64,000 nucleotides of DNA from Lunularia cruciata (lineage: Eukaryota; Streptophyta; Marchantiopsida; Lunulariales; Lunulariaceae): positions 50,052,291-50,116,290 of the forward strand of contig OX419755.1 of NCBI GenBank assembly GCA_948567375.1, in the 5' to 3' direction. Positions 1 to 64,000 of the stretch are shown one piece after another (the stretch's first letter is position 1; each line of letters starts with the position of its first letter). The notes beneath the pieces are model-generated. The model was not told where the DNA came from, searched no databases, and saw only the letters and a program-made list of their open reading frames with translations. A program made the position numbers and the translations under genes.

Positions 1-1
1 A

Positions 2-1295
2 CTTGCATATGCATTCACCCAAATGCCAATGGCAAACAATTTGGTAGTGGAAGTCAACATGAACCCTGAATTCTGGCCCAAGATTCTTGCTACTACAAAA
101 ACTAATCCACAATTGTAGGTGCTCAATCATCCAAAGGCATCACAAGCACCCAAGGAATCACCTTTTGTGATGGCAGGTTATGGATCCCGGATGACACGGA
201 TTTAAGAACCACAATCCTAGCAAAATGTCATGATTCTACCATTGCAGGTCATGTTGGAGTGGACAAGACCTTGGATGCCATCAAACACCATTACTATTGG
301 CCCAAGATGAGCAACGATGTGATGGAATATGTTTGGAGTTGCCTACTTTGTCAACAAAATAAGGTTTCTAATCAAGCTCCCACAAGACTCCTCCAACTCC
401 TCCCCACTCTTACACAATGTTGGGAACAAGTAAGCATAGATCTAGTTTGTGAATTGCCCAAGACCACCTTTGGGTTTGACTCCATCATAGTCTTTGTCAA
501 CCGACTTAGCAAAATGATTCATGTGTATCCTACCACCAAGGATGTGACTGCCTTGCAACTAGCACAATTGTACTTAGATGCAATCTTTTCTCATCATGGC
601 TTGTCTCAAGTACTCATCACAGATAGAGGCACTCAAGTCACTAGTTTGTTTTGGAGAAACTCTTTGGGTTCTTCAAAACCAAATTGGTCATGTCCATAGC
701 TTACCATCCACAAACCAATGGACAAACAAAGAGGGAAAATTGCACTATTGAAGACATGCTTTGGAGCTTTATTTTGGATGAGCACGAGAGTTGGGACACC
801 TTACTCCCATTGGTGGAATTTTCTTACAACAATTTAGTGAATGCCTCTACACAAGTCACACCGTTCTTCCTCATGTATGGAGAGCATCCTTTCACACCTT
901 CAATTTTGATAAAGGTCTATCCGGTGGCTACCAAGGTTGACATTGTCAACCCTTTTGTTTCTAGAATCCAACAAGGTGTGGAGAATGCCAAGCATAGGTT
1001 GCAAATCACTCAAAATTGGTAGAAGCATCATGCAGATGCACACCACCAACACATGGAGTTCAATGTGGGAAATCAACTTTGGTTGTCAACCACAACCTCA
1101 AGTTAGTTGGTCCTCATAAGCTCAGACCTCATTTCATTGGACCTCCTCCATCCTTCATTGCATTAGCACCGTGGCTTATCACCTTGAGCTACAACCACAT
1201 ATGAAGATCTACCTAGTGTTTCATGTTTCTTTATCACGCCGATATGCTCCCCGATCATCCCACTTCTCTTCCATCCAAGAAAGTTGACCTTGTCC
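2..1295 (+). pseudogene. C element integrase (broken)
   Basis: Integrase would join the element cDNA to the chromosome. Translation shows the zinc-binding domain (CLLC pair near 345), the core with the first Asp (SIDLV, about 435) and the second Asp (ITDRGTQ, about 615), then the QTNGQT block near 715. The frame shifts at about 650-700 and there are further stops near 1020. In the QTNGQT block the residue expected to be the catalytic Glu reads as Lys (QTKREN), so the DDE triad looks lost as well. A GPY/F-like C-terminal stretch follows at 1100-1290. The gene is interrupted at 1295 by A1, and its chromodomain continues at 9110. Integrase identity is certain; the loss of the Glu is my manual alignment. 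Confidence 0.85.
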
Positions 1296-1987
1296 TGTGA
1301 GCCGGCCTGTCTCTCACTCAGGATGAACCTCTGATGGCTATTATGGTAGCGCACCATGGACTAAGAAGGCAAGGAACCCAAACTCCATCATACTCCTCCA
1401 AGGCTAACACTCCAAGACTCAAGACATTGCTCACTAGAGAACTCAATGAGAGAGAGATAGTTGCAAATGAAAGGATGATGAGTACCTCCTCACCCCTTGT
1501 TTATATACTTGTGAAATAGTTATGTACCAAAGTTACTAATTATCGTAGTAACTCAAGTTACTAGACTAAAAGTCAAGTAAAGTCAAAAAGTAGAAAGGAA
1601 TATCCATTCACATGGGCATATTCCCCTAAGCATGTGGTCCTATCTTGACCCAACCACTAAGTCAAGGATTCCTTCACATGGGCTATCCTTGGACTAAAGA
1701 AGAATCCAAAACAAAAAGGCTTGCGGGCCCAAGAGTTCTCAACTCTTTCCTCAAAGCCAAACACCTAGGAATAATACCAAGTCAATACACTAAAATCCAA
1801 AATAGTGGTGCTCATCTTTTCTACTTCCTCTAAAGTAAGGTCCCCTCTATCCTAGCTATGACTAACTTTAGCTAACCATGACTAATATAGAACCATCCTT
1901 TATCTCTATATAAATAATATCTCTTAAGTACTTGTAATACCAAGTTAAATATCACAATACCACACACATGCACATATGGGTGTTACA
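1296..1987 (-). repeat. A1 3' LTR (692 bp)
   Basis: On the minus strand it starts TGTAACACCC and ends GGCTCACA, matching the LTRs of A5 along its length. The purine-rich tract (TCCGGGGGTAAA on the minus strand) adjoins it at 1988-1999. Confidence 0.95.
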
Positions 1988-2035
1988 TTTACCCCCGGAC
2001 TAAGTTTTCACTTTGTCCTCAAAGTGAAGGCCTCT

Positions 2036-5000
2036 CTACCTTCTATGGTACATCTTCAACTTATCATGGTTAATCCTATCAAAGTGTCTTCCTCCCAACT
2101 CCTTGAGATCATAGGTGTAATTGCTCCACACCTTCTCTACTATGAAATGTCCAAAGTACTTAGGCAAAAACTTCTTTTGCACTCTCTTGAATCGAATGGA
2201 ATCAAACAACATTACCCAATCACCTTCTTCGAAAGTCTCCACCTTCTTCTTGCCTTGCCTCTTGTCATAGCTCTCCTTTTTTTTCCTTTGGGCTTGCTCC
2301 ACTCGAACCATAGCAACTGCTCTTGCCTCCTCCAACTCCATGAGTTGATCCTTCCTTGACTTCTCATCACCTCCTTGTGCTTTCTTCAATCTCCTATGAA
2401 TGCTTTGGAAGGTAGAAAGATCAAAGTGAATAGGTAAAGTAGACTCAATACCATACACCAATTGAAATGGAGAAAATCTGGTGGAAGTCTTCATGGTTGT
2501 CCTATACTCCCACAAAACTGCATGAATCCTCTTGTCCCAATGATGTTTAGCCCCCTCCATTTCTGCATCTTTGGCCAACATCATGCACAAGGTCTGATTG
2601 GTTCTCTCTGCCAAGCCATTGGAATTTGGCTTATAGGATGTAGTTACTCTATGTGTGATAGAGAAATGTCGTAGCATGGCTGTAGTAATGTTTCCTGTAA
2701 ACTCTCCTCCTCTATCAAAAACTAACTCCAAAGGGCATCCAAACCTAGTGATTATGCGTTCATAAAGAAATCTACCCACTTCATCTTCATTCTTGTCCCT
2801 CAATGGTCTAGCCTCAACCCACTTGGTAAGGTAATCAATAACTACCACAATGTACTGATTGTTCTTTGGGGTTCTATTGAGAGGACCTACAAAATCAATT
2901 CCCCACTTCTCAAAAGGTCCTAGCAATGGAATTGATCTAAGTGGTGGAGTGGATGTAGACTTTCTAGCAAAAGCTTGACAAACATGACAAGTTTTGCAAT
3001 AATCAAGACAATCCTTGAAAATCCCTCTCCAATGGTAACCTGCATCTAGAATCTTGAAAGCAGTCACCTTTCCTACAAAGTGTCCTCCACATACTAAACC
3101 TTCATGAAACTCCTTTATGAGTAGGATAGACTCTTCCTTACCCACTCCTCTTCAAAGTAGACCATCTGCTCCTTGGTGAAAAAGAATATCCTCCACCATT
3201 GTGTAAGGTCTAGATCTTGCTGCAAGGGCCTTCCTCTCCCTAGCATGCATCCCTTCTGGATAGTTACCTTTTGTCACAAAATCCACAATCTCCTTGTACT
3301 CCATTGGAACCTCTTGAGTGACTGAGATTGTCATGAGCTCCTCATCCGGGAAGGAATCATCCACTGGCTCATCTCCATCATGATCATAGGCTCTAGATAA
3401 TAAATCAGCATTTGCATGTTTCTTTCCTGGCCTATCTTCAATGGTGTAGTCATACTCAGACAAGAGTATCATCCACCTTGCTAGTCTCCCTTCAACATTA
3501 GGCTTGTTGAAGATGTACTTCAAAGCCTTGTGATCCGTGACAATGGTGGCTTTCCCTCCAATCAAGTAGTGTCTAAACTTCTTGAGACCAAAGATCACTG
3601 CCAACCCTTCTCTCTCCGTGACAGAGTAGTTCTTCTCTGCTGAAACCATCTGCCTAATAGCATAAGCTATTGGATGATCATGCCCATCTTGGTCTAATTG
3701 ACTAAGAGTGCATCCTATAGCTACATTAGAAGCATCAGTGTAGAGGATGAAAGGTTTACTCCAATCAGGTTTAGCAAGAATTGGAGCTACAACAAGGGAT
3801 TGCTTGAGCTCCTTAAAAGCTTTGAGAGCCTCCTTGTCCTCCAAAATCACCATGTAATCTACACCCTTCTTCATGTAGATGGTCAATGCATAAGCCTTGT
3901 TGGAAAATGAGAAGATGAACCTCCTATAGTACCCAACCATCCCCAAGAATTGGCGTAACTTTGTCAAGCTTGAAGGGAATGGAAGGTCTGAGATTTTCCT
4001 CACCTTCTCAGGATCAACTGCTATTCCATTCTTGGAGATGATGTGCCCCAAAAGTAGACCTTCTTCACATCCAAAAATGAACTTCTTTGGGTTGAGTGAT
4101 GCATTTGCCTCATCCAAGCATTGCAAGACTTTGATTAGGTACTCAAAGTGCTCCTCCTTGCTCCCATAGACACAAAAGTCATCAATGAAGTCTCTCACAA
4201 ATTTCCCAATGAAAGGTTCAAATACCTTGTTCATGAACCGTTGGAATGTGGCTGGAGTATTGCAAAGCCCAAAAGGAATGACCTTGAAAGCATAAGTTCC
4301 CCAAGGTGTGGTGAATGTGGTGAGTTGTTGATGCTCTGGTGCAATCTTGATTTGGTTGTATCCACTATAACCATCTCCAAAACTGTACCTCTCATGACCT
4401 GCAACCTCCTCCAAGATCTCATCAATGAATGGCAAGGGTAGTAGTCCTTCTTGGTAACAGCATTGAGCTTCTTGTAATCCACACATACCCAAAGGTTGCC
4501 ATTCTTTTTCTTCACAATGACAATTGGAGACACCCATTCTGAATTCTCCACCTCAAAGATAAATCCAGCCTCCTTGAGCTTATCAATCTCCTCCTTCACA
4601 ACCAAAGATATTGGTGGGCTAATGCGACGTTGCTTTTGGCGGATTGGTCTTGCATGTGACTCCACCTCTATCTTGTGCTCCTCCAAGGTGACTTCCTTCA
4701 AATCCTTGTAACTGAAAGCAAACACATGGATGAACTTGCGGAAAATCTCCTCAAATCTCACCTTCTCTTCCTTGGTAACATTTGGACCATACTTGAGGGT
4801 AGCTAACCTTCTCTCTACCTCCTCAAGTGTCAATGATGATTTGTCTGGGTCCTTCAAAACCTCTGGCTTAGGTGCAAAATCCATAGCACACAAAAGATAC
4901 ACATCTGAATCAGATTCAGATTCATCCTCCTCCGTAGAAGTCTCCTCTTCCATGCTTGTGTCAACACTTGAAGCTCCTTCTTCAGAATCTGATTCCCAAT

Positions 5001-6850
5001 AATCAGAAGATGGTGTATCTGAATGTGAAGTGTTGGTGGTGTTAGTCACAGGACTCTATGGTTTGATGGCCCAATCCTCAAGTACCCTTTGTGCCATCGA
5101 TCAATTGTGCGTGCTTCTCTCAACCATGGCCTCCCAAGAAGTAAGTCATAGCTTGAATCCTTCAAGACTTGGAAGTCATGAGATTTTGAACTCCCATAAC
5201 TGAAACTACTACTTTATCCATCACCCCTACTGGTCGAACTTGTTGCTTGTTTGCCATGCTCACCACAAATGTTGAAGGTCTTGAGGGTATCATACCCAAC
5301 TTCTTCATCAACCTTTCTGACATGGCATTTACTACTGATCCTCCATCAACCAATGCATCCTAGATGTTGTGACCATTCACTCTCCCATCAATCTTGGAGG
5401 CATATTCACAAGCCTTCCATGGTGCTGGCTTGGCATCCACCACCCCCATTGATATTGTAACTTTTGCCTTCCTCTTCCTCTTGCTCCTTGTAGAACTCAA
5501 ACCACCTCTAAGCTCCTTTCTCAAGGTAGGGTTCAAAGCAATTAATTGGCCCACTGTGATGTTAGCCTTATGACTACCAACATCCTCCAACACATTGTAG
5601 TTCCATTGTTGCTTTGAGATCAAGAAGTCCTCCATCCCCAACTTCTTCCTTGGAGTCTTTGTTGTTGATGGTGTTGAGGTGCGAGTGCTCCTAGTAGAAA
5701 TAGGAGTATCCTTGCTTGAAGTAAATCCTTGAGAAGAGTGAACATCCTCTGCAAAATGAGCTCTCTTCTTTTCTTGTGCCAAAAGCTCCAAATTAAGACT
5801 CTTGGAGTTTGAGCACTCTCCCTTCTCATACTTGCTCTCCACCATATCTATGGATGCTATCCCCTTACCTTTTTTTGGATTAGGAGCCACTTGGGTTTCA
5901 CTACCACCCTCTTTCCCTTTATTGGCTCCCTCATAACCCCTTCTTCCATGGTAAGTGGAATTTGGGAAATTCCTTTGGATATGGCCTCTTCCTCCACAAC
6001 CAAAACAATTTCTACCATTGAAATTGTTGGCTGGTTGGCCTCCTCTATATGGATATCTTCCATAACTCCTAGGCCCTCTCCCTACATTCTGATCCACCTC
6101 TCTCTTCTCCCATAGTTGCACCACATTGATCTTGAGATCTACAAGTTGTTCTGTGATGGTTTGAAGTGGATCCTTTGGTGGAGGTGCAAGAACTGGAGCA
6201 ACTACTACTTGTGGTGCAACCCTTGCTACCAAAGTATCAGAAGTTCCACCATATTTGTAGCCTTGAAGAGGATGCATAACCTCCTTCACCACCAAATCAC
6301 TCTCATCTCCTTCCAAACTCTCCTCCATATGAATTGCGATCTTGATAGCTTCAACCTTGGAAGAAGGTTTCTCATATCTCACCTTGCTTCTAATTTGTGG
6401 TCTCAACCCTCCCACAAAATTCTTGGTGAGCATGGCCCCTATGCCAATCATTGTAGTCTCCACATCATCCCCACCCTTCCTCAACACTGTGCGAAATTTG
6501 GACTCTAACTTTTCCACTCTTTCCACATAGACTCTCACTTTCTCTCCATCTCCTTGCTTGAGAAATGTTACCTCACTCATCAATCTCTCATAACTCTCAT
6601 CAGGAAGAAAGTTCTCAATGAGTGCTTAAGTCAAAGTCTCCCAAGACTCCTCTTCCCCATCTCTCCTCTCTCTCTTTTGGTATTCTGACTCATACCATGT
6701 AAGTGCTGCATCCTCAAAGAAATCTTGTAATAATGAGGCCCACTCATTCTTCCTCCTCTCATTGTTTCCTATGCAAGTTTTCTTGAAGTCTCTCACAAAG
6801 GCCTCCACATCTTCTCCATCCTTGCCAAAGAAAACTGGAAGTTTTCCCAT
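2036..6850 (-). pseudogene. A1 gag-pol polyprotein, several stops and frameshifts
   Basis: Homologous end to end to the intact 1,608-aa gag-pol of A5; ATG at 6850, stop at 2036. Defects seen by comparison with A5: a TCA to TAA stop at 6626; AAG to TAG at 5360; a 1-base deletion near 5178 and a 7-base deletion near 5055; a 1-base deletion near 4437 in RT; CGA to TGA at 3149 ahead of integrase. Long stretches stay open: Gag with zinc knuckle (6583-5360), protease to RT (5049-4231), RT-RNase H (4537-3152) and integrase (3145-2036). The RT signature FIDD and the RNase H and integrase acidic residues are still readable. It cannot make the full polyprotein. Confidence 0.93.
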
Positions 6851-7082
6851 CTTAACCTCTCACTATCTTTCTTTCTCTCAATTTTTTTTCTCTTTTCTTT
6901 TCTCTCACTCTATTACTAATAGAGTATATACATGACTAACACCATCTGAGAATAATCCACTCTAGGGAACACAAAAGGTTCAGGTTGCTCCAAGATTTCT
7001 ATAACAACATCAAATCCTAGAGTGCATATTAATCTAACTGTCATGGATAGTTTATCCATAAGTTGAAAGATTATCTCCATCA

Positions 7083-7556
7083 CTAATCTTGAGAACTAGC
7101 TGATGAAGGTGGTAATATTTCTGTAAATGTACTAAGACTCTCTCCAAGATCCTTCACCAAAGTCTCTAAAAGTGCTTTTACTCCACTACACTCATGTCCT
7201 TTTGGAAGTCCTTCCACTCCACAAACCTCACACAACTCCTTGGTCTTAGATCTTCTCCCTCCCAATCTTGGTGAAGAAGGTCCAACATGCAAACCCAAGT
7301 CAAGTAAGCCTCTCCTTTCCCTCAATCTCTTGCTTTCAAAGGTCAATGGACATGAACTTGCTTTATGTCCCTTCTCTCCACACAGAAAGCACTTAGACTC
7401 ACTCTTTCTTCCAAGTGGTGTAGGTTTTTGGATCCTCTCAACACTCTCTTCAAATTCTATTGTAAACTCTCTTTTCCTCAAATCCACCCCTACAATCACC
7501 TCAAACCCTTGAGGAACCTTGCATAATTTCAATTTCCATTCTTGATGACCCTCCAT
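7083..7556 (-). CDS. A1 leader ORF, CCHC zinc-knuckle protein (157 aa)
   Basis: Open frame of 157 codons upstream of gag, same strand, matching the leader ORFs of A2, A3 and A5 almost residue for residue and ending SSASSQD. A CCHC zinc knuckle (CFLCGEKGHKASSC) lies near residues 57-70, followed by a second Cys/His cluster (CEVCGVEGLPKGHEC) near 110-124, with basic linkers. A zinc knuckle suggests RNA or single-stranded DNA binding; the function in the element is unknown. It is intact even though the neighbouring gag-pol is broken. Confidence 0.75.
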   Translation of the reverse strand: MEGHQEWKLKLCKVPQGFEVIVGVDLRKREFTIEFEESVERIQKPTPLGRKSESKCFLCGEKGHKASSCPLTFESKRLRERRGLLDLGLHVGPSSPRLGGRRSKTKELCEVCGVEGLPKGHECSGVKALLETLVKDLGESLSTFTEILPPSSASSQD

Positions 7557-8392
7557 GTTCCCAAGATGAATCTAAACACTCAAACATGCTTTTTGTTGAT
7601 CTCAAACTCCTCATGCATGAGATCTCCACTCTGCAGAATTGACCCTTCCTCACAATGTCACTCAAATCGCCCAACTAGTATGTCACAGTCCTCTGAAATT
7701 TTGCACACTTGATCAAACTATAGGGCGTCCCTCCCTGCAAAATTTCAGATCTTTTCATCAAGCCATTTGGCCTAGACACGTTTCTATTCAGCACACAATT
7801 TTTAGATTTGGTCTGAAAACCACCCCCTTTACTTCAAAAACTCATAACGCCTTGAGCAAACCCGATCTCTCTCTAATTTTTGTGGCAGCAGGTAGGATAC
7901 AATGCAGTGAATTTTCTTGGAAATTTTCAAGACAATTCAGTCAAAATTGAAGAAATGGCAGACTCTGTACAATGTTCCAGAGAGCATGCAGTTGCGGGAG
8001 CACTTTACACTATCAACTTTCAAAACTTCTAGCCCAATGTGCATAGAAGCTCTCACAATAATTTCAAGTGTGCTAACTAAAAGATAACCCAAGCTATCAT
8101 GTGTAGAAATCTCAAGTCCAGATCTCAAACTTGAGATTTTGCCCAAAATCACCTTAATCTCCAAAATCTGCAATCCACCTCACACAATCTCTCCAATTCC
8201 TCTCATGTGTACAAGATGTACAAAATCACCTTAAAGACATCATAATGAATTACAGGGTATACAAATGGATCTTGGTTCTCTAACATAAGTTCAGCCCTCT
8301 CCTCTCTTAATGTTCTCTCCAAGTGAACTCTCATTGCCTCCTTCTGCCTAATGTAGAATTGAACGCGGAACATTATCTTGCCTTCTAGAGAG

Positions 8393-8410
8393 GTCCTGGC
8401 AACGGAACCA
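8393..8410 (-). promoter_or_regulatory. A1 primer binding site
   Basis: Minus strand reads TGGTTCCGTTGCCAGGAC, four bases inside the 5' LTR. It resembles the complement of the plant tRNA-Asp 3' end except at positions 4-5 and the right edge. Confidence 0.65.
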
Positions 8411-8414
8411 AAAA

Positions 8415-9107
8415 TGTGAGCCGACATGTCTCTCACTCAGGATGAACCTCTGATGGCTATTATGGTAGCGCACCATGGACTAAGAAGGCAAGGAACCCCA
8501 ACTCCATCATACTCCTCCAAGGCTAACACTCCAAGACTCAAGACATTGCTCACTAGAGAACTCAATGAGAGAGAGATAGTTGCAAAATGAAAGGATGATG
8601 AGTACCCCCTCACCTCTTGTTTATATACTTGTGAAACAATTACGTACCAAAGTTACTAATTACCGTAGTAACTCAAGTTACTAGACTAAAAGTCAAGTAA
8701 AATCAAAAAATAGAAAGGAATATCCATTCACATGGGCATATTCCCCTAAGCATGTGGTCTTATATTGACCCAACCACTAAGTCAAAGATTCCTTCACATG
8801 GGCTATCCTTGGACTAAAGAAGAATCCAAAACAAAAAGGCTTGCGGGTCCAAGAGTTCTCAACTCTTTCCTCAAAGCCAAACACCTAGGAATAATACCAA
8901 GTCAACACACTAAAATCCAAAATAGTGGTGCTCGTCTTTTCTACTTCCTCTAAAGTAAAGTCCCCTCTATCCTAGCTATGACTAACTTTAGCTAACCATG
9001 ACTAATATAGAACCATCCTTTATCTCTATATAAATAATATCTCTTAAGTACTTGTAATACCAAGTTAAATATCACAATACCACACACATGCACATATGGG
9101 TGTTACA
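8415..9107 (-). repeat. A1 5' LTR (693 bp)
   Basis: Same LTR as 1296-1987 with one extra A near 8587 and scattered substitutions. Terminal TGTAACACCC (minus) lies at 9107 and the other end borders the primer site. Confidence 0.94.
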
Positions 9108-9109
9108 GT

Positions 9110-9325
9110 CAAACACTTGTTGATGAGGTAGAGGAGTGGGAGGACAAATTTATTCTCCAGGGATGTATTTGTAGTACTCACCATCCGCGTGTGGAATATC
9201 TAGTCCATTGGAAAGGGTACCGCCTATATGAGGCAACTTGGGAACCAACAACCAACTTGACCAATGCACCAGTGTTAGTTCAATCTTTTGAGCAACAACT
9301 TTGCAACAAGGATGTTAGATCTTAA
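9110..9325 (+). pseudogene. C element chromodomain (C-terminus of integrase)
   Basis: An open stretch of 71 codons ending in TAA at 9323 encodes a canonical chromodomain: VEYLVHWKGY followed by ATWEP and a closing helix. Chromodomains at the integrase C-terminus are the hallmark of chromoviruses and are thought to direct insertion to marked chromatin. The domain is intact but is cut off from its integrase by A1 (1296-9107), and the integrase itself is frameshifted, so it is annotated as part of a broken gene. Confidence 0.9.
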
Positions 9326-9337
9326 AAGGGAGAGGTC
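9322..9337 (+). promoter_or_regulatory. C element polypurine tract
   Basis: Purine-rich TTAAAAGGGAGAGGTC, overlapping the chromodomain stop codon, immediately before the LTR terminus TGTAATAC. It is the expected plus-strand primer. Confidence 0.75.
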
Positions 9338-9958
9338 TGTAATACAAGTAATTAGACATATTATCTGGAGATGAAAATTAGCCGGGTAATATCTAGAAGG
9401 ATGTTGTGTAAAATGGGGTAGGAAGATCAAATAGAGGTGTCACCAAAAGAGTACTTCTACTAATAGGGCACAATTTGAGAATAGTCTGAAAAATTTAACG
9501 ATAATTTTGGAGGCCTAAATGGATGAATTAGTTCTCAAAAATGGAAAGATCACAAGCTCCCAAGGAGAAAAGGCTTACCTTCTCCCCTCCTTATGATTTT
9601 TTTCATTGAGAGCTTTCCAATGGTACCTCATCCATGTGATTTTGAGCTCCCTATAGGAAGATTCCCTCAAGATTCCCTCAAGATTCCCTCAAGATTCCCT
9701 TTGGTCTTTGGTCTTTTGGTCTTTGATGAACTAGATAGGACAAGGATTGACATGTCACCCATCCAAACAACTAGTCCAAGGATGGATTGCTGATAGTCAC
9801 CAATCCATGTATCGGATCCAAGGGTGGAGCTTCCTTTGAAGGGATCTTCTTTGCTATATAATAAAGAAAAGGTGCTCCTTTGGTGCATCAAAGTGTGAAA
9901 CTTGCATGTACTCCCTTGTATCTCTCTTAGAGAGTTCTCTTGTCCTCAAAGTATTACA
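9338..9958 (+). repeat. C element 3' LTR (621 bp)
   Basis: Bounded by a perfect 8-bp inverted repeat, TGTAATAC at 9338 and GTATTACA ending at 9958, and preceded by a polypurine tract. A TATA-like TGCTATATAATAAAG lies near 9852. Sequence after 9958 matches E1 from about 35,905, which fixes the boundary. Confidence 0.9.
9658..9700 (+). repeat. 11-bp tandem repeat in C LTR
   Basis: AGATTCCCTCA is repeated three times with a partial fourth copy, followed by short TTTGGTC repeats; a small LTR minisatellite. Confidence 0.85.
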
Positions 9959-10443
9959 CATGGCCATCCAAAAATCACCAAATGAATGGGACCATGTCTT
10001 CTAGATCCTATGCCCCTAGTAAGGAAATGTCTACTGGTAGGGTCTTCTTGTAACCCTTGACTGCTAACATAAGTAATAAATTGGGATACCAATAGGCCAA
10101 GTGTACCACATGATATAGAGAGACTTGCCTAACAATCTCATCTCTCTCTACATACAAGTACCTTTGTACTTGTATACCCGCCTACAATATCATAACAAGT
10201 CTAGTGTTAACCCTACCAAACAACTCCAATAGACATACTCCCTCTCTTGGATACTACCAAGCAATGAGTGTGGTGTCTAAAAGGATCAAGGTAATTGACT
10301 CTAGATGCTTATATTCACATTGGTCTCTTGGTGGTACAAAGGCTCGACTCCAAGCCTGTTGCACCAATTGATCCGCATGTTGCTGCAATGTCTTCCCTGA
10401 ACTCCATAATGGAACATTCAAGGTGGATAGAATGATCCCACTC
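9959..10443 (-). pseudogene. E2 C5 cytosine methyltransferase, N-terminal part (motifs I to IV)
   Basis: Minus translation gives GVCLLELFG (motif I, SAM binding) and YLYVERDE (acidic residue of motif II/III), then runs to the GWP before the catalytic PCQ, where element C inserted. Homologous to the E1 methyltransferase at 35,240-36,215. E2 keeps CAG at two sites where E1 has TAG (the AL-Q-QH and LVQ-Q-AW positions) but shares two other TAG codons with E1. Broken by C, B1 and in-frame stops. Confidence 0.8.
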
Positions 10444-10853
10444 TCTGGTACCCACATTTCTATTTTTTTCTCAATTTTGAAGAAGAAGTGGACAAAGAAG
10501 TCAAATTGTGCCTGTATGGCCAAAGAAGGCAAAGAAAAGTGTCCTTGGGATGTAACCCGGGGTAACATGACTTTAGGTCATAAGGCGAGGTACTCGAAAT
10601 TGCCCTATTAGCATACAACCCGAAGTAAGGAGTCTTTGTATTGGAGGTGCTCAACCCAAGGTGAGGACAGTGCAACAACTTTCCTTTGGAGCAAGACATT
10701 CAAGAAGGTACCGTTCAAAAACGGCGGTCATATGCGTGAAGGACACTTGATAGTGATAGGAGCATGCAGGAGGTGTGATTTCTTGGTAGAAACTTGAATT
10801 GAAGAAAGACAGAGAAGGCGCAACTCTATAAAAATTGGGCTAAAGACAAAGCG

Positions 10854-13439
10854 ATGACAAGAAATTTCCCATTGCCGCTAAGAAGTCATCCTGTAGGAGA
10901 TTGTGGGAAGGGAAGTATAGTCAAAGATGCGTTGGTGTGTCAAGAGGAAGGCGTGAGAGTTAATCCGGGAATCAGTAGGAAGAATAGTCACCAGCTCAGA
11001 GTGGAAGAGAGAAAGATGTGGGGTGGGAAGAAGAACTCCGAATTCACCATGAGAAATCATGCAATTTGGAGGTTAGATGTGATCGCAAGAATTGAGGTCT
11101 TGAACAGGCTTCGGATCACATTCTTGGCATGGAACTAGAATGTTAGCTTTCTAGGTTTCATGACTGAGATCATCAAGAGTAACTGTCTTGATGGCCTTGA
11201 GGAAGAAGGGAAGAGAGGAAATCTGGCTTGATGGATAGAGTCGGATTGGAGGTTAGTACTCGAGAGAGAAGCAGGCGCAGAGCATGGTGCCATGTTCTTG
11301 GAGAAGGGAGAGGTAACCAAAGAAACCCAAGAAGTGAGAGATGCCTTCTCTTTGAAGCGGACAAAGAATGGCTAGAAAGTGGAGAGCTATAGGGATCCTA
11401 TCAAGAGAAGGATTGTGAGTGCTCTAATGGCAGTCTTGAAGCCGGAGAGAACGACTTATGTGATGAAGCACCAAGCGGTGTTCTTCCATAAGATGTTTGC
11501 AAGAGAGCCAATTAACTGTGCAAAGTGTCTTCATGGGAGGACAAGACAGATGGTGTGGAATTTGCGGGACAAGTTGCCTCCACACTACATTGTGCCATTT
11601 GCAGCCCATTTCTATCTAGGGCTGAACTTGCTCAATGCGGCGGAGCAAAATAAGATGGTGTCCCATTTCCATCCCAATTTAAGAAGAGATGTTGATGCAG
11701 AGGAGCAAAAATACATTCTATAGATCAGGAGCAGTGATGAGTACTACGCGTAGACGGAGCAGAGTGTGCAGTTGAAAGTGAGCACTCCAAAGTCAAAGAA
11801 GAGGAGTCAACAAGGAGAAGAAAAAGTAGAGAAAGCAAGACCTCGGAAGGCTAGAAGGGTAAACCCAAGGACAGAGCTAGTGGTAATCGCGTTGTCAGAA
11901 GAAGAGTCGGAAGGAGAAGCCGAGTGCAAGTCCAAAGATTTGGAGAGGGAGGAAGAACTAGAGTTCACACTACAGAGTGGAGACACGAGTAGTGACAATG
12001 ACGATGGAGTGGAAGTGAAATTGGTACCCGAAGAGGAGGAAGCTAAGATGGAGATAGAGGAGAAAGATAACTCAAAACTGGAAGACAAAGTTCCAGAGCA
12101 AGAGGAGAAAAGAGTTACAATTCAAAGGGGAGTTTGTTCTAGATGGAAGGCAAAGTGTGGAGCGGGGCCGAGTAAGGTAAGAGAAGAGGAGGATGGAAGT
12201 TTGGGGAGTGAAGAATCCATTTCTATAAGGCGATTGCGGCTTAGAAGGCAAGTGTCAAGTGAGGAAGAGGTGAAGAAGGAGACAAGTCTGCGAGTAAAAA
12301 TAAATACAAGTGAAGGAGTAGAGTATCTATGGGAGGTTGTGTACCCATTGTTGGTGAAGTTAGAGCACAAGAAGAAGGAGATGCAATCAAAGTGTCTGGA
12401 GGTGAAGATTGTATTGCAGGTGTTAGCTCAATTAGAAGAAGAGAACTTAGAGTTAAAGAAGAGTATAATCCAAGGTGAGGAGGAAAGGGAAGTACTACAA
12501 GTAGATGCAGTAGTACAAAATCAAGTGATTGAGAACTTGAAGATAGAAGCGTGGAATAGAGAGGGGCTCATAGAGCAGAGTGACATAGCAAGGGAAAGGA
12601 AAGTAGTTGAGTATGAAATCTTGAAGCAACAGTTTGCTGATTTGAGATGAGAAATTATCCATGTTATGGCAAGAGTAGCAGAGAAGGAGCAAGAGCTTGA
12701 TAGAGTGATGGAGAGTGTAGAAGAGAAAAAGCAACTCTAGCAAAGAGAGTTGACAATAAGATACAGAGAGGAAGAAAGGTTGAGAGAGTTACTTTGCAAT
12801 CAGGAGGAGAAGATTGTGCAAGAGGAGAAGGAGAAGGAAACTATGAAAGCTAAGTTTGAAGCAGAATTGGCAATGTACAAAGAAGATTGGCTTGCAGATC
12901 AAGAACATCAAAGAAGAATGAGATTGGAGCCAATGAAGGAGATTGTGATCAAGATGAATGCAATGCTAAGTACAAAAGCCAACGTGCGGATTGAAGAAAC
13001 GAGACTGCACGAGTTGAAGTTGTTGGTGTACAAGACGAGGAGGAGAAATGCAAAGGATAAAGATTTGAACGTGTTGTTGATCAGTCTCAGAACTTGTGTA
13101 GATAGAAAGATATTGGAAGTAGAAGACAATATCACAATTAGATTAGACTTAGTGAAATTAGAGATAGATAAACTTTGGAAGGATGTATGAGCAAAACCCA
13201 AAGTAGATGACATATGAGTGCAGATGACTTCAGAATTACCATTGGAGGTATTAGAGAAGAGTGGGTCAAGAGATAAGGAGTTAGAAGGATTACCCACTGG
13301 TGGAATTGCAGATCAGGAAAGAGAAATGTTAGAATTAGTAGAAGATTTAGGAGTTATGAAACCCGATGACAAAGTAGTAGTGAGTAAAGTTACTTTGGGA
13401 TTGAAAGCCAAGGAAGAAGTAGACATCAGATTGGATTAG
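10854..13439 (+). pseudogene. B-family protein, about 860 codons, unknown, coiled-coil (broken)
   Basis: Consecutive open stretches (10854-11138, 11379-11723, 11766-12650, 12750-13190, 13218-13439), separated by stops and shifts, line up with the same protein in B3 and B4. The N-terminal third is a globular, moderately hydrophobic region (HYIVPFAAHFYLGLNLL); the middle is very rich in Glu, Lys and Ser; the C-terminal half is heptad-like and predicted coiled-coil. No catalytic motif seen. It might be a Gag-like structural protein, but I do not recognise the family. Most stops in this copy (11373, 11720, 12648, 12738) are single-base changes relative to other copies. Confidence 0.7.
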
Positions 13440-14223
13440 TAACAAATTTGAGATTTGAAGAGGTAGATATGAAGAGTTGCATTGTCATTTTGGATCTACA
13501 GATTAACAGGGTTGTTGTAGAATGGTATAGTTGTTAGAACTAACGTTTGCTTCACTATTTGAGAGTGGCATTTGCAATCATATGTTGTTTAGTTCTCAGA
13601 ATAGATAAAGCAAAGTGCTGTGAAGCAGTGCTTGTCGCTTGAGCTTAGTTTTGAGTATCAATTTTTTGTTTGTGTTTGTGAGTGTGTGGAGAAATTCAAA
13701 GTGCAAGTCAATGTGCTTGTTGGATGTTGGATTCCATAGCCTTGATCTTTACTTTGTGTGTTTGATCCTTAGTGAAGTGCAATCAAAGCAATTCCTTAAG
13801 AGATCTGAGAGGAATTGTAGTGTTGATAGTATTTTGCATTTGTGAGTGCGACCTAAAGTTGATGTGAAACAATTTTGATCGAGGAAGTTGTACCTTCAGT
13901 GGAGGGGTGGAACCCAATTTTGAGGCAAAGTTGTTTTTCAATAAAGTGCCATTTTTGGGAGAGTCTAAATAATCACAATCAAGATTGTTTGGAAAGATTT
14001 GATGGAGTTGTGATTAAGAAGTGTTAATTTGCAACGAGACTGCGAGTTAGTGCTTGTTACTCTCTTCTGGGTGTGGTTTCTACCAGAGAGATTAAAGATG
14101 CAACCAAGAAGAACTACATTGTTACTATTTGCTTTGTATTTGGAAATTTTTGACTATTATCTCTGTGGGAACAAACCTTACTTACCTGATTACCGCAAAA
14201 GTGATATTTTCCGGGTTGTCACA
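13440..14223 (+). other. B1 3' non-coding tail
   Basis: About 780 bp after the coding region, highly conserved among B1, B2, B4 and (reversed) B3. It holds short conserved blocks such as AGATAAAGCAAAGTGCT and the terminal GGGTTGTCACA, and no long ORF. Conservation suggests terminal sequences needed in cis. Confidence 0.6.
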
Positions 14224-15461
14224 CACTTGCACTCCAAATCCAAGTGATCTCCTTTGGTATTGGAGTATCCTTTGCATGGGTGTTCTCCTCGAATAAGTCA
14301 CTAGGCCAAGTAATAAAACCATTGAAAGCTTAAAGTAATGTTGCCATGGTCTTGGATAATAGTGAGCCAAGATTGCTACTTATTGAAGCATACTAGTAGG
14401 CAACATACCCATCTCTCACTTGACTACCAACTTGGTCTACAGGAGGCTATCTCCTACCAATAGTCAATACCCATGGGGTATAATATTGCTCCACCAATTA
14501 GCACATCATATGACTCAATTATTATCGTAATGGCCTAATCTCTCACCATAGAGCTATCAATCAGATGATTGGGCTGAATCTGGATAGTAAGCTCTCTACA
14601 TATGATGTATTGTGTAGAACTAAAGATGTCCTCCTAAAGATGTCTAGATCTAAAATAGATACCTCTCCATATCGGTATTTAGTAACTCTAAATTGATAAC
14701 TATAGCCTTCCCCAACATAAGAAGCTATGCACCAAAGTCCATAAGAACCTCTATGGTATATAGATCTTCGTTGAAGGTCCCACCAAACAAAAACTCCCAA
14801 TCTAGTTATCCAATAGGACAACTCTAAGTGTAAACCATGCTTGCTCAAAGGCCAATTTAGTTGGTAACTCATCCAATCTAGTCGTTACTACTTGCCATAA
14901 ACCACTAGTTATTGAGCAGATCCCATGCTCCTCAACCAAGTCAATTCCACTATCAACCACCTCTGCTCTAGAAGCAAGAACCACATCATCCCTACTATCG
15001 CAAAGCATGGTAGCCAACAAGAAGAGTAGAGCTGGGTCAACTTCCAATGTAAACATGTTGCCAATTGACAATTAAGGGAAGCACATAATCAACTAAGCCA
15101 CCTCCAACATTGAGCTAGACCTAATCAATGTAGTAGTAGGTGGTTGACTAGTAGGTAGTCTATCATGCACCCCATCACCACCTATCACACCTACACAAGG
15201 ATGCAAAGGAGCTATGGATATTGTCTATAGTGCCTCAAAGAGTATAAATGATTAGGGGAGACTGACATGTCTACCAACCTCTCCTCTTTGCAAGTCTAAC
15301 TCTACTAATGCTCCTCTAGGCTTTGGAGCACATACTTCACTCCTAGTCAATATTGTAGATGCATCCACTTGTGTTGCTCTACACATGAAGTCCAAGACAT
15401 CTCACCAACATATGAGGTGGAAGCCTCAACACTTGAATTTGATATCCTTTGAGCTATGGTC
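14224..15461 (-). pseudogene. E2 protease region and linker to methyltransferase
   Basis: Matches E1 36,392-37,620: the linker before the methyltransferase and the retropepsin-like segment (LPTKLAFEQAWFTLRVVLLDN, cf. E1). Unlike E1, the frame changes (14,872 and 15,071 ORFs lie in different frames), so this copy has indels as well as stops. No product expected. Confidence 0.7.
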
Positions 15462-16153
15462 TGTGAGCCGGCCTGCCTCTCACTCAAGATGAACCTCTGA
15501 TGGTTATTATTGTAATGCACCATGGACTAAGAAGGCAAGGAACCCCAACTCCATCATACTCCTCCAAGGCTAACACTCCAAGACTTAAGACATTGCTCAC
15601 TAAATAAATCAATGAGAGAGAGATAGTTGCAAATGAAAGGATGATGACTACCTCCTTACCCCTATTATATATACTTGTGAAATAGTTATGCACCAAAGTT
15701 ACTAATTACAGGAGTAACTCAAGTTAATAGGCTAAAAGTCAAATAAAGTCAAAAAGTATAAAGGAATATTCATCTACATGGGCATATTCCACTAAGCATG
15801 TGATCTTATTTTGACCCAACCACTAAGTCAAGGATTCCTTCACATGGGCTATCCTTGGACTATAGAAGAATCCAAAACAAAAATGCTTGCGGACCCAAGA
15901 GTTCTCAATTCTTTCCTCAAAGCCAAACATCTAGGAATAATACCAAGTCAACACACTAGAATCCAAAATAGTGATGCTTATCTTTTCCACTTCCTCTAAA
16001 GGAAGGTCCACATTATCTTAGCTATGAATAACTTTAGCTAATCATGACTAATGTAGAATCATCATTTATCTCTATATAAATAATATCTCTCAAGTATTTA
16101 TAATACTAAGTTGAATCTCATAATACCACACACATGCACAAATGGGTGTTATT
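15462..16153 (-). repeat. A4 3' LTR
   Basis: Full-length, diverged A LTR; the inner end is changed to TGTTATT instead of TGTTACA. Followed by the purine tract and integrase C-terminus. Its left neighbour is E2. Confidence 0.9.
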
Positions 16154-16197
16154 TTTACCCCCAAACTAAGTTTTCACTTGGTTCCCAAGTGAAGGTC

Positions 16198-17780
16198 TCT
16201 CTACCTTCTATGATACATCTTCAACTTATCATGGTTAATCCTATCAAAGTATTCTTCTCCAAACTCCTTGAGATCATAGGTGTAATTTCCTCAGACCTTC
16301 TCTACTATGAAAGGTCCAAAGTACTTAAGCAAAACTTCTTTTGCACTCTCTTGAATCGAATGGAATCAAACAACATTACTCAATCACCTTCTTTGGAAGG
16401 CTACACCTTCTTCTTGCCTTGCCTCTTGTCATAGCTCTCCTTTTGTTTTCTTTGGGCTTGCTACACTCGAACCACAGCAACTACTCTTGCCTCTTCTAAT
16501 TCCATGAGTTGATCCTTCCTTGACTTCTGTGCATCACCTCCTTGTGCTTTCTTCAATCTCCTATGAATGCTTTGGAAGGTAGGAAGATCAAAGTGAATAA
16601 GTAACGTAGACTCAATACCATATACCAATTGAAATGGAGAATATCCAATGGAAGTCTTCATGGTTATCCTATACTACCACAAAACTGCATGAATGCTCTT
16701 ATCCCCATGATGTTTAGCCTCCTACATTTCTGCATCTTTGGCCAACATCATGTACAAGGTCTGATTGGTTCTCTCTACCAAGCCATTGGAATTTGGCTTA
16801 TAGGATGTAGTTACTCTATGTGTGATAGAGAAATGTCGTTGCATGGCTATAATAATGCTTCCTGTAAACTCTCCTCCTCTATCAACAACTAACTCCAAAG
16901 GGCACCCAAACCTAGTGATAATATGTTCATGAAGAAATCTCTCAACTTCATCTTCATTCTTGTCCCTCAATGGTCTAGTCTCAACCCACTTGGTAAGATA
17001 ATCAGTAACTACCAAAATATACCAATTGTTCCTTAGGGTTCTATTAAGAGGACCTACAAAATCAATTCCCCACTTCTTAAAAGGTCCTAGCAATGGAATT
17101 GATCTAAGTGGTGGAGTGGAAGTAGACTTTCTAGTAAAAGCTTGACAAACATGACAAGTTTTGCAATAATCAAGACAATCCTTCAAAATCCCTCTCCAAT
17201 GGTAACTTGCATATAGAATCTTGAAAGTAGTCACATTTCCTGCAAAGTGTCCTCCACACACTAAACCTTCATGAAACTCCTTTATGAGTAGGTTAACCTC
17301 TTCCTTACCCACTACTCTCCAAAGCAAACCATTTGCTCTTTGGTGAAAAAGAATATCCTCCACCCTTGTGTAAGGTCTAGATCTTGCTGCAAGGGCCTTC
17401 CTCTATCTAGCATGCATCCCTTCTGGATAGTTACCTCTTGTCACAAAATCCATAATCTCCTTATACTCCCTTGGAACCTCTTGAGTGATTGAGATTATCA
17501 TGAGCTCCTCATCCGAGAAAGAATCATCCATTGGCTCATCTCCATCATGATCATAGGCCCTAGATAACAAATCAACATTTGCATGTTTCTTTCTTGGCCT
17601 ATCTTCAATGGTGTAGTCATATTCAGACAAGAGTATCATCCACCTTGCTAGCCTCCCTTCCACATTAGGCTTGTTGAAGATATACTTCAAAGACTTGTGA
17701 TCTATGACAATGGTGGCTTTCCCTACAATCAAGTAGTGTCTAAACTTCTTGAGACCAAAGATCACTGCCAACCCTTCTCT
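16198..17780 (-). pseudogene. A4 integrase and RNase H, broken
   Basis: Homologous to A5 gag-pol from the RNase H Glu (REGLA) to the integrase C-terminus. Open stretches 17810-17403, 17363-16722 and 16661-16461 carry the RNase H TDH/IDH-type and ANVDLLSR motifs, the integrase CKTCHVC zinc ligands and the core DFVG, DRGGEF and ERTNQ residues. Stops and frameshifts separate them. E1 cuts the gene at 17780 and the upstream part resumes at 40854. Confidence 0.9.
17776..17780. other. Target site duplication of E1, left copy
   Basis: TCTCT here is repeated at 40854-40858; A1 and A5 show the uninterrupted A sequence (ACCCTTCTCTCTCC on this strand), confirming E1 as one insertion. Confidence 0.85.
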
Positions 17781-18451
17781 GTTGTGTGTATATACATTGC
17801 TACACAACATACATCACTGTCAACATCATACACTATAGAAGCACCACTCACACATAAATCATACATAGACTCTAAAGTGCAACAATAATCAGATTGTTTA
17901 CCACTCTCAACTCAACTCAACTCAGATCAATACTTGATCTATCACTCTATAAATTGCTAACAACTGGGCACTGGTTATAGTGAAGCCACACCCACTCTAG
18001 CTAAGAGAATCCAGGTGATGCTTGCCAGCCTCTGTCCACCATAGCCAGGAACTCGAAGGCTCAACATTAGAGAAGTGAGCTCTCTAGAGCTGCACTTTGA
18101 AAGTATACCCCCTGGAATCAAGCTAGGTCTGAACCCTAACGGTCCCGCTGAAGGCACACTCAAAGGTGCAAATGGTACAAAGTGACTTCATGGTGGGCCC
18201 CACCGTGAAGTCAGTACTCCAAACACAAAATCTGACTGTCAGAAAGTAGTCTCAAAGAAAATGCTGAAATAACTCTAACTACTATCACTAGAACTCCAGT
18301 GTCCGAGCAATCTAGATGCAACACTACAAATGGTGTGATAGTTGTTGTGTGTATATACATCACTACACAACATACATCGGTGTCAACATCATACACTATA
18401 GAAGCACAACTCACACATAAGTCATACACAGACTCTAAAGTGCCGCAATCA
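17781..18451 (-). repeat. E1 3' LTR (17886-18451) plus a 105-bp repeat of its own start (17781-17885)
   Basis: The part 17886-18340 matches the 5' LTR at 40409-40853. 18341-18451 is a further segment that is repeated, diverged, at 17781-17885, on the other side of the shared core (GTTGTGTGTATATACAT...). The 5' LTR lacks this segment. A purine-rich AAGGAGG on the minus strand adjoins 18451, so the LTR probably begins there. See the finding on permutation. Confidence 0.7.
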
Positions 18452-18599
18452 CCTCCTTAGTTGGCGGTTAGGTCCCTCTAACTCCAAATAGCCATCTACT
18501 CTAAGTATATGGTATACCCTATAATGGGCAAAGATCAAGAGGCCGGGTGCTATGGAGCCCCATTGTTAGTCGCATGTCTGCAATCTATACCATATAAAG

Positions 18600-19248
18600 A
18601 ATGAACTAACTATAAGTCAAGTACATCTAGGACATAACTACTATCCCTGAGGAACCACCGTGAGGAGAAAATTCATGCATGCCATATGCCATCCTCTCAA
18701 ACAGCTATCACACACTAACATAGTAGCAGCTCCACTAGAAGAGCCACATAACATACACCTCAAGCCTGCACATACAAGTGCCAAGCTTGGGTCCATAGTA
18801 CCATCAATGTTTGGGAGGTTGTATGGCACACAATTGCACAAATGATCCTTCCAAACAACACAATCACGTCCTTCTAACACAAGGACTCTAGATGGCAAAA
18901 CCACACGCACTCTCAAGATAGTGCGGCCTGTCAAAACATCAAGTGTCATCGGTGTTGTCTACTATAGATATACATAGTCTCCTAGATGAAATTGACGGAT
19001 CAAGGGTCTTTAACCTCCTCCTTGAATGGTAGCATAGCGTAAAGTATCTCTATGCTGAGCAATCGCCAAGTTCTCAAAGGCCATTGACATCACTCTCCAA
19101 AAGATCCTGCCCGTTGAGAACATGCGCTCATCCATACATTGGGTCATCCAAGTCCAAAACTATAGTAGCATCTTGACGAATGGCTATAGGTAACTCTGGA
19201 TCTCATCTATAGAGTAGAAAGTACATCTATAGAGTACAAAGTACAGTA
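18600..19248 (-). pseudogene. E1 integrase C-terminus with PHD finger
   Basis: The minus frame reads an integrase C-terminal segment (IAQHRDTLRYATIQGGG, GDYVYL), a beta-rich stretch (LDVLTGRTILRVRVV, VLVLEGRD), then a PHD zinc finger: CMLC, CDSC, GWHMAC and, after two TAG codons, CPRC, i.e. a full C4HC3 ligand set. PHD fingers usually bind histone H3 tails, so this may play the targeting part that a chromodomain plays in C. Several TAG stops break it. The upstream integrase core is absent; A3/A2 sequences abut it. Confidence 0.8.
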
Positions 19249-19409
19249 CTCACCCCTTGTTAAATACTTGTGAAATAGTTACGTAACAAAGCTACTAATT
19301 ACCGTAGTAACTCAAGTTACTAGACTAAAAGTCAAGTAAAGTCAAAAAGTAGAAAGGAGTATCCATTCACATGGGTATATTCCCCTAAGCATGTGGTCTT
19401 ATCTTGACC
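19249..19409 (-). repeat. Fragment of A3 3' LTR
   Basis: About 160 bp of minus-strand A LTR, lacking the first ~195 bp on the E1 side and cut at TTGACC by the 5' LTR of A2. Best read as the remains of the 3' LTR of A3, into which A2 inserted. Confidence 0.75.
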
Positions 19410-20101
19410 TGTAACACCCATTTGTGCATGTGTGTGGTATTGTGATATTTAGCTTGGTATTACAAGTACTTAAGAGATATTATTTATATAGAGATAAAGG
19501 ATGGTTCTATATTAGTCATGGTTAGCTAAATTTAATCATGGCTAAGATAGAGGGGACCTTACTTTAGAGGAATTAGAAAAGATGAGCACCACTATTTTGG
19601 ATTCTAGTGTGTTGACTTGGTATTATTCCTAAGTGTTTGGCTTTGAGGAAAGAGTTGAGAACTCTTGGGCCCGCAAGGTTTTTTATTTTGGATTCTTCTT
19701 TAGTCCAAGGATAGCCCATGTGAAGGAATCCTTGACTTAGTGGTTGGGTCAAGATGAGACCACATGCTTAGGGGAATATGCCCATGTGAATGGATATTCC
19801 TTTCTACTATTTGACTTTACTTGACTTTTAGTCTAGTAACTTGAGTTACTACGGTAATTAGTAACTTTGGTATGTAACTATTTCACAAGTATATAAAAAA
19901 GTGGTGAGGAGGTACTCATCATCCTTTCATTTGCAACTATCTCTCTCTCATTGAGTTCTCTAATGAGCAATGTCTTGAGTCTTGGAGTGTTAGCCTTGGA
20001 GGAGTATGATGGAGTTCAGGTTCTTTGCCTTCTTAGTCCATGGTGCGCTACCATAATAGCCATCAGAGGTTCATCCTGAGTGAGAGACATGCTGGCTCAC
20101 A
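19410..20101 (+). repeat. A2 5' LTR (692 bp)
   Basis: Starts TGTAACACCC and ends GGCTCACA, followed by TTTT and the primer site; the same length as the A5 LTRs. Confidence 0.94.
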
Positions 20102-20105
20102 TTTT

Positions 20106-20123
20106 TGGTTCCGTCGCCGGGAC
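20106..20123 (+). promoter_or_regulatory. A2 primer binding site
   Basis: TGGTTCCGTCGCCGGGAC, one base different from A5; tRNA-Asp-like. Confidence 0.65.
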
Positions 20124-20960
20124 CTCTCTAGAAGGCAAGATAATGTTCCGCTTTCAATTCTACATAAGGCAGAAGGAGGCTATGAGACCACACTTGGAGA
20201 GAACATTAGGAGAGGAGAGGGCTGAACTTATGTTAGAGAACCAAGATCCATTTGTATACCCTGTAGTTCATTATGATGTCTTTGAGGTGATTTTGTACAT
20301 CTTGTACACATGAGAGGAATTGGAGAGATTGTGTGAGGTGGATTGCAGATTTTGGGGATTAAGGTGATTTTGGGCAAAATCTCAAGTTTGAGATCTGAAC
20401 TTGAAATTTCTACACATGATAGCTTGGGTTATCTTTTAGTTAACACACTTGCAATTATTATCAGAGCTACTATGCGCAATGAGCTAGAATTTTTGAAAGT
20501 TGATAGGGTAAAGTGCTCCCGCAACTGCATGCTATTTGGAAAATTGTACAAAGTCTCCCATTTCTTGAATTCTTAGTAAATTGTACTGAAAATTTCCAAG
20601 AAAATTCAATGCGTTGTATCCTACTTGCTGTGAGAAAAATGAGAGAGAGATTGTTTTTGCACAGGGCGTAACAAGTTTTTGAAGTGAGGGGGGTGGTTTT
20701 CAGACCAAATCTGAAAATTATGTGCTGAATAGAAAGGTGTCTAGGCCAAATGGCTCAATGAAAAGATCTGAAATTTTGCAAGGAGGGATGCCCTAGAGTT
20801 ATGATCAAGTATGCCAAATTTGAGAGGACTGTGATATATTGGTTGGGAGATTTGAGTGACATTGTGAGGAAAGGTCAATTCTGTAGAGTGGAGATCTCAT
20901 GCATGAGGAGTTTGAGATCAACAAAAAGCATGTTTGAGTGTTTAGATTCATCTTGGGAAC

Positions 20961-21434
20961 ATGGAGGGTCATCAAGAGTGGAAATTGAGATTATGGAAGG
21001 TTCCCCAAGGGTTTGAGGTGATTGTAGTGGTGGATTTGAGGAAAAGAGAGTTTATAATAGAATTTGAAGAGAGTGTTGAGAGGATCCAAAAACCTACACC
21101 ACTTGGAGGAAAGAGTGAGTCTAAGTGCTTTCTGTGTGGAGAGAAGGGACATAAGGCAATTTCATGTCCATTGACCTTTGAGAGCAAGATATTGATGGAA
21201 AGGAGAGGCTTACTTGACTTGGGTTTGCATGTTGGACCTTCTTCACCAAGATTGGGAGGGAGAAGATCTAAGACCAAGGAGTTGTGTGAGGTTTGTGGAG
21301 TTGAAGGACTTCCAAAAGGACATGAGTGTAGTGGAGTAAAAGCACTTTTGGAAACTTTAGTGAAGGATCTTGGAGAGAGTCTTAGTACAGCTACAAAAAA
21401 ACAAGCACCTTCATCAGCTAGTTCCCAAGATTAG
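20961..21434 (+). CDS. A2 leader ORF, CCHC zinc-knuckle protein (157 aa)
   Basis: Same protein as in A1, A3 and A5. The knuckle reads CFLCGEKGHKAISC; the second cluster CEVCGVEGLPKGHEC is unchanged. Ends SSASSQD at 21434. Intact although gag-pol in this copy has lost its start codon and RT. Confidence 0.75.
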   Translation: MEGHQEWKLRLWKVPQGFEVIVVVDLRKREFIIEFEESVERIQKPTPLGGKSESKCFLCGEKGHKAISCPLTFESKILMERRGLLDLGLHVGPSSPRLGGRRSKTKELCEVCGVEGLPKGHECSGVKALLETLVKDLGESLSTATKKQAPSSASSQD

Positions 21435-21668
21435 TGATGGAGATAATCTTTCAACTCATGGATAAACTATCCATGACAGTTAGATTAATATGCACTCTAG
21501 GATTTGATGTTTCTATAGAAATCTTGGAGCAACCTGAACCTTTTGTGTTCCCTAGAGTGGATTATTCTCAGATGGTGTTAGTCATGTAGATACTCTATTA
21601 GTAATAGAGTGAGAGAAAAGAAAAGAGAAAAACAAAATTGAGAGAAAAGAAAGATAGTGAGGGGTTAA

Positions 21669-24327
21669 GATAGGAAAACTTCCAGTTTTCTTTGGCAAGG
21701 ATGGAGAAGATGTGGAGGCCTTTGTAAGAGACTTCAAGAGAACTTGCATAGGAAACAATGAGAGGAGGAAGAATGAGTGGGCCTCATTATTACCAGATTT
21801 CTTTGAGGATGCAGCACTTACATGGTATGAGTCAGAATACCAAAAGAGAGAGAGGAGAGATGGGGAAGAGGAGTCTTGGGAGACTTTGACTTCAGCACTC
21901 ATTGAGAACTGTCTTCTTGATGAGAATTATGAGAGATTGATGAGTGAGGTTACATTTCTCAAGCAAGGAGATGGAGAGAAAGTGAGAGTCTATGTGGAAA
22001 GAGTGAAAAAGTTGGAGTCCAGATTTTGCATAGTGTTGAGGAAGGGTGGGGATGATGTGGAGACTACAATGATTGGCATAGGGGCCATGCTCACCAAGAA
22101 TTTTGTGGGAGGGTTGAGACCACAAATTAGAAGCAAGGTGAGATATGAGAAACCTTCTTCCAAGGTTGAAGCTATCAAGATCGCAATTCGTATGGAGGAG
22201 AGTTTGGAAGTGGATGAGAGTGATTTGGTGGTGAAGGAGGTTGTACATCCTCCTCAAGGCTACAAGTATGGTGGAACTTCTGATACTTTGGTGACAAGGG
22301 TTGCACCACAAGTAGTAATTGCTCCAGTTCTTGCACCTCCACCAAAAGATCCACTCCAAACCATTACAAAACAACTTGCGGATCTCAAGATCAATGTGGT
22401 GCAACTATGGGAGAAGAGAGAGGTGGATCAGAATGTAGGGAAATGGCCTATGAGTTATGAAAACTATCCATATAGAGGAGGCCAACCAGCCAACAATTTC
22501 AATGATAGAAATTGTTTTGGTTGTGGAGGAAAAGGCCATATCCAAAGGAATTGCCCAAATTCCACTTACCATGGAGGAAGGGGTTATGAGGGAGCCAATA
22601 GAGGGAAAGAGGGAGGTAGTGAAACCCAAGTGGCTCCTAATCCCAACAAATGTAAGGGAATAGCATCCATAGATGTGGTTGAGAGCAAGTATGAGAAGGG
22701 AGAGTGCTCAAACCCCAAGGGTCTTAATTTGGAGCTTTTGGCACAAGAGAAGAAGAGAGCTCGTTTTGCAGAGGATGTTCACTCTTCTCAAGGATTTACT
22801 TCAAGCAAGGATACTCCTATGTCTACTAGGAGCACTCGCACCTCAACACCATCAACAAAAAAGACTCCAAGGAAGAAGTTGGGGATGGAGGATTTCTTGA
22901 TTTCAAAGCAACAATGGAACTACAATGTGTTGGAGGATGTTGGTAGTCACAAGGCTAACATCACAGTGGGCCAATTAATTGCTTTGAACCCTACCTTGAG
23001 AAAGGAGCTTAGAGGTGGTTTGAGTTCTACAAGGAGCAAGAAGAAGAAGAAGGCAAAAGTTACAATATCAATGGGGGTGGTGGATGCCAAGCCAACACCA
23101 TGGGAGGCTTGTGAATATGCCTCCAAGATTGATGTGAGAGTGAATGGTCACAACATCAAGGATGCATTGGTTGATGGAGGATCAGCAGTGAATGCCATGT
23201 CAGAAAGGTTGATGAAGAAGTTGGGTTTGATACCCTCAAGACCTTCAACATTTGTGGTGAGCATGGCAAACAAGCAACAAGTTTGACCAGTAGGGGTGAT
23301 GGATAAGGTGGTAGTTTCAGTTATGGGCGTTCAAAATCTCATGACTTTCCAAGTCTTGAAGGATTCAAGCTATGACTTACTTCTGGGGAGGCCATGGTTG
23401 AGAGTTGCACGCACAACTGATCGATGGCACAAAGGGTACTTGAGGATTGGGCCATCAAACCATAGAGTCACAATTCCTATGACTAACACCACCAACACTT
23501 CACATTCAGATACACCATCTTCTGATTATTGGGAATCAGATTCTGAAGAAGGAGCTTCAGGTGTGGACACAAGTATGGAAGAGGAGACTTCCACGGAGAA
23601 GGATGAATCTGAATCTGAATTTGATTCAAATGTGTATCCTTTGTGTGCTATGGATTTTGCACCTAAGCCAGAGGTTTTGAAGGACCTAGATAAATCACCA
23701 TTGATACTTGAGGAGGTAGAGAGAAGGTTATCTACCCTCAAGTATGGTCCAAATGTTACCAAGGAGGAGAAGGTGAGATTTGAGGAGATTTTTTGCAAGT
23801 TCATCCATGTGTTTGCTTTTAGTTACAAGGATTTGAAGGAAGTCACCTTGGAGGAGCACAAGATAGAGGTGGAGTCACATACAAGACCAATCTGCCAAAA
23901 GCAACGTTGCATTAGCCCACCAATATCTTTGGTTGTGAAGGAGGAGATTGAGGTTCCAATGGAGTACAAGGAGATTGTGGATTTTGTGACAAGAGGTAAC
24001 TATCCAAAAGGGATGCATGCTAGGGAGAGGAAGGCCCTTGCAGCAAGATCTAGACCTTACACAATGGTGGAGGATATTCTTTTTCACCAAGGAGCAGATG
24101 GTCTACTTCGAAGAGCGATTGGTAAGGAAGAGTCTATCCTACTCATAAAGGAGTTTCATGAAGGTTTAGTATGTGGAGGACACTTTGCAGGAAAGGTGAC
24201 TGCTTTCAAGATTCTAGATGCAGGTTACCATTGGAGAGGGATTTTCAAGGATTGTCTTGATTATTGCAAAACTTGTCATGTTTGTCAAGCTTTTGCTAGA
24301 AAGTCTACATCTGAAAGCTTTTGCTAG
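21669..24327 (+). pseudogene. A2 gag-pol, start lost and RT-RNase H deleted
   Basis: The ATG used by A5 is ATA here (21669-21671), although the frame is open from 21712. Gag with zinc knuckle (CFGCGGKGHIQRNC) and protease DGGS follow. A CGA to TGA stop lies at 23284. At about 23,951 the sequence jumps from the RT N-terminus (KEEI) to the segment before integrase (EVPMEYK), removing about 1.28 kb, that is all catalytic RT and RNase H. It ends in the integrase zinc-binding region at the duplication junction. Confidence 0.92.
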
Positions 24328-24342
24328 AAAGTCTACATCTGA
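24287..24342 (+). repeat. 28-bp tandem duplication at an inverted A2/A3 junction
   Basis: Two perfect copies (24287-24314, 24315-24342) of a segment beginning AAGCTTTTGCTAGAAAGTC. Left of it is plus-strand A integrase; right of it is minus-strand A RNase H. Confidence 0.9.
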
Positions 24343-27300
24343 AAGGATAAAAGGCTTACTCCAATCATGTTTTGCAAGAATTGGAGCTACAACAAGGGAT
24401 TGCTTGAGCTCCTCAAAAGCTTTGAGAGCCTCCTTGTCCTCCAAAATCACCATGTAATCTACACCCTTCTTCATGTAGATGGTCAATGCATAAGCCTTGT
24501 TGGAAATGAGAAGATGAACCTCCTATAGTATCCAACCATCCCCAAGAATTGGTGTAACTTTGTCAAGCTTGAAGGGAATGGAAGGTCTGATATTTTCCTC
24601 ACCTTCTCAAGATCAATTGCTATTCCATCCTTGGAGATGATGTGCCCCAAAAGTAGACCTTCTTCACATCCAAAAATGCACTTCTCTAGGTTGAGTGATG
24701 CATTTGCCTCATCCAAGCGTTGCAAGACTTTGATTAGGTGCTCAAAGTGTTCCTCCTTGCTCCCATAGACACAAAAGTCATCAATGAAGTCTCTCACAAA
24801 TTTCCCAATGAAAGGTTCAAATACCTTGTTCATGAACCGTTGGAATGTGGCTGGAGCATTAAAAAGCCCAAAAGGCATGACCTTGAAAGCGTAAGTTCCC
24901 CAAGGTGTGGTAATGTGGTGAGTTGTTGATGCTCTGCTGCAATCTTGATTTGGTTATATCCACTATAACCATCTCCAAAACTATACCTCTCATGACCTAC
25001 AACCTCCTCCAAGATCTCATCAATGAATGGCAATGGGTAGTAGTCCTTCTTGGTAACAACATTAAGCTTCTTGTAATCCACACATACCCAAAGCTTGCCA
25101 TTCTTTTTCTTCACAATGACAATTGGGGACACCCATTCTAAATTCTTTACCTCAAAGATAAATCTAGCCTCCTTGAGCTTATCAATCTCCTCCTTCACAA
25201 CCAAAGATATTGGTGGGCTAATGCGATGTTGTTTTTGGCGGATTGGTCTTGCATGTGACTTTACCTCTATCTTGTGCTCCTCCAAGGTGACTTTCTTCAA
25301 ATCCTTGTAATTGAAAGCAAAAACATGGATGAACTTGTGGAAAATCTCCTCAAATCTTACCTTCTCCTCCTTGGTAACATTTGAGCCATACTTGAGGATA
25401 GCTAACCTTCTCTCTACCTCCTCAAGTGTAAATGGTGATTTATTTGGGTCCTACAAAACCACTGGCTTAGGTGCAAAATCCATAGCACACAAGGGATACA
25501 CATCTAAATCAGATTCAGATTCAGATTCATCCTCCTCCATGGAAATCTCTACCTCCATGCTTGTATCCACACCTAAAGCTCCTTCTTCAGAATCTGATTC
25601 CCAATAATCAGAAGATGGTGTATCTGAATGTGAAGTGTTGGTGGTGTTAGTCAAAGGAACTGTGACTCTATGGTTTGATAGCCCAATCCTCAAGTAACCT
25701 TTGAGCCATTGATTAGTTGTGCGTGCTGCTCTCAACCATGGCCTCCCAAGAAGTAAGTCATAGCTTGAATCCTTCAAGACTTGGAAAGTCATAAGATTTT
25801 GAACTGATTTTGAACACCCATTTGCACATGTGTGTGGTATTGTGATATTTAGCTTGGTATTACAAGTACTTAAGAGATTTTATTTATATAGAGATAAAAC
25901 ATGGTTCTATATTAGTCATGGTTAGCTAAAGTTAGTCATAGTTAAGATAGAGAGGACCTTACTTTAGAGGAAGTAGAAAAGATGAGCACCACTATTTTGG
26001 ATTTTAGTGTGTTGACTTGGTATTATTGCTAGGTGTTTGGCTTTGAGGAAAGAGTTGAGAACTCTTGGGCCCGCAAGCCTTTTTTTTTTATTCTTCTTTA
26101 GTCCAAGGATAGCCCATGTGAAGGAATCCTTGACTTAGTGGTTGGGTCAAGATAAGACCACATGCTTAGGGGAATATACCTATGTGAATGGATATTCCTT
26201 TCTACTTTTTGACTTTACTTGACTTTTAGTCTAGTAACTTGAGTTACTACGGTAATTAGTAACTTTGGTACGTAACTATTTCATAAGTATATAAACAAGG
26301 GGTGAGGAGGTACTCATCATCCTTTCATTTGCAACTATCTCTCTCTCATTGAGTTCTCTAATGAGCAATGTCTTGAGTCTTGGAGTGTTAGCCTTGGAGG
26401 AGTATGATGGAGTTGGGGTTCCTTGCCTTCTTAGTCCATGGTGCGCTACCATAATAGCCATCAGAGGTTAATCCTGAGTGAGAGATAGGCCGGCATACAG
26501 AACTCCCATAGTTGAAACTACCACTTTATCCATCACCCCTACTGGTCGAACTTGTTGCTTGTTTGCCATGCTCACCACAAATGTTGAAGGTCTTGAAGGT
26601 ATCATGCCCAACTTCTTCATCAACCTTTTTGACATGGCATTTACTGCTGATCCTCCATCAACCAATGCATCCTTGATGTTGTGACCATTCACTCTCACAT
26701 CAATCTTGGAGGTATATTCACAAGCCTCCCATGGTGTTGGCTTGGCATCCACCACCCCCATTGATACTGGAGCTTTTGCCTTCTTCTTCTTCTTGCTCCT
26801 TGTAGAACTCAAACCACCTCTACACTCCTTTTTCAAGGTAGGGTTCAAAGCAATCAATTGGCCCACTATGATGTTAGCCTTGTGATGTCCAACATCTTCT
26901 AACACATTATAGTTCCATTGTTGCTTTGAGATCAAGAAGTCCTCCATCCCCAACTTCTTACTTGGAGTCTTTGTTGTCGATGGTGTTGAGGTGTGAGTGC
27001 TCCTAGTAGACATAGGAGTATCCTTGCTTGGAGTTAATCCTTGAGAAGAGTGAACATCCTCTGCAAAACGAGCTCTCTTCTTTTCTTGTGTCAAAAGCTC
27101 CAAATTAAAACTCTTGGAGTTTGAGCACTCTCCCTTCTCATACTTGCTCTCCACCACATCTATGGATGCTATCCCTTTACCTTTTTTGGATTAGGAGCCA
27201 CTTGGGTTTCACTACCACCCTCTTTCCCTTTATTGGCTCCCTCATAACCCCTTCCTCCATGGTAAGTGGAATTTAGGCAATTCCTTTGGATATGGCCTCT

Positions 27301-28148
27301 TCTTCCACAACCAAAACAATTTCTATCATTGAAATTGTTGGCTGGTTGACCTCCTCTATATGGATAGTTTCCATAACTCCTAGGCCCTTTCCCTACATTT
27401 TGATCCACCTCTCTCTTCTCCCATAGTTGCACCACATTGATCTTGAGATCCGCAAGTTGTTCTGTGATGGTTTGAAGTGGATCCTTTGGTGGAGGTGTAA
27501 GAATTGGAGCAACTACTACTTGTGGTGCAACCTTTGTCACCAAAGTATCAGAAGTTCCACCATACTTGTAGCCTTGAGGAGGATGCACAACCTCCTTCAC
27601 CACCAAATCACTCTCATCTCCTCCATACGAATTGCAATTTTGATAGCTTCAACCTTGAAAGAAGGTTTTTCATATCTAACCTTGCTTCTAATTTGTGGTC
27701 TCAACCCTCCCACAAAATTCTTGGTGAGCATGGCCCCTATGCCAATCATAGTAGTCTCCACATTATCCCCATCCTTCCTCAACGCTATACAAAATTTGGA
27801 CTCCAACTTTTCCACTCTTTCCACATAGACCCTCACTTTCTCTCCATCTCCTTGCTTGAGAAAGGTAACCTCACTCATCAATCTCTCATAACTCTCATCA
27901 GGAAGAAATTTCTCAATGAGTGCTAAAGTCAAAGTCTCCCAAGACTCTTCTTGCCCATCTCTCCTCTCTCTCTTTTGGTATTCTGACTTATACCATGTAA
28001 GTGATGCATCCTCAAAGAAATCTGGTAATAATGAGGCCCACTCATTCTTCCTCCTCTCATTTTTTCCTATGAAAGCTCTCTTGAAGTCTCTCACAAAGGC
28101 CTCCACATCTTCTCCATCCTTGCCAAAGAAAACCGGAAGTTTCTCCAT
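24343..28148 (-). pseudogene. A3 gag-pol, interrupted and frameshifted
   Basis: ATG at 28148. Gag N-terminus (28148-27597), Gag with zinc knuckle CFGCGRRGHIQRNC (27606-27169), Gag C-terminus and protease DGGS (27157-26500), solo LTR, protease C-terminus LLLGRPWL (25792-25451), RT N-terminus (25300-24830), RT with FIDD (24878-24483), RNase H start (24486-24343). Several frameshifts; no integrase. Confidence 0.92.
25805..26499 (+). repeat. Solo A LTR inside A3 protease
   Basis: A full-length LTR in plus orientation with no internal sequence attached. GAAC flanks it on both sides (25801-25804 and 26500-26503), a 4-bp target duplication. The start is irregular: TGATTTTGAACACCC instead of TGTAACACCC, with a local copy of GATTTTGAAC from the host. 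Likely a product of LTR-LTR recombination. Confidence 0.88.
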
Positions 28149-28345
28149 CTTAACCCCTCACTATCTTTCTTTTCTCTCAATTTTTTTTTTCTTTTTCTCT
28201 TTTCTTTTCTCTCACTCTATTACTAATAGAGGATATATATGATTAGCACCATCTGAGAATAATCCACTCTAGGGAACACAAAAGGTTCCGGTTGCTCCAA
28301 GATTTCTATAGCAATATCAAATCCTAGAGTATATATTAATCTAAC

Positions 28346-30249
28346 TGTGGTACCCACATTTTTCATTTTGGATGAGTTTTGAAGAAAAAATGCCTTGTTG
28401 AAACCAAATAGAGAAGAAATGAGTAGAAATGTGTGTTTTGATCAAGCTCAAGGGAGTTGACTTTGTGCTAGAGGAAGAAGGACTTGGACTGGATCAAACC
28501 CGAAGAAGTTTACTTTGTGTTAGAGGAGGAAAAAAACTCGGATCTGACGTCGAAGGAGGGTAAACTTGAAGGAGAAATAGAAGTTGCAGGTCAGGATTTT
28601 TACGTGAGCCATATCTCAATGCACACAAGTCCAAATCAAGCATGCTATATCTCTTTGGAAGCGTCTCGTTCAGGGCTTTCTGTTGCAACCAAAATCGCAA
28701 AGTTTGGAGGTCTGTAGAAGAAGTTACAAGCATTTGAAGTTTCAGGAGTAGATGTGAAGAGTAGTTGGTGTCTTCGGGGCAATGTGACTTCGGATTTTGT
28801 ACTTCGGACTTTGGGTTTACATGACTTCGGGTCTAAAGACTTTGCCTCAAGACTAAGATGACCAACTAAATCCGAGGAAGTTGGACCTCGGAGTGCAGTG
28901 AAGGTGACTTCGGGAATCTTGCAAGAAGCATCAGAGGAAGTTAAAGTATGGAAAGAAGATAGTTAAGATACCCATGACTTCAATTTTAGTTCTGATTGAA
29001 GATGGAACATGAATTGAAGTAGAAGTAGCAATAGTGAATAAACCCAAAGTGCAAGATCAGACTGTAAGTGTCTTCGGGTCAGTTACATGAGTGATTAAGG
29101 GAAATGGGTTACAAATTGAAGGTGTAGATAGTGTATTCATGCTTTCAATTATAATTCTTGACGATGACACAATAGAATAAATAAAGGAATTGATAGTAGT
29201 TAGACCCAAAGTAAGAGAGATAGGAGTGCAAGTCTCTTTGGATTTGACATTTGACACCTTAGAGAAGAGTGGATCGGGAGATAAGGAGTTAGATAGATTA
29301 CACACTAGTGGAATTTCAGATCAAGAAAGAGAATTGTTGGATCTGGTAGAAGAAGTAGAAGATATGAAACCCGAGGACAGAATATTAGGAAGTAAAGTTA
29401 CTTTGGGTTTGGGTTTGAACAGAGAAGAAGAAGTAGACATCGGATCGGAGTAGAAACCGATTTGAGATTTGAATAGACAAATATGAAAGGTTGCATTGTC
29501 ATTTTGGATCTACATGTTAGAACAGTTGTTGTAGAACGGTATAGTTGTTAGAACTGTTGATTGCTTCACTACTTAAGAGTGGCATTCACAGTCTAATGTC
29601 GTTTAGTGCTCATTATTTCTGAGAATAGATAAAGCAAAGTGCTATGAAGTAGTACTCTTTGCTTGAGCTTGATTCCAAGTATCAACTTCCTGTCTATGTT
29701 TGTGAGTGTGTGGAGAAATTTGAAGTGCAAGTCAGTGTGCTTGTTGGATGTTGGATTCCACAACCTTGATCTTCATTCTGTGTGTTTGATCCTGAGTGAA
29801 GTGCAATCAAAGCAATGCTTTGACAGATCTGAGAGGAATTGTAGTGTTGGTAGTATTCTGCATTTGTGAGTGCAGTGCAAAGTTGATGTGAAGCAATTTT
29901 GATCGAGGAAGTTGTGCCTTCAGTGGAGGGGTGGAACACAATTCAGAGGCAAAGTTGTTTTGCTGGTGAAGTGCCATTTTTGGGAGAGCCTGAACCATCA
30001 CAATCAAGATTGTTTGGAAAGATTTGATGGAGTTGTGATTAAGGAGTGTTAATTTGTGACAAGACTACGAGTCAGTGCTTGTTACTCTCTTCTGGATGTG
30101 GTTTCTACCTGAGAGATTAAAGATGCAACCAAGAAGAACTACATTGTTATTGTTTGACTTTGTATTTGACCAATTCTGACTTGTATCTCTATGGGAACAA
30201 ACTTTACTTACCCAATTACCGCAAAAGTTATATTTGCCGGGTTGTCACA
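28346..30249 (+). mobile_element. B2: 1.9-kb family B element with internal deletion
   Basis: Ends TGTGGTACCCAC and TTGTCACA, flanked by perfect CTAAC duplications (28341-28345, 30250-30254). The 3' half matches B1 13,190-14,223; the 5' half (28360-29170) is mostly different, with repeated CTTCGG motifs and no clear match to B1. It defines both ends of the family and its 5-bp target duplication. Confidence 0.88.
29190..29453 (+). pseudogene. B-family protein, C-terminal remnant in B2
   Basis: 87 codons matching the C-terminus of the B1 protein (LEKSGSGDKELDRLHTSGI, then an acidic tail). The coiled-coil and globular parts are absent. Confidence 0.65.
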
Positions 30250-30298
30250 CTAACTCTCATGGATAGTTTATCCATAAGTTGAAAGATTATCTCCATCA

Positions 30299-30772
30299 CT
30301 AATCTTGAGAACTAGCTGACGAAGGTGGTAGTATTTCTATAGCTGTACTAAGACTCTCTCCAAGATCCTTCACCAAAGTCTCCAAAAGTGTTTTTACTCC
30401 ACTACACTCATGTCCTTTTGGAAGTCCTTCCACTCCACAAACCTCACACAACTCCTTGGTCTTAGATCTTCTCCCTCCCAATCTTGGTGAATAAAGTCCA
30501 ACATGCAAACCCAAGTCAAGTAAGCCTCTCCTTTCCCTCAATCTCTTGATCTCAAAGGTCAATGGACATGAACTTGCTTTATGTCCCTTCTCTCCACATA
30601 GAAAGCACTTACACTCACTCTTTCCTCCAAGTGGTGTAGGTTTTTGGATCCTCTCAACACTCTCTTCAAATTCTATTGTAAACTCTCTTTTCCTCAAATC
30701 CACCTCTACAATCACCTCAAACTCTTGGGGAACCTTGCATAATCTCAATTTCCACTCTTGATGACACTCCAT
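30299..30772 (-). CDS. A3 leader ORF, CCHC zinc-knuckle protein (157 aa)
   Basis: Fourth copy of the leader protein, frame fully open, with CFLCGEKGHKASSC and CEVCGVEGLPKGHEC. B2 lies between it and the start of gag. Confidence 0.75.
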   Translation of the reverse strand: MECHQEWKLRLCKVPQEFEVIVEVDLRKREFTIEFEESVERIQKPTPLGGKSECKCFLCGEKGHKASSCPLTFEIKRLRERRGLLDLGLHVGLYSPRLGGRRSKTKELCEVCGVEGLPKGHECSGVKTLLETLVKDLGESLSTAIEILPPSSASSQD

Positions 30773-31631
30773 GTTCCCAAGATGAATCTAAACACTCAAA
30801 CATGCTTTTTGTTGATCTCAAACTCCTCATGCATGAGATCTCCACTCTGCAGAATTGACCCTTCCTCACAATGTCACTCACATCTCCCAACCAGTATGTG
30901 AAAGTCCTCTGAAATTTTTCACACTTGATCAAAACTCTAGGAGGTCACTCCCCGTAAAATTTCAGATCTTTTCATTCAGCCATTTGGCCTAGACACCTTT
31001 CTATTCAGCACATATATTTAAGATTTGATCTCAAAACCACACCCCTCACTTCAAAAACTCATAACTCTTTGTACAAGAACTATCTCTCTCTAATTTTTGT
31101 GGCAGCAAGTAGGATACAATGCACTTAATTTTCTTGTAAATTTTAAGGATAGTTCACTGAAAAATGAAGAAATGGTAGACTCTGTACAATTTTCCGGTAA
31201 GCATGCGATTACGGGAGCACTTTACCCTATCAACTTCCAAAATTTTTAGCCTAGTGCGCATAGTAGCTCTCACAATAATTTCAAGTGTGCCAACTGAAAG
31301 ATAACCCAAGCTATCATGTGTAGAAATTTCAAATCCAGATCTCAAACTTGAGATTTTGCCCAAAATCACCTTAATCCCCAAAATCTACAACCCACCTCAC
31401 ACAATCTCTCCAATTACTCTCATACGTACAAGATGTACAAAAGCACCTCAAAGACATCATAATGAACTACATGGTATAAAAATGGATCTTGGTTCTCTAA
31501 CATAAGTTCAGCTCTCTCCTCTCCTAATGTTCTCTCCAAGTGAGCTCTCATAGCCTCCTTCTGCCTAATGTAGAATTGGACGCGGAACATTATCTTGCCT
31601 TCTAGAGAGGTTCCGGCAATAGAACCAAAAA

Positions 31632-32322
31632 TGTGAGCCAGCCTGTCTCTAACTCAGGATGAACCTCTAATGGCTATTATGGTAGCGCACTATGGACTAA
31701 GAAGGCAAGGAACCCCAACTCCATCATACTCCTCCAAGTCTAACACTCCAAGACTCAAGACATTGCTCACTAGAGAACTCAATGATAGAGAGATAGTTGC
31801 AAATGAAAAGATGATGAGTACTTCCTCACCCCTTGTTTATGTACTTGTGAAATAGTTACGTACCAAAGTTACTAATTACCGTAGTAACTCAAGTTACTAG
31901 ACTAAAAGTCAAGTAAAGTCAAAAGTAGAAAGGAATATCCATTCACATGGGCACATTCTCCTAAGCATGGGGTCTTATCTTGACCCAACCTCTAAGTCAA
32001 CGATTCCTTCACATAGGCTATCCTTGGACTAAAGAAGAATCCAAAACAAAAAGGCTTGCGGGCCCAAGAGTTCTCAACTCTTTCCTCAAAGCCAAACACT
32101 TAGGAATAATACCAAGTCAACACACTAAAATCCAAAATACTAATGCTCATCTTTCCTACTTCCTCTAAAGTAAGGTCCCCTCTATCTTAGCTATGACTAA
32201 ATTTAGCTAACCATGACTAATATAGAACCATCCTTTATCTCTATATAAATAATATCTCTTAAGTACTTGTAATACCAAGCTAACTATCACAATACCACAC
32301 ACATGCACAAATGGGTGTTATA
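31632..32322 (-). repeat. A3 5' LTR (691 bp)
   Basis: A LTR in minus orientation; its outer end is TATAACACCC on the minus strand (TGTTATA on plus). The primer site lies just left, with TGGTTC preserved. Confidence 0.92.
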
Positions 32323-33233
32323 ATACGCTTTACTCCAAAATGCCCTAGCTCCTCATGAGCATGATGAACCAACTATGGTCTTTGAGATGGAAGTGGTACT
32401 ACTCGCACTCTACCATCTTCCCATACACGCAAAAGGTGTCTGCCTCCAATCTGAATCGTCTTGCTCGTTGAAGGACATGGTCTCTCTCCTTGGCCCCAAC
32501 TGTGCCATCTACAACACCAGTGTGAAGATATTCCATCACTAAGACATCATCATGAATGTCTTGCTGAACTGTACCAATATCTTCACTCTCTGGATCTATA
32601 ACCTTAATAACTCCTCCTTTATGTGCTGAGAGAGATACCACCAAAGCCTCTGAAAATATACATAGAAAGGCCGATGCATGCCAACCTGGCACCATCTCCT
32701 CATCTGTCTCACCATGCCAACGTGCTCTGGTCTGATCCTACTAGCTTGGACATGGGTTTCTACTCAACCCATTTGCATCACGGTTCACCACTCTAGGTCT
32801 ATGAACAACCATGAAATCAAACCCTTGTAAAATCAGAGCCCTTTGTCCAAGCTTCCCTGCAAGCTTGTCGGACTCCATCAACCACTTCAGAGGCTGATGA
32901 TCAGTGATGAAAGTGAAGGGGTTACCAAATAGGTAACATTGAAAATGTGCTACTACCCAAATTGCTACCAAGCACTCTCCCTCATATGAACTATACTTCA
33001 CCTCCGCTGAATTGTTGGAGCGACTAGCATAGGCCACCACGAACTCCTTCTCCTCATCATCGTGTTGGGTGAGCACCACTCCAAGCCCCAACATACTCCA
33101 ATCAGTATGAACCTGAAATGGTTGCCCTCTGATTGGTCTCCTCAAAATAGGAGCAGATGTCAACCTCTCTTTGAGCTCCACAAAAGCTCTCTCCTGCTCA
33201 TCTCCCCAACACCACTCATGTGTAAACTTGGTT
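32323..33233 (-). pseudogene. E1 RNase H and start of integrase
   Basis: RNase H reads FQVHTDWSMLGLGVVLTQ, YEGECLVAIW, ITDHQPLKWLMES and NRDANGLSRNP, with all four acidic positions present. It belongs to a Ty3/gypsy lineage distinct from A, C and D. A linker (32695-32399) follows, then the integrase zinc motif HHAHEELGHFGVKR ending at the A3 LTR. The catalytic core of integrase is not found anywhere in E1. Confidence 0.87.
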
Positions 33234-33924
33234 TGTGAGCCGGCCTGTCTCTCACTCAAGATGAACCTCTGATGGCTATTATGGTAGCGCACCATGGACT
33301 AAGAAGGCAAGGAACCCCAACTCCATCATACTCCTCCAAGGCTAACACTCCAAGACTCAAGACATTGCTCACTAGAGAACTCAATGAGAGAGAGATAGTT
33401 GCAAATGAAAGGATGATGAGTACCTCCTCACCCCTTGTTTATATACTTGTGAAATAATTACGTACCAAAGTTACTAATTACCGTAGTAACTCAAGTTACT
33501 AGACTAAAAGTCAAGTAAAGTCCAAAAGTAGAAAGGAATATCCATTCACATGGGCATATTCCTCTAAGCATGTGGTCTTATCTTGACCCAACCACTAAGT
33601 CAAGGATTCCTTCACATGGGCTATCCTTGGACTAAAGAAGAATCCAAAAAAAAAGACTTGCGGGCCCAAGAGTTCTCAACTCTTTCCTCAAAGCCAAACA
33701 CCTAGGAATAATACCAAGTCAACACACTAAAATCCAAAATAGTGATGCTCATCTTTTCTACTTCCTCTAAAGTAAGGTCCCCTCTATCTTAGCTATGACT
33801 AAATTTAGCTAATCATGACTAATATCGAACCATCCTTTATCTCTATATAAATAATATCTCTTAAGTACTTGTAATACCAAGCTAAATATCACAATACCAC
33901 ACACATGCACAAATGGGTGTTACA
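33234..33924 (-). repeat. Solo A LTR between E1 RT and RNase H
   Basis: Minus-strand A LTR (691 bp) without internal sequence. On the minus strand the flanks are GACT and AACC; both derive from GACC by one transition, so a 4-bp duplication in an LTK codon run is likely. Confidence 0.88.
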
Positions 33925-34640
33925 AGTCAGCTTTGTCAAGGCCTTGGCAATGGCACTAAATCCTCTAGCATAGCAGTGATAGAAGTTTGCCAACCCAAGG
34001 AATCCTTGCACTCTGCTCACATCCATAGGCCAAGGAATACAGGCAATAGCCTCCACCTTGGTCTGCTGAACACCAAGTCCTGCGGGGTAGATAGTGTGAC
34101 CCAAATACTCAACGTGCTTGTGGAAGAACCTACACTTCCCAAGATGTAATTTGAGTCCATGAGATCTCAACCTCTCAAATACCTCCAACAATTGTCTCTC
34201 ATGCTCCTTCACAATAGTGTTATAGACCAAAATGTCATCAATATAACATCGAGCAAAATCCAATCCAATTAGGATTCTATCCATGATCCTGTGGAACTCA
34301 ACAAGAGCATTCTTCAACCCAAACGGTAAGAACCTCCATTGATATAACACATCCTTACTGTGAGGATCAATAGCCTAGAATGATGTCTTGGACTTATCCT
34401 CCTCCTTGATCGGCAATTGATGATATCCTGCTCAAAGATCCAAAAGACCTTTGCATGCCTAATCACATCAAAAATCTCCTCCGGTGTAGGCATGGCATAC
34501 CAATCAGCCCTAGTCTGTTGGTTGATAGGACGGTAATCTCCACACATCCACCTATTTGTGTAGTTGCCATGCATATCCTTCTTGGCTGGCATCATTGTTG
34601 TTTATGCATACTCTCCATGTGAAATTTCCACCAAACCAGC
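33925..34640 (-). pseudogene. E1 reverse transcriptase
   Basis: RT motifs in order on the minus strand: MPAKKDMHGNY, RMCGDYRPIN-like (RWMCGDYRPIN), a palm start around 34,440 with stops, WRFLPFGLKNA, the catalytic YIDD (about 34,235), and YLGHTIYPAGLGV. The first catalytic Asp region is degraded and the frame shifts near 34,350-34,400. The gene is inactive. Confidence 0.88.
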
Positions 34641-35239
34641 CTCAAAAAGGTCACTACTCCGGCCCTGAATCAATGTCCTCTCCATATCACTATATTGATA
34701 AGGACATCGGAAAATTGGTGTATCGCTAGTCAGCTCAATCTATATACCAAGTCCCTTCAAAGCACCCAAATCCTTCATATTGAAGGCAAAACAACTCGTG
34801 TGGCTCCCCAAGAACCTCCAAACCCTCCATCTTTCCTCTCCCATAAACTTGGGTCCAAGGTCTAGCTCCCAAGTATCCTCTGTAACTGTCGTAGGAGTGG
34901 AAGACGTACTGATTGGCTGCTACACTGGGCCCTTTGGAGCAACAGTGTCATGTCCCTAACCACTAGAGGTCCCAACCTCTATATGAAAAACTCCCTCCAC
35001 TCTGGCTACAAGCTCCACACGTCCTCTAGCTACATCCCAAGTGGACCAAGGGTGTAATCCAAGTAGCCCACGCTCACCTAGATGAACTCCAAGTAGACCA
35101 CTCTCCTTAGTAGCTACTGGATGTGTCCTAAGAATACCATGTCCACTCGGTCCATCACCCCCAGCATGTGCCTGAATTGTCTTGATAGGCATGGGGCTCA
35201 CAAGTGTCTAAGTGGTGATGCCTATCAAGCGCATCCTAC
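34641..35239 (-). pseudogene. E1 linker between methyltransferase and RT
   Basis: About 600 bp with one open stretch (35201-34956) in a different frame from the methyltransferase, Gly/His-rich, then stop-rich sequence. No domain recognised. The shift from the upstream frame near 35,200 may be decay or an original -1 frameshift. Confidence 0.45.
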
Positions 35240-36215
35240 GCTACTCTGCCAACCCAAGGCTTACAATCCAGGTCCATAGCTTGACCTAACACCTGACACC
35301 TGGATGCCTCTAACATTGCTGGAACAGCGGTAATACCGGTATGAAAACCCATTGCACGCTCTCTCTCATCAACATTGGGCTACACCAATTGCTGTAACTG
35401 TGAGTCCCAAACCAGTCTAGGTCCTCCCTCTTGAAAAGCATGAAAGCATGGGAAACTCATGAGTGTGGGAAATACGGCTCTAGGCTATCCAACTAGGTTC
35501 ACCATTGCCATAGGTGACATATCAGCCACTACCACTGTTTGAGACTAATGCCCAACATCCAAGATATCATCAACAAGGATGTGGTCAAGTCGCTGAATCC
35601 CATCATAAGCACGTTGTAGAACCTCTCTAGGTAAGAGGTTTGTCCACCAAAGACAAAGACGATGAGCTCGTGATCCCACTCTGGCTGCATCTAACAATAC
35701 AATTGGTCCCATCCAAGAATGGAATTGATGTGTACTTGCCACCACTCTGGTGTGAGAATCACCCATCAAAGGCATGTTCTCCAAAAGGTAAGCTGGAGAA
35801 ACGGACTAATGAACTTGGAGATGTTGTAGTATTTGTAACATCTCCCTAAACACACCAGAACAAGGATCTTGAAGACCCAAGACCCTACCAGCACTTGAAT
35901 ACCCCTGACATGGCCATCCAGAAATCACCAAGTGAATAGGCCCATGTCTCTCCAAATCATGCACCCCCAGTAAGGAAATGTTTGCTGGTAGGGCCTTTTG
36001 GTAACTTCTGACTACTGACATCGATAATAACTCTAGATACCAATAGGCCAAGTGTGCCACATGATGAAGAGAGACTTGCCTAGCAATCTCATCTCTCTCT
36101 AAATACAAGTACCTCTATACTTGTATACCCGCCTATAATACCGCAATTAGTCCGGTGCTAATCCCACCAAACAACTCTAATAGACATATCCCCTCTACTA
36201 GATACTACCAAGCAA
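35240..36215 (-). pseudogene. E1 C5 cytosine DNA methyltransferase (TAG-interrupted)
   Basis: About 320 codons in the minus frame hold the C5-methyltransferase motifs in order: I, GICLLELFGGISTGL (SAM binding, about 36,140-36,190); the acidic RYLYLERDE; IV, HLVISGWPCQGYSSAG with the catalytic Cys (about 35,905); VI, YLLENMPLM (ENV-like, about 35,780); VIII, SRAHRLCLWWTN (about 35,655); and IX/X, DERERAMGF (about 35,355). The order of motif I first resembles DNMT1/DNMT3 rather than the rearranged DRM order. It lies between protease and RT in one frame with gag. About eight TAG codons interrupt it, so no enzyme is expected unless they are read through. Confidence 0.9.
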
Positions 36216-36749
36216 TGAGTGTGGTATCCAAAGGTGTCAAAGGAATCAACTCTAGACGCTCATCCTCACATTCATCTCTTGATGGTACAAAGGCTCCACT
36301 CCAAGCCTATTGCACCAATTGATCTACATGTTGCTACAATGCCTCCTCAAAACTTCACAATGAAACATCAAAGGTGGATGGAACAATCCCACTTGTACTC
36401 CAAATCCAAGTGATCTCCTTTGGTACTGGATTATCCTCTATATGGGCGTTCTCCTCCAAAAAATCACCAGGCCAAGTAACTACACCATTGAAAGCTAAAA
36501 CTGATGTTGCCATAGTCCCAGATTGTAGTGAGCCAAGACTACCACTACTGAAGCGTATTGGTAGGCAACATACTTGTCCCTCACCAGATTGCCAACCTGG
36601 TCTATTGGAGGCTGTCTCCTCTCAATAGTCAATGTTGAAACCCATGGAGTATAACACTCCTCCTCCAACTAGCACATCATATGACTCAACTATTATCGCA
36701 ATAGCCTAAGCTCTCACCACCAAGCTATCAATCGGATGACCAGGCTAAA
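36216..36749 (-). pseudogene. E1 linker between protease and methyltransferase
   Basis: About 180 codons in the gag frame, Trp- and Gly-containing, with TAG and TGA stops; no domain recognised. The E2 copy of this segment is split by B1. Confidence 0.55.
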
Positions 36750-37320
36750 CCTAGACAACAAGCTCCCCATGTGTGATGTATTGTGTAGAACCACCACCTA
36801 GAGATGTCTGGATCTGAAATGGACACCTCTCCACATTGGTCTTACGTAACTCCAGACCGACAATTGTAGCCTTCCCCAATATAAGGGGCTACGCATCAGA
36901 GTCTAACAAGACTCTATGTGGTGTATAGACCTTCCCTAAAGGTCCCACCAAATGGAAAATCCCCCTCTGGTTATCCAATAGGACAACACCAGGTGTGAAC
37001 CGTGCTCTCTCAAAGGCCGGTCTAGTTGGCAACTCCTCTAGTCTAGCCACTGTTGCCTGCGATAAACTACTGGTCGCTGAACGGATCCCATGCTCCTCAA
37101 CCAAGTTAGCTTCACTATCAACCACCTTTATTCTAGTAGTAGGAACCGCATCATCCCTACTCTCACAGAGCGTGGCAGCCATCCAGAACATTGGGGCTGG
37201 ATCAACTTCCATTGTAAACATGTCATTGGCCAAAAACAAAGGATGCCGCATAATCAACTGAGCTACCCCCAACATCATGCTAGACTCAGTCTATGTAGTA
37301 GTAGGTGGCTAACTAGTAGG
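36750..37320 (-). pseudogene. E1 aspartic protease region
   Basis: A retropepsin-like core reads VLLDSDA-stop-PLILGK: the catalytic Asp in a DS-x-A motif where DSGA is usual, so Gly is replaced by Asp. The 129-aa open stretch 37278-36889 lies before it. It is in the same frame as gag and the methyltransferase, with further TAG codons downstream. Confidence 0.7.
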
Positions 37321-37533
37321 TAGTCCATCATGCACTCCATCACCACCTACCACACTTGCAATGGGACGTCTAGGAACCATGGATGTTGTATGCAATGCCT
37401 CAGATAGCATGAAAGACTGGGAAAGTCTAACCTGTCTCCCAACCTCTCCTCTCTATGGATCCAACTCCATTGATGCTCCTTTAGGCTCTAGAGCATGTAT
37501 TTCACTCCTAGCCACTGCTGTAGATGCATCCAC

Positions 37534-38990
37534 CTATGTTGCTCCGCACATGAAGTCCAAAGCATCTCTATCACTAGCATATGAGGTGGAAGCCTCAACA
37601 CCCAAATCTGATCTCCTCTGAGCAATAGCCATACTAGCCAATCTTTGCTCCAACTGCTCAATCTGAGTAGCCATAGCTATATCAAAAGTAAGGGCAGGTA
37701 ATGCACTCCTACTAGGTGTAGATCCTCTACCACCACCTCGTCCTCCATGAACTAGAGCTCCTCTACTACCTGCCATAGCAGCCCTACCACTTTGTAACTC
37801 CAAGTGTAGGTCAAAACACGGATCACTAGTGTGACCAAATTTATGGCAATGCTCACACTGCCTCTATGCTGACTATGATACACTTGAGGTATTGGGTCCA
37901 CTACCCTGAGTACACTCTCTTTGATGGTGAGGTCCACCACAAGTCCAACAAGCAACACCAACACTCACTGGCTACTATTGACCCAAAAATGAAGGTAAGG
38001 ATCTAACTCCACTAAGCCCTCCACTCGCTCCATATGATCTAGGCTGTCCACCTTGTCCTCAAAAACCAACTGGGTGTGGTGCACTCTGCTGCACTCTTGA
38101 AGAAGTCATAGCCGTGGATGAGGTCTTCCTACCAAATCCAAATATCACCACCCTCTCTTCTACCACGTTGAGCTCAATATGCTCAGCCAAACCAAAGACC
38201 ACTGCCAAAGTAGGCAAAGTAGTCTGTAATAACATAGCATCATAAACTCTATGCCGCAACTCCCTGTCCAATATCCCATACCAAAATTGGACTGTTTGGG
38301 CCTCAGTAACTCCTTGAGTGAAACTGATCAGCCACCTCATGTGAGTGTATGCCTTGCATAGGCTCTCTCCAGCCTTCCGTTGGAACTCTTGCAAGCTCCT
38401 CAGCTTGTCAATCTGCACTCCCTATTAGTTTTGCCTCAAACACAAGAAGAACTCCACCATAAGGTTAAACCCCGGTACCACACCACCTCCTATAGTGGTA
38501 CCTCCACTTGTAGTAGCACTATCTCCAACTAGTGCACCTCCACTAGCTCCATCAACACTACTCAAGCTAGAACTCGTAGGTACAACCAATCTACTCCTGG
38601 CCACCAAACCTGAAGTGATAGAGATATAGTTTGGAGACCAATACTGTCTCCATAACTTGATCTCCTCCAAATAAGCTCTCCTGAACTCATGGTAGTCATC
38701 CATTGGTGGACCCTCTATATGCTGAAACAACCCGTTCCATACCATAAAAGGTGTAAACAAAGTCGGGTTCTGCATTTGCTACAGATCACTCCAACTATGA
38801 AACTCCTGGATGAAGTCATCTAACTCAATGGTACCCATTGTACTATAGTACCGCCTAGGGCCTTTAGAGGCCCCATAAATCTTGTCCATGACCCACAACA
38901 ACGGTGCGGACACACCAAGTGCACTCTCAACTAAATCAGCTCTTGTGTCAATCTCCTCCCTCATTAGGACCTAAGATATAGGCTGATACC
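37534..38990 (-). pseudogene. E1 Gag with two zinc knuckles
   Basis: The capsid-like region (YHEFRRAYLEEIKLWRQYW; LRSLQEFQRKAGESLCKAYTHM; QFWYGILDRELRHRV) has the layout of retrotransposon Gag. Two zinc-binding clusters follow: CWTCGGPHHQREC near 37,930 and CEHCHKFGHTSDPC near 37,840. A Gly/Arg-rich stretch and a short coiled-coil (QIEQLEQRLASMAIAQRR) come next. The frame has no indel but about ten in-frame stops, nearly all TAG. The most plausible start is the Met at 38964, though the frame is open some way upstream. Confidence 0.82.
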
Positions 38991-40408
38991 GAGTACTACT
39001 ACAAGTAAACCCACTACGTACTATAGCACTATCTCCTCTGGAATCCACAAAGAACTCCGTCGTGACAAAGTAACCGAAAGCGCAAATTGCAACAACAAAC
39101 TAGAACCACAAACTACAAATGCAAGTTGCAACCGCAAGTACCCCACCAAGTGCCAACACCAACTAAGCACCACCCACTAATGTAACTCTAACCGAGATAA
39201 CTACACTAGGAGAATGGGCAATCTATAACCTACCATCACAACACGCACTCTCACGGTCTGCAAGTCATCACTTCCTACCTCACCGGAGAGGAACAAAGGT
39301 AGTCTGACTGGTCATCACTCCAGCCTCACTACCGGGAGCACACTAGAGCACCAACGCTCAAAATTCAAGGCACCTCACACAAACATGGTGCACAAATAGG
39401 AAGTAGAGAATGGAGGGGGTCCAATCACCAGAAATCTAAACAAAAACACTCCATCTCTTCTCTCATAAAATAATACAAGACTGACTCTGCCACCATTTGG
39501 CATTTGACATAAGAGAAGTTTATATCTAAGTCCTAAGCTACCAGGATCACCAAGAATGGGATCAAACTACCTCTCCTAGCCAAAGCTACAAGTGTATAGA
39601 TAACAGTGGCACAGTCACTAGGACAACAAGTGAGGGTGGACCAGTTGGCTAGAGCACCGGTCGAGGAACAAGAGATCTAGGGATCAAACCTTGTTGCGCA
39701 TAATCTAGCAAGAAAGGCAGATTTTGCCAACCAATGACCAAGATCTACTCTAAACTGGCTAGCCTCACCCCAGCAAGTTGGCTTGCTGCCCCTTCTAGGC
39801 CTTCGTAGCTTCTCATAGCCCTATGCCTCAAAATTCAGCCAAATGAGGCCTTTCTTCTTGTCACTTTGAACCTCCTCCAAAATTTGGCAAAACTCCTCCA
39901 AACTTGCAAAAGTCCTCCAAACTAGCAAAACTTCTCCAAATCAGGCCAAATAGTGAAACTCCTCCAAATTTGGCCAAAATTTGAGATAAAATCCAGCCAA
40001 AATCTGACATAAACCCTAAAGTTGGCTGACCGCCAAATCTCTTGCTAACTTTTCACTTGAGCCAAATTGAAAACATGGGTTTCTCCAAATCACAAATTCA
40101 CAAGAATAGCTTCTCAACTCCACCTTCAATTTCACTTTCTGAACCCAACTCACAACAAATTGGTCTTGCCTTCACCTCCTTAGCTCAAAATCACAACCAT
40201 TACTTGAAATTTGCTCCTTTTATGCTCAAAAATTGGCCAGTGCATCTGCACACCATCTGCCTTATTGCCAATATCCATAAGCAACGAGCTTCTGCACACC
40301 AAGGAAAAATTGAACTTCAATCGAGCTACCAATGATCCACCGAGCTTGGAGATACCACCAACACTCCAAGTTCTTACACCAAATTTCCCGCTGATTTCAC
40401 TTCTTTGA
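38991..40408 (-). other. E1 leader, 1.4 kb, no ORF recognised
   Basis: The sequence between the 5' LTR and gag. It is C-rich on the plus strand, with short CTCCAAA repeats near 39,880-39,990. I could not identify a convincing primer binding site next to the LTR end at 40408. Confidence 0.5.
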
Positions 40409-40853
40409 TGTAATCAGATTGCTTATCACTCTCAACTCAGCTCAACTCAACTCAAATCAATATCTGATCCATCACTCTATAAACTGCCAACAATTGGGCA
40501 CTAATTATAGTCAAGCCACATCCACTCTAGCTAAGAGAATCTAGGTGATGCTCGCCGGCCTCTGTCCATCATAGCCAAGAACTCAAAGGCTCAACATTAG
40601 AGAAGTGAGGTCTCTAGAGTTGCATTTCAAAAGTATACCTTGTGGACTCAAGCTAGATCTGAACCCTAACGGTCTCGCTGATGGTGCAAATGGTGTAGAG
40701 TGACAGTGGGCCCCACCGTGAAGTCAGTACTACAAACACAAAATCTGACCATCGGAAAGTAGTCTCTGAGAAACTGATGAAATAACTCTAACTACTATAA
40801 CTAGAACTCCAGTGTCCGAGCAATCTAGATGCAACACTACAAATGGCGTGACA
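40409..40853 (-). repeat. E1 5' LTR (445 bp, lacking the first ~110 bp)
   Basis: On the minus strand it runs from TGTCACGCC to CTGATTACA and matches 17886-18340 of the 3' LTR. The outer segment 18341-18451 of the 3' LTR has no counterpart here. The host A4 sequence with TSD TCTCT follows at 40854. Confidence 0.8.
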
Positions 40854-41139
40854 TCTCTCTTCGTGATAGAGTAGTTCTTTTTTGCTAAAACCATATGCCT
40901 ACTAGCATAAGCTCTTGGATGATCATGCACATCTTGGTCTAATTGACTAAGAGTGCATCTTATAGCAACATTGGAAGCATTAATGTAGAGGATGAAGGGC
41001 TTACTCCAATCAAGTTCACCAAGAATCAAAGCTACAACAAGGGATTGCTTGAGTTCCTCAAAAGCTTTAAGAGCCTCCTTGTCTTCCAAAATCACCATGT
41101 AATCTACACCTTTCTTCATGTAGATGGTCAATGCATAAG
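40854..41139 (-). pseudogene. A4 RT to RNase H fragment
   Basis: Continues A4 from 17780: LTIYMKKGVDYMVILEDKEAL and the RNase H start with FILYINAS, where the catalytic Asp of TDAS is changed to Asn. Cut by the D1 LTR at 41140. Confidence 0.88.
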
Positions 41140-41551
41140 TGTAACAATATGGAGTTTAGTGATGTAGTAAGTAAGGCTAACAAAGTAGAGAATAAGCCAA
41201 ATTAGCCCAGAATATTCTAGAAGTATCTAGGAAGCTTCTTGTGAAGCTTCCCAACTACTTAACTTGTGCCCCAAGTAGGTAGCTTCTAGAAGCTTCTAAC
41301 TAGCTTAGCTCGCACTTCAAGTAGGGGGCTTCTAGAAAGAAGCTTTTTGAGAAACTTCCTAGTTAACTTGGCTTGCACTCTAAGAAAGCGGCTCAAGGAA
41401 GCCTCTTGAGAAGCTTCTCAAGGGCTTTGTTTGGTACCTATAAATACCAAAAGCCAAAGCTCATGCTAGGCATTCTGAGTTTTCCCTCATTCACGTGTCC
41501 TAATGTGAGTTTCCATTCTCCTATTTCTCTCCTTGGTCTTGGTCTTTTACA
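41140..41551 (+). repeat. D1 5' LTR (412 bp)
   Basis: TGTAACAATATGG to GTCTTTTACA, with short inverted ends TGTAA/TTACA and a primer site one base inside. Matches D2 at 63734. Confidence 0.9.
41210..41446 (+). promoter_or_regulatory. D1 LTR promoter: heat-shock-element cluster and TATA box
   Basis: Perfect three-unit heat shock elements GAATATTCTAGAA (41210-41222) and TTCTAGAAGCTTC (41284-41296), two-unit GAAGCTTC at 41231, 41243 and 41410, and a TATA box TATAAATA at 41439-41446. This layout is expected of a heat-inducible LTR promoter bound by HSF; induction itself is inference. Confidence 0.7.
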
Positions 41552-41552
41552 T

Positions 41553-41564
41553 TGGTATCAGAGC
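41553..41564 (+). promoter_or_regulatory. D1 primer binding site, tRNA-Met
   Basis: TGGTATCAGAGC, the classic complement of the plant initiator tRNA-Met 3' end, one base after the LTR. Confidence 0.93.
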
Positions 41565-41823
41565 AAGAATGGAATATATGGAATTTATGGACCACCAAAT
41601 CCACTTCCGCCAAACCATTGGGATTTTCATGTCCAGATATTACCCAAGCATCCTTTCACACAATTCATCACCTCGCGCTTTGGGCAAGATTTTCTACATA
41701 TGATCATCGTGTCTAAGGAACCCTTGATACTTCCGGTTGTAACTTATGGAGAATAGTAGACGTGTTGCATCTATGTGCTAATCAATTAGATAAATTGGGA
41801 GCAGAGGGATAGAGTAGTAGCTA

Positions 41824-43090
41824 TGGCGACAATACCAGACGTTATCCTTGTGATGCAGCAACAAATTGAGCACCTTACTCAATTGCTAGATGAATGAGAT
41901 CAATAACAACAAGAACATATAGAGAGAGCGCCAATTCAAGATGGAGAAGATGGCATTCAATGTCCAAAACCCAAGGTGTTTGAAGGCAAGAATCTTTTGG
42001 CACACAATAGAATTTTGTACTTGACTGCAAACGTTACTTTGAAGCCACCAATCTTCAAGATGAACAGAAATAGATTCTCTTGGACTCTAGCCAATTAGAT
42101 GGTGTGGCAAAACTTTGGTGGCAATTTTGAGTGGAGCAAGCTGAACAATAGATTGTTGCACCAATTTTGACATGGGTAGAATTCAAGGATGCAATATTGG
42201 GTCGGTTTCAAACTATAAATGCCACCCAAGCCGCATGAGATAAATTGGCAAAGTTGAAGCAAGTTGGCTCAATAAGGAGCTACATCACACAATTTCAAAA
42301 CATCATCATGCAGATTCTAGATATACAAGAAGGTGAAGTTCTAAATGAATTTGTGTGAGGATTGAAGTCATGAACCAAATTGGAGGTGACCATGCGGGAA
42401 CCACAAAACATAGAAGAAGCCATGTAATTGGTTGAGCGCTTTGATTCCTTGGTTGCGATGACTTGGTCTTGACCTCAACCTACACACGGCCTACCAATAC
42501 ACTATGCATAGGTGGAAGAACTGGCACCAATGGAGATTGATGCTATCCAACGGAGACCACTTGGTATAGCAGATAGAGAAAGATTGCAACAAAATGGAGG
42601 TTTTTTATTTTCACCAAGTTGGACATTTCATTGTTGAATTCCCACTTAGGAATGGGCGACCTCAACAAGTTGCCCAGGTGGAGTTTGTGGAACAGAATGA
42701 TCAAGGAAACAAGGAATCCCAATAGGAGATTTTGAGCCACCTATTGGGAACTTGATTAGTTCCACTAGGATTGAAGGCTCAACCTATGCAAGTTTGCTTC
42801 ACTTGCAAGGTATGATATCTAAACGAGGTTGTAGGATTTTGGTTGATTTTGGAAGTTTAGAGAATTGCATGTCTATGTGCATAGTAAAGGAATTGGGTAT
42901 TCCTATCAAGCCTATGATTGGAAGTAGTTTGATGATGGCAGATGGTAGAAAGGGTTTTGCATTCTACACCTCGCATCCAGTTTCCTTTAGATTAGGAAAG
43001 AGTATTTGGAGTATATGAGGTTTGTGGTGGCACCTCTACACTATGATATCATTCTAGGTCTACCTTGGCTTGAACGTCATAAGGTTCAAT
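41824..43090 (+). pseudogene. D1 gag and protease, heavily broken
   Basis: Gag begins ATG at 41824 (MATIPDVILVMQQQIEHLTQLL) and is full of stops. The protease core reads GCRILVDFGSLENCMS (42752-43018), a retropepsin-like motif with DFGS in place of DSGS, followed by the late protease segment DIILGLPWL after a stop at about 43,017. A segment of Glu/Lys-rich linker with imperfect repeats of about 60 bp (KFARKATMEQ-type, 43,190-43,400) precedes RT. Confidence 0.78.
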
Positions 43091-43189
43091 TTGATTGGAC
43101 TCAATGACAAATTCAAGTACAAAATCAAGGTAGGAATTTCCGATTAGGTTGTCTGGCACCTCTAAGTAAGACACCTAAGAATAGTCAGT

Positions 43190-43400
43190 CCCAAGATGGG
43201 ATGTTTGTCAAGAAGGTAGCCATAGCACAAACCTTGAAGGAAGATGAGTCTTAAGATGGGAAGTTTGCTAGAAAGGCAACCATGGAGCAACCTTGGAAGA
43301 GAGATGAGTCCTTGGAAGGGAAGTTGGTTAGTAAAGCAGCCATAGAGCAAGCTTTGGAGGAAGATAAGTCTATTTTCACGGTGTGTATCAAGCAGATTGC
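43190..43400 (+). repeat. Imperfect ~60-bp repeats in the D1 protease-RT linker
   Basis: Three to four diverged units containing GGGA(T/A)GTTTG(T/C)... and (AG)CAGCCAT(A/G)GAGCAA, about 60 bp apart; an internally repetitive polyprotein linker. Confidence 0.6.
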
Positions 43401-43449
43401 ACAAGAACAATCTAAGGAGGGCCAAGAGCCTCATCAAGCAATGGTTGAT

Positions 43450-44160
43450 TGGATACTTTAGGAGTTTGCAGACCTATTTCCGGATGATCTGCCAAAGCAA
43501 TTACCCCCAATCAAGGTATGCCCTTCAAGATCAAGTTATTACCAGGAAGTACTCCAATGAGTAGACCAATCTATTTGCTCTCACCAAAGAAGTTGGAGGA
43601 GTTGCAAACAACACTTACAAAGTTGTTGGAGAAGGACTTCATATGACATAATACCTCTCCTTGGGGAGCACCGGTACTATTTGTTCCAAAGAAGGATGAG
43701 GACTTTGTTTTTGATTATTGTGGGCTCAATAAGCAAACCATGAAGAATGCATATCCCTTGCCTCGAATCAATGACTTGCTTGATCAACTAAGTGGAGCAC
43801 GTTACTTTTCCAAGTTGGATCTTTGCAGCGGCTATTGGCAAATTCCTATTGATAGAGAGGATGTGCAAAAGATTACTTTTTGCACAAGGTATGGGCATTT
43901 TGAGTGGAGAGTTCTACCTTTCGGACTCATTTATGCTCCAATGGTCTTCATAGATCAGATGGATTGGGTGTTGGATGGACTATTGGATTGGTCCATTGTG
44001 GTGTTCTTGGGTGATATTTTAATCTATAGTAAGACAGAGGTTGAACACATGAATCATGTACAAGAAGTCCTAAGACAACTATGACAATGGAAATTTTACT
44101 ACAAGAAGTTGAAGTGTGCCTTTTGGCAAAAGGAGGTTACCTTCTTGGGTCATAAGATCT
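43450..44160 (+). pseudogene. D1 reverse transcriptase
   Basis: Motifs: YPLPRINDLLDQL, the first catalytic Asp in YFSKLDLCSGYWQI, PFGLIYAPMVF, and VVFLGDILIYS where the YVDD box has become FLGD, losing a catalytic Asp. The frame is open 43740-44084 and then stops. It ends at LGHKI, where the 5'-truncated B4 begins; about 80 codons up to RNase H are missing. Confidence 0.87.
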
Positions 44161-46066
44161 TATGGGAGGACAAGACAGATGGTGTGGAATTTGTGGGACA
44201 AGTCGCCTCTACATTACATTGTGCCGTTTGCAGCCCATTTCTATTTGGGGCTGAACTTGCTCAATGCGGTGGAGCGTAATAAGATGGTGTCGTATTTCCA
44301 TTCCGACTTGAGAAGAGATGTTGATGCAAAGGAGCAACAATACATTCTTCAGATCAGGAGCAGTGATGAGTACTACATGCAGACGGGGCAGAGTGTGCAG
44401 TTGGAAGTAAGCACTCCAAAGTCAACAAAGAGGAGTCAACAAGGAGAAGAAGAAGTAGAGAAAGGGAGACCTCGGAAGGCTAGAAGGATAAACCCAAGGA
44501 AAGAGTTGGTGGTAATTGCGTCATCAGAAGAAGAATCATAAGGAGAAGCCAAGTGCAAGTCCAAAGATTTGGAGAGGAAGGAAGAACCCGAGTTCACATT
44601 ATAGAGTGGAGACAAGAGTAGTGACAGCAACAATGGAGTGGAGATAAAATTGATACCCAAAGAAGAGGAAGCCAAGATAGAGACAAAGGAGAAAAGTAAC
44701 TCGAAACTAGAAGACAAAGTTCCAGAGCAAGAGGAGAAAAGAGTTACAATTCAAAGGGGAGTTTGTTCTAGACAAAAGGTGAAGTGTGGAGCAGGGCCAA
44801 GTAAGGTAAGAGAAGAGGAGGATGGAAGTTTGGGGAGCCAAGAATCCATACCTATAAGTCAATTGCGGCTTAGAAGGCGAGTGTCAAGTGAGGAAGAGGT
44901 GAAGAAGGAGATAAGTCTGCAAGCCGAGGTAACTCTAAGTGAAGGAGTAGAGTATCTGTGAAAGGTTGTGTGCCCATTGTTGGTGAAGTTAGAGCACCGG
45001 AAGAAGGAGATGCAATCAAAGTGTCTGGAGGTGAAGATTGTATTGCAAGTGTTAGCTTGATTAGAAGAAGAGAACTCATAATTAAAGAAGAGTATAATTG
45101 AGGTGAGGAAAAAACCAAGGTGAGGAGGAAAGGGAAGTACTACAAGTAGATGCAATAGTATAGAATCAAGTGATTGAGAACTTGAAGAAAGAAGCAAGGA
45201 ACTCATAGAACAGAGTGACATAGCAAGGGAAAGACAAGTAGCTGAGTATGAAATCTTGAAGCAACAGTTTGTTGATTTGAGATTAGAAATTATCCATGCT
45301 ATGGCAAGAGTAGCAGAGAAAGAGCAAGAGCTCAATAGAATGATGGAGAGTATAGAAGAGAAGAAGCAGCTTTGGCAAAGAGAGTTAAACATGAGATATA
45401 GAGAGGAAGAAAGGTTGAGAGAGTTACTTTGCAATCAGGAGGAGGAGATTGTGCAGAAGGAGAAGGAAACTTTGAAAGCCAAGTTCAAAGCGGAATTGGC
45501 AATGTACAGAGAAGATTGGCTTGCAGATCAAGAACGGGAGAGAAAAATGAGATTGGAGCCATTGAAGGAGATTATGATCAAGATGAATGTGATGTTGAGT
45601 ACAAAGGCCAACGTGCGCATTGAAGAAACGAGATTGCACAGGTTGAAGTTGTTGGTGCAAGAGACGAGGAGGAGAAATGCAAAGGATAAGGATTTGAATG
45701 CCTTACTCATTAGTCTCAAAACTTGTATAGATAGAAAGATATTGGAAGTAGAAGACAATATCACAATTAGATTAGACTTAGTGAAATTATAGATAGATAA
45801 ACTTTGAAAGGATGTAAGAGCAAAACCCAAAGTAGATAACATAGGAGTGTAGATGTCTTCGAAGTTACCATTGGAGACATTAGAGAAGAGTGGGTCGGGA
45901 GATAAGGAGTTAGATAGATTACCCACTAGTGTAATTGTAGATCAGAGTGAAGAAGTGTTAGAATTAGTAGAGGAATTAGGAGTTGTGAAACCCAAGGATA
46001 GAGTAGTAGTGAGTGAAGTTACTTTGGGATTGGAAGCCAAAGTTGAGGTAGACATCGAATTGGATT
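44161..46066 (+). pseudogene. B-family protein in B4, broken
   Basis: Open stretches 44116-44541, 44638-44961, 45256-45792 and 45853-46068 match the B1 protein from HYIVPFAAHFYLGLNLL to the acidic C-terminus. Stops and shifts occur at different places from those of B1, so the copies decayed independently from a coding ancestor. Coiled-coil heptads are evident in the 45256-45792 part. Confidence 0.68.
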
Positions 46067-46862
46067 AGTAAAAAATTTGAGATTTGAAGAGGCAGATATG
46101 AAGAGTTGCATTGTCAATTTGGATCTACAAGTTAGAAGAGTTGTTAGGAAACGGTATAGTTGTTAGAACTGTCGTTTGCTTCACTATTTAAGAGTGGCAT
46201 TTGCAGTAAAATGTTATTCAGTGCTCATAATTTTTGAGAATAGATAAAGCAAAGTGTTGTGAAGTAGTGCTCGTTGCTTGAGCTTGATTCTGAGTATCAA
46301 CATTGTGTCTATGTTTGTGAGTGTGTGGAGGATTTTGAAGTGCAAGTCATTGTGCTTGTTGGATGTTGGATTCCACAACTTTGATCTTCATTCAGTGTGT
46401 TTGATCCTGAGTGAAGTGCAACCAAAGCAATGTCTTGACAAATTTGAGAGGGATTGTAGTGTTGGTAGTATTCTGCATTTGTGAGTGTAGCATAGTGTTG
46501 ATGTGAAGCAATTTTGATTGAGGAAGTTGTGCCTTTAGTGGAGGGGTAGAACACAATTCTGAGGTGAAGTCGTTTTGCAGTGAAGTGCCATTTTTGGGAG
46601 AGCTTGAATCATCACAATCAAGATTGTTTGGAAAGATTTGATGGAGTTGTGATTAAGAAGTGTTAATTTGTGATGAGGCTGTGAGTCAGTGCTTGTTACT
46701 CTCTTCTGGGTGTGGTTTCTACCTGGGAGATTAAAGATGAAACCAAGAAGAACTACATTATTATTGCTTGCTTCCTATTTGGAAATTTCTGACTAGTATC
46801 TCTGCAAGAACAAACTTTACTTATCCAATTCATGCAAAAATGATATTTGTCGGGTTGTCACA
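46067..46862 (+). other. B4 3' non-coding tail
   Basis: Same conserved 780-800-bp tail as in B1 and B2; no ORF of note. Confidence 0.6.
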
Positions 46863-48555
46863 AGTGTCTTCAAGACCCATTCTTCAACCATATGATCCTC
46901 AACTACCTTGTGAGGTTGATTTTGATGCTTCTAACTTTGCAATTGGAGTTGTGTTACAACAAGAATTCCCAGATGGACCACATCCCATTGCCTTTGTGTC
47001 TCACCGACTAAATACAATTGAAAGAAATTACTCTGCTCAAGATCAGGAACAACTTGCAATGGTATATGCCACGAAGGTATGGAGGCATTATCTCTTGGGG
47101 AAACAAGTGATCATGCAAACTGATCACAAGCCATTGTTGCAGACTTTACACTTAGAACACATGAAGAGTCAACATTGTTGATGGGAACAGTAACTCCAAT
47201 TGTGTGACATCAAACTTGAGTACAAACTAGGTTGGTTCCATGTCATCCTTGATGCTCTATCATGATGACCTAATTTGAAGTCTCTTCCTCTCATCACGGT
47301 GGCAATTACAATGGTGTCAATTGACCCCAAGGTCCATAACAAGTTTTGGTCAACTCTACAACAAGATCCTTTCTTCCAAATGGTACATGGTCATTTGACA
47401 GTAGGCAACAAGGAATACAACACCTTCTCCTTCAAGGAAGGCCTTCTATTCCATGTAGACCAAATCTATATTCTAGCTAAAGGTGATCTCCAACTTATGC
47501 GCCTTCAAAAAGCCCATGATCTACTAATAGATGGTCACATGGGGGTGGACAAGACCTTGGGTACCCTCCAACGTTAATGGTGGTGGCCGAACATGACACA
47601 AGATGTTTGGGAGTTTGTTTGATTGTGTGAGAGTTGTCAACACAACAAGGCTAGTAACCAGAAGCCGAGTGGACTCCTTCAGCCACTTCCCATTCCAACT
47701 ACTCATTGGGAACATGTGAGCTAAGATCTCATCACCACCTTGCCCAAGACACAACAAGGTCACACAACAATTGTGGTGTTTGTAGATAAGCTAGTAAGCA
47801 AATCCATTTGGCACCATCGGTTGATACTGCGGATGCTCCATTCTTTGGCACAACTCTACTTCAATAATGTATTCAAACATCATGGGATGCCATGTGTACT
47901 CATCTCCAACTGTGATCCTTGCTTCATCATAAATTTTTGGCAAGCCCTCTTCTAGATACTTGGCATTAAACTTGTTTTGTCCATAGCTTATATCCTCAAA
48001 TTGATGGCTAAACTAAATGTGCAAACTGCACCTTGGAAGTTATGCTTTAAGCCTTTGTCAACATTCACCATACCAATTGGGATGAATGTCTTACAGCTAC
48101 AGAGTTTGCATACAACAATTCTAAACAGGCAAGCACCGGATTCTCTCCTTTCTTTCTCAATTTTGGCCAAGATCTGCTTGTCCCAAATTCTCTTCTTGCT
48201 CCTCCCCTATCTGAAGTCCCTCATACTTCAACCTTCTTGACCACCATATCCAAATCTCACCTCCTTGTTACTCAAAATCATCAAAAATAATATGCGGACC
48301 ACCATTGTTGTGATCTCACCTTTGAAGTCATTGATAAAGTTATGTTATCCTCTAGTAATCTACCCATCCCACTTGATACCTAAGTTTGTAAACTTGCCTC
48401 AAATTGGATAGGACCTTTTGATGTCACCCAAATTATCTCTCTTGATGCTTACCAACTTGCCTTGCCTTGTCATATGCGCATCCATCTTGTCTTTCATATT
48501 TCCAAGTTGAAACCTTTTGGTCCTAGTTCCTCTTCTTTTTCCTCTCACGTCCAAC
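46863..48555 (+). pseudogene. D1 RNase H and integrase, broken
   Basis: RNase H: CEVDFDASNFAIGVVLQQ, the DQEQLAMVYA Glu region and QTDHKPLLQTL. Integrase: DGHMGVDKTLGTLQR zinc domain, CESCQHNK ligands, core with degraded DDE residues (the second reads ISNCDPC instead of TDRD), and the C-terminal WIGPFDV and VFHISKLKP. Many stops. Ends where minus-strand A4 gag begins. Confidence 0.87.
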
Positions 48556-49896
48556 CTCCTCTTAAGCTCCTTCTCAAGGTAGGGTTCAAAGCAATCAATT
48601 GGCCTTTTGTGATGTTAGCCTTGTGACTACCAACATCCTCCAAGACGTTGTAGTTCTATTGTTGTTTTGAGATCAAGAAGTCCTCTATCCCCAACTTCTT
48701 CCTTGGAGTCTTTGTTGTTGATGGTGTTCAAATGCTTGTGTCAGTGCTCCTAGTAGGCACAAGAGTATCTTGGCTAGGAGTAAATCCTTGAGAAGAGTGC
48801 ACATCCTCTACAAATTGAGCTTTCTTCTCCTCTTGTGCCAAAAGATCCAAATGAAGACCTTTGGAGTTTGAGCCCTCCCCCTTCTCATACTTGCTCTCAA
48901 CCACATCTATAGATGCTATCCCCTAACCTTTGTTTGGATTAGGAGCCACTTGGGTTTCACTTCCTCCTTCTTTCCCTCTATTGGCTCCCTCATAACCTTT
49001 CCTCCATGGTAAGTGGAATTTGGGCAATTCCTTTGGATATGGCCTCTTCCTCCACAACCAAAGCAATTTCTATCATTAAAATTTTTGGCTGGTTGGCCTC
49101 CCCTATATGGATAGTTACCATAACTCCTAGGCCCTCTCTCTACATTTTGATCCACCTCTCTCTTCTCCCATAGTTGCACCACATTGATCTTAAGATTTGC
49201 AAGTTATTCTATGATGGTTTGAAGTGCATCCTTTGGTAGGAGTGCAAGAAATAGAGCAACTACTACTTGTAGTGCAACCTTGTCACCAAAGTACCAGAAG
49301 TTCCACCATACTTGTAACCTTGAGGAGGATGAACAACCTCATTCACCACCAAATCACTCTCATCCTCTTCCAAACTCTCCTCCATACGAATTGTGATCTT
49401 GCTAACTTCAACCTTGGAAGAAGGTTTCTCATATCTCACCTTGCTTCTGATTTTTAGTCTCAATCCTCCCACAAAATTCTTGGTGAGTAGCCAATCATAG
49501 TAGTCTCCATATCATCCCCACCCTTCCTCAATATTATGCAAAATCTAGACTCTAACTTTTCCACTCTTTCTACATAGACTCTCACTTTCTCTCCATCTCC
49601 TTGCTTGAGAAAGGTAAACTCACTCATAAATCTCTCATAACTCTCATATGGAAGAAAGTTCTCAATGAGTGTTGAAGTCAAACTCTCCCAATACTCTTTT
49701 TGTCATCTCTCCTCTCTCTCTTTTGGTATTCTGATTCATACCATATTAGTGTTGCATCCTCAAAGAAATCTGGTAATAATGAGACCCACTTATTCTTCCT
49801 CCTCTCATTGTTTCCTATGCAAGCTCTCTTGAAGTCTCTCACAAAGGCCTCCACATCTTCTCCATCCTTGCCAAAGAAAACCAAAAGTTTCCCCAT
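48556..49896 (-). pseudogene. A4 gag, broken
   Basis: ATG at 49896 (MGKLLVFFGKDGEDVEAF); Gag with zinc knuckle CFGCGGRGHIQRNC near 49,050; stops near 48,905, 49,200 and 49,490 and several frameshifts. Ends in the segment KELRGGL at the junction with D1. Protease and RT are missing. Confidence 0.88.
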
Positions 49897-49917
49897 CTTA
49901 ACTCCTCACTATCATTT

Positions 49918-50530
49918 TGTGACAATTCGGCAAATATCACTTTTGTGATAATCGGGTAAGTAAAGTTCGTTCCCATAGAGATACGAGTCAGAAATGTCTA
50001 AATACAAAGTCAAACAGTAACAATGTAGTTTGTCTTGAGTTCTTCTTTAATCTCTCAGGTAGAAACCACACCCAGAAGAGAGTAACAAGCAGTGATTCTT
50101 AGTCTTGTCATGAATTAACACTTCTTAATCACAACACCTTCAACTCTTTCCAAACAATATTGATTGTGATGATTCAAGCTCTCCCAAAAATAGCACTTCA
50201 CTACAAAATGACTTCGCCTCAGAATTGTGTTCCACCCCTCCACTGAAGGCACAACTTCCTTGATCAAAATTGCTTCACATCAACACTACGCTACACTCAC
50301 AAACACAATCACAACATTGATACTCAAAATCAAGCTCAAGCAACGAGCACTGCTTCACATCACTTCACTTTATCTATTCTCAGAATTATGAGCATTGAAC
50401 AACATAGGACTGCAAATGCCACTCTTAAATAGTGAAGCTATGCACCTCTTCCTAATGACTCTTCAAACCTGCAGATCTGAAATGATAATGCACCTCTTCA
50501 TATTTGCCTATTCATATCTCAAATTGGTTA
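49918..50530 (-). other. B3 3' non-coding tail
   Basis: Reverse complement of the conserved B tail, slightly shortened; no ORF of note. Confidence 0.55.
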
Positions 50531-52626
50531 CTAATCCGATCCAATGTCTACTTCTTCCTCATCTTTCAAACCCGAACCCAAAGTAACTTTACTTCCTATT
50601 GCTTTGTCCTTGGGTTTCATAATTCCTACCTCTTCTACTAGATCTAACAGTTCTCTTTCCTAATCTGACATTTCACTATTGGGTAATCTATCTAACTCTT
50701 TATCTTCTGACCACTCTTCTCTAATGTCTCCAATGGTAACTCCAAAGACATCTGCACTCCTACTTCATCTACTTTGGGTTTTACTCTAACATCTTTCTGA
50801 AGTTTATCTATCTCCAACTTTACCAAATCTAATCTAATCATGATATTATCTTCTACTTCTAATATTTTCCTATCTACATGAGTTCCGAGACTAATTAACA
50901 AAGCATTCACGTTTGTGTCCTTTGCATATCTCTTCCTCGTCTCCTGCACCAACAACTTCAACTTGTGCAGCCTCATCTCTTCAATACGAACATCGGCCTC
51001 TGTACTCAGCATCGCATTCATCCTAATTACTCTCTCCTTCAATGGCTCCAATCTCATCTTTCTTTCATGCTCCCAATCTGCAAGCCAATCTTCCTTGTAC
51101 ATTGCCAATTCTGCCTCAAAAATGGCTTTCACAGTTTCCTTCTCCTTCTCCTTTTGTACAACCTTCTCTTCCTGATTACAAAGTAACTCTCATAATCTCT
51201 CTTCTTCCCTATATCTCACTGTCAACTCCCATTGCCACAATTGCTTCTTCTCTTCTACACTCTCTATCACTCTATCGAGCTCTTGTTCCTTCTCTGCTAC
51301 CCTCGCCATAGCATGGATAATTTCTAGTCTTGAATCAGCAAATTGATGCTTCAAGATTTCATACTCAACTGCTTGTCTTTCCCTTGCTATGTCACTCTAC
51401 TTCACAAGTTCCTCTCAATACCTTGCTTCTCTCTTAAATTTCTCAATCACTTGACTCTACACTACTGCATCCACTCGCAGTACTTCTCTTTCCTCCTCAC
51501 CTTGGATTATACTCTTCTTCAACTCCAAGTTCTCTTCTTCCAGTCTTGCTAATACCTGCAACACAGTCTTCCCCTCCGGACACTTTGACTGCATCTCCTT
51601 CTTCTTGTGCTCTAGCTTCACTAACAACAGGCACACAACTTCTTGCAGGTACTCCACTCCATCACTTGCAACTACTTCATCCTGCGGAGTGATCTCCTTC
51701 TTTACCTCTTCTTCTCCCAATACTTGCCTTCTTCTTTGCAGTCGTTGTATCGGAATAAACGCTTCACGTCCCAAACTAGCACTCTCCTCTTCCCTTGCCT
51801 TGCTTGGACCCAATTCACACTTTGCCTTGCGCCTTGACCAAACTCCCCTCTGAATCATAATCTTCTTCTCCTCCGTCTCGAGTACCTCATCCTCCAACTT
51901 TGCGTTATTCTCTTCCTCGAGCTCCACCTGAACTTCTTCTTCTTCTATAGGTACTGATGTCATCTCCCCACCTTCATTGCCATCACTACTCATATCCCCA
52001 CTTTGTAGCATGAGCTCGTGTTCCGAGTCTTTGGACTTGCACTCGGCTTTGCCTTCCGAGTCTTCTTCCAATGGCACGATCACCACTACACCTTTCCTTG
52101 GGTTTCCTCTCCTGGTCTTCCGAGGTCTTGTCTTCTCTACATCTTCACCTTCTCCTTGTCGACTCCACTTCTTCAACTTTGGAGTACTTACTTCTACTTG
52201 TGCACTCTTCCCCGTCTGTGCGTAGTACTCATCATTGCTTCGGATTCGAAGAATATATTGTTGCTCCTCCGCGTCAACTTCCTTTCTCAAATCGGGATGA
52301 AAGCGAGACACCATTTTGCTGTGCTTTTCCGCATTGAGCAGATTCAACCCAAGGTAGAAATGTGCTACAAACGGCACAATGTAGTGTGGAGACGACTTAT
52401 CCCACAAATTCTACACCATCTGCCTTGTTATCCCATGGAAGCATCTCGCCCAATTGATGGGTTCTCCTACAAACATCTTATGGAAGAACACCACTTGGTG
52501 TTTCATCACATAAGTTGTTCTCTTTGGCTTCAGGATTGCCATGAGAGCACTCACAATTCCTCTCTTGACCGGATCTTTGTAACTCTCTACTTTATACCCA
52601 TTCTTTGTCCTCTTCAAAGAGAAGGC
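50531..52626 (-). pseudogene. B-family protein in B3 (best preserved part), cut by A5
   Basis: From the A5 junction the frame reads FSLKRTKNGYKVESYKDP, MVW, HYIVPFVAHFYLGLNLL, then a 316-codon open stretch (52407-51457), the Glu/Lys-rich middle, and the coiled-coil part (51132-50692). One stop at 52,408-52,410 (TAG) and a few later ones. The upstream portion continues at 60824-61270 on the other side of A5. Unknown family; lacks any enzyme motif. Confidence 0.7.
52623..52626. other. Target site duplication of A5 (left); right copy at 60449-60452
   Basis: AGGC on both sides. The uninterrupted site is seen in B1 (GAGATGCCTTCTC at 11338-11350), proving the insertion point. The base before it also matches, so 4 or 5 bp cannot be told apart here. 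Confidence 0.85.
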
Positions 52627-53318
52627 TGTAACACCCATTTGTGCATGTGTGTGGTATTGTGATATTTAGCTTGGTATTACAAGTACTTAAGAGATATTAT
52701 TTATATAGAGATAAAGGATGGTTCTATATTAGTCATGGTTAGCTAAAGTTAGTCATAGCTAAGATAGATGGGACCTTACTTTAGAGGAAGTAGAAAAGAT
52801 GAGCACCACTATTTTGGATTTTAGTGTGTTGACTTGGTATTATTCCTAGGTGTTTGGCTTTGGGGAAAGAGTTGAGAACTCTTGGGCCCGCAAGCCTTTT
52901 TGTTTTGGATTCTTCTTTAGTCCAAGGATAGCCCATGTGAAGGAATCCTTGCTTTAGTGGTTGGGTCAAGATAAGACCACATGCTTAGGGGAATATGCCC
53001 ATGTGAATGGATATTCCTTTCTACTTTTTGACTTTACTTGACTTTTAGTCTAGTAACTTGAGTTACTACGGTAATTAGTAACTTTGGTACATAACTATTT
53101 CACAAGTATATAAACAAGAGGTGAGGGGGTACTCATCATCCTTTCATTTGCAACTATCTCTCTCTCATTGAGTTCTCTAGTGAGCAATGTCTTGAGTCTT
53201 GGAGTGTTAGCCTTGGAGGAGTATGATGGAGTTGGGGTTCCTTGCCTTCTTAGTCCATGGTGCGCTACCATAATAGCCATCAGAGGTTCATCCTGAGTGA
53301 GAGACAGGCCGGCTCACA
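52627..53318 (+). repeat. A5 5' LTR (692 bp)
   Basis: TGTAACACCC to GGCTCACA. Contains an inverted repeat GTAACT-TG-AGTTAC, a TATA box, and several TTGACT (W-box core) motifs. Confidence 0.96.
53107..53115 (+). promoter_or_regulatory. A5 LTR TATA box
   Basis: TATATAAAC preceded by CACAAG and conserved in nearly all A LTRs; transcription would begin some 30 bp downstream, near 53,140-53,150. Confidence 0.65.
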
Positions 53319-53322
53319 TTTT

Positions 53323-53340
53323 TGGTTCCGTTGCCGGGAC
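53323..53340 (+). promoter_or_regulatory. A5 primer binding site
   Basis: TGGTTCCGTTGCCGGGAC. Compared with the plant tRNA-Asp complement (TGGCGCCGTTGCCGGGGA), it differs at positions 4-5 and the right edge. The TT at 4-5 recurs in every A copy. Confidence 0.7.
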
Positions 53341-53359
53341 CTCTCTAGAAGGCAAGATA

Positions 53360-53530
53360 ATGTTCCGCGTCCAATTCTACATTAGGCAGAAGGAGGCTAT
53401 GAGAGCTCACTTGGAGAGAACATTAGGAGAGGAGAGGGCTGAACTTATGTTAGAGAACCAAGATCCATTTGTATACCCTGTAGTTCATTATGATGTCTTT
53501 GAGGTGATTTTGTACATCTTGTACACATGA
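53360..53530 (+). CDS. A5 leader small ORF, 56 aa, unknown
   Basis: Begins MFRVQFYIRQ just after the primer site and ends YILYT. The same frame is open in A1 (8203-8370), A2 (20143-20313), A3 and A4 with few changes. An in-frame Met in the LTR would extend it to 77 aa. A second open frame (53560-53793; A1, A2 and A4 match) follows. They may be exons or remnants of one upstream gene. No domain seen; expression uncertain. Confidence 0.35.
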   Translation: MFRVQFYIRQKEAMRAHLERTLGEERAELMLENQDPFVYPVVHYDVFEVILYILYT

Positions 53531-54178
53531 GAGGAATTGGAGAGATTGTGTGAGGTGGATTGCAGATTTTGGGGATTAAGGTGATTTTGGGCAAAATCTC
53601 AAGTTTGAGATCTGAACTTGAGATTTCTACACATGATAGCTTGGGTTATCTTTCAGTTAGCACACTTGAAATTATTGAGAGAGCTTCTATGCGCACTGGG
53701 CTAGAATTTTTGAAAGTTGATAGGGTAAAGTGCTCCCGCAACTGCATGCTCTCTGGAAAATTGTACAGAGTCTGCCATTTCTTCAATGTTTAGTGAATTG
53801 TCCTGAAAATTTCCAAGAAAATTCAGTGCATTGTATCCTACCTGGTGCCACAAAAATTAGAGAGAGATCATTTTTGCGCAGTGCGTTATGAGTTTTTGAA
53901 GTGAGGGGGGTGGTTTTCAGACCAAATCTGAAATATGGGTGCTGAATAGAAAGGTGTCTAGGCCAAATGGCTCGATGAAAAGATCTAAAATTTTGCAGTG
54001 AGGGACGCCCTAGAGTTGTGATCAAGTGTGGAAAATTTCAGAGGACTGTGACATATTAGTTGGGAGATTTGAGTGACATTGTGAGGAAGGGTCAATTCTG
54101 CAGAGTGGAGATCTCATGCATGAGAAGTTTGAGATCAACAAAAAGCATGTTTGAGTGTTTAGATTCATCTTGGGGAAC

Positions 54179-54652
54179 ATGGAGAGTCATCAAGAGTGGA
54201 AATTGAGATTATGCAAGGTTCCCCAAGGGTTTGAGGTGATTGTAGGGGTGGATTTGAGGAAAAGAGAGTTTACAATAGAATTTGAAGAGAGTGTTGAGAG
54301 GATCCAAAAACCTACACCACTTGGAGGAAAGAGTGAGTCTAAGTGCTTTCTATGTGGAGAGAAGGGACATAAGGCAAGTTCATGTCCATTGACCTTTGAG
54401 AGCAAGAGATTGAGGGAAAGGAGAGGCTTACTTGACTTGGGTTTGCATGTTGGACCTTCTTCACCAAGATTGGGAGGGAGAAGATCTAAGACCAAGGAGT
54501 TGTGTGAGGTTTGTGGAGTTGAAGGACTTCCAAAAGGACATGAGTGTAGTGGAGTAAAAGCACTTTTGGAAACTTTGGTGAAGGATCTTGGAGAGAGTCT
54601 TAGTACAGCTACAGAAATACTACCACCTTCATCAGCTAGTTCTCAAGATTAG
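54179..54652 (+). CDS. A5 leader ORF, CCHC zinc-knuckle protein (157 aa)
   Basis: I chose the ATG at 54179 because all other copies start at that Met (MEGHQEWKL/MESHQEWKL); the frame extends 8 codons further only here. CCHC knuckle CFLCGEKGHKASSC at residues about 57-70 and a second cluster CEVCGVEGLPKGHEC near 110-124, basic linkers, C-terminus SSASSQD. Separated from gag by 229 bp and out of its polyprotein. Zinc knuckles bind nucleic acid; a packaging or chaperone role is inference. Its position recalls the ORF1 of Ogre-type Tat elements, but I cannot show homology. Confidence 0.8.
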   Translation: MESHQEWKLRLCKVPQGFEVIVGVDLRKREFTIEFEESVERIQKPTPLGGKSESKCFLCGEKGHKASSCPLTFESKRLRERRGLLDLGLHVGPSSPRLGGRRSKTKELCEVCGVEGLPKGHECSGVKALLETLVKDLGESLSTATEILPPSSASSQD

Positions 54653-54881
54653 TGATGGAGATAATCTTTCAACTTATGGATAAACTATCCATGAGAGTTA
54701 GATTAATATGCACTCTAGGATTTGATGTTGCTATAGAAATCTTGGAGCAACCTGAACCTTTTGTGTTCCCTAGAGTGGATTATTCTCAGATGGTGTTAGT
54801 CATGTATATACTCTATTAGTAATAGAGTGAGAGAAAAAAAAAAATTTATTTGAGAGAAAAGAAAGATAGTGAGGGGTTAAG

Positions 54882-57800
54882 ATGGGGAAACTTCCGGTTT
54901 TCTTTGGCAAGGATGGAGAAGATGTGGAGGCCTTTGTGAGAGACTTCAAGAGAGCTTGCATAGGAAACAATGAGAGGAGGAAGAATGAGTGGGCCTCATT
55001 ATTACCAGATTTCTTTGAGGATGCAGCACTTACATGGTATGAGTCAGAATACCAAAAGAGAGAGAGGAGAGAGGGGGAAGAGGAGTCTTGGGAGACTTTG
55101 ACTTCAGCACTCATTGAGAACTTTCTTCCTGATGAGAGTTATGAGAGATTGATGAGTGAGGTTACATTTCTCAAGCAAGGAGATGGAGAGAAAGTGAGAG
55201 TCTATGTGGAAAGAGTGGAAAAATTGGAGTCCAGATTTCGCATAGTGTTGAGGAAGGGTGGGGATGATGTGGAGACTACAATGATTGGCATAGGGGCCAT
55301 GCTCACCAAGAATTTTGTGGGAGGATTGAGACCACAAATTAGAAGCAAGGTGAGATATGAGAAACCTTCTTCCAAGGTTGAAGCTATCAAGATCGCAATT
55401 CGTATGGAGGAGAGTTTGGAAGGGGATGAAAGTGATTTGGTGGTGAAGGAGGTTGTGCATCCTCCTCAAGGCTACAAGTATGGTGGAACTTCTGATACTT
55501 TGGTGACAAGGGTTGCACCACAAGTAGTAGTTGCTCCAGTTCTTGCACCTCCACCAAAAGATCCACTCCAAACCATCACAGAACAACTTGCGGATCTCAA
55601 GATCAATGTGGTGCAATTATGGGAGAAGAGAGAGGTGGATCAGAATGTAGGGAGAGGGCCTAGGAGTTATGGAAACCATCCATATAGAGGAGGCCAACCA
55701 GCCAACAATTTCAATGATAGAAATTGTTTTGGTTGTGGGGGAAGAGGCCATATCCAAAGGAATTGCCCAAATTCCACTTACCATGGAGGAAGGGGTTATG
55801 AGGGAGCCAATAGAGGGAAAGAGGGAGGTAGTGAAACCCAAGTGGCTCCTAATCCCAACAAAGGTAAGGGGATAGCATCCATAGATGTGGTTGAGAGCAA
55901 GTATGAGAAGGGAGAGTGCTCAAACTCCAAGGGTCCTAATTTGGAGCTTTTGGCACAAGAGAAGAAGAGAGCTCGTTTTGCAGAGGATGTTCACTCTTCT
56001 CAAGGATTTACTTCAAGCAAGGATACTCCTATGTCTACTAGGAGCACTCGCACCTCAACACCATCAACAACAAAGACTCCAAGGAAGAAGTTGGGGATGG
56101 AGGACTTCTTGATCTCCAAGCAACAATGGAACTACAATGTGTTGGAGGATGTTGGTAGTCACAAGGCTAACATCACAGTGGGCCAATTAATTGCTTTGAA
56201 CCCTACCTTGAGAAAGGAGCTTAGAGGTGGTTTGAGTTCTACAAGGAGCAAGAAGAAGAAGAAGGCAAAAGTTCCAATATCAATGGGGGTGGTGGATGCC
56301 AAGCCAGCACCATGGGAAGCTTGTGAATATGCCTCCAAGATTGATGTGAGAGTGAATGGTCACAACATCAAGGATGCATTGGTTGATGGAGGATCAGCAG
56401 TGAATGCCATGTCAGAAAGGTTGATGAAGAAGTTGGGTATGATACCCTCAAGAGCTTCAACATTTGTGGTGAGCATGGCAAACAAGCAACAAGTTCGACC
56501 AGTAGGAGTGATGGATAAGGTGGTAGTTTCAGTTATGGGAGTTCAAAATCTCATGACTTTCCAAGTCTTGAAGGATTCAAGCTATGACTTACTTCTTGGG
56601 AGGCCATGGTTGAGAGCAGCACGCACAACTGATCGATGGCACAAAGGGTACTTAAGGATTGGGCCATCAAACCATAGAGTCATTGTTCCTGTGACTAACA
56701 CCACCAACACTTCACATTCAGATACCCCATCTTCTGATTATTGGGAATCTGATTCTGAAGGAGGAGCTTCAGGTGTGGACACAAGCATGGAAGAGGAGAC
56801 TTCCACGGAGGAGGATGAATCTGAATCTGATTCAGATGTGTATCCTTTGTGTGCTATGGATTTTGCACCTAAGCCAGAGGTTTTGAAGGACCCAGATAAA
56901 TCACCATTGACACTTGAGGAGGTAGAGAGAAGGTTATCTACCCTCAAGTATGGCCCAAATGTTACCAAGGAGGAGAAGGTGAGATTTGAGGAGATTTTCC
57001 GCAAGTTCATCCATGTGTTTGCTTTTAGTTACAAGGATTTGAAGGAAGTCACCTTGGAGGAGCACAAGATAGAGGTGGAGTCACATGCAAGACCAATCCG
57101 CCAAAAGCAACGTCGCATTAGCCCACCAATATCTTTGGTTGTGAAGGAGGAGATTGATAAGCTCAAGGAGGCTGGATTTATCTTTGAGGTGGAGAATTCA
57201 GAATGGGTGTCTCCAATTGTCATTGTGAAGAAAAAGAATGGCAAGCTTCGGGTATGTGTGGATTACAAGAAGCTCAATGCTGTTACCAAGAAGGACTACT
57301 ACCCATTGCCATTCATTGATGAGATCTTGGAGGAGGTTGCAGGTCATGAGAGGTACAGTTTTGGAGATGGTTATAGTGGATATAACCAAATAAAGATTGC
57401 ACCAGAGCATCAACAAATCACCACATTCACCACACCTTGGGGAACTTACGCTTTCAAGGTCATGCCTTTTGGGCTTTGCAATGCTCCAGCCACATTCCAA
57501 CGGTTCATGAACAAGGTATTTGAACCTTTCATTGGGAAATTTGTGAGAGATTTCATTGATGACTTTTGTGTCTATGGGAGCAAGGAGGAGCACTTTGAGC
57601 ACCTAATCAAAGTCTTGCAACGCTTGGATGAGGCAAATGCATCACTCAACCCAGAGAAGTGCATTTTTGGATGTGAAGAAGGTCTACTTTTGGGGCACAT
57701 CATCTCCAAGGATGGAATAGCAGTTGATCCTGAGAAGGTGAGGAAAATCTCAGACCTTCCATTCCCTTCAAGCTTGACAAAGTTACGCCAATTCTTGGGA

Positions 57801-59708
57801 ATGGTTGGGTACTATAGGAGGTTCATCTTCTCATTTTCCAACAAGGCTTATGCATTGACCATCTACATGAAGAAGGGTGTAGATTACATGGTGATTTTGG
57901 AAGACAAGGAGGCTCTCAAAGCTTTTGAGGAGCTCAAGCAATCCCTTGTTGTAGCTCCAATTCTTGCTAAACCTGATTGGAGTAAGCCTTTCATCCTCTA
58001 CACTGATGCTTCTAATGTAGCTATAGGATGCACTCTTAGTCAATTAGACCAAGATGGGCATGATCATCCAATAGCTTATGCTAGTAGGCAGATGGTTTCA
58101 GCAGAGAAGAACTACTCTGTCACAGAGAGAGAAGGGTTGGCAGTGATCTTTGGTCTCAAGAAGTTTAGACACTACTTGATTGGAGGGAAAGCCACAATTG
58201 TCACGGATCACAAGGCTTTGAAGTACATCTTCAACAAGCCTAATGTTGAAGGGAGACTAGCAAGGTGGATGATTCTCTTGTCTGAGTATGACTACACAAT
58301 TGAGGATAGGCCAGGAAAGAAACATGCAAATGCTGATTTGTTATCTAGAGCCTATGATCATGATGGAGATGAGCCAGTAGATGATTCCTTCCCGGATGAG
58401 GAGCTCATGACAATCTCAGTCACTCAAGAGGTTCCAATGGAGTACAAGGAGATTGTGGATTTTGTGACAAGAGGTAACTATCCAGAAGGGATGCATGCTA
58501 GGGAGAGGAAGGCCCTTGCAGCAAGATCTAGACCTTACACAATGGTGGATGATATTCTTTTTCACCAAGGAGCAGATGGTCTACTTCGAAGAGCAGTGGG
58601 TAAGGAAGAGTCTATCCTACTCATAAAGGAGTTTCATGAAGGTTTAGTATGTGGAGGACACTTTGCAGGAAAGGTGACTGCTTTCAAGATTCTAGATGCA
58701 GGTTACCATTGGAGAGGGATTTTCAAGGATTGTCTTGATTATTGCAAAACTTGTCATGTTTGTCAAGCTTTTGCTAGAAAGTCTACATCCACTCCACCAC
58801 TTAGATCAATTCCATTGCTAGGACCCTTTGAGAAGTGGGGAATTGATTTTGTAGGACCTCTCAATAGAACCCCAAGGAACAATCGGTACATTGTGGTAGT
58901 TACTGATTACCTTACCAAGTGGGTTGAGGCTAGACCATTGAGGGACAAGAATGAAGATGAAGTGGGTAGATTTCTTTATGAACGCATTATCACTAGGTTT
59001 GGATGCCCTTTGGAGTTGGTTTCTGATAGAGGAGGAGAGTTTACAGGAAGCATTACTACAGCCATGCTACGACATTTCTCTATCACACATAGAGTAACTA
59101 CATCCTATAAGCCAAATTCCAATGGCTTGGCAGAGAGAACCAATCAGACCTTGTGCATGATGTTGGCCAAAGATGCAGAAATGGAGGGGGCTAAACATCA
59201 TTGGGACAAGAGGATTCATGCAGTTTTGTGGGAGTATAGGACAACCATGAAGACTTCCACTGGATATTCTCCATTCCAATTGGTGTATGGTATTGAGTCT
59301 ACCTTACCTATTCACTTTGATCTTCCTACCTTCCAAAGCATTCATAGGAGATTGAAGAAAGCACAAGGAAGTGATGCAGAGAAGTCAAGGAAGGATCAAC
59401 TCATGGAGTTGGAAGAGGCAAGAGCAGTTGCTATGGTTCGAGTGGAGCAAGCCCAAAGGAAACAAAAGGAGAGCTATGACAAGAGGCAAGGCAAGAAGAA
59501 GGTGGAGCCTTTCAAAGAAGGTGATTGGGTAATGTTGTTTGATTCCATTCGATTCAAGAGAGTACAAAAGAAGTTTTTGCCTAAGTACTTTGGACCTTTC
59601 ATAGTAGAGAAGGTGTGGGGAAATTACACTTATGATCTCAAGGAGTTGGGAGGAAGACACTTTGATAGGATTAACCATGATAAGTTAAAGATGTACCATA
59701 GAAGGTAG
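54882..59708 (+). CDS. A5 gag-pol polyprotein, 1,608 aa, intact
   Basis: One frame encodes all enzymes. Gag 1-~480 with zinc knuckle (C282, C285, H290, C295); aspartic protease with DGGS (D502) and LLLGRPWL (~571-578); RT with the first Asp in FGDGYSGYNQ (D829) and FIDD (D893, D894); RNase H with D1042, E1084, D1109, D1152; integrase with zinc ligands H1252, H1260, C1288, C1291 and core D1322, D1382, E1418 (35 residues between the last two); C-terminal KYFGPFIVEKVW and ending INHDKLKMYHRR without a chromodomain. RT and protease motifs (FGDG, DGGS) fit the Tat/Athila side of Ty3/gypsy. All catalytic residues are present. No frameshift separates gag from pol. Confidence 0.97.
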   Translation: MGKLPVFFGKDGEDVEAFVRDFKRACIGNNERRKNEWASLLPDFFEDAALTWYESEYQKRERREGEEESWETLTSALIENFLPDESYERLMSEVTFLKQGDGEKVRVYVERVEKLESRFRIVLRKGGDDVETTMIGIGAMLTKNFVGGLRPQIRSKVRYEKPSSKVEAIKIAIRMEESLEGDESDLVVKEVVHPPQGYKYGGTSDTLVTRVAPQVVVAPVLAPPPKDPLQTITEQLADLKINVVQLWEKREVDQNVGRGPRSYGNHPYRGGQPANNFNDRNCFGCGGRGHIQRNCPNSTYHGGRGYEGANRGKEGGSETQVAPNPNKGKGIASIDVVESKYEKGECSNSKGPNLELLAQEKKRARFAEDVHSSQGFTSSKDTPMSTRSTRTSTPSTTKTPRKKLGMEDFLISKQQWNYNVLEDVGSHKANITVGQLIALNPTLRKELRGGLSSTRSKKKKKAKVPISMGVVDAKPAPWEACEYASKIDVRVNGHNIKDALVDGGSAVNAMSERLMKKLGMIPSRASTFVVSMANKQQVRPVGVMDKVVVSVMGVQNLMTFQVLKDSSYDLLLGRPWLRAARTTDRWHKGYLRIGPSNHRVIVPVTNTTNTSHSDTPSSDYWESDSEGGASGVDTSMEEETSTEEDESESDSDVYPLCAMDFAPKPEVLKDPDKSPLTLEEVERRLSTLKYGPNVTKEEKVRFEEIFRKFIHVFAFSYKDLKEVTLEEHKIEVESHARPIRQKQRRISPPISLVVKEEIDKLKEAGFIFEVENSEWVSPIVIVKKKNGKLRVCVDYKKLNAVTKKDYYPLPFIDEILEEVAGHERYSFGDGYSGYNQIKIAPEHQQITTFTTPWGTYAFKVMPFGLCNAPATFQRFMNKVFEPFIGKFVRDFIDDFCVYGSKEEHFEHLIKVLQRLDEANASLNPEKCIFGCEEGLLLGHIISKDGIAVDPEKVRKISDLPFPSSLTKLRQFLGMVGYYRRFIFSFSNKAYALTIYMKKGVDYMVILEDKEALKAFEELKQSLVVAPILAKPDWSKPFILYTDASNVAIGCTLSQLDQDGHDHPIAYASRQMVSAEKNYSVTEREGLAVIFGLKKFRHYLIGGKATIVTDHKALKYIFNKPNVEGRLARWMILLSEYDYTIEDRPGKKHANADLLSRAYDHDGDEPVDDSFPDEELMTISVTQEVPMEYKEIVDFVTRGNYPEGMHARERKALAARSRPYTMVDDILFHQGADGLLRRAVGKEESILLIKEFHEGLVCGGHFAGKVTAFKILDAGYHWRGIFKDCLDYCKTCHVCQAFARKSTSTPPLRSIPLLGPFEKWGIDFVGPLNRTPRNNRYIVVVTDYLTKWVEARPLRDKNEDEVGRFLYERIITRFGCPLELVSDRGGEFTGSITTAMLRHFSITHRVTTSYKPNSNGLAERTNQTLCMMLAKDAEMEGAKHHWDKRIHAVLWEYRTTMKTSTGYSPFQLVYGIESTLPIHFDLPTFQSIHRRLKKAQGSDAEKSRKDQLMELEEARAVAMVRVEQAQRKQKESYDKRQGKKKVEPFKEGDWVMLFDSIRFKRVQKKFLPKYFGPFIVEKVWGNYTYDLKELGGRHFDRINHDKLKMYHRR

Positions 59709-59744
59709 AGAGACCTTCACTTTGAGGACAAAGTGAAAACTTAG

Positions 59745-59756
59745 TCCGGGGGTAAA
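59745..59756 (+). promoter_or_regulatory. A5 polypurine tract
   Basis: TCCGGGGGTAAA immediately before the 3' LTR; shorter and less pure than usual but present next to every A 3' LTR. Confidence 0.7.
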
Positions 59757-60448
59757 TGTAACACCCATTTGTGCATGTGTGTGGTATTGTGATATTTAGC
59801 TTGGTATTACAAGTACTTAAGAGATATTATTTATATAGAGATAAAGGATGGTTCTATATTAGTCATGGTTAGCTAAAGTTAGTCATAGCTAAGATAGATG
59901 GGACCTTACTTTAGAGGAAGTAGAAAAGATGAGCACCACTATTTTGGATTTTAGTGTGTTGACTTGGTATTATTCCTAGGTGTTTGGCTTTGGGGAAAGA
60001 GTTGAGAACTCTTGGGCCCGCAAGCCTTTTTGTTTTGGATTCTTCTTTAGTCCAAGGATAGCCCATGTGAAGGAATCCTTGCTTTAGTGGTTGGGTCAAG
60101 ATAAGACCACATGCTTAGGGGAATATGCCCATGTGAATGGATATTCCTTTCTACTTTTTGACTTTACTTGACTTTTAGTCTAGTAACTTGAGTTACTACG
60201 GTAATTAGTAACTTTGGTACGTAACTATTTCACAAGTATATAAACAAGGAGTGAGGAGGTACTCATCATCCTTTCATTTGCAACTATCTCTCTCTCATTG
60301 AGTTCTCTAGTGAGCAATGTCTTGAGTCTTGGAGTGTTAGCCTTGGAGGAGTATGATGGAGTTGGGGTTCCTTGCCTTCTTAGTCCATGGTGCGCTACCA
60401 TAATAGCCATCAGAGGTTCATCCTGAGTGAGAGACAGGCCGGCTCACA
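59757..60448 (+). repeat. A5 3' LTR (692 bp)
   Basis: Identical in length to 52627-53318; differences lie around the ACGTAAC and AAGGAGTGAGGAGG stretch. Followed by TSD AGGC and the resumed B3 sequence. Confidence 0.96.
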
Positions 60449-60475
60449 AGGCATCCCTCACTTCTTGGGTTTCTT

Positions 60476-60823
60476 AGGAGTCTTGAGGAATGTCTCCATA
60501 TATGTAGATAATAATGCAATATTCTACGTTGAAAGTTTTTTCTTTCTATATTACAATGACTACTAATAGAAACTAAGTCCATCCAAGTTTCTATGATTTT
60601 CAATGTCAATACGGACCGGCTAAATCTATGCCAAGTATTGGAATATTGGCAACTCTTTTTGCTAGATTGGAATGCTATTAAGTCCATCTTTATAAAGATC
60701 TATCTAAATTCCTTGTAAAATAAACATCATTCATTTACTCATAAGTTGTCATATACTACGATGGAAAAGAGGATTATCTAAGAAGGTGTTAGATTCTCCT
60801 CATGAAATAATGTCATTCAATAT
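60476..60823. other. ~345-bp AT-rich insertion in B3, unidentified
   Basis: B1 lacks this stretch. It starts AGGAGTCTTGAG and ends CTCAAGGCT, giving short near-perfect inverted ends (AGTCTTGAG and AGCCTTGAG). No ORF. It could be a small MITE-like element or filler DNA; the boundaries are approximate. Confidence 0.5.
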
Positions 60824-61678
60824 ACTCAAGGCTACCTCTCCCTTCCCCAAGAACGTGGCACCCTGCTCCGCGCCTGCCTCTCTTCCGAGTACCAATCTCC
60901 AATCCGACTCTGTCCAGTGAGCCGGATTTCCTCTCTTCACCTCTTCGTCGGGGCCATCAAGACACTTACTCTTGATTATCTCGGTCATGAATCTTGGAAA
61001 ACTCACGTTCCAATTCCATGCCAAGAATGTGATCTGAAGTCAGCTCAAGACTTCAATTCTTGCGATCACATCTAACCTTCGAATTGCATGATTTCTCACT
61101 GCAAATTCAGAGTTCTTCTTTCCTCCTCCTATCTTTCTTGCTTCCTCACTGTCTCTTGGGTTAACTCTCTTGAATTCTCCTCTACACACTAGTGCGTCTT
61201 CAACTCTACTTCCCTTCCCCCAATCTCTTGCAAGATGACTCCTCAACGGCAAAGGAAAATTGCTTAACATTGCTTCGTCGTTAGCTCGGATTTTATGGAG
61301 TCGTGCTTTCTTTGTCTCTCTTCAATTCTAGTTTCTACCAAGAAATCACACCTCTTGCATGCGCTTGTTACTGTCAAGTGTACTTCACGCATATGACCGC
61401 CGGTTTTGAACGGTCCCTTCTTGAATTTCTCACCCCAAAGAAAATTTGTTACACTGTCTTCATCTTGGGTTGAGCTTGATACAAAGACTTCTTACTTCGG
61501 GTTGTATGCTGACAAGGCAAGTCCGAGTACTTTGCCTTATGATCCAAAGCTATATTACCTCAGGTTTCATCCCAAAGACTCTTTTCTTTGCCTTCTTTGG
61601 CCATACAAGCGCAATCCGACTTCTCTATACACTTCTTCTTCTTTATTTCAAAAAAAACAAGAAAATGTGGGTACCACA
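60824..61678 (-). pseudogene. B3 5' end: start of the B protein and element terminus
   Basis: Minus strand: element start TGTGGTACCC at 61678, about 400 bp of leader, then coding stretches 61270-61040 (LSNFPLPLRSH, RRLDVIARIEVL) and 61024-60824 (RFMTEIIKSKCLDG, DWRLVLGREAGAEQGA). They match B1 10,854-11,300. Stops separate them. Confidence 0.65.
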
Positions 61679-61896
61679 CTTTCTTTTCTCTCAAATCTTT
61701 TTTTCTCTTTTCTTTTCTCTCACTCTATAACTAATAGAGTATATACATGACTAACACCATTTTAGAGTAATCCACCCTAGGGAACACAAAAGATTTAGGT
61801 TGTTCCAAGATTTCTATAGCAACATCAATCCTAGAGTGCATATTAATCTAACTCTCATGGATAGTTTATCCATGAGTTGAAAGATTATCTCTATCA

Positions 61897-62372
61897 CTAA
61901 TCTTGAGAACTAGTTGATGAAGGTGGTAGTATTTTTGTAGTTGTACAAAGACTCTCTCCAAGATCCTTCACCAAAGTCTCCAAAAATGCTGTTACTCCAC
62001 TACACTCATGTCCTTTTGGAAGTCATTCAACTCCACAAACCTTACACAACTCCTTGGTCTTAGATCTTCTCCTTCCCAATCTTAGTGAAGAAGATCCAAC
62101 ATGCAGACCCAAGTCAAATAAGCCTCTCATTTTCCTCAATTCTTGCTCTCAAAGGTCAATAGACATGAACTTGCCTTATGTCCTTTCTCTCTATATAAAA
62201 AGCACTTAGACTCACTCTTTCTTCCAAGTGGTGTAGGTTTTTGGATCCTCTCAACATTCTCTTCAAATTCTATTGTAAACTCTCTTTTCCTCAAATCCAC
62301 CCCTACAATCACCTCAAAACACCCTTGGGGAACCTTGCATAGTCCCAATTTTCACTCTTGATGACCCTCCAT
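61897..62372 (-). pseudogene. A4 leader CCHC protein, frameshifted
   Basis: Same protein as in the other A copies, from the Met at 62372. A frameshift at the start (GCF for GF near 62,320), a changed second Cys (CFLYREKGHKASSC) and another shift near 62,140 break it. It is the only one of the five copies that is not open. Confidence 0.8.
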
Positions 62373-62640
62373 GTTCCCAAGATGAATCTAAACACTCAAA
62401 CATATTTTTTGTTGCTCTCACACTCCTCATGCATGAGATCTCAACTTTGCACAACTCACCCCTCCTCACAATGTCACTAAAATCTCTCAATTGGTATGTC
62501 ATAGTCCTATAAAAAATTTCACACTTGAAAATAGCTCTAGAGCATCTCCCCTTGCAAAATTTCAGATCTTTTCATTGATCCATTTGGCCTAGGCATTTTT
62601 CAATTCAACATACATATTTCAGAATTGGTTTGAAACCCAA

Positions 62641-62656
62641 CCCCCCCCCCCCCCCC
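62641..62656. repeat. Run of 16 C
   Basis: Mononucleotide tract in the A4 leader; other copies have a short CACCCCCCTC-like stretch here. Confidence 0.95.
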
Positions 62657-63241
62657 AACTTTAAAAACTCATAACTCTCTATGCAAGAATGATCCCTCTC
62701 TAATTTTTGTGTTAGCAAGTAGGATACAATGCACTAAATTTTCTTGGAAGCTTTTAGAATAATCCATCAGAAATTGAAGAAATGGCAGAATATGTACAAT
62801 TTTCTAGAGAGCATGTAGTTGCGGGAGCACTTTACCTTATCAACTTCCAAAAATTCTAGCCCAATGCGCATAGTAGCTCTCACAATAATTTCAAGTATGC
62901 TAATTGTAAGATAACCCAAGCTATCATGTGTAGAAATTTCAATTCCAGATCTCAAACTTGAGATTTTGCCCAAAATCACCTTAATCTCCAAAATCTGCAA
63001 TCCACCTCACACAATATCTCCAAATCCTCTCAAGTGTACAAGATGTACAAAATCACCTCAAGTACATCATAATGAACTACAAAGTATAAAAATGGGTCCA
63101 AGTTCTCTAACATAAGTTCAGCCCTCTCCACCCCTAAAGTTCTCCCCAAGTGAGCTCTCATAGCTTCCTTCTGTCTAATATAGAATTGTACACGGAACAT
63201 TATCTTGCCTTTTAGAGAGGTCTCCGCAACAGAACCAACAA

Positions 63242-63733
63242 TGTGAGCTAGCCTGTCTCTCACTCAGGATGAACCTCTGATGGCTATTACAATAGCGTAC
63301 CATGGACTAAGAAGGCAAGGAACCCCAACTCCATTATAGTCCTCCAAGGCTAACACTCTAAGACTTTGCTCACTAAAGAACTCAATGAGAGAGAGATAGT
63401 TGCAAATGAAAGGATGATGAGTACCTCCTCACCCCTAGTTTATATACTTGTGAAATAATTGCACATCAAAGTTACTAAGTACTGGAGTAACTCAAGTTAC
63501 TAGGCTAAAATTCAAGTAAAGACAAAAAGTATAAAGGAATATTCATCTATATGAGCATATTCCACTAAGCATGTGATCTTATCTTGACCAAACCACTAAG
63601 TCAAAGATTCCTTCACATGGGCTTCCTTGGACTATAGAAGAATCCAAAACTAAAATGCTTCGGGCCCAAGAGTTCTCAATTCTTTCCTTAAAGCCAAACA
63701 TCTAGGAATAATACCAAGTCAACACACTAGAAT
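63242..63733 (-). repeat. A4 5' LTR, cut by D2
   Basis: First 492 bp (plus orientation) of a minus-strand A LTR; shares private variants with 15462-16153. The rest lies beyond D2, outside the window. Confidence 0.88.
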
Positions 63734-64000
63734 TGTAACAATATGGAGTTTAGTGACGTAGTTAGTAAGGCTAATGAAGTAGAAAGTAAGCCAAATTAGT
63801 CTAGAATATTCTAGAAACATCTAGGAAGCTTCTTAGGAAGCTTCCTAACTACTTAACTTGTGCTCCAAGCAGGTAACTTCTAGGAGGAAGCTTCTAGAAG
63901 CTTCTACCTAGCTTAGCTTGCATGCTAAGTAGATAGCTTCTAGAAAGAAGCTTCTTGAGAAGCTTCCTAGTTAACTTGGCTTGCACTCTAAGAAAGCGGC
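63734..64000 (+). repeat. D2: LTR of a second D element, cut by window end
   Basis: TGTAACAATATGGAG and on, matching D1 41140-41400. It carries perfect heat shock elements at 63804-63816 and a four-unit one at 63887-63904. Confidence 0.88.

Follow-up and report, generated by a model that had tools for sequence, protein, structure and literature searches.

KnitGypsy-Dnmt3 of Klebsormidium nitens is a Ty3/gypsy element that carries a DNMT3 domain in its Pol open reading frame (ORF) and has DIRS-like repeats, with a reported Ka/Ks below 0.2 (de Mendoza et al. 2018, PMC5890265). For the DNMT3 enzymes of dinoflagellate DIRS elements, the same article reports de novo CG methylation and proposes methylation of cDNA. 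These DNMT3-type enzymes agree with what the original prediction for the present locus had stated, that cytosine methyltransferases are already known in retrotransposons (PMC5890265).

Here we describe a window of 64,000 nucleotides from Lunularia cruciata (GCA_948567375.1, contig OX419755.1, positions 50,052,291 to 50,116,290). It contains a degenerate LTR retrotransposon of the Ty3/gypsy type, in which Gag, protease and a DNMT3-type methyltransferase come first and RT, RNase H, integrase and a PHD finger follow. Cytosine methylation is a main weapon of plants against transposons, and it is therefore puzzling that some elements bear a DNMT3 enzyme and retain it. The family is also found in the model plant Marchantia polymorpha, and so can be tested there.

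Anatomy of the window element

The element occupies about 40853-17780 of the minus strand, with integrase and a PHD finger as its last domains. Its parts are given below in element order; L001 is a related contig described further on.

40411-40853, minus: 5' LTR (part alignable to the 3' LTR), beginning with TGTCACGCC at 40853; 85% identity to 18338-17886 over 458 columns
37534-38889, minus: Gag with a zinc-knuckle region, interrupted by stops; its start, MDKIYGASKGPRRY, resembles MDGMYGAMKGPRRY of Marchantia protein P0114
36631-36984, minus: aspartic protease region, DSDA where relatives have DSGA; phmmer, protease stretch of P0142 against P0110 residues 295-412
35239-36216, minus: DNMT3-type C5 cytosine methyltransferase, 326 codons, from motifs, Pfam, phmmer and homologues; 7 in-frame stops and a frameshift near 35250
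34914-34922, minus: UAG CAG CCA, of the type UAG-CAR-YYA, likely a leaky stop that separates methyltransferase from RT; L001 equivalent at 3489
34443-34877, minus: first part of RT, in the frame of 34901; tblastn with L001 RT, 53%
33892-34443, minus: second part of RT, in another frame; tblastn with L001 RT, 58%; PF00078 at 7.8e-19 for 34374-33889
33234-33924, minus: single LTR from a different family, a foreign insertion that parts RT from RNase H; 97.8% to 59757-60448 and 97.5% to 52627-53318
32741-33298, minus: RNase H; PF17919 at 1e-30, PF17917 at 4e-29
32289-32809, minus: N-terminal part of integrase, cut by nested insertions; tblastn with L001 integrase, 43-49%
18623-19144, minus: end of the integrase, then PHD finger; 55% over 174 columns to L001; PF00628 at 4.5e-7
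17780-18338, minus: 3' LTR (aligned part 18338-17886); 85% identity to the 5' LTR stretch

Pfam gives no match for the Gag or the protease of the window copy. Neither the far end of the 5' LTR nor the middle of the integrase core could be located in the window, where a block of nested insertions separates the start of the integrase from its end.

The left (41139-40854) and right (17786-15462) flanks match adjoining parts of the gypsy element family of 54873-59708. Both break at the same spot of this host element, with a 4-5 bp target site duplication, GAGA/AGAGA. Because the flanks adjoin in the host element and overlap by 4-5 bp, one insertion accounts for both ends of the window element. The Gag-PR-RT-RH-INT order, the LTRs and the short target site duplication are those of Ty3/gypsy elements; in L001, too, the integrase comes after RNase H. 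No chromodomain, the mark of chromoviruses, is listed after the integrase of the window or of L001: a PHD finger is found there instead.

Two further observations concern repeats. The sequence TATATACACACAACA, with some similar sequence ahead of it, is present twice: at 18357-18343, immediately before the point where the alignment of the 3' LTR begins, and at 17794-17780, where that LTR ends. A Ty3/gypsy element from a different family fills 52627-60448. Its gag-pol frame, open over 1611 codons, lies at 54873-59708 between 692-base repeats (LTRs) of 99.4% identity, and many more pieces of its family lie across the window.

The window copy is dead. Its methyltransferase has seven in-frame stops, a frameshift and a catalytic Arg replaced by Cys (the second Arg of motif VIII), and nested insertions interrupt the element. 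Further stops fall in Gag and in the linker, and the protease DSG reads DSD. This copy itself could not methylate its own or target DNA. Some of the seven TAG stops sit at a Gln of the relatives (for example VLQAG, GQP), as would result from CAG turning into TAG at a CHG site. The observed/expected ratio of CpG is 0.20 in the window, 0.24 in the element stretch 38892-33930 and 0.78 in L001; the low value of the window is in line with a heavily methylated genome.

A methyltransferase of DNMT3 type

On the minus strand, from 36216 to about 35251, the window copy holds LELFGGISTGL, GWPCQG, LENM, AHRLC, FPTLMS and ERERAMGF, in this order. These stretches are methyltransferase motifs I, IV, VI, VIII, IX and X, respectively. 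With X placed at the seven stops, the domain matches PF00145 at E 3.1e-5 and 24 bits (cut-off 22), the matched stretch covering residues 94-154 only. Among the 36 PDB sequences listed by phmmer, DNMT3A is the top one (E 1.7e-9); other matches are HaeIII methylase (0.014), 4onj (0.015) and chains of DRM2 (0.021-0.022).

A profile built from 18 relatives finds DNMT3A at 7.3e-23, 4onj at 2.4e-14 and DRM2 at 1.3e-10; the matches of 4onj and DRM2 are confined to profile positions 60-188. Chains of DNMT1 and CMT are absent among the 36 (phmmer) and 55 (profile) PDB sequences listed. The entry 4onj, titled 'DNA methyltransferase', is a tobacco DRM, and such a partial match is expected for a rearranged domain. 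Since DNMT3A is the best match, and 4onj and DRM2 are weaker and limited to positions 60-188, the window domain is classified by sequence as DNMT3-type: its motifs I-X are unrearranged, and it resembles DNMT3 more than it does DRM, DNMT1 or CMT.

The domain has 109 homologues (best E 2.8e-128), which, together with the DNMT3A match at 1.7e-9 and the 24 bits of PF00145, excludes a chance resemblance. The motifs, PF00145 and DNMT3A bear out the core of the original prediction, a C5 cytosine methyltransferase between the protease and RT of a Ty3/gypsy element; the Pfam DNA_methylase search that it had proposed is the one given above, with a score over the cut-off. It had also placed the methyltransferase in one frame with gag and followed by RT. 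Gag, protease and methyltransferase do share a frame, which the RT of the window copy does not: past the frameshift near 35250 the remainder of the domain and RT continue in another frame.

Relatives and domain order

The domain query returned 109 proteins among 1814 candidates, and a query with a longer piece 48 among 4864, together 157 relatives. Nearly all were retrieved through the methyltransferase, so that elements of the same clade without it could hardly appear. Named sources in the domain search are Calypogeia fissa, Sphagnum, Marchantia and Riccia, plus P0023, labelled as a bacterial MAG; the nearest relatives by themselves point to a bryophyte-like host. The methyltransferase is accompanied by at least one other retroelement domain in 52 of the 157 (from Marchantia, Calypogeia, Riccia, Sphagnum and metagenomes). 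It follows the protease and/or precedes RT or RNase H in 48 of these; in the other four (P0151, P0152, P0156, P0158) it adjoins the integrase, with RNase H before it in three. This minority clade places the DNMT between RNase H and integrase.

A third search, in which scoring was limited to the 8000 candidates with the most shared words, returned 17 proteins. Three of them (P0159-P0161) add cases of a methyltransferase beside the integrase; in seven gypsy proteins (P0164-P0170) no methyltransferase was found. A Mesostigma viride protein (P0163) bears one, and its upstream LDSGAQPL is protease-like by eye, marked by neither phmmer nor Pfam. Viral contigs gave no usable relative, L012 being a match of 37 residues. 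Remote relatives (22-28%) were also reached through the pattern AH[RH]xRx[WYI]WTN, on contigs of Chitinophagaceae, Flavobacterium and other bacteria (L002-L011).

An intact relative is L001. This contig of 9285 bases belongs to a MAG that bears the label Synechococcales cyanobacterium; it is sensibly read as a eukaryotic element contaminating a cyanobacterial MAG. P0023, too, has a bacterial label. A 127-base overlap of its ends closes the L001 assembly into a circle. Its open Gag-protease-DNMT frame runs across the contig ends to 3491, and RT-RNaseH-integrase-PHD follows directly in the same frame, at 3492-6635.

The window itself holds parts of a second copy, E2:

14224-15454, minus: Gag end, protease region and spacer of E2; 78% DNA identity to 37623-36390
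9958-10442, minus: N-terminal half of the E2 methyltransferase; 82% DNA identity to 36393-35908, 65% protein identity over 93 residues

The two matches adjoin at 36390-36393, so that E2 resembles a single copy into which 14223-10443 has been placed. The DNA matches of 82% and 78% confirm that E2 repeats the N-terminal half of the methyltransferase in the same context. The window is a nest of insertions, a setting in which a fragment of a host DNMT3 could have landed in one element by chance, or an assembly chimera could have arisen. We give this explanation practically no probability: it is refuted by the same placement in E2, in Marchantia, Calypogeia, Riccia and Sphagnum proteins and in the intact L001. 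E2 and dozens of relatives have this domain in the same position, which makes the methyltransferase an element gene and not a chance capture in one copy, as had been predicted.

A likely leaky stop between methyltransferase and RT

The sole break between the two long ORFs of L001 is the junction AAG TAG CAA TCA, with TAG CAA TCA at 3489-3497 (plus strand). The first Met of the second ORF is residue 117, inside the RT stretch (29-294) and 11 residues ahead of the Pfam match; separate initiation would therefore lose the start of the RT region. The homologous place in the window reads GTG TAG CAG CCA. The methyltransferases of the window and L001 are only 44% identical, yet the stop context is alike in both. 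UAG-CAR-YYA is the tobamovirus readthrough signal (PMC3542737), and its type I pattern, UAG plus CARYYA with an in-frame ORF beyond, is found in both L001 and the window.

This context was read in the DNA of two elements, L001 and the decayed window copy. Counted on both strands, TAG-CARYYA occurs at 2 of the 2261 TAGs of the window (34922 and 10066, both minus) and at 2 of the 190 of L001 (3489 plus, 4494 minus). The window's other instance, at 10066 inside E2, was rejected as chance, being out of frame with the E2 match that starts at 10265. Both junction stops fit UAG-CAR-YYA, and the DNMT would hence be made with Gag. In the window's part of the family, these contexts strongly suggest that the Gag-protease-DNMT and RT halves are joined by UAG readthrough.

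Could the stop between methyltransferase and RT be decay or noise, RT being expressed through splicing or a frameshift? Further stops are numerous in the window copy, two of them in the same linker (35210 and 34958), and several gene models (Marchantia P0116, P0118, P0121 and P0125, Riccia P0052, Sphagnum P0149) omit sequence between methyltransferase and RT in an intron-like manner. The in-frame stop of L001, however, is the only break between two long ORFs, and CARYYA comes after both stops, a chance of about 1 in 512 for each at equal base frequencies. We judge decay, splicing or frameshifting to be quite unlikely, and retain readthrough.

The proteins bear on how far this arrangement extends. 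Protease and methyltransferase occur without RT, RNase H or integrase in 33 relatives. In 25 of them the protein ends 62-172 residues past the domain; the remaining eight end 0-31 residues past it and are hence uninformative. Recurrent C-terminal endings, in a list that includes protease-less proteins, are SATK, SATQ and SATE, SSSN, PSTD, and EQVS or EEVS. Twelve of the 25 have a longest listed contig that exceeds the ORF by at least 2.7 kb, a comparison of sizes and not of ORF placement. Six proteins (P0144, P0147, P0148, P0150, P0153, P0157) run from methyltransferase into RT without a stop, which confines the leaky stop to part of the family: supply at the Gag level is not universal.

The window element might also be another copy of the KnitGypsy-Dnmt3 type, with the DNMT3 domain in Pol, expression at the Pol level and no special arrangement on the Gag side. 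The two share their superfamily, DNMT class and broad plant lineage (PMC5890265), and methyltransferase and RT lie in one ORF in P0144, P0147 and P0148. Against it, the ORF ends soon after the methyltransferase in L001 and in those 25 of 33 relatives. We regard such a Pol-level copy as possible, but lean against it. A leaky stop as such is not new in LTR elements, since one of a fungus has a leaky stop lacking CARYYA (PMC3441728). If real, the arrangement on the Gag side of a leaky UAG sets the amount and the partners of the enzyme, and argues for a job inside the particle.

Trees of the methyltransferase and of RT-RNaseH

A quick methyltransferase tree was computed from 88 rows, made up of those with at least 255 domain residues, the window counted twice, and part of DNMT3A as outgroup. 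The six rows that adjoin the integrase sit in one starred clade of eight (SH-aLRT 99, no bootstrap), whose other two rows, P0097 and P0106, are pieces without visible neighbours. If these two are counted as different, the label of domain position has to change three times, with starred branches requiring two or more of these changes. P0083, P0089, P0092, P0096, P0150, P0153, P0155 and P0157 form a separate methyltransferase clade (100); in P0083, P0092 and P0096 motif VI has EHV for ENV and motif IX LNTF for LPTF.

The RT-RNaseH tree has 19 rows, 12 with and 7 without a methyltransferase, the window row being pieced together. The 12 methyltransferase-bearing rows fall on one side of a branch (100/99). 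Rows of the order RNaseH-DNMT-integrase form one group (100/98) and those of protease-DNMT-RT another (86/91, not starred). One uptake of the methyltransferase and one later move would fit this grouping. As all but one of the 7 rows without it come from one search, a single origin is suggested but not proven.

Catalytic residues and proposed working

Protein-sequence conservation (not dN/dS) was counted in 85 near-complete relatives, picked by domain length, a choice that favours intact ones. The Cys of motif IV is present in 82 of 85 (1 Tyr, 2 gaps) and the Pro before it in 79 (Glu in 5). The Glu of motif VI is kept in 81 (Lys in 4) and the Asn after it in 77 (His in 8). The two Args of motif VIII are found in 80 and 81.

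We consider the following working probable: an element of Gag-protease-DNMT3 type whose two halves would be joined by readthrough, with the DNMT acting on cDNA in the particle and a PHD finger steering integration, the window copy itself being dead. Most translation would stop at the UAG after the methyltransferase, giving the enzyme at the Gag level and leaving RT and integrase as a minority product. The few ribosomes that pass the UAG would add RT, RNase H, integrase and PHD. The methyltransferase may then enter the virus-like particle, released by the element's protease, and could methylate new cDNA before or at integration. The PHD finger of the integrase may read histone tails and so direct where the element lands. 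Methylation of its own cDNA appears to be the likeliest role of the enzyme, and such elements may in this way mark their own DNA; the mark might protect the cDNA, silence new insertions or have some other use.

The methyltransferase fold might also have been retained for a purpose other than DNA methylation, for instance to methylate RNA or to play a structural part in Gag. Synthesis on the Gag side would suit a particle or RNA-binding role, RNA has been discussed as a possible target of LINE enzymes (PMC5890265), and motif IV is PCQ where DNMT3A has PCN. The retention of catalytic residues in 80-82 of the 85 relatives speaks for DNA methylation, as does the CG methylation reported for the dinoflagellate enzymes (PMC5890265). 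Another job for the fold seems to us unlikely, and methylation of cDNA stays the preferred role.

A longer history can be proposed tentatively, at somewhat less than even confidence. A streptophyte gypsy lineage would have taken up DNMT3 once, long ago, and divided a DNMT3-like tool into two parts. The methyltransferase would be made at the Gag level before a leaky UAG and be present in the particle, and the integrase would carry a histone-reading PHD finger; the element would arrive methylated or set methylation at its landing site. One clade would have moved the methyltransferase from before RT to the gap between RNase H and integrase, or the reverse.

Comparison with known systems

Like KnitGypsy-Dnmt3, the present elements combine a DNMT3-type methyltransferase with a streptophyte Ty3/gypsy element, and the domain is unrearranged with its key residues kept (PMC5890265). 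Compared by description, KnitGypsy-Dnmt3 has its DNMT in Pol, whereas L001 and the window have it in the Gag-protease ORF before the likely leaky stop; a DNMT inside the Pol ORF with RT is found in P0144, P0147 and P0148, but not in L001 or the window. By the same kind of comparison, KnitGypsy-Dnmt3 has DIRS-like repeats, whereas the LTRs of the window element are ordinary ones and its integrase is followed by a PHD finger. Among the matches of our three protein searches, about a quarter of which carry names, Mesostigma viride appeared and no protein named Klebsormidium did.

The dinoflagellate SymbioDIRS-Dnmt3 elements likewise bear a DNMT3 and have two coexisting domain orders, but are of another type, the DIRS class with a tyrosine recombinase (PMC5890265). 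An orchid (Phalaenopsis) Ty3/gypsy element with an AlkB m6A demethylase also gained a nucleic-acid-modifying enzyme; it differs in the enzyme, in the RNA target and in the use of an additional ORF (PMC9289625). The words Marchantia, protease and PHD are absent from the main text of PMC5890265, the available parts of PMC6453930 and PMC10952607 hold nothing on element-borne DNMTs, and our literature search, of partial coverage, returned no report of DNMT-bearing elements in bryophytes.

The best sequence match is to the cellular DNMT3A/B (8te4_A, 2qrv_A), which have the same motif order. Motif IV is PCQ in the elements and PCN in these enzymes. Cellular DNMT3A/B carry ADD and PWWP domains; neither was found in the same chain as an element methyltransferase, and the PHD finger of the elements sits on the integrase.

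Gypsy elements with DNMT3 were known before in Klebsormidium (PMC5890265). To these, the present analysis adds a methyltransferase that, like Gag, precedes a likely leaky stop, a terminal PHD finger, and a sister clade with another domain position.
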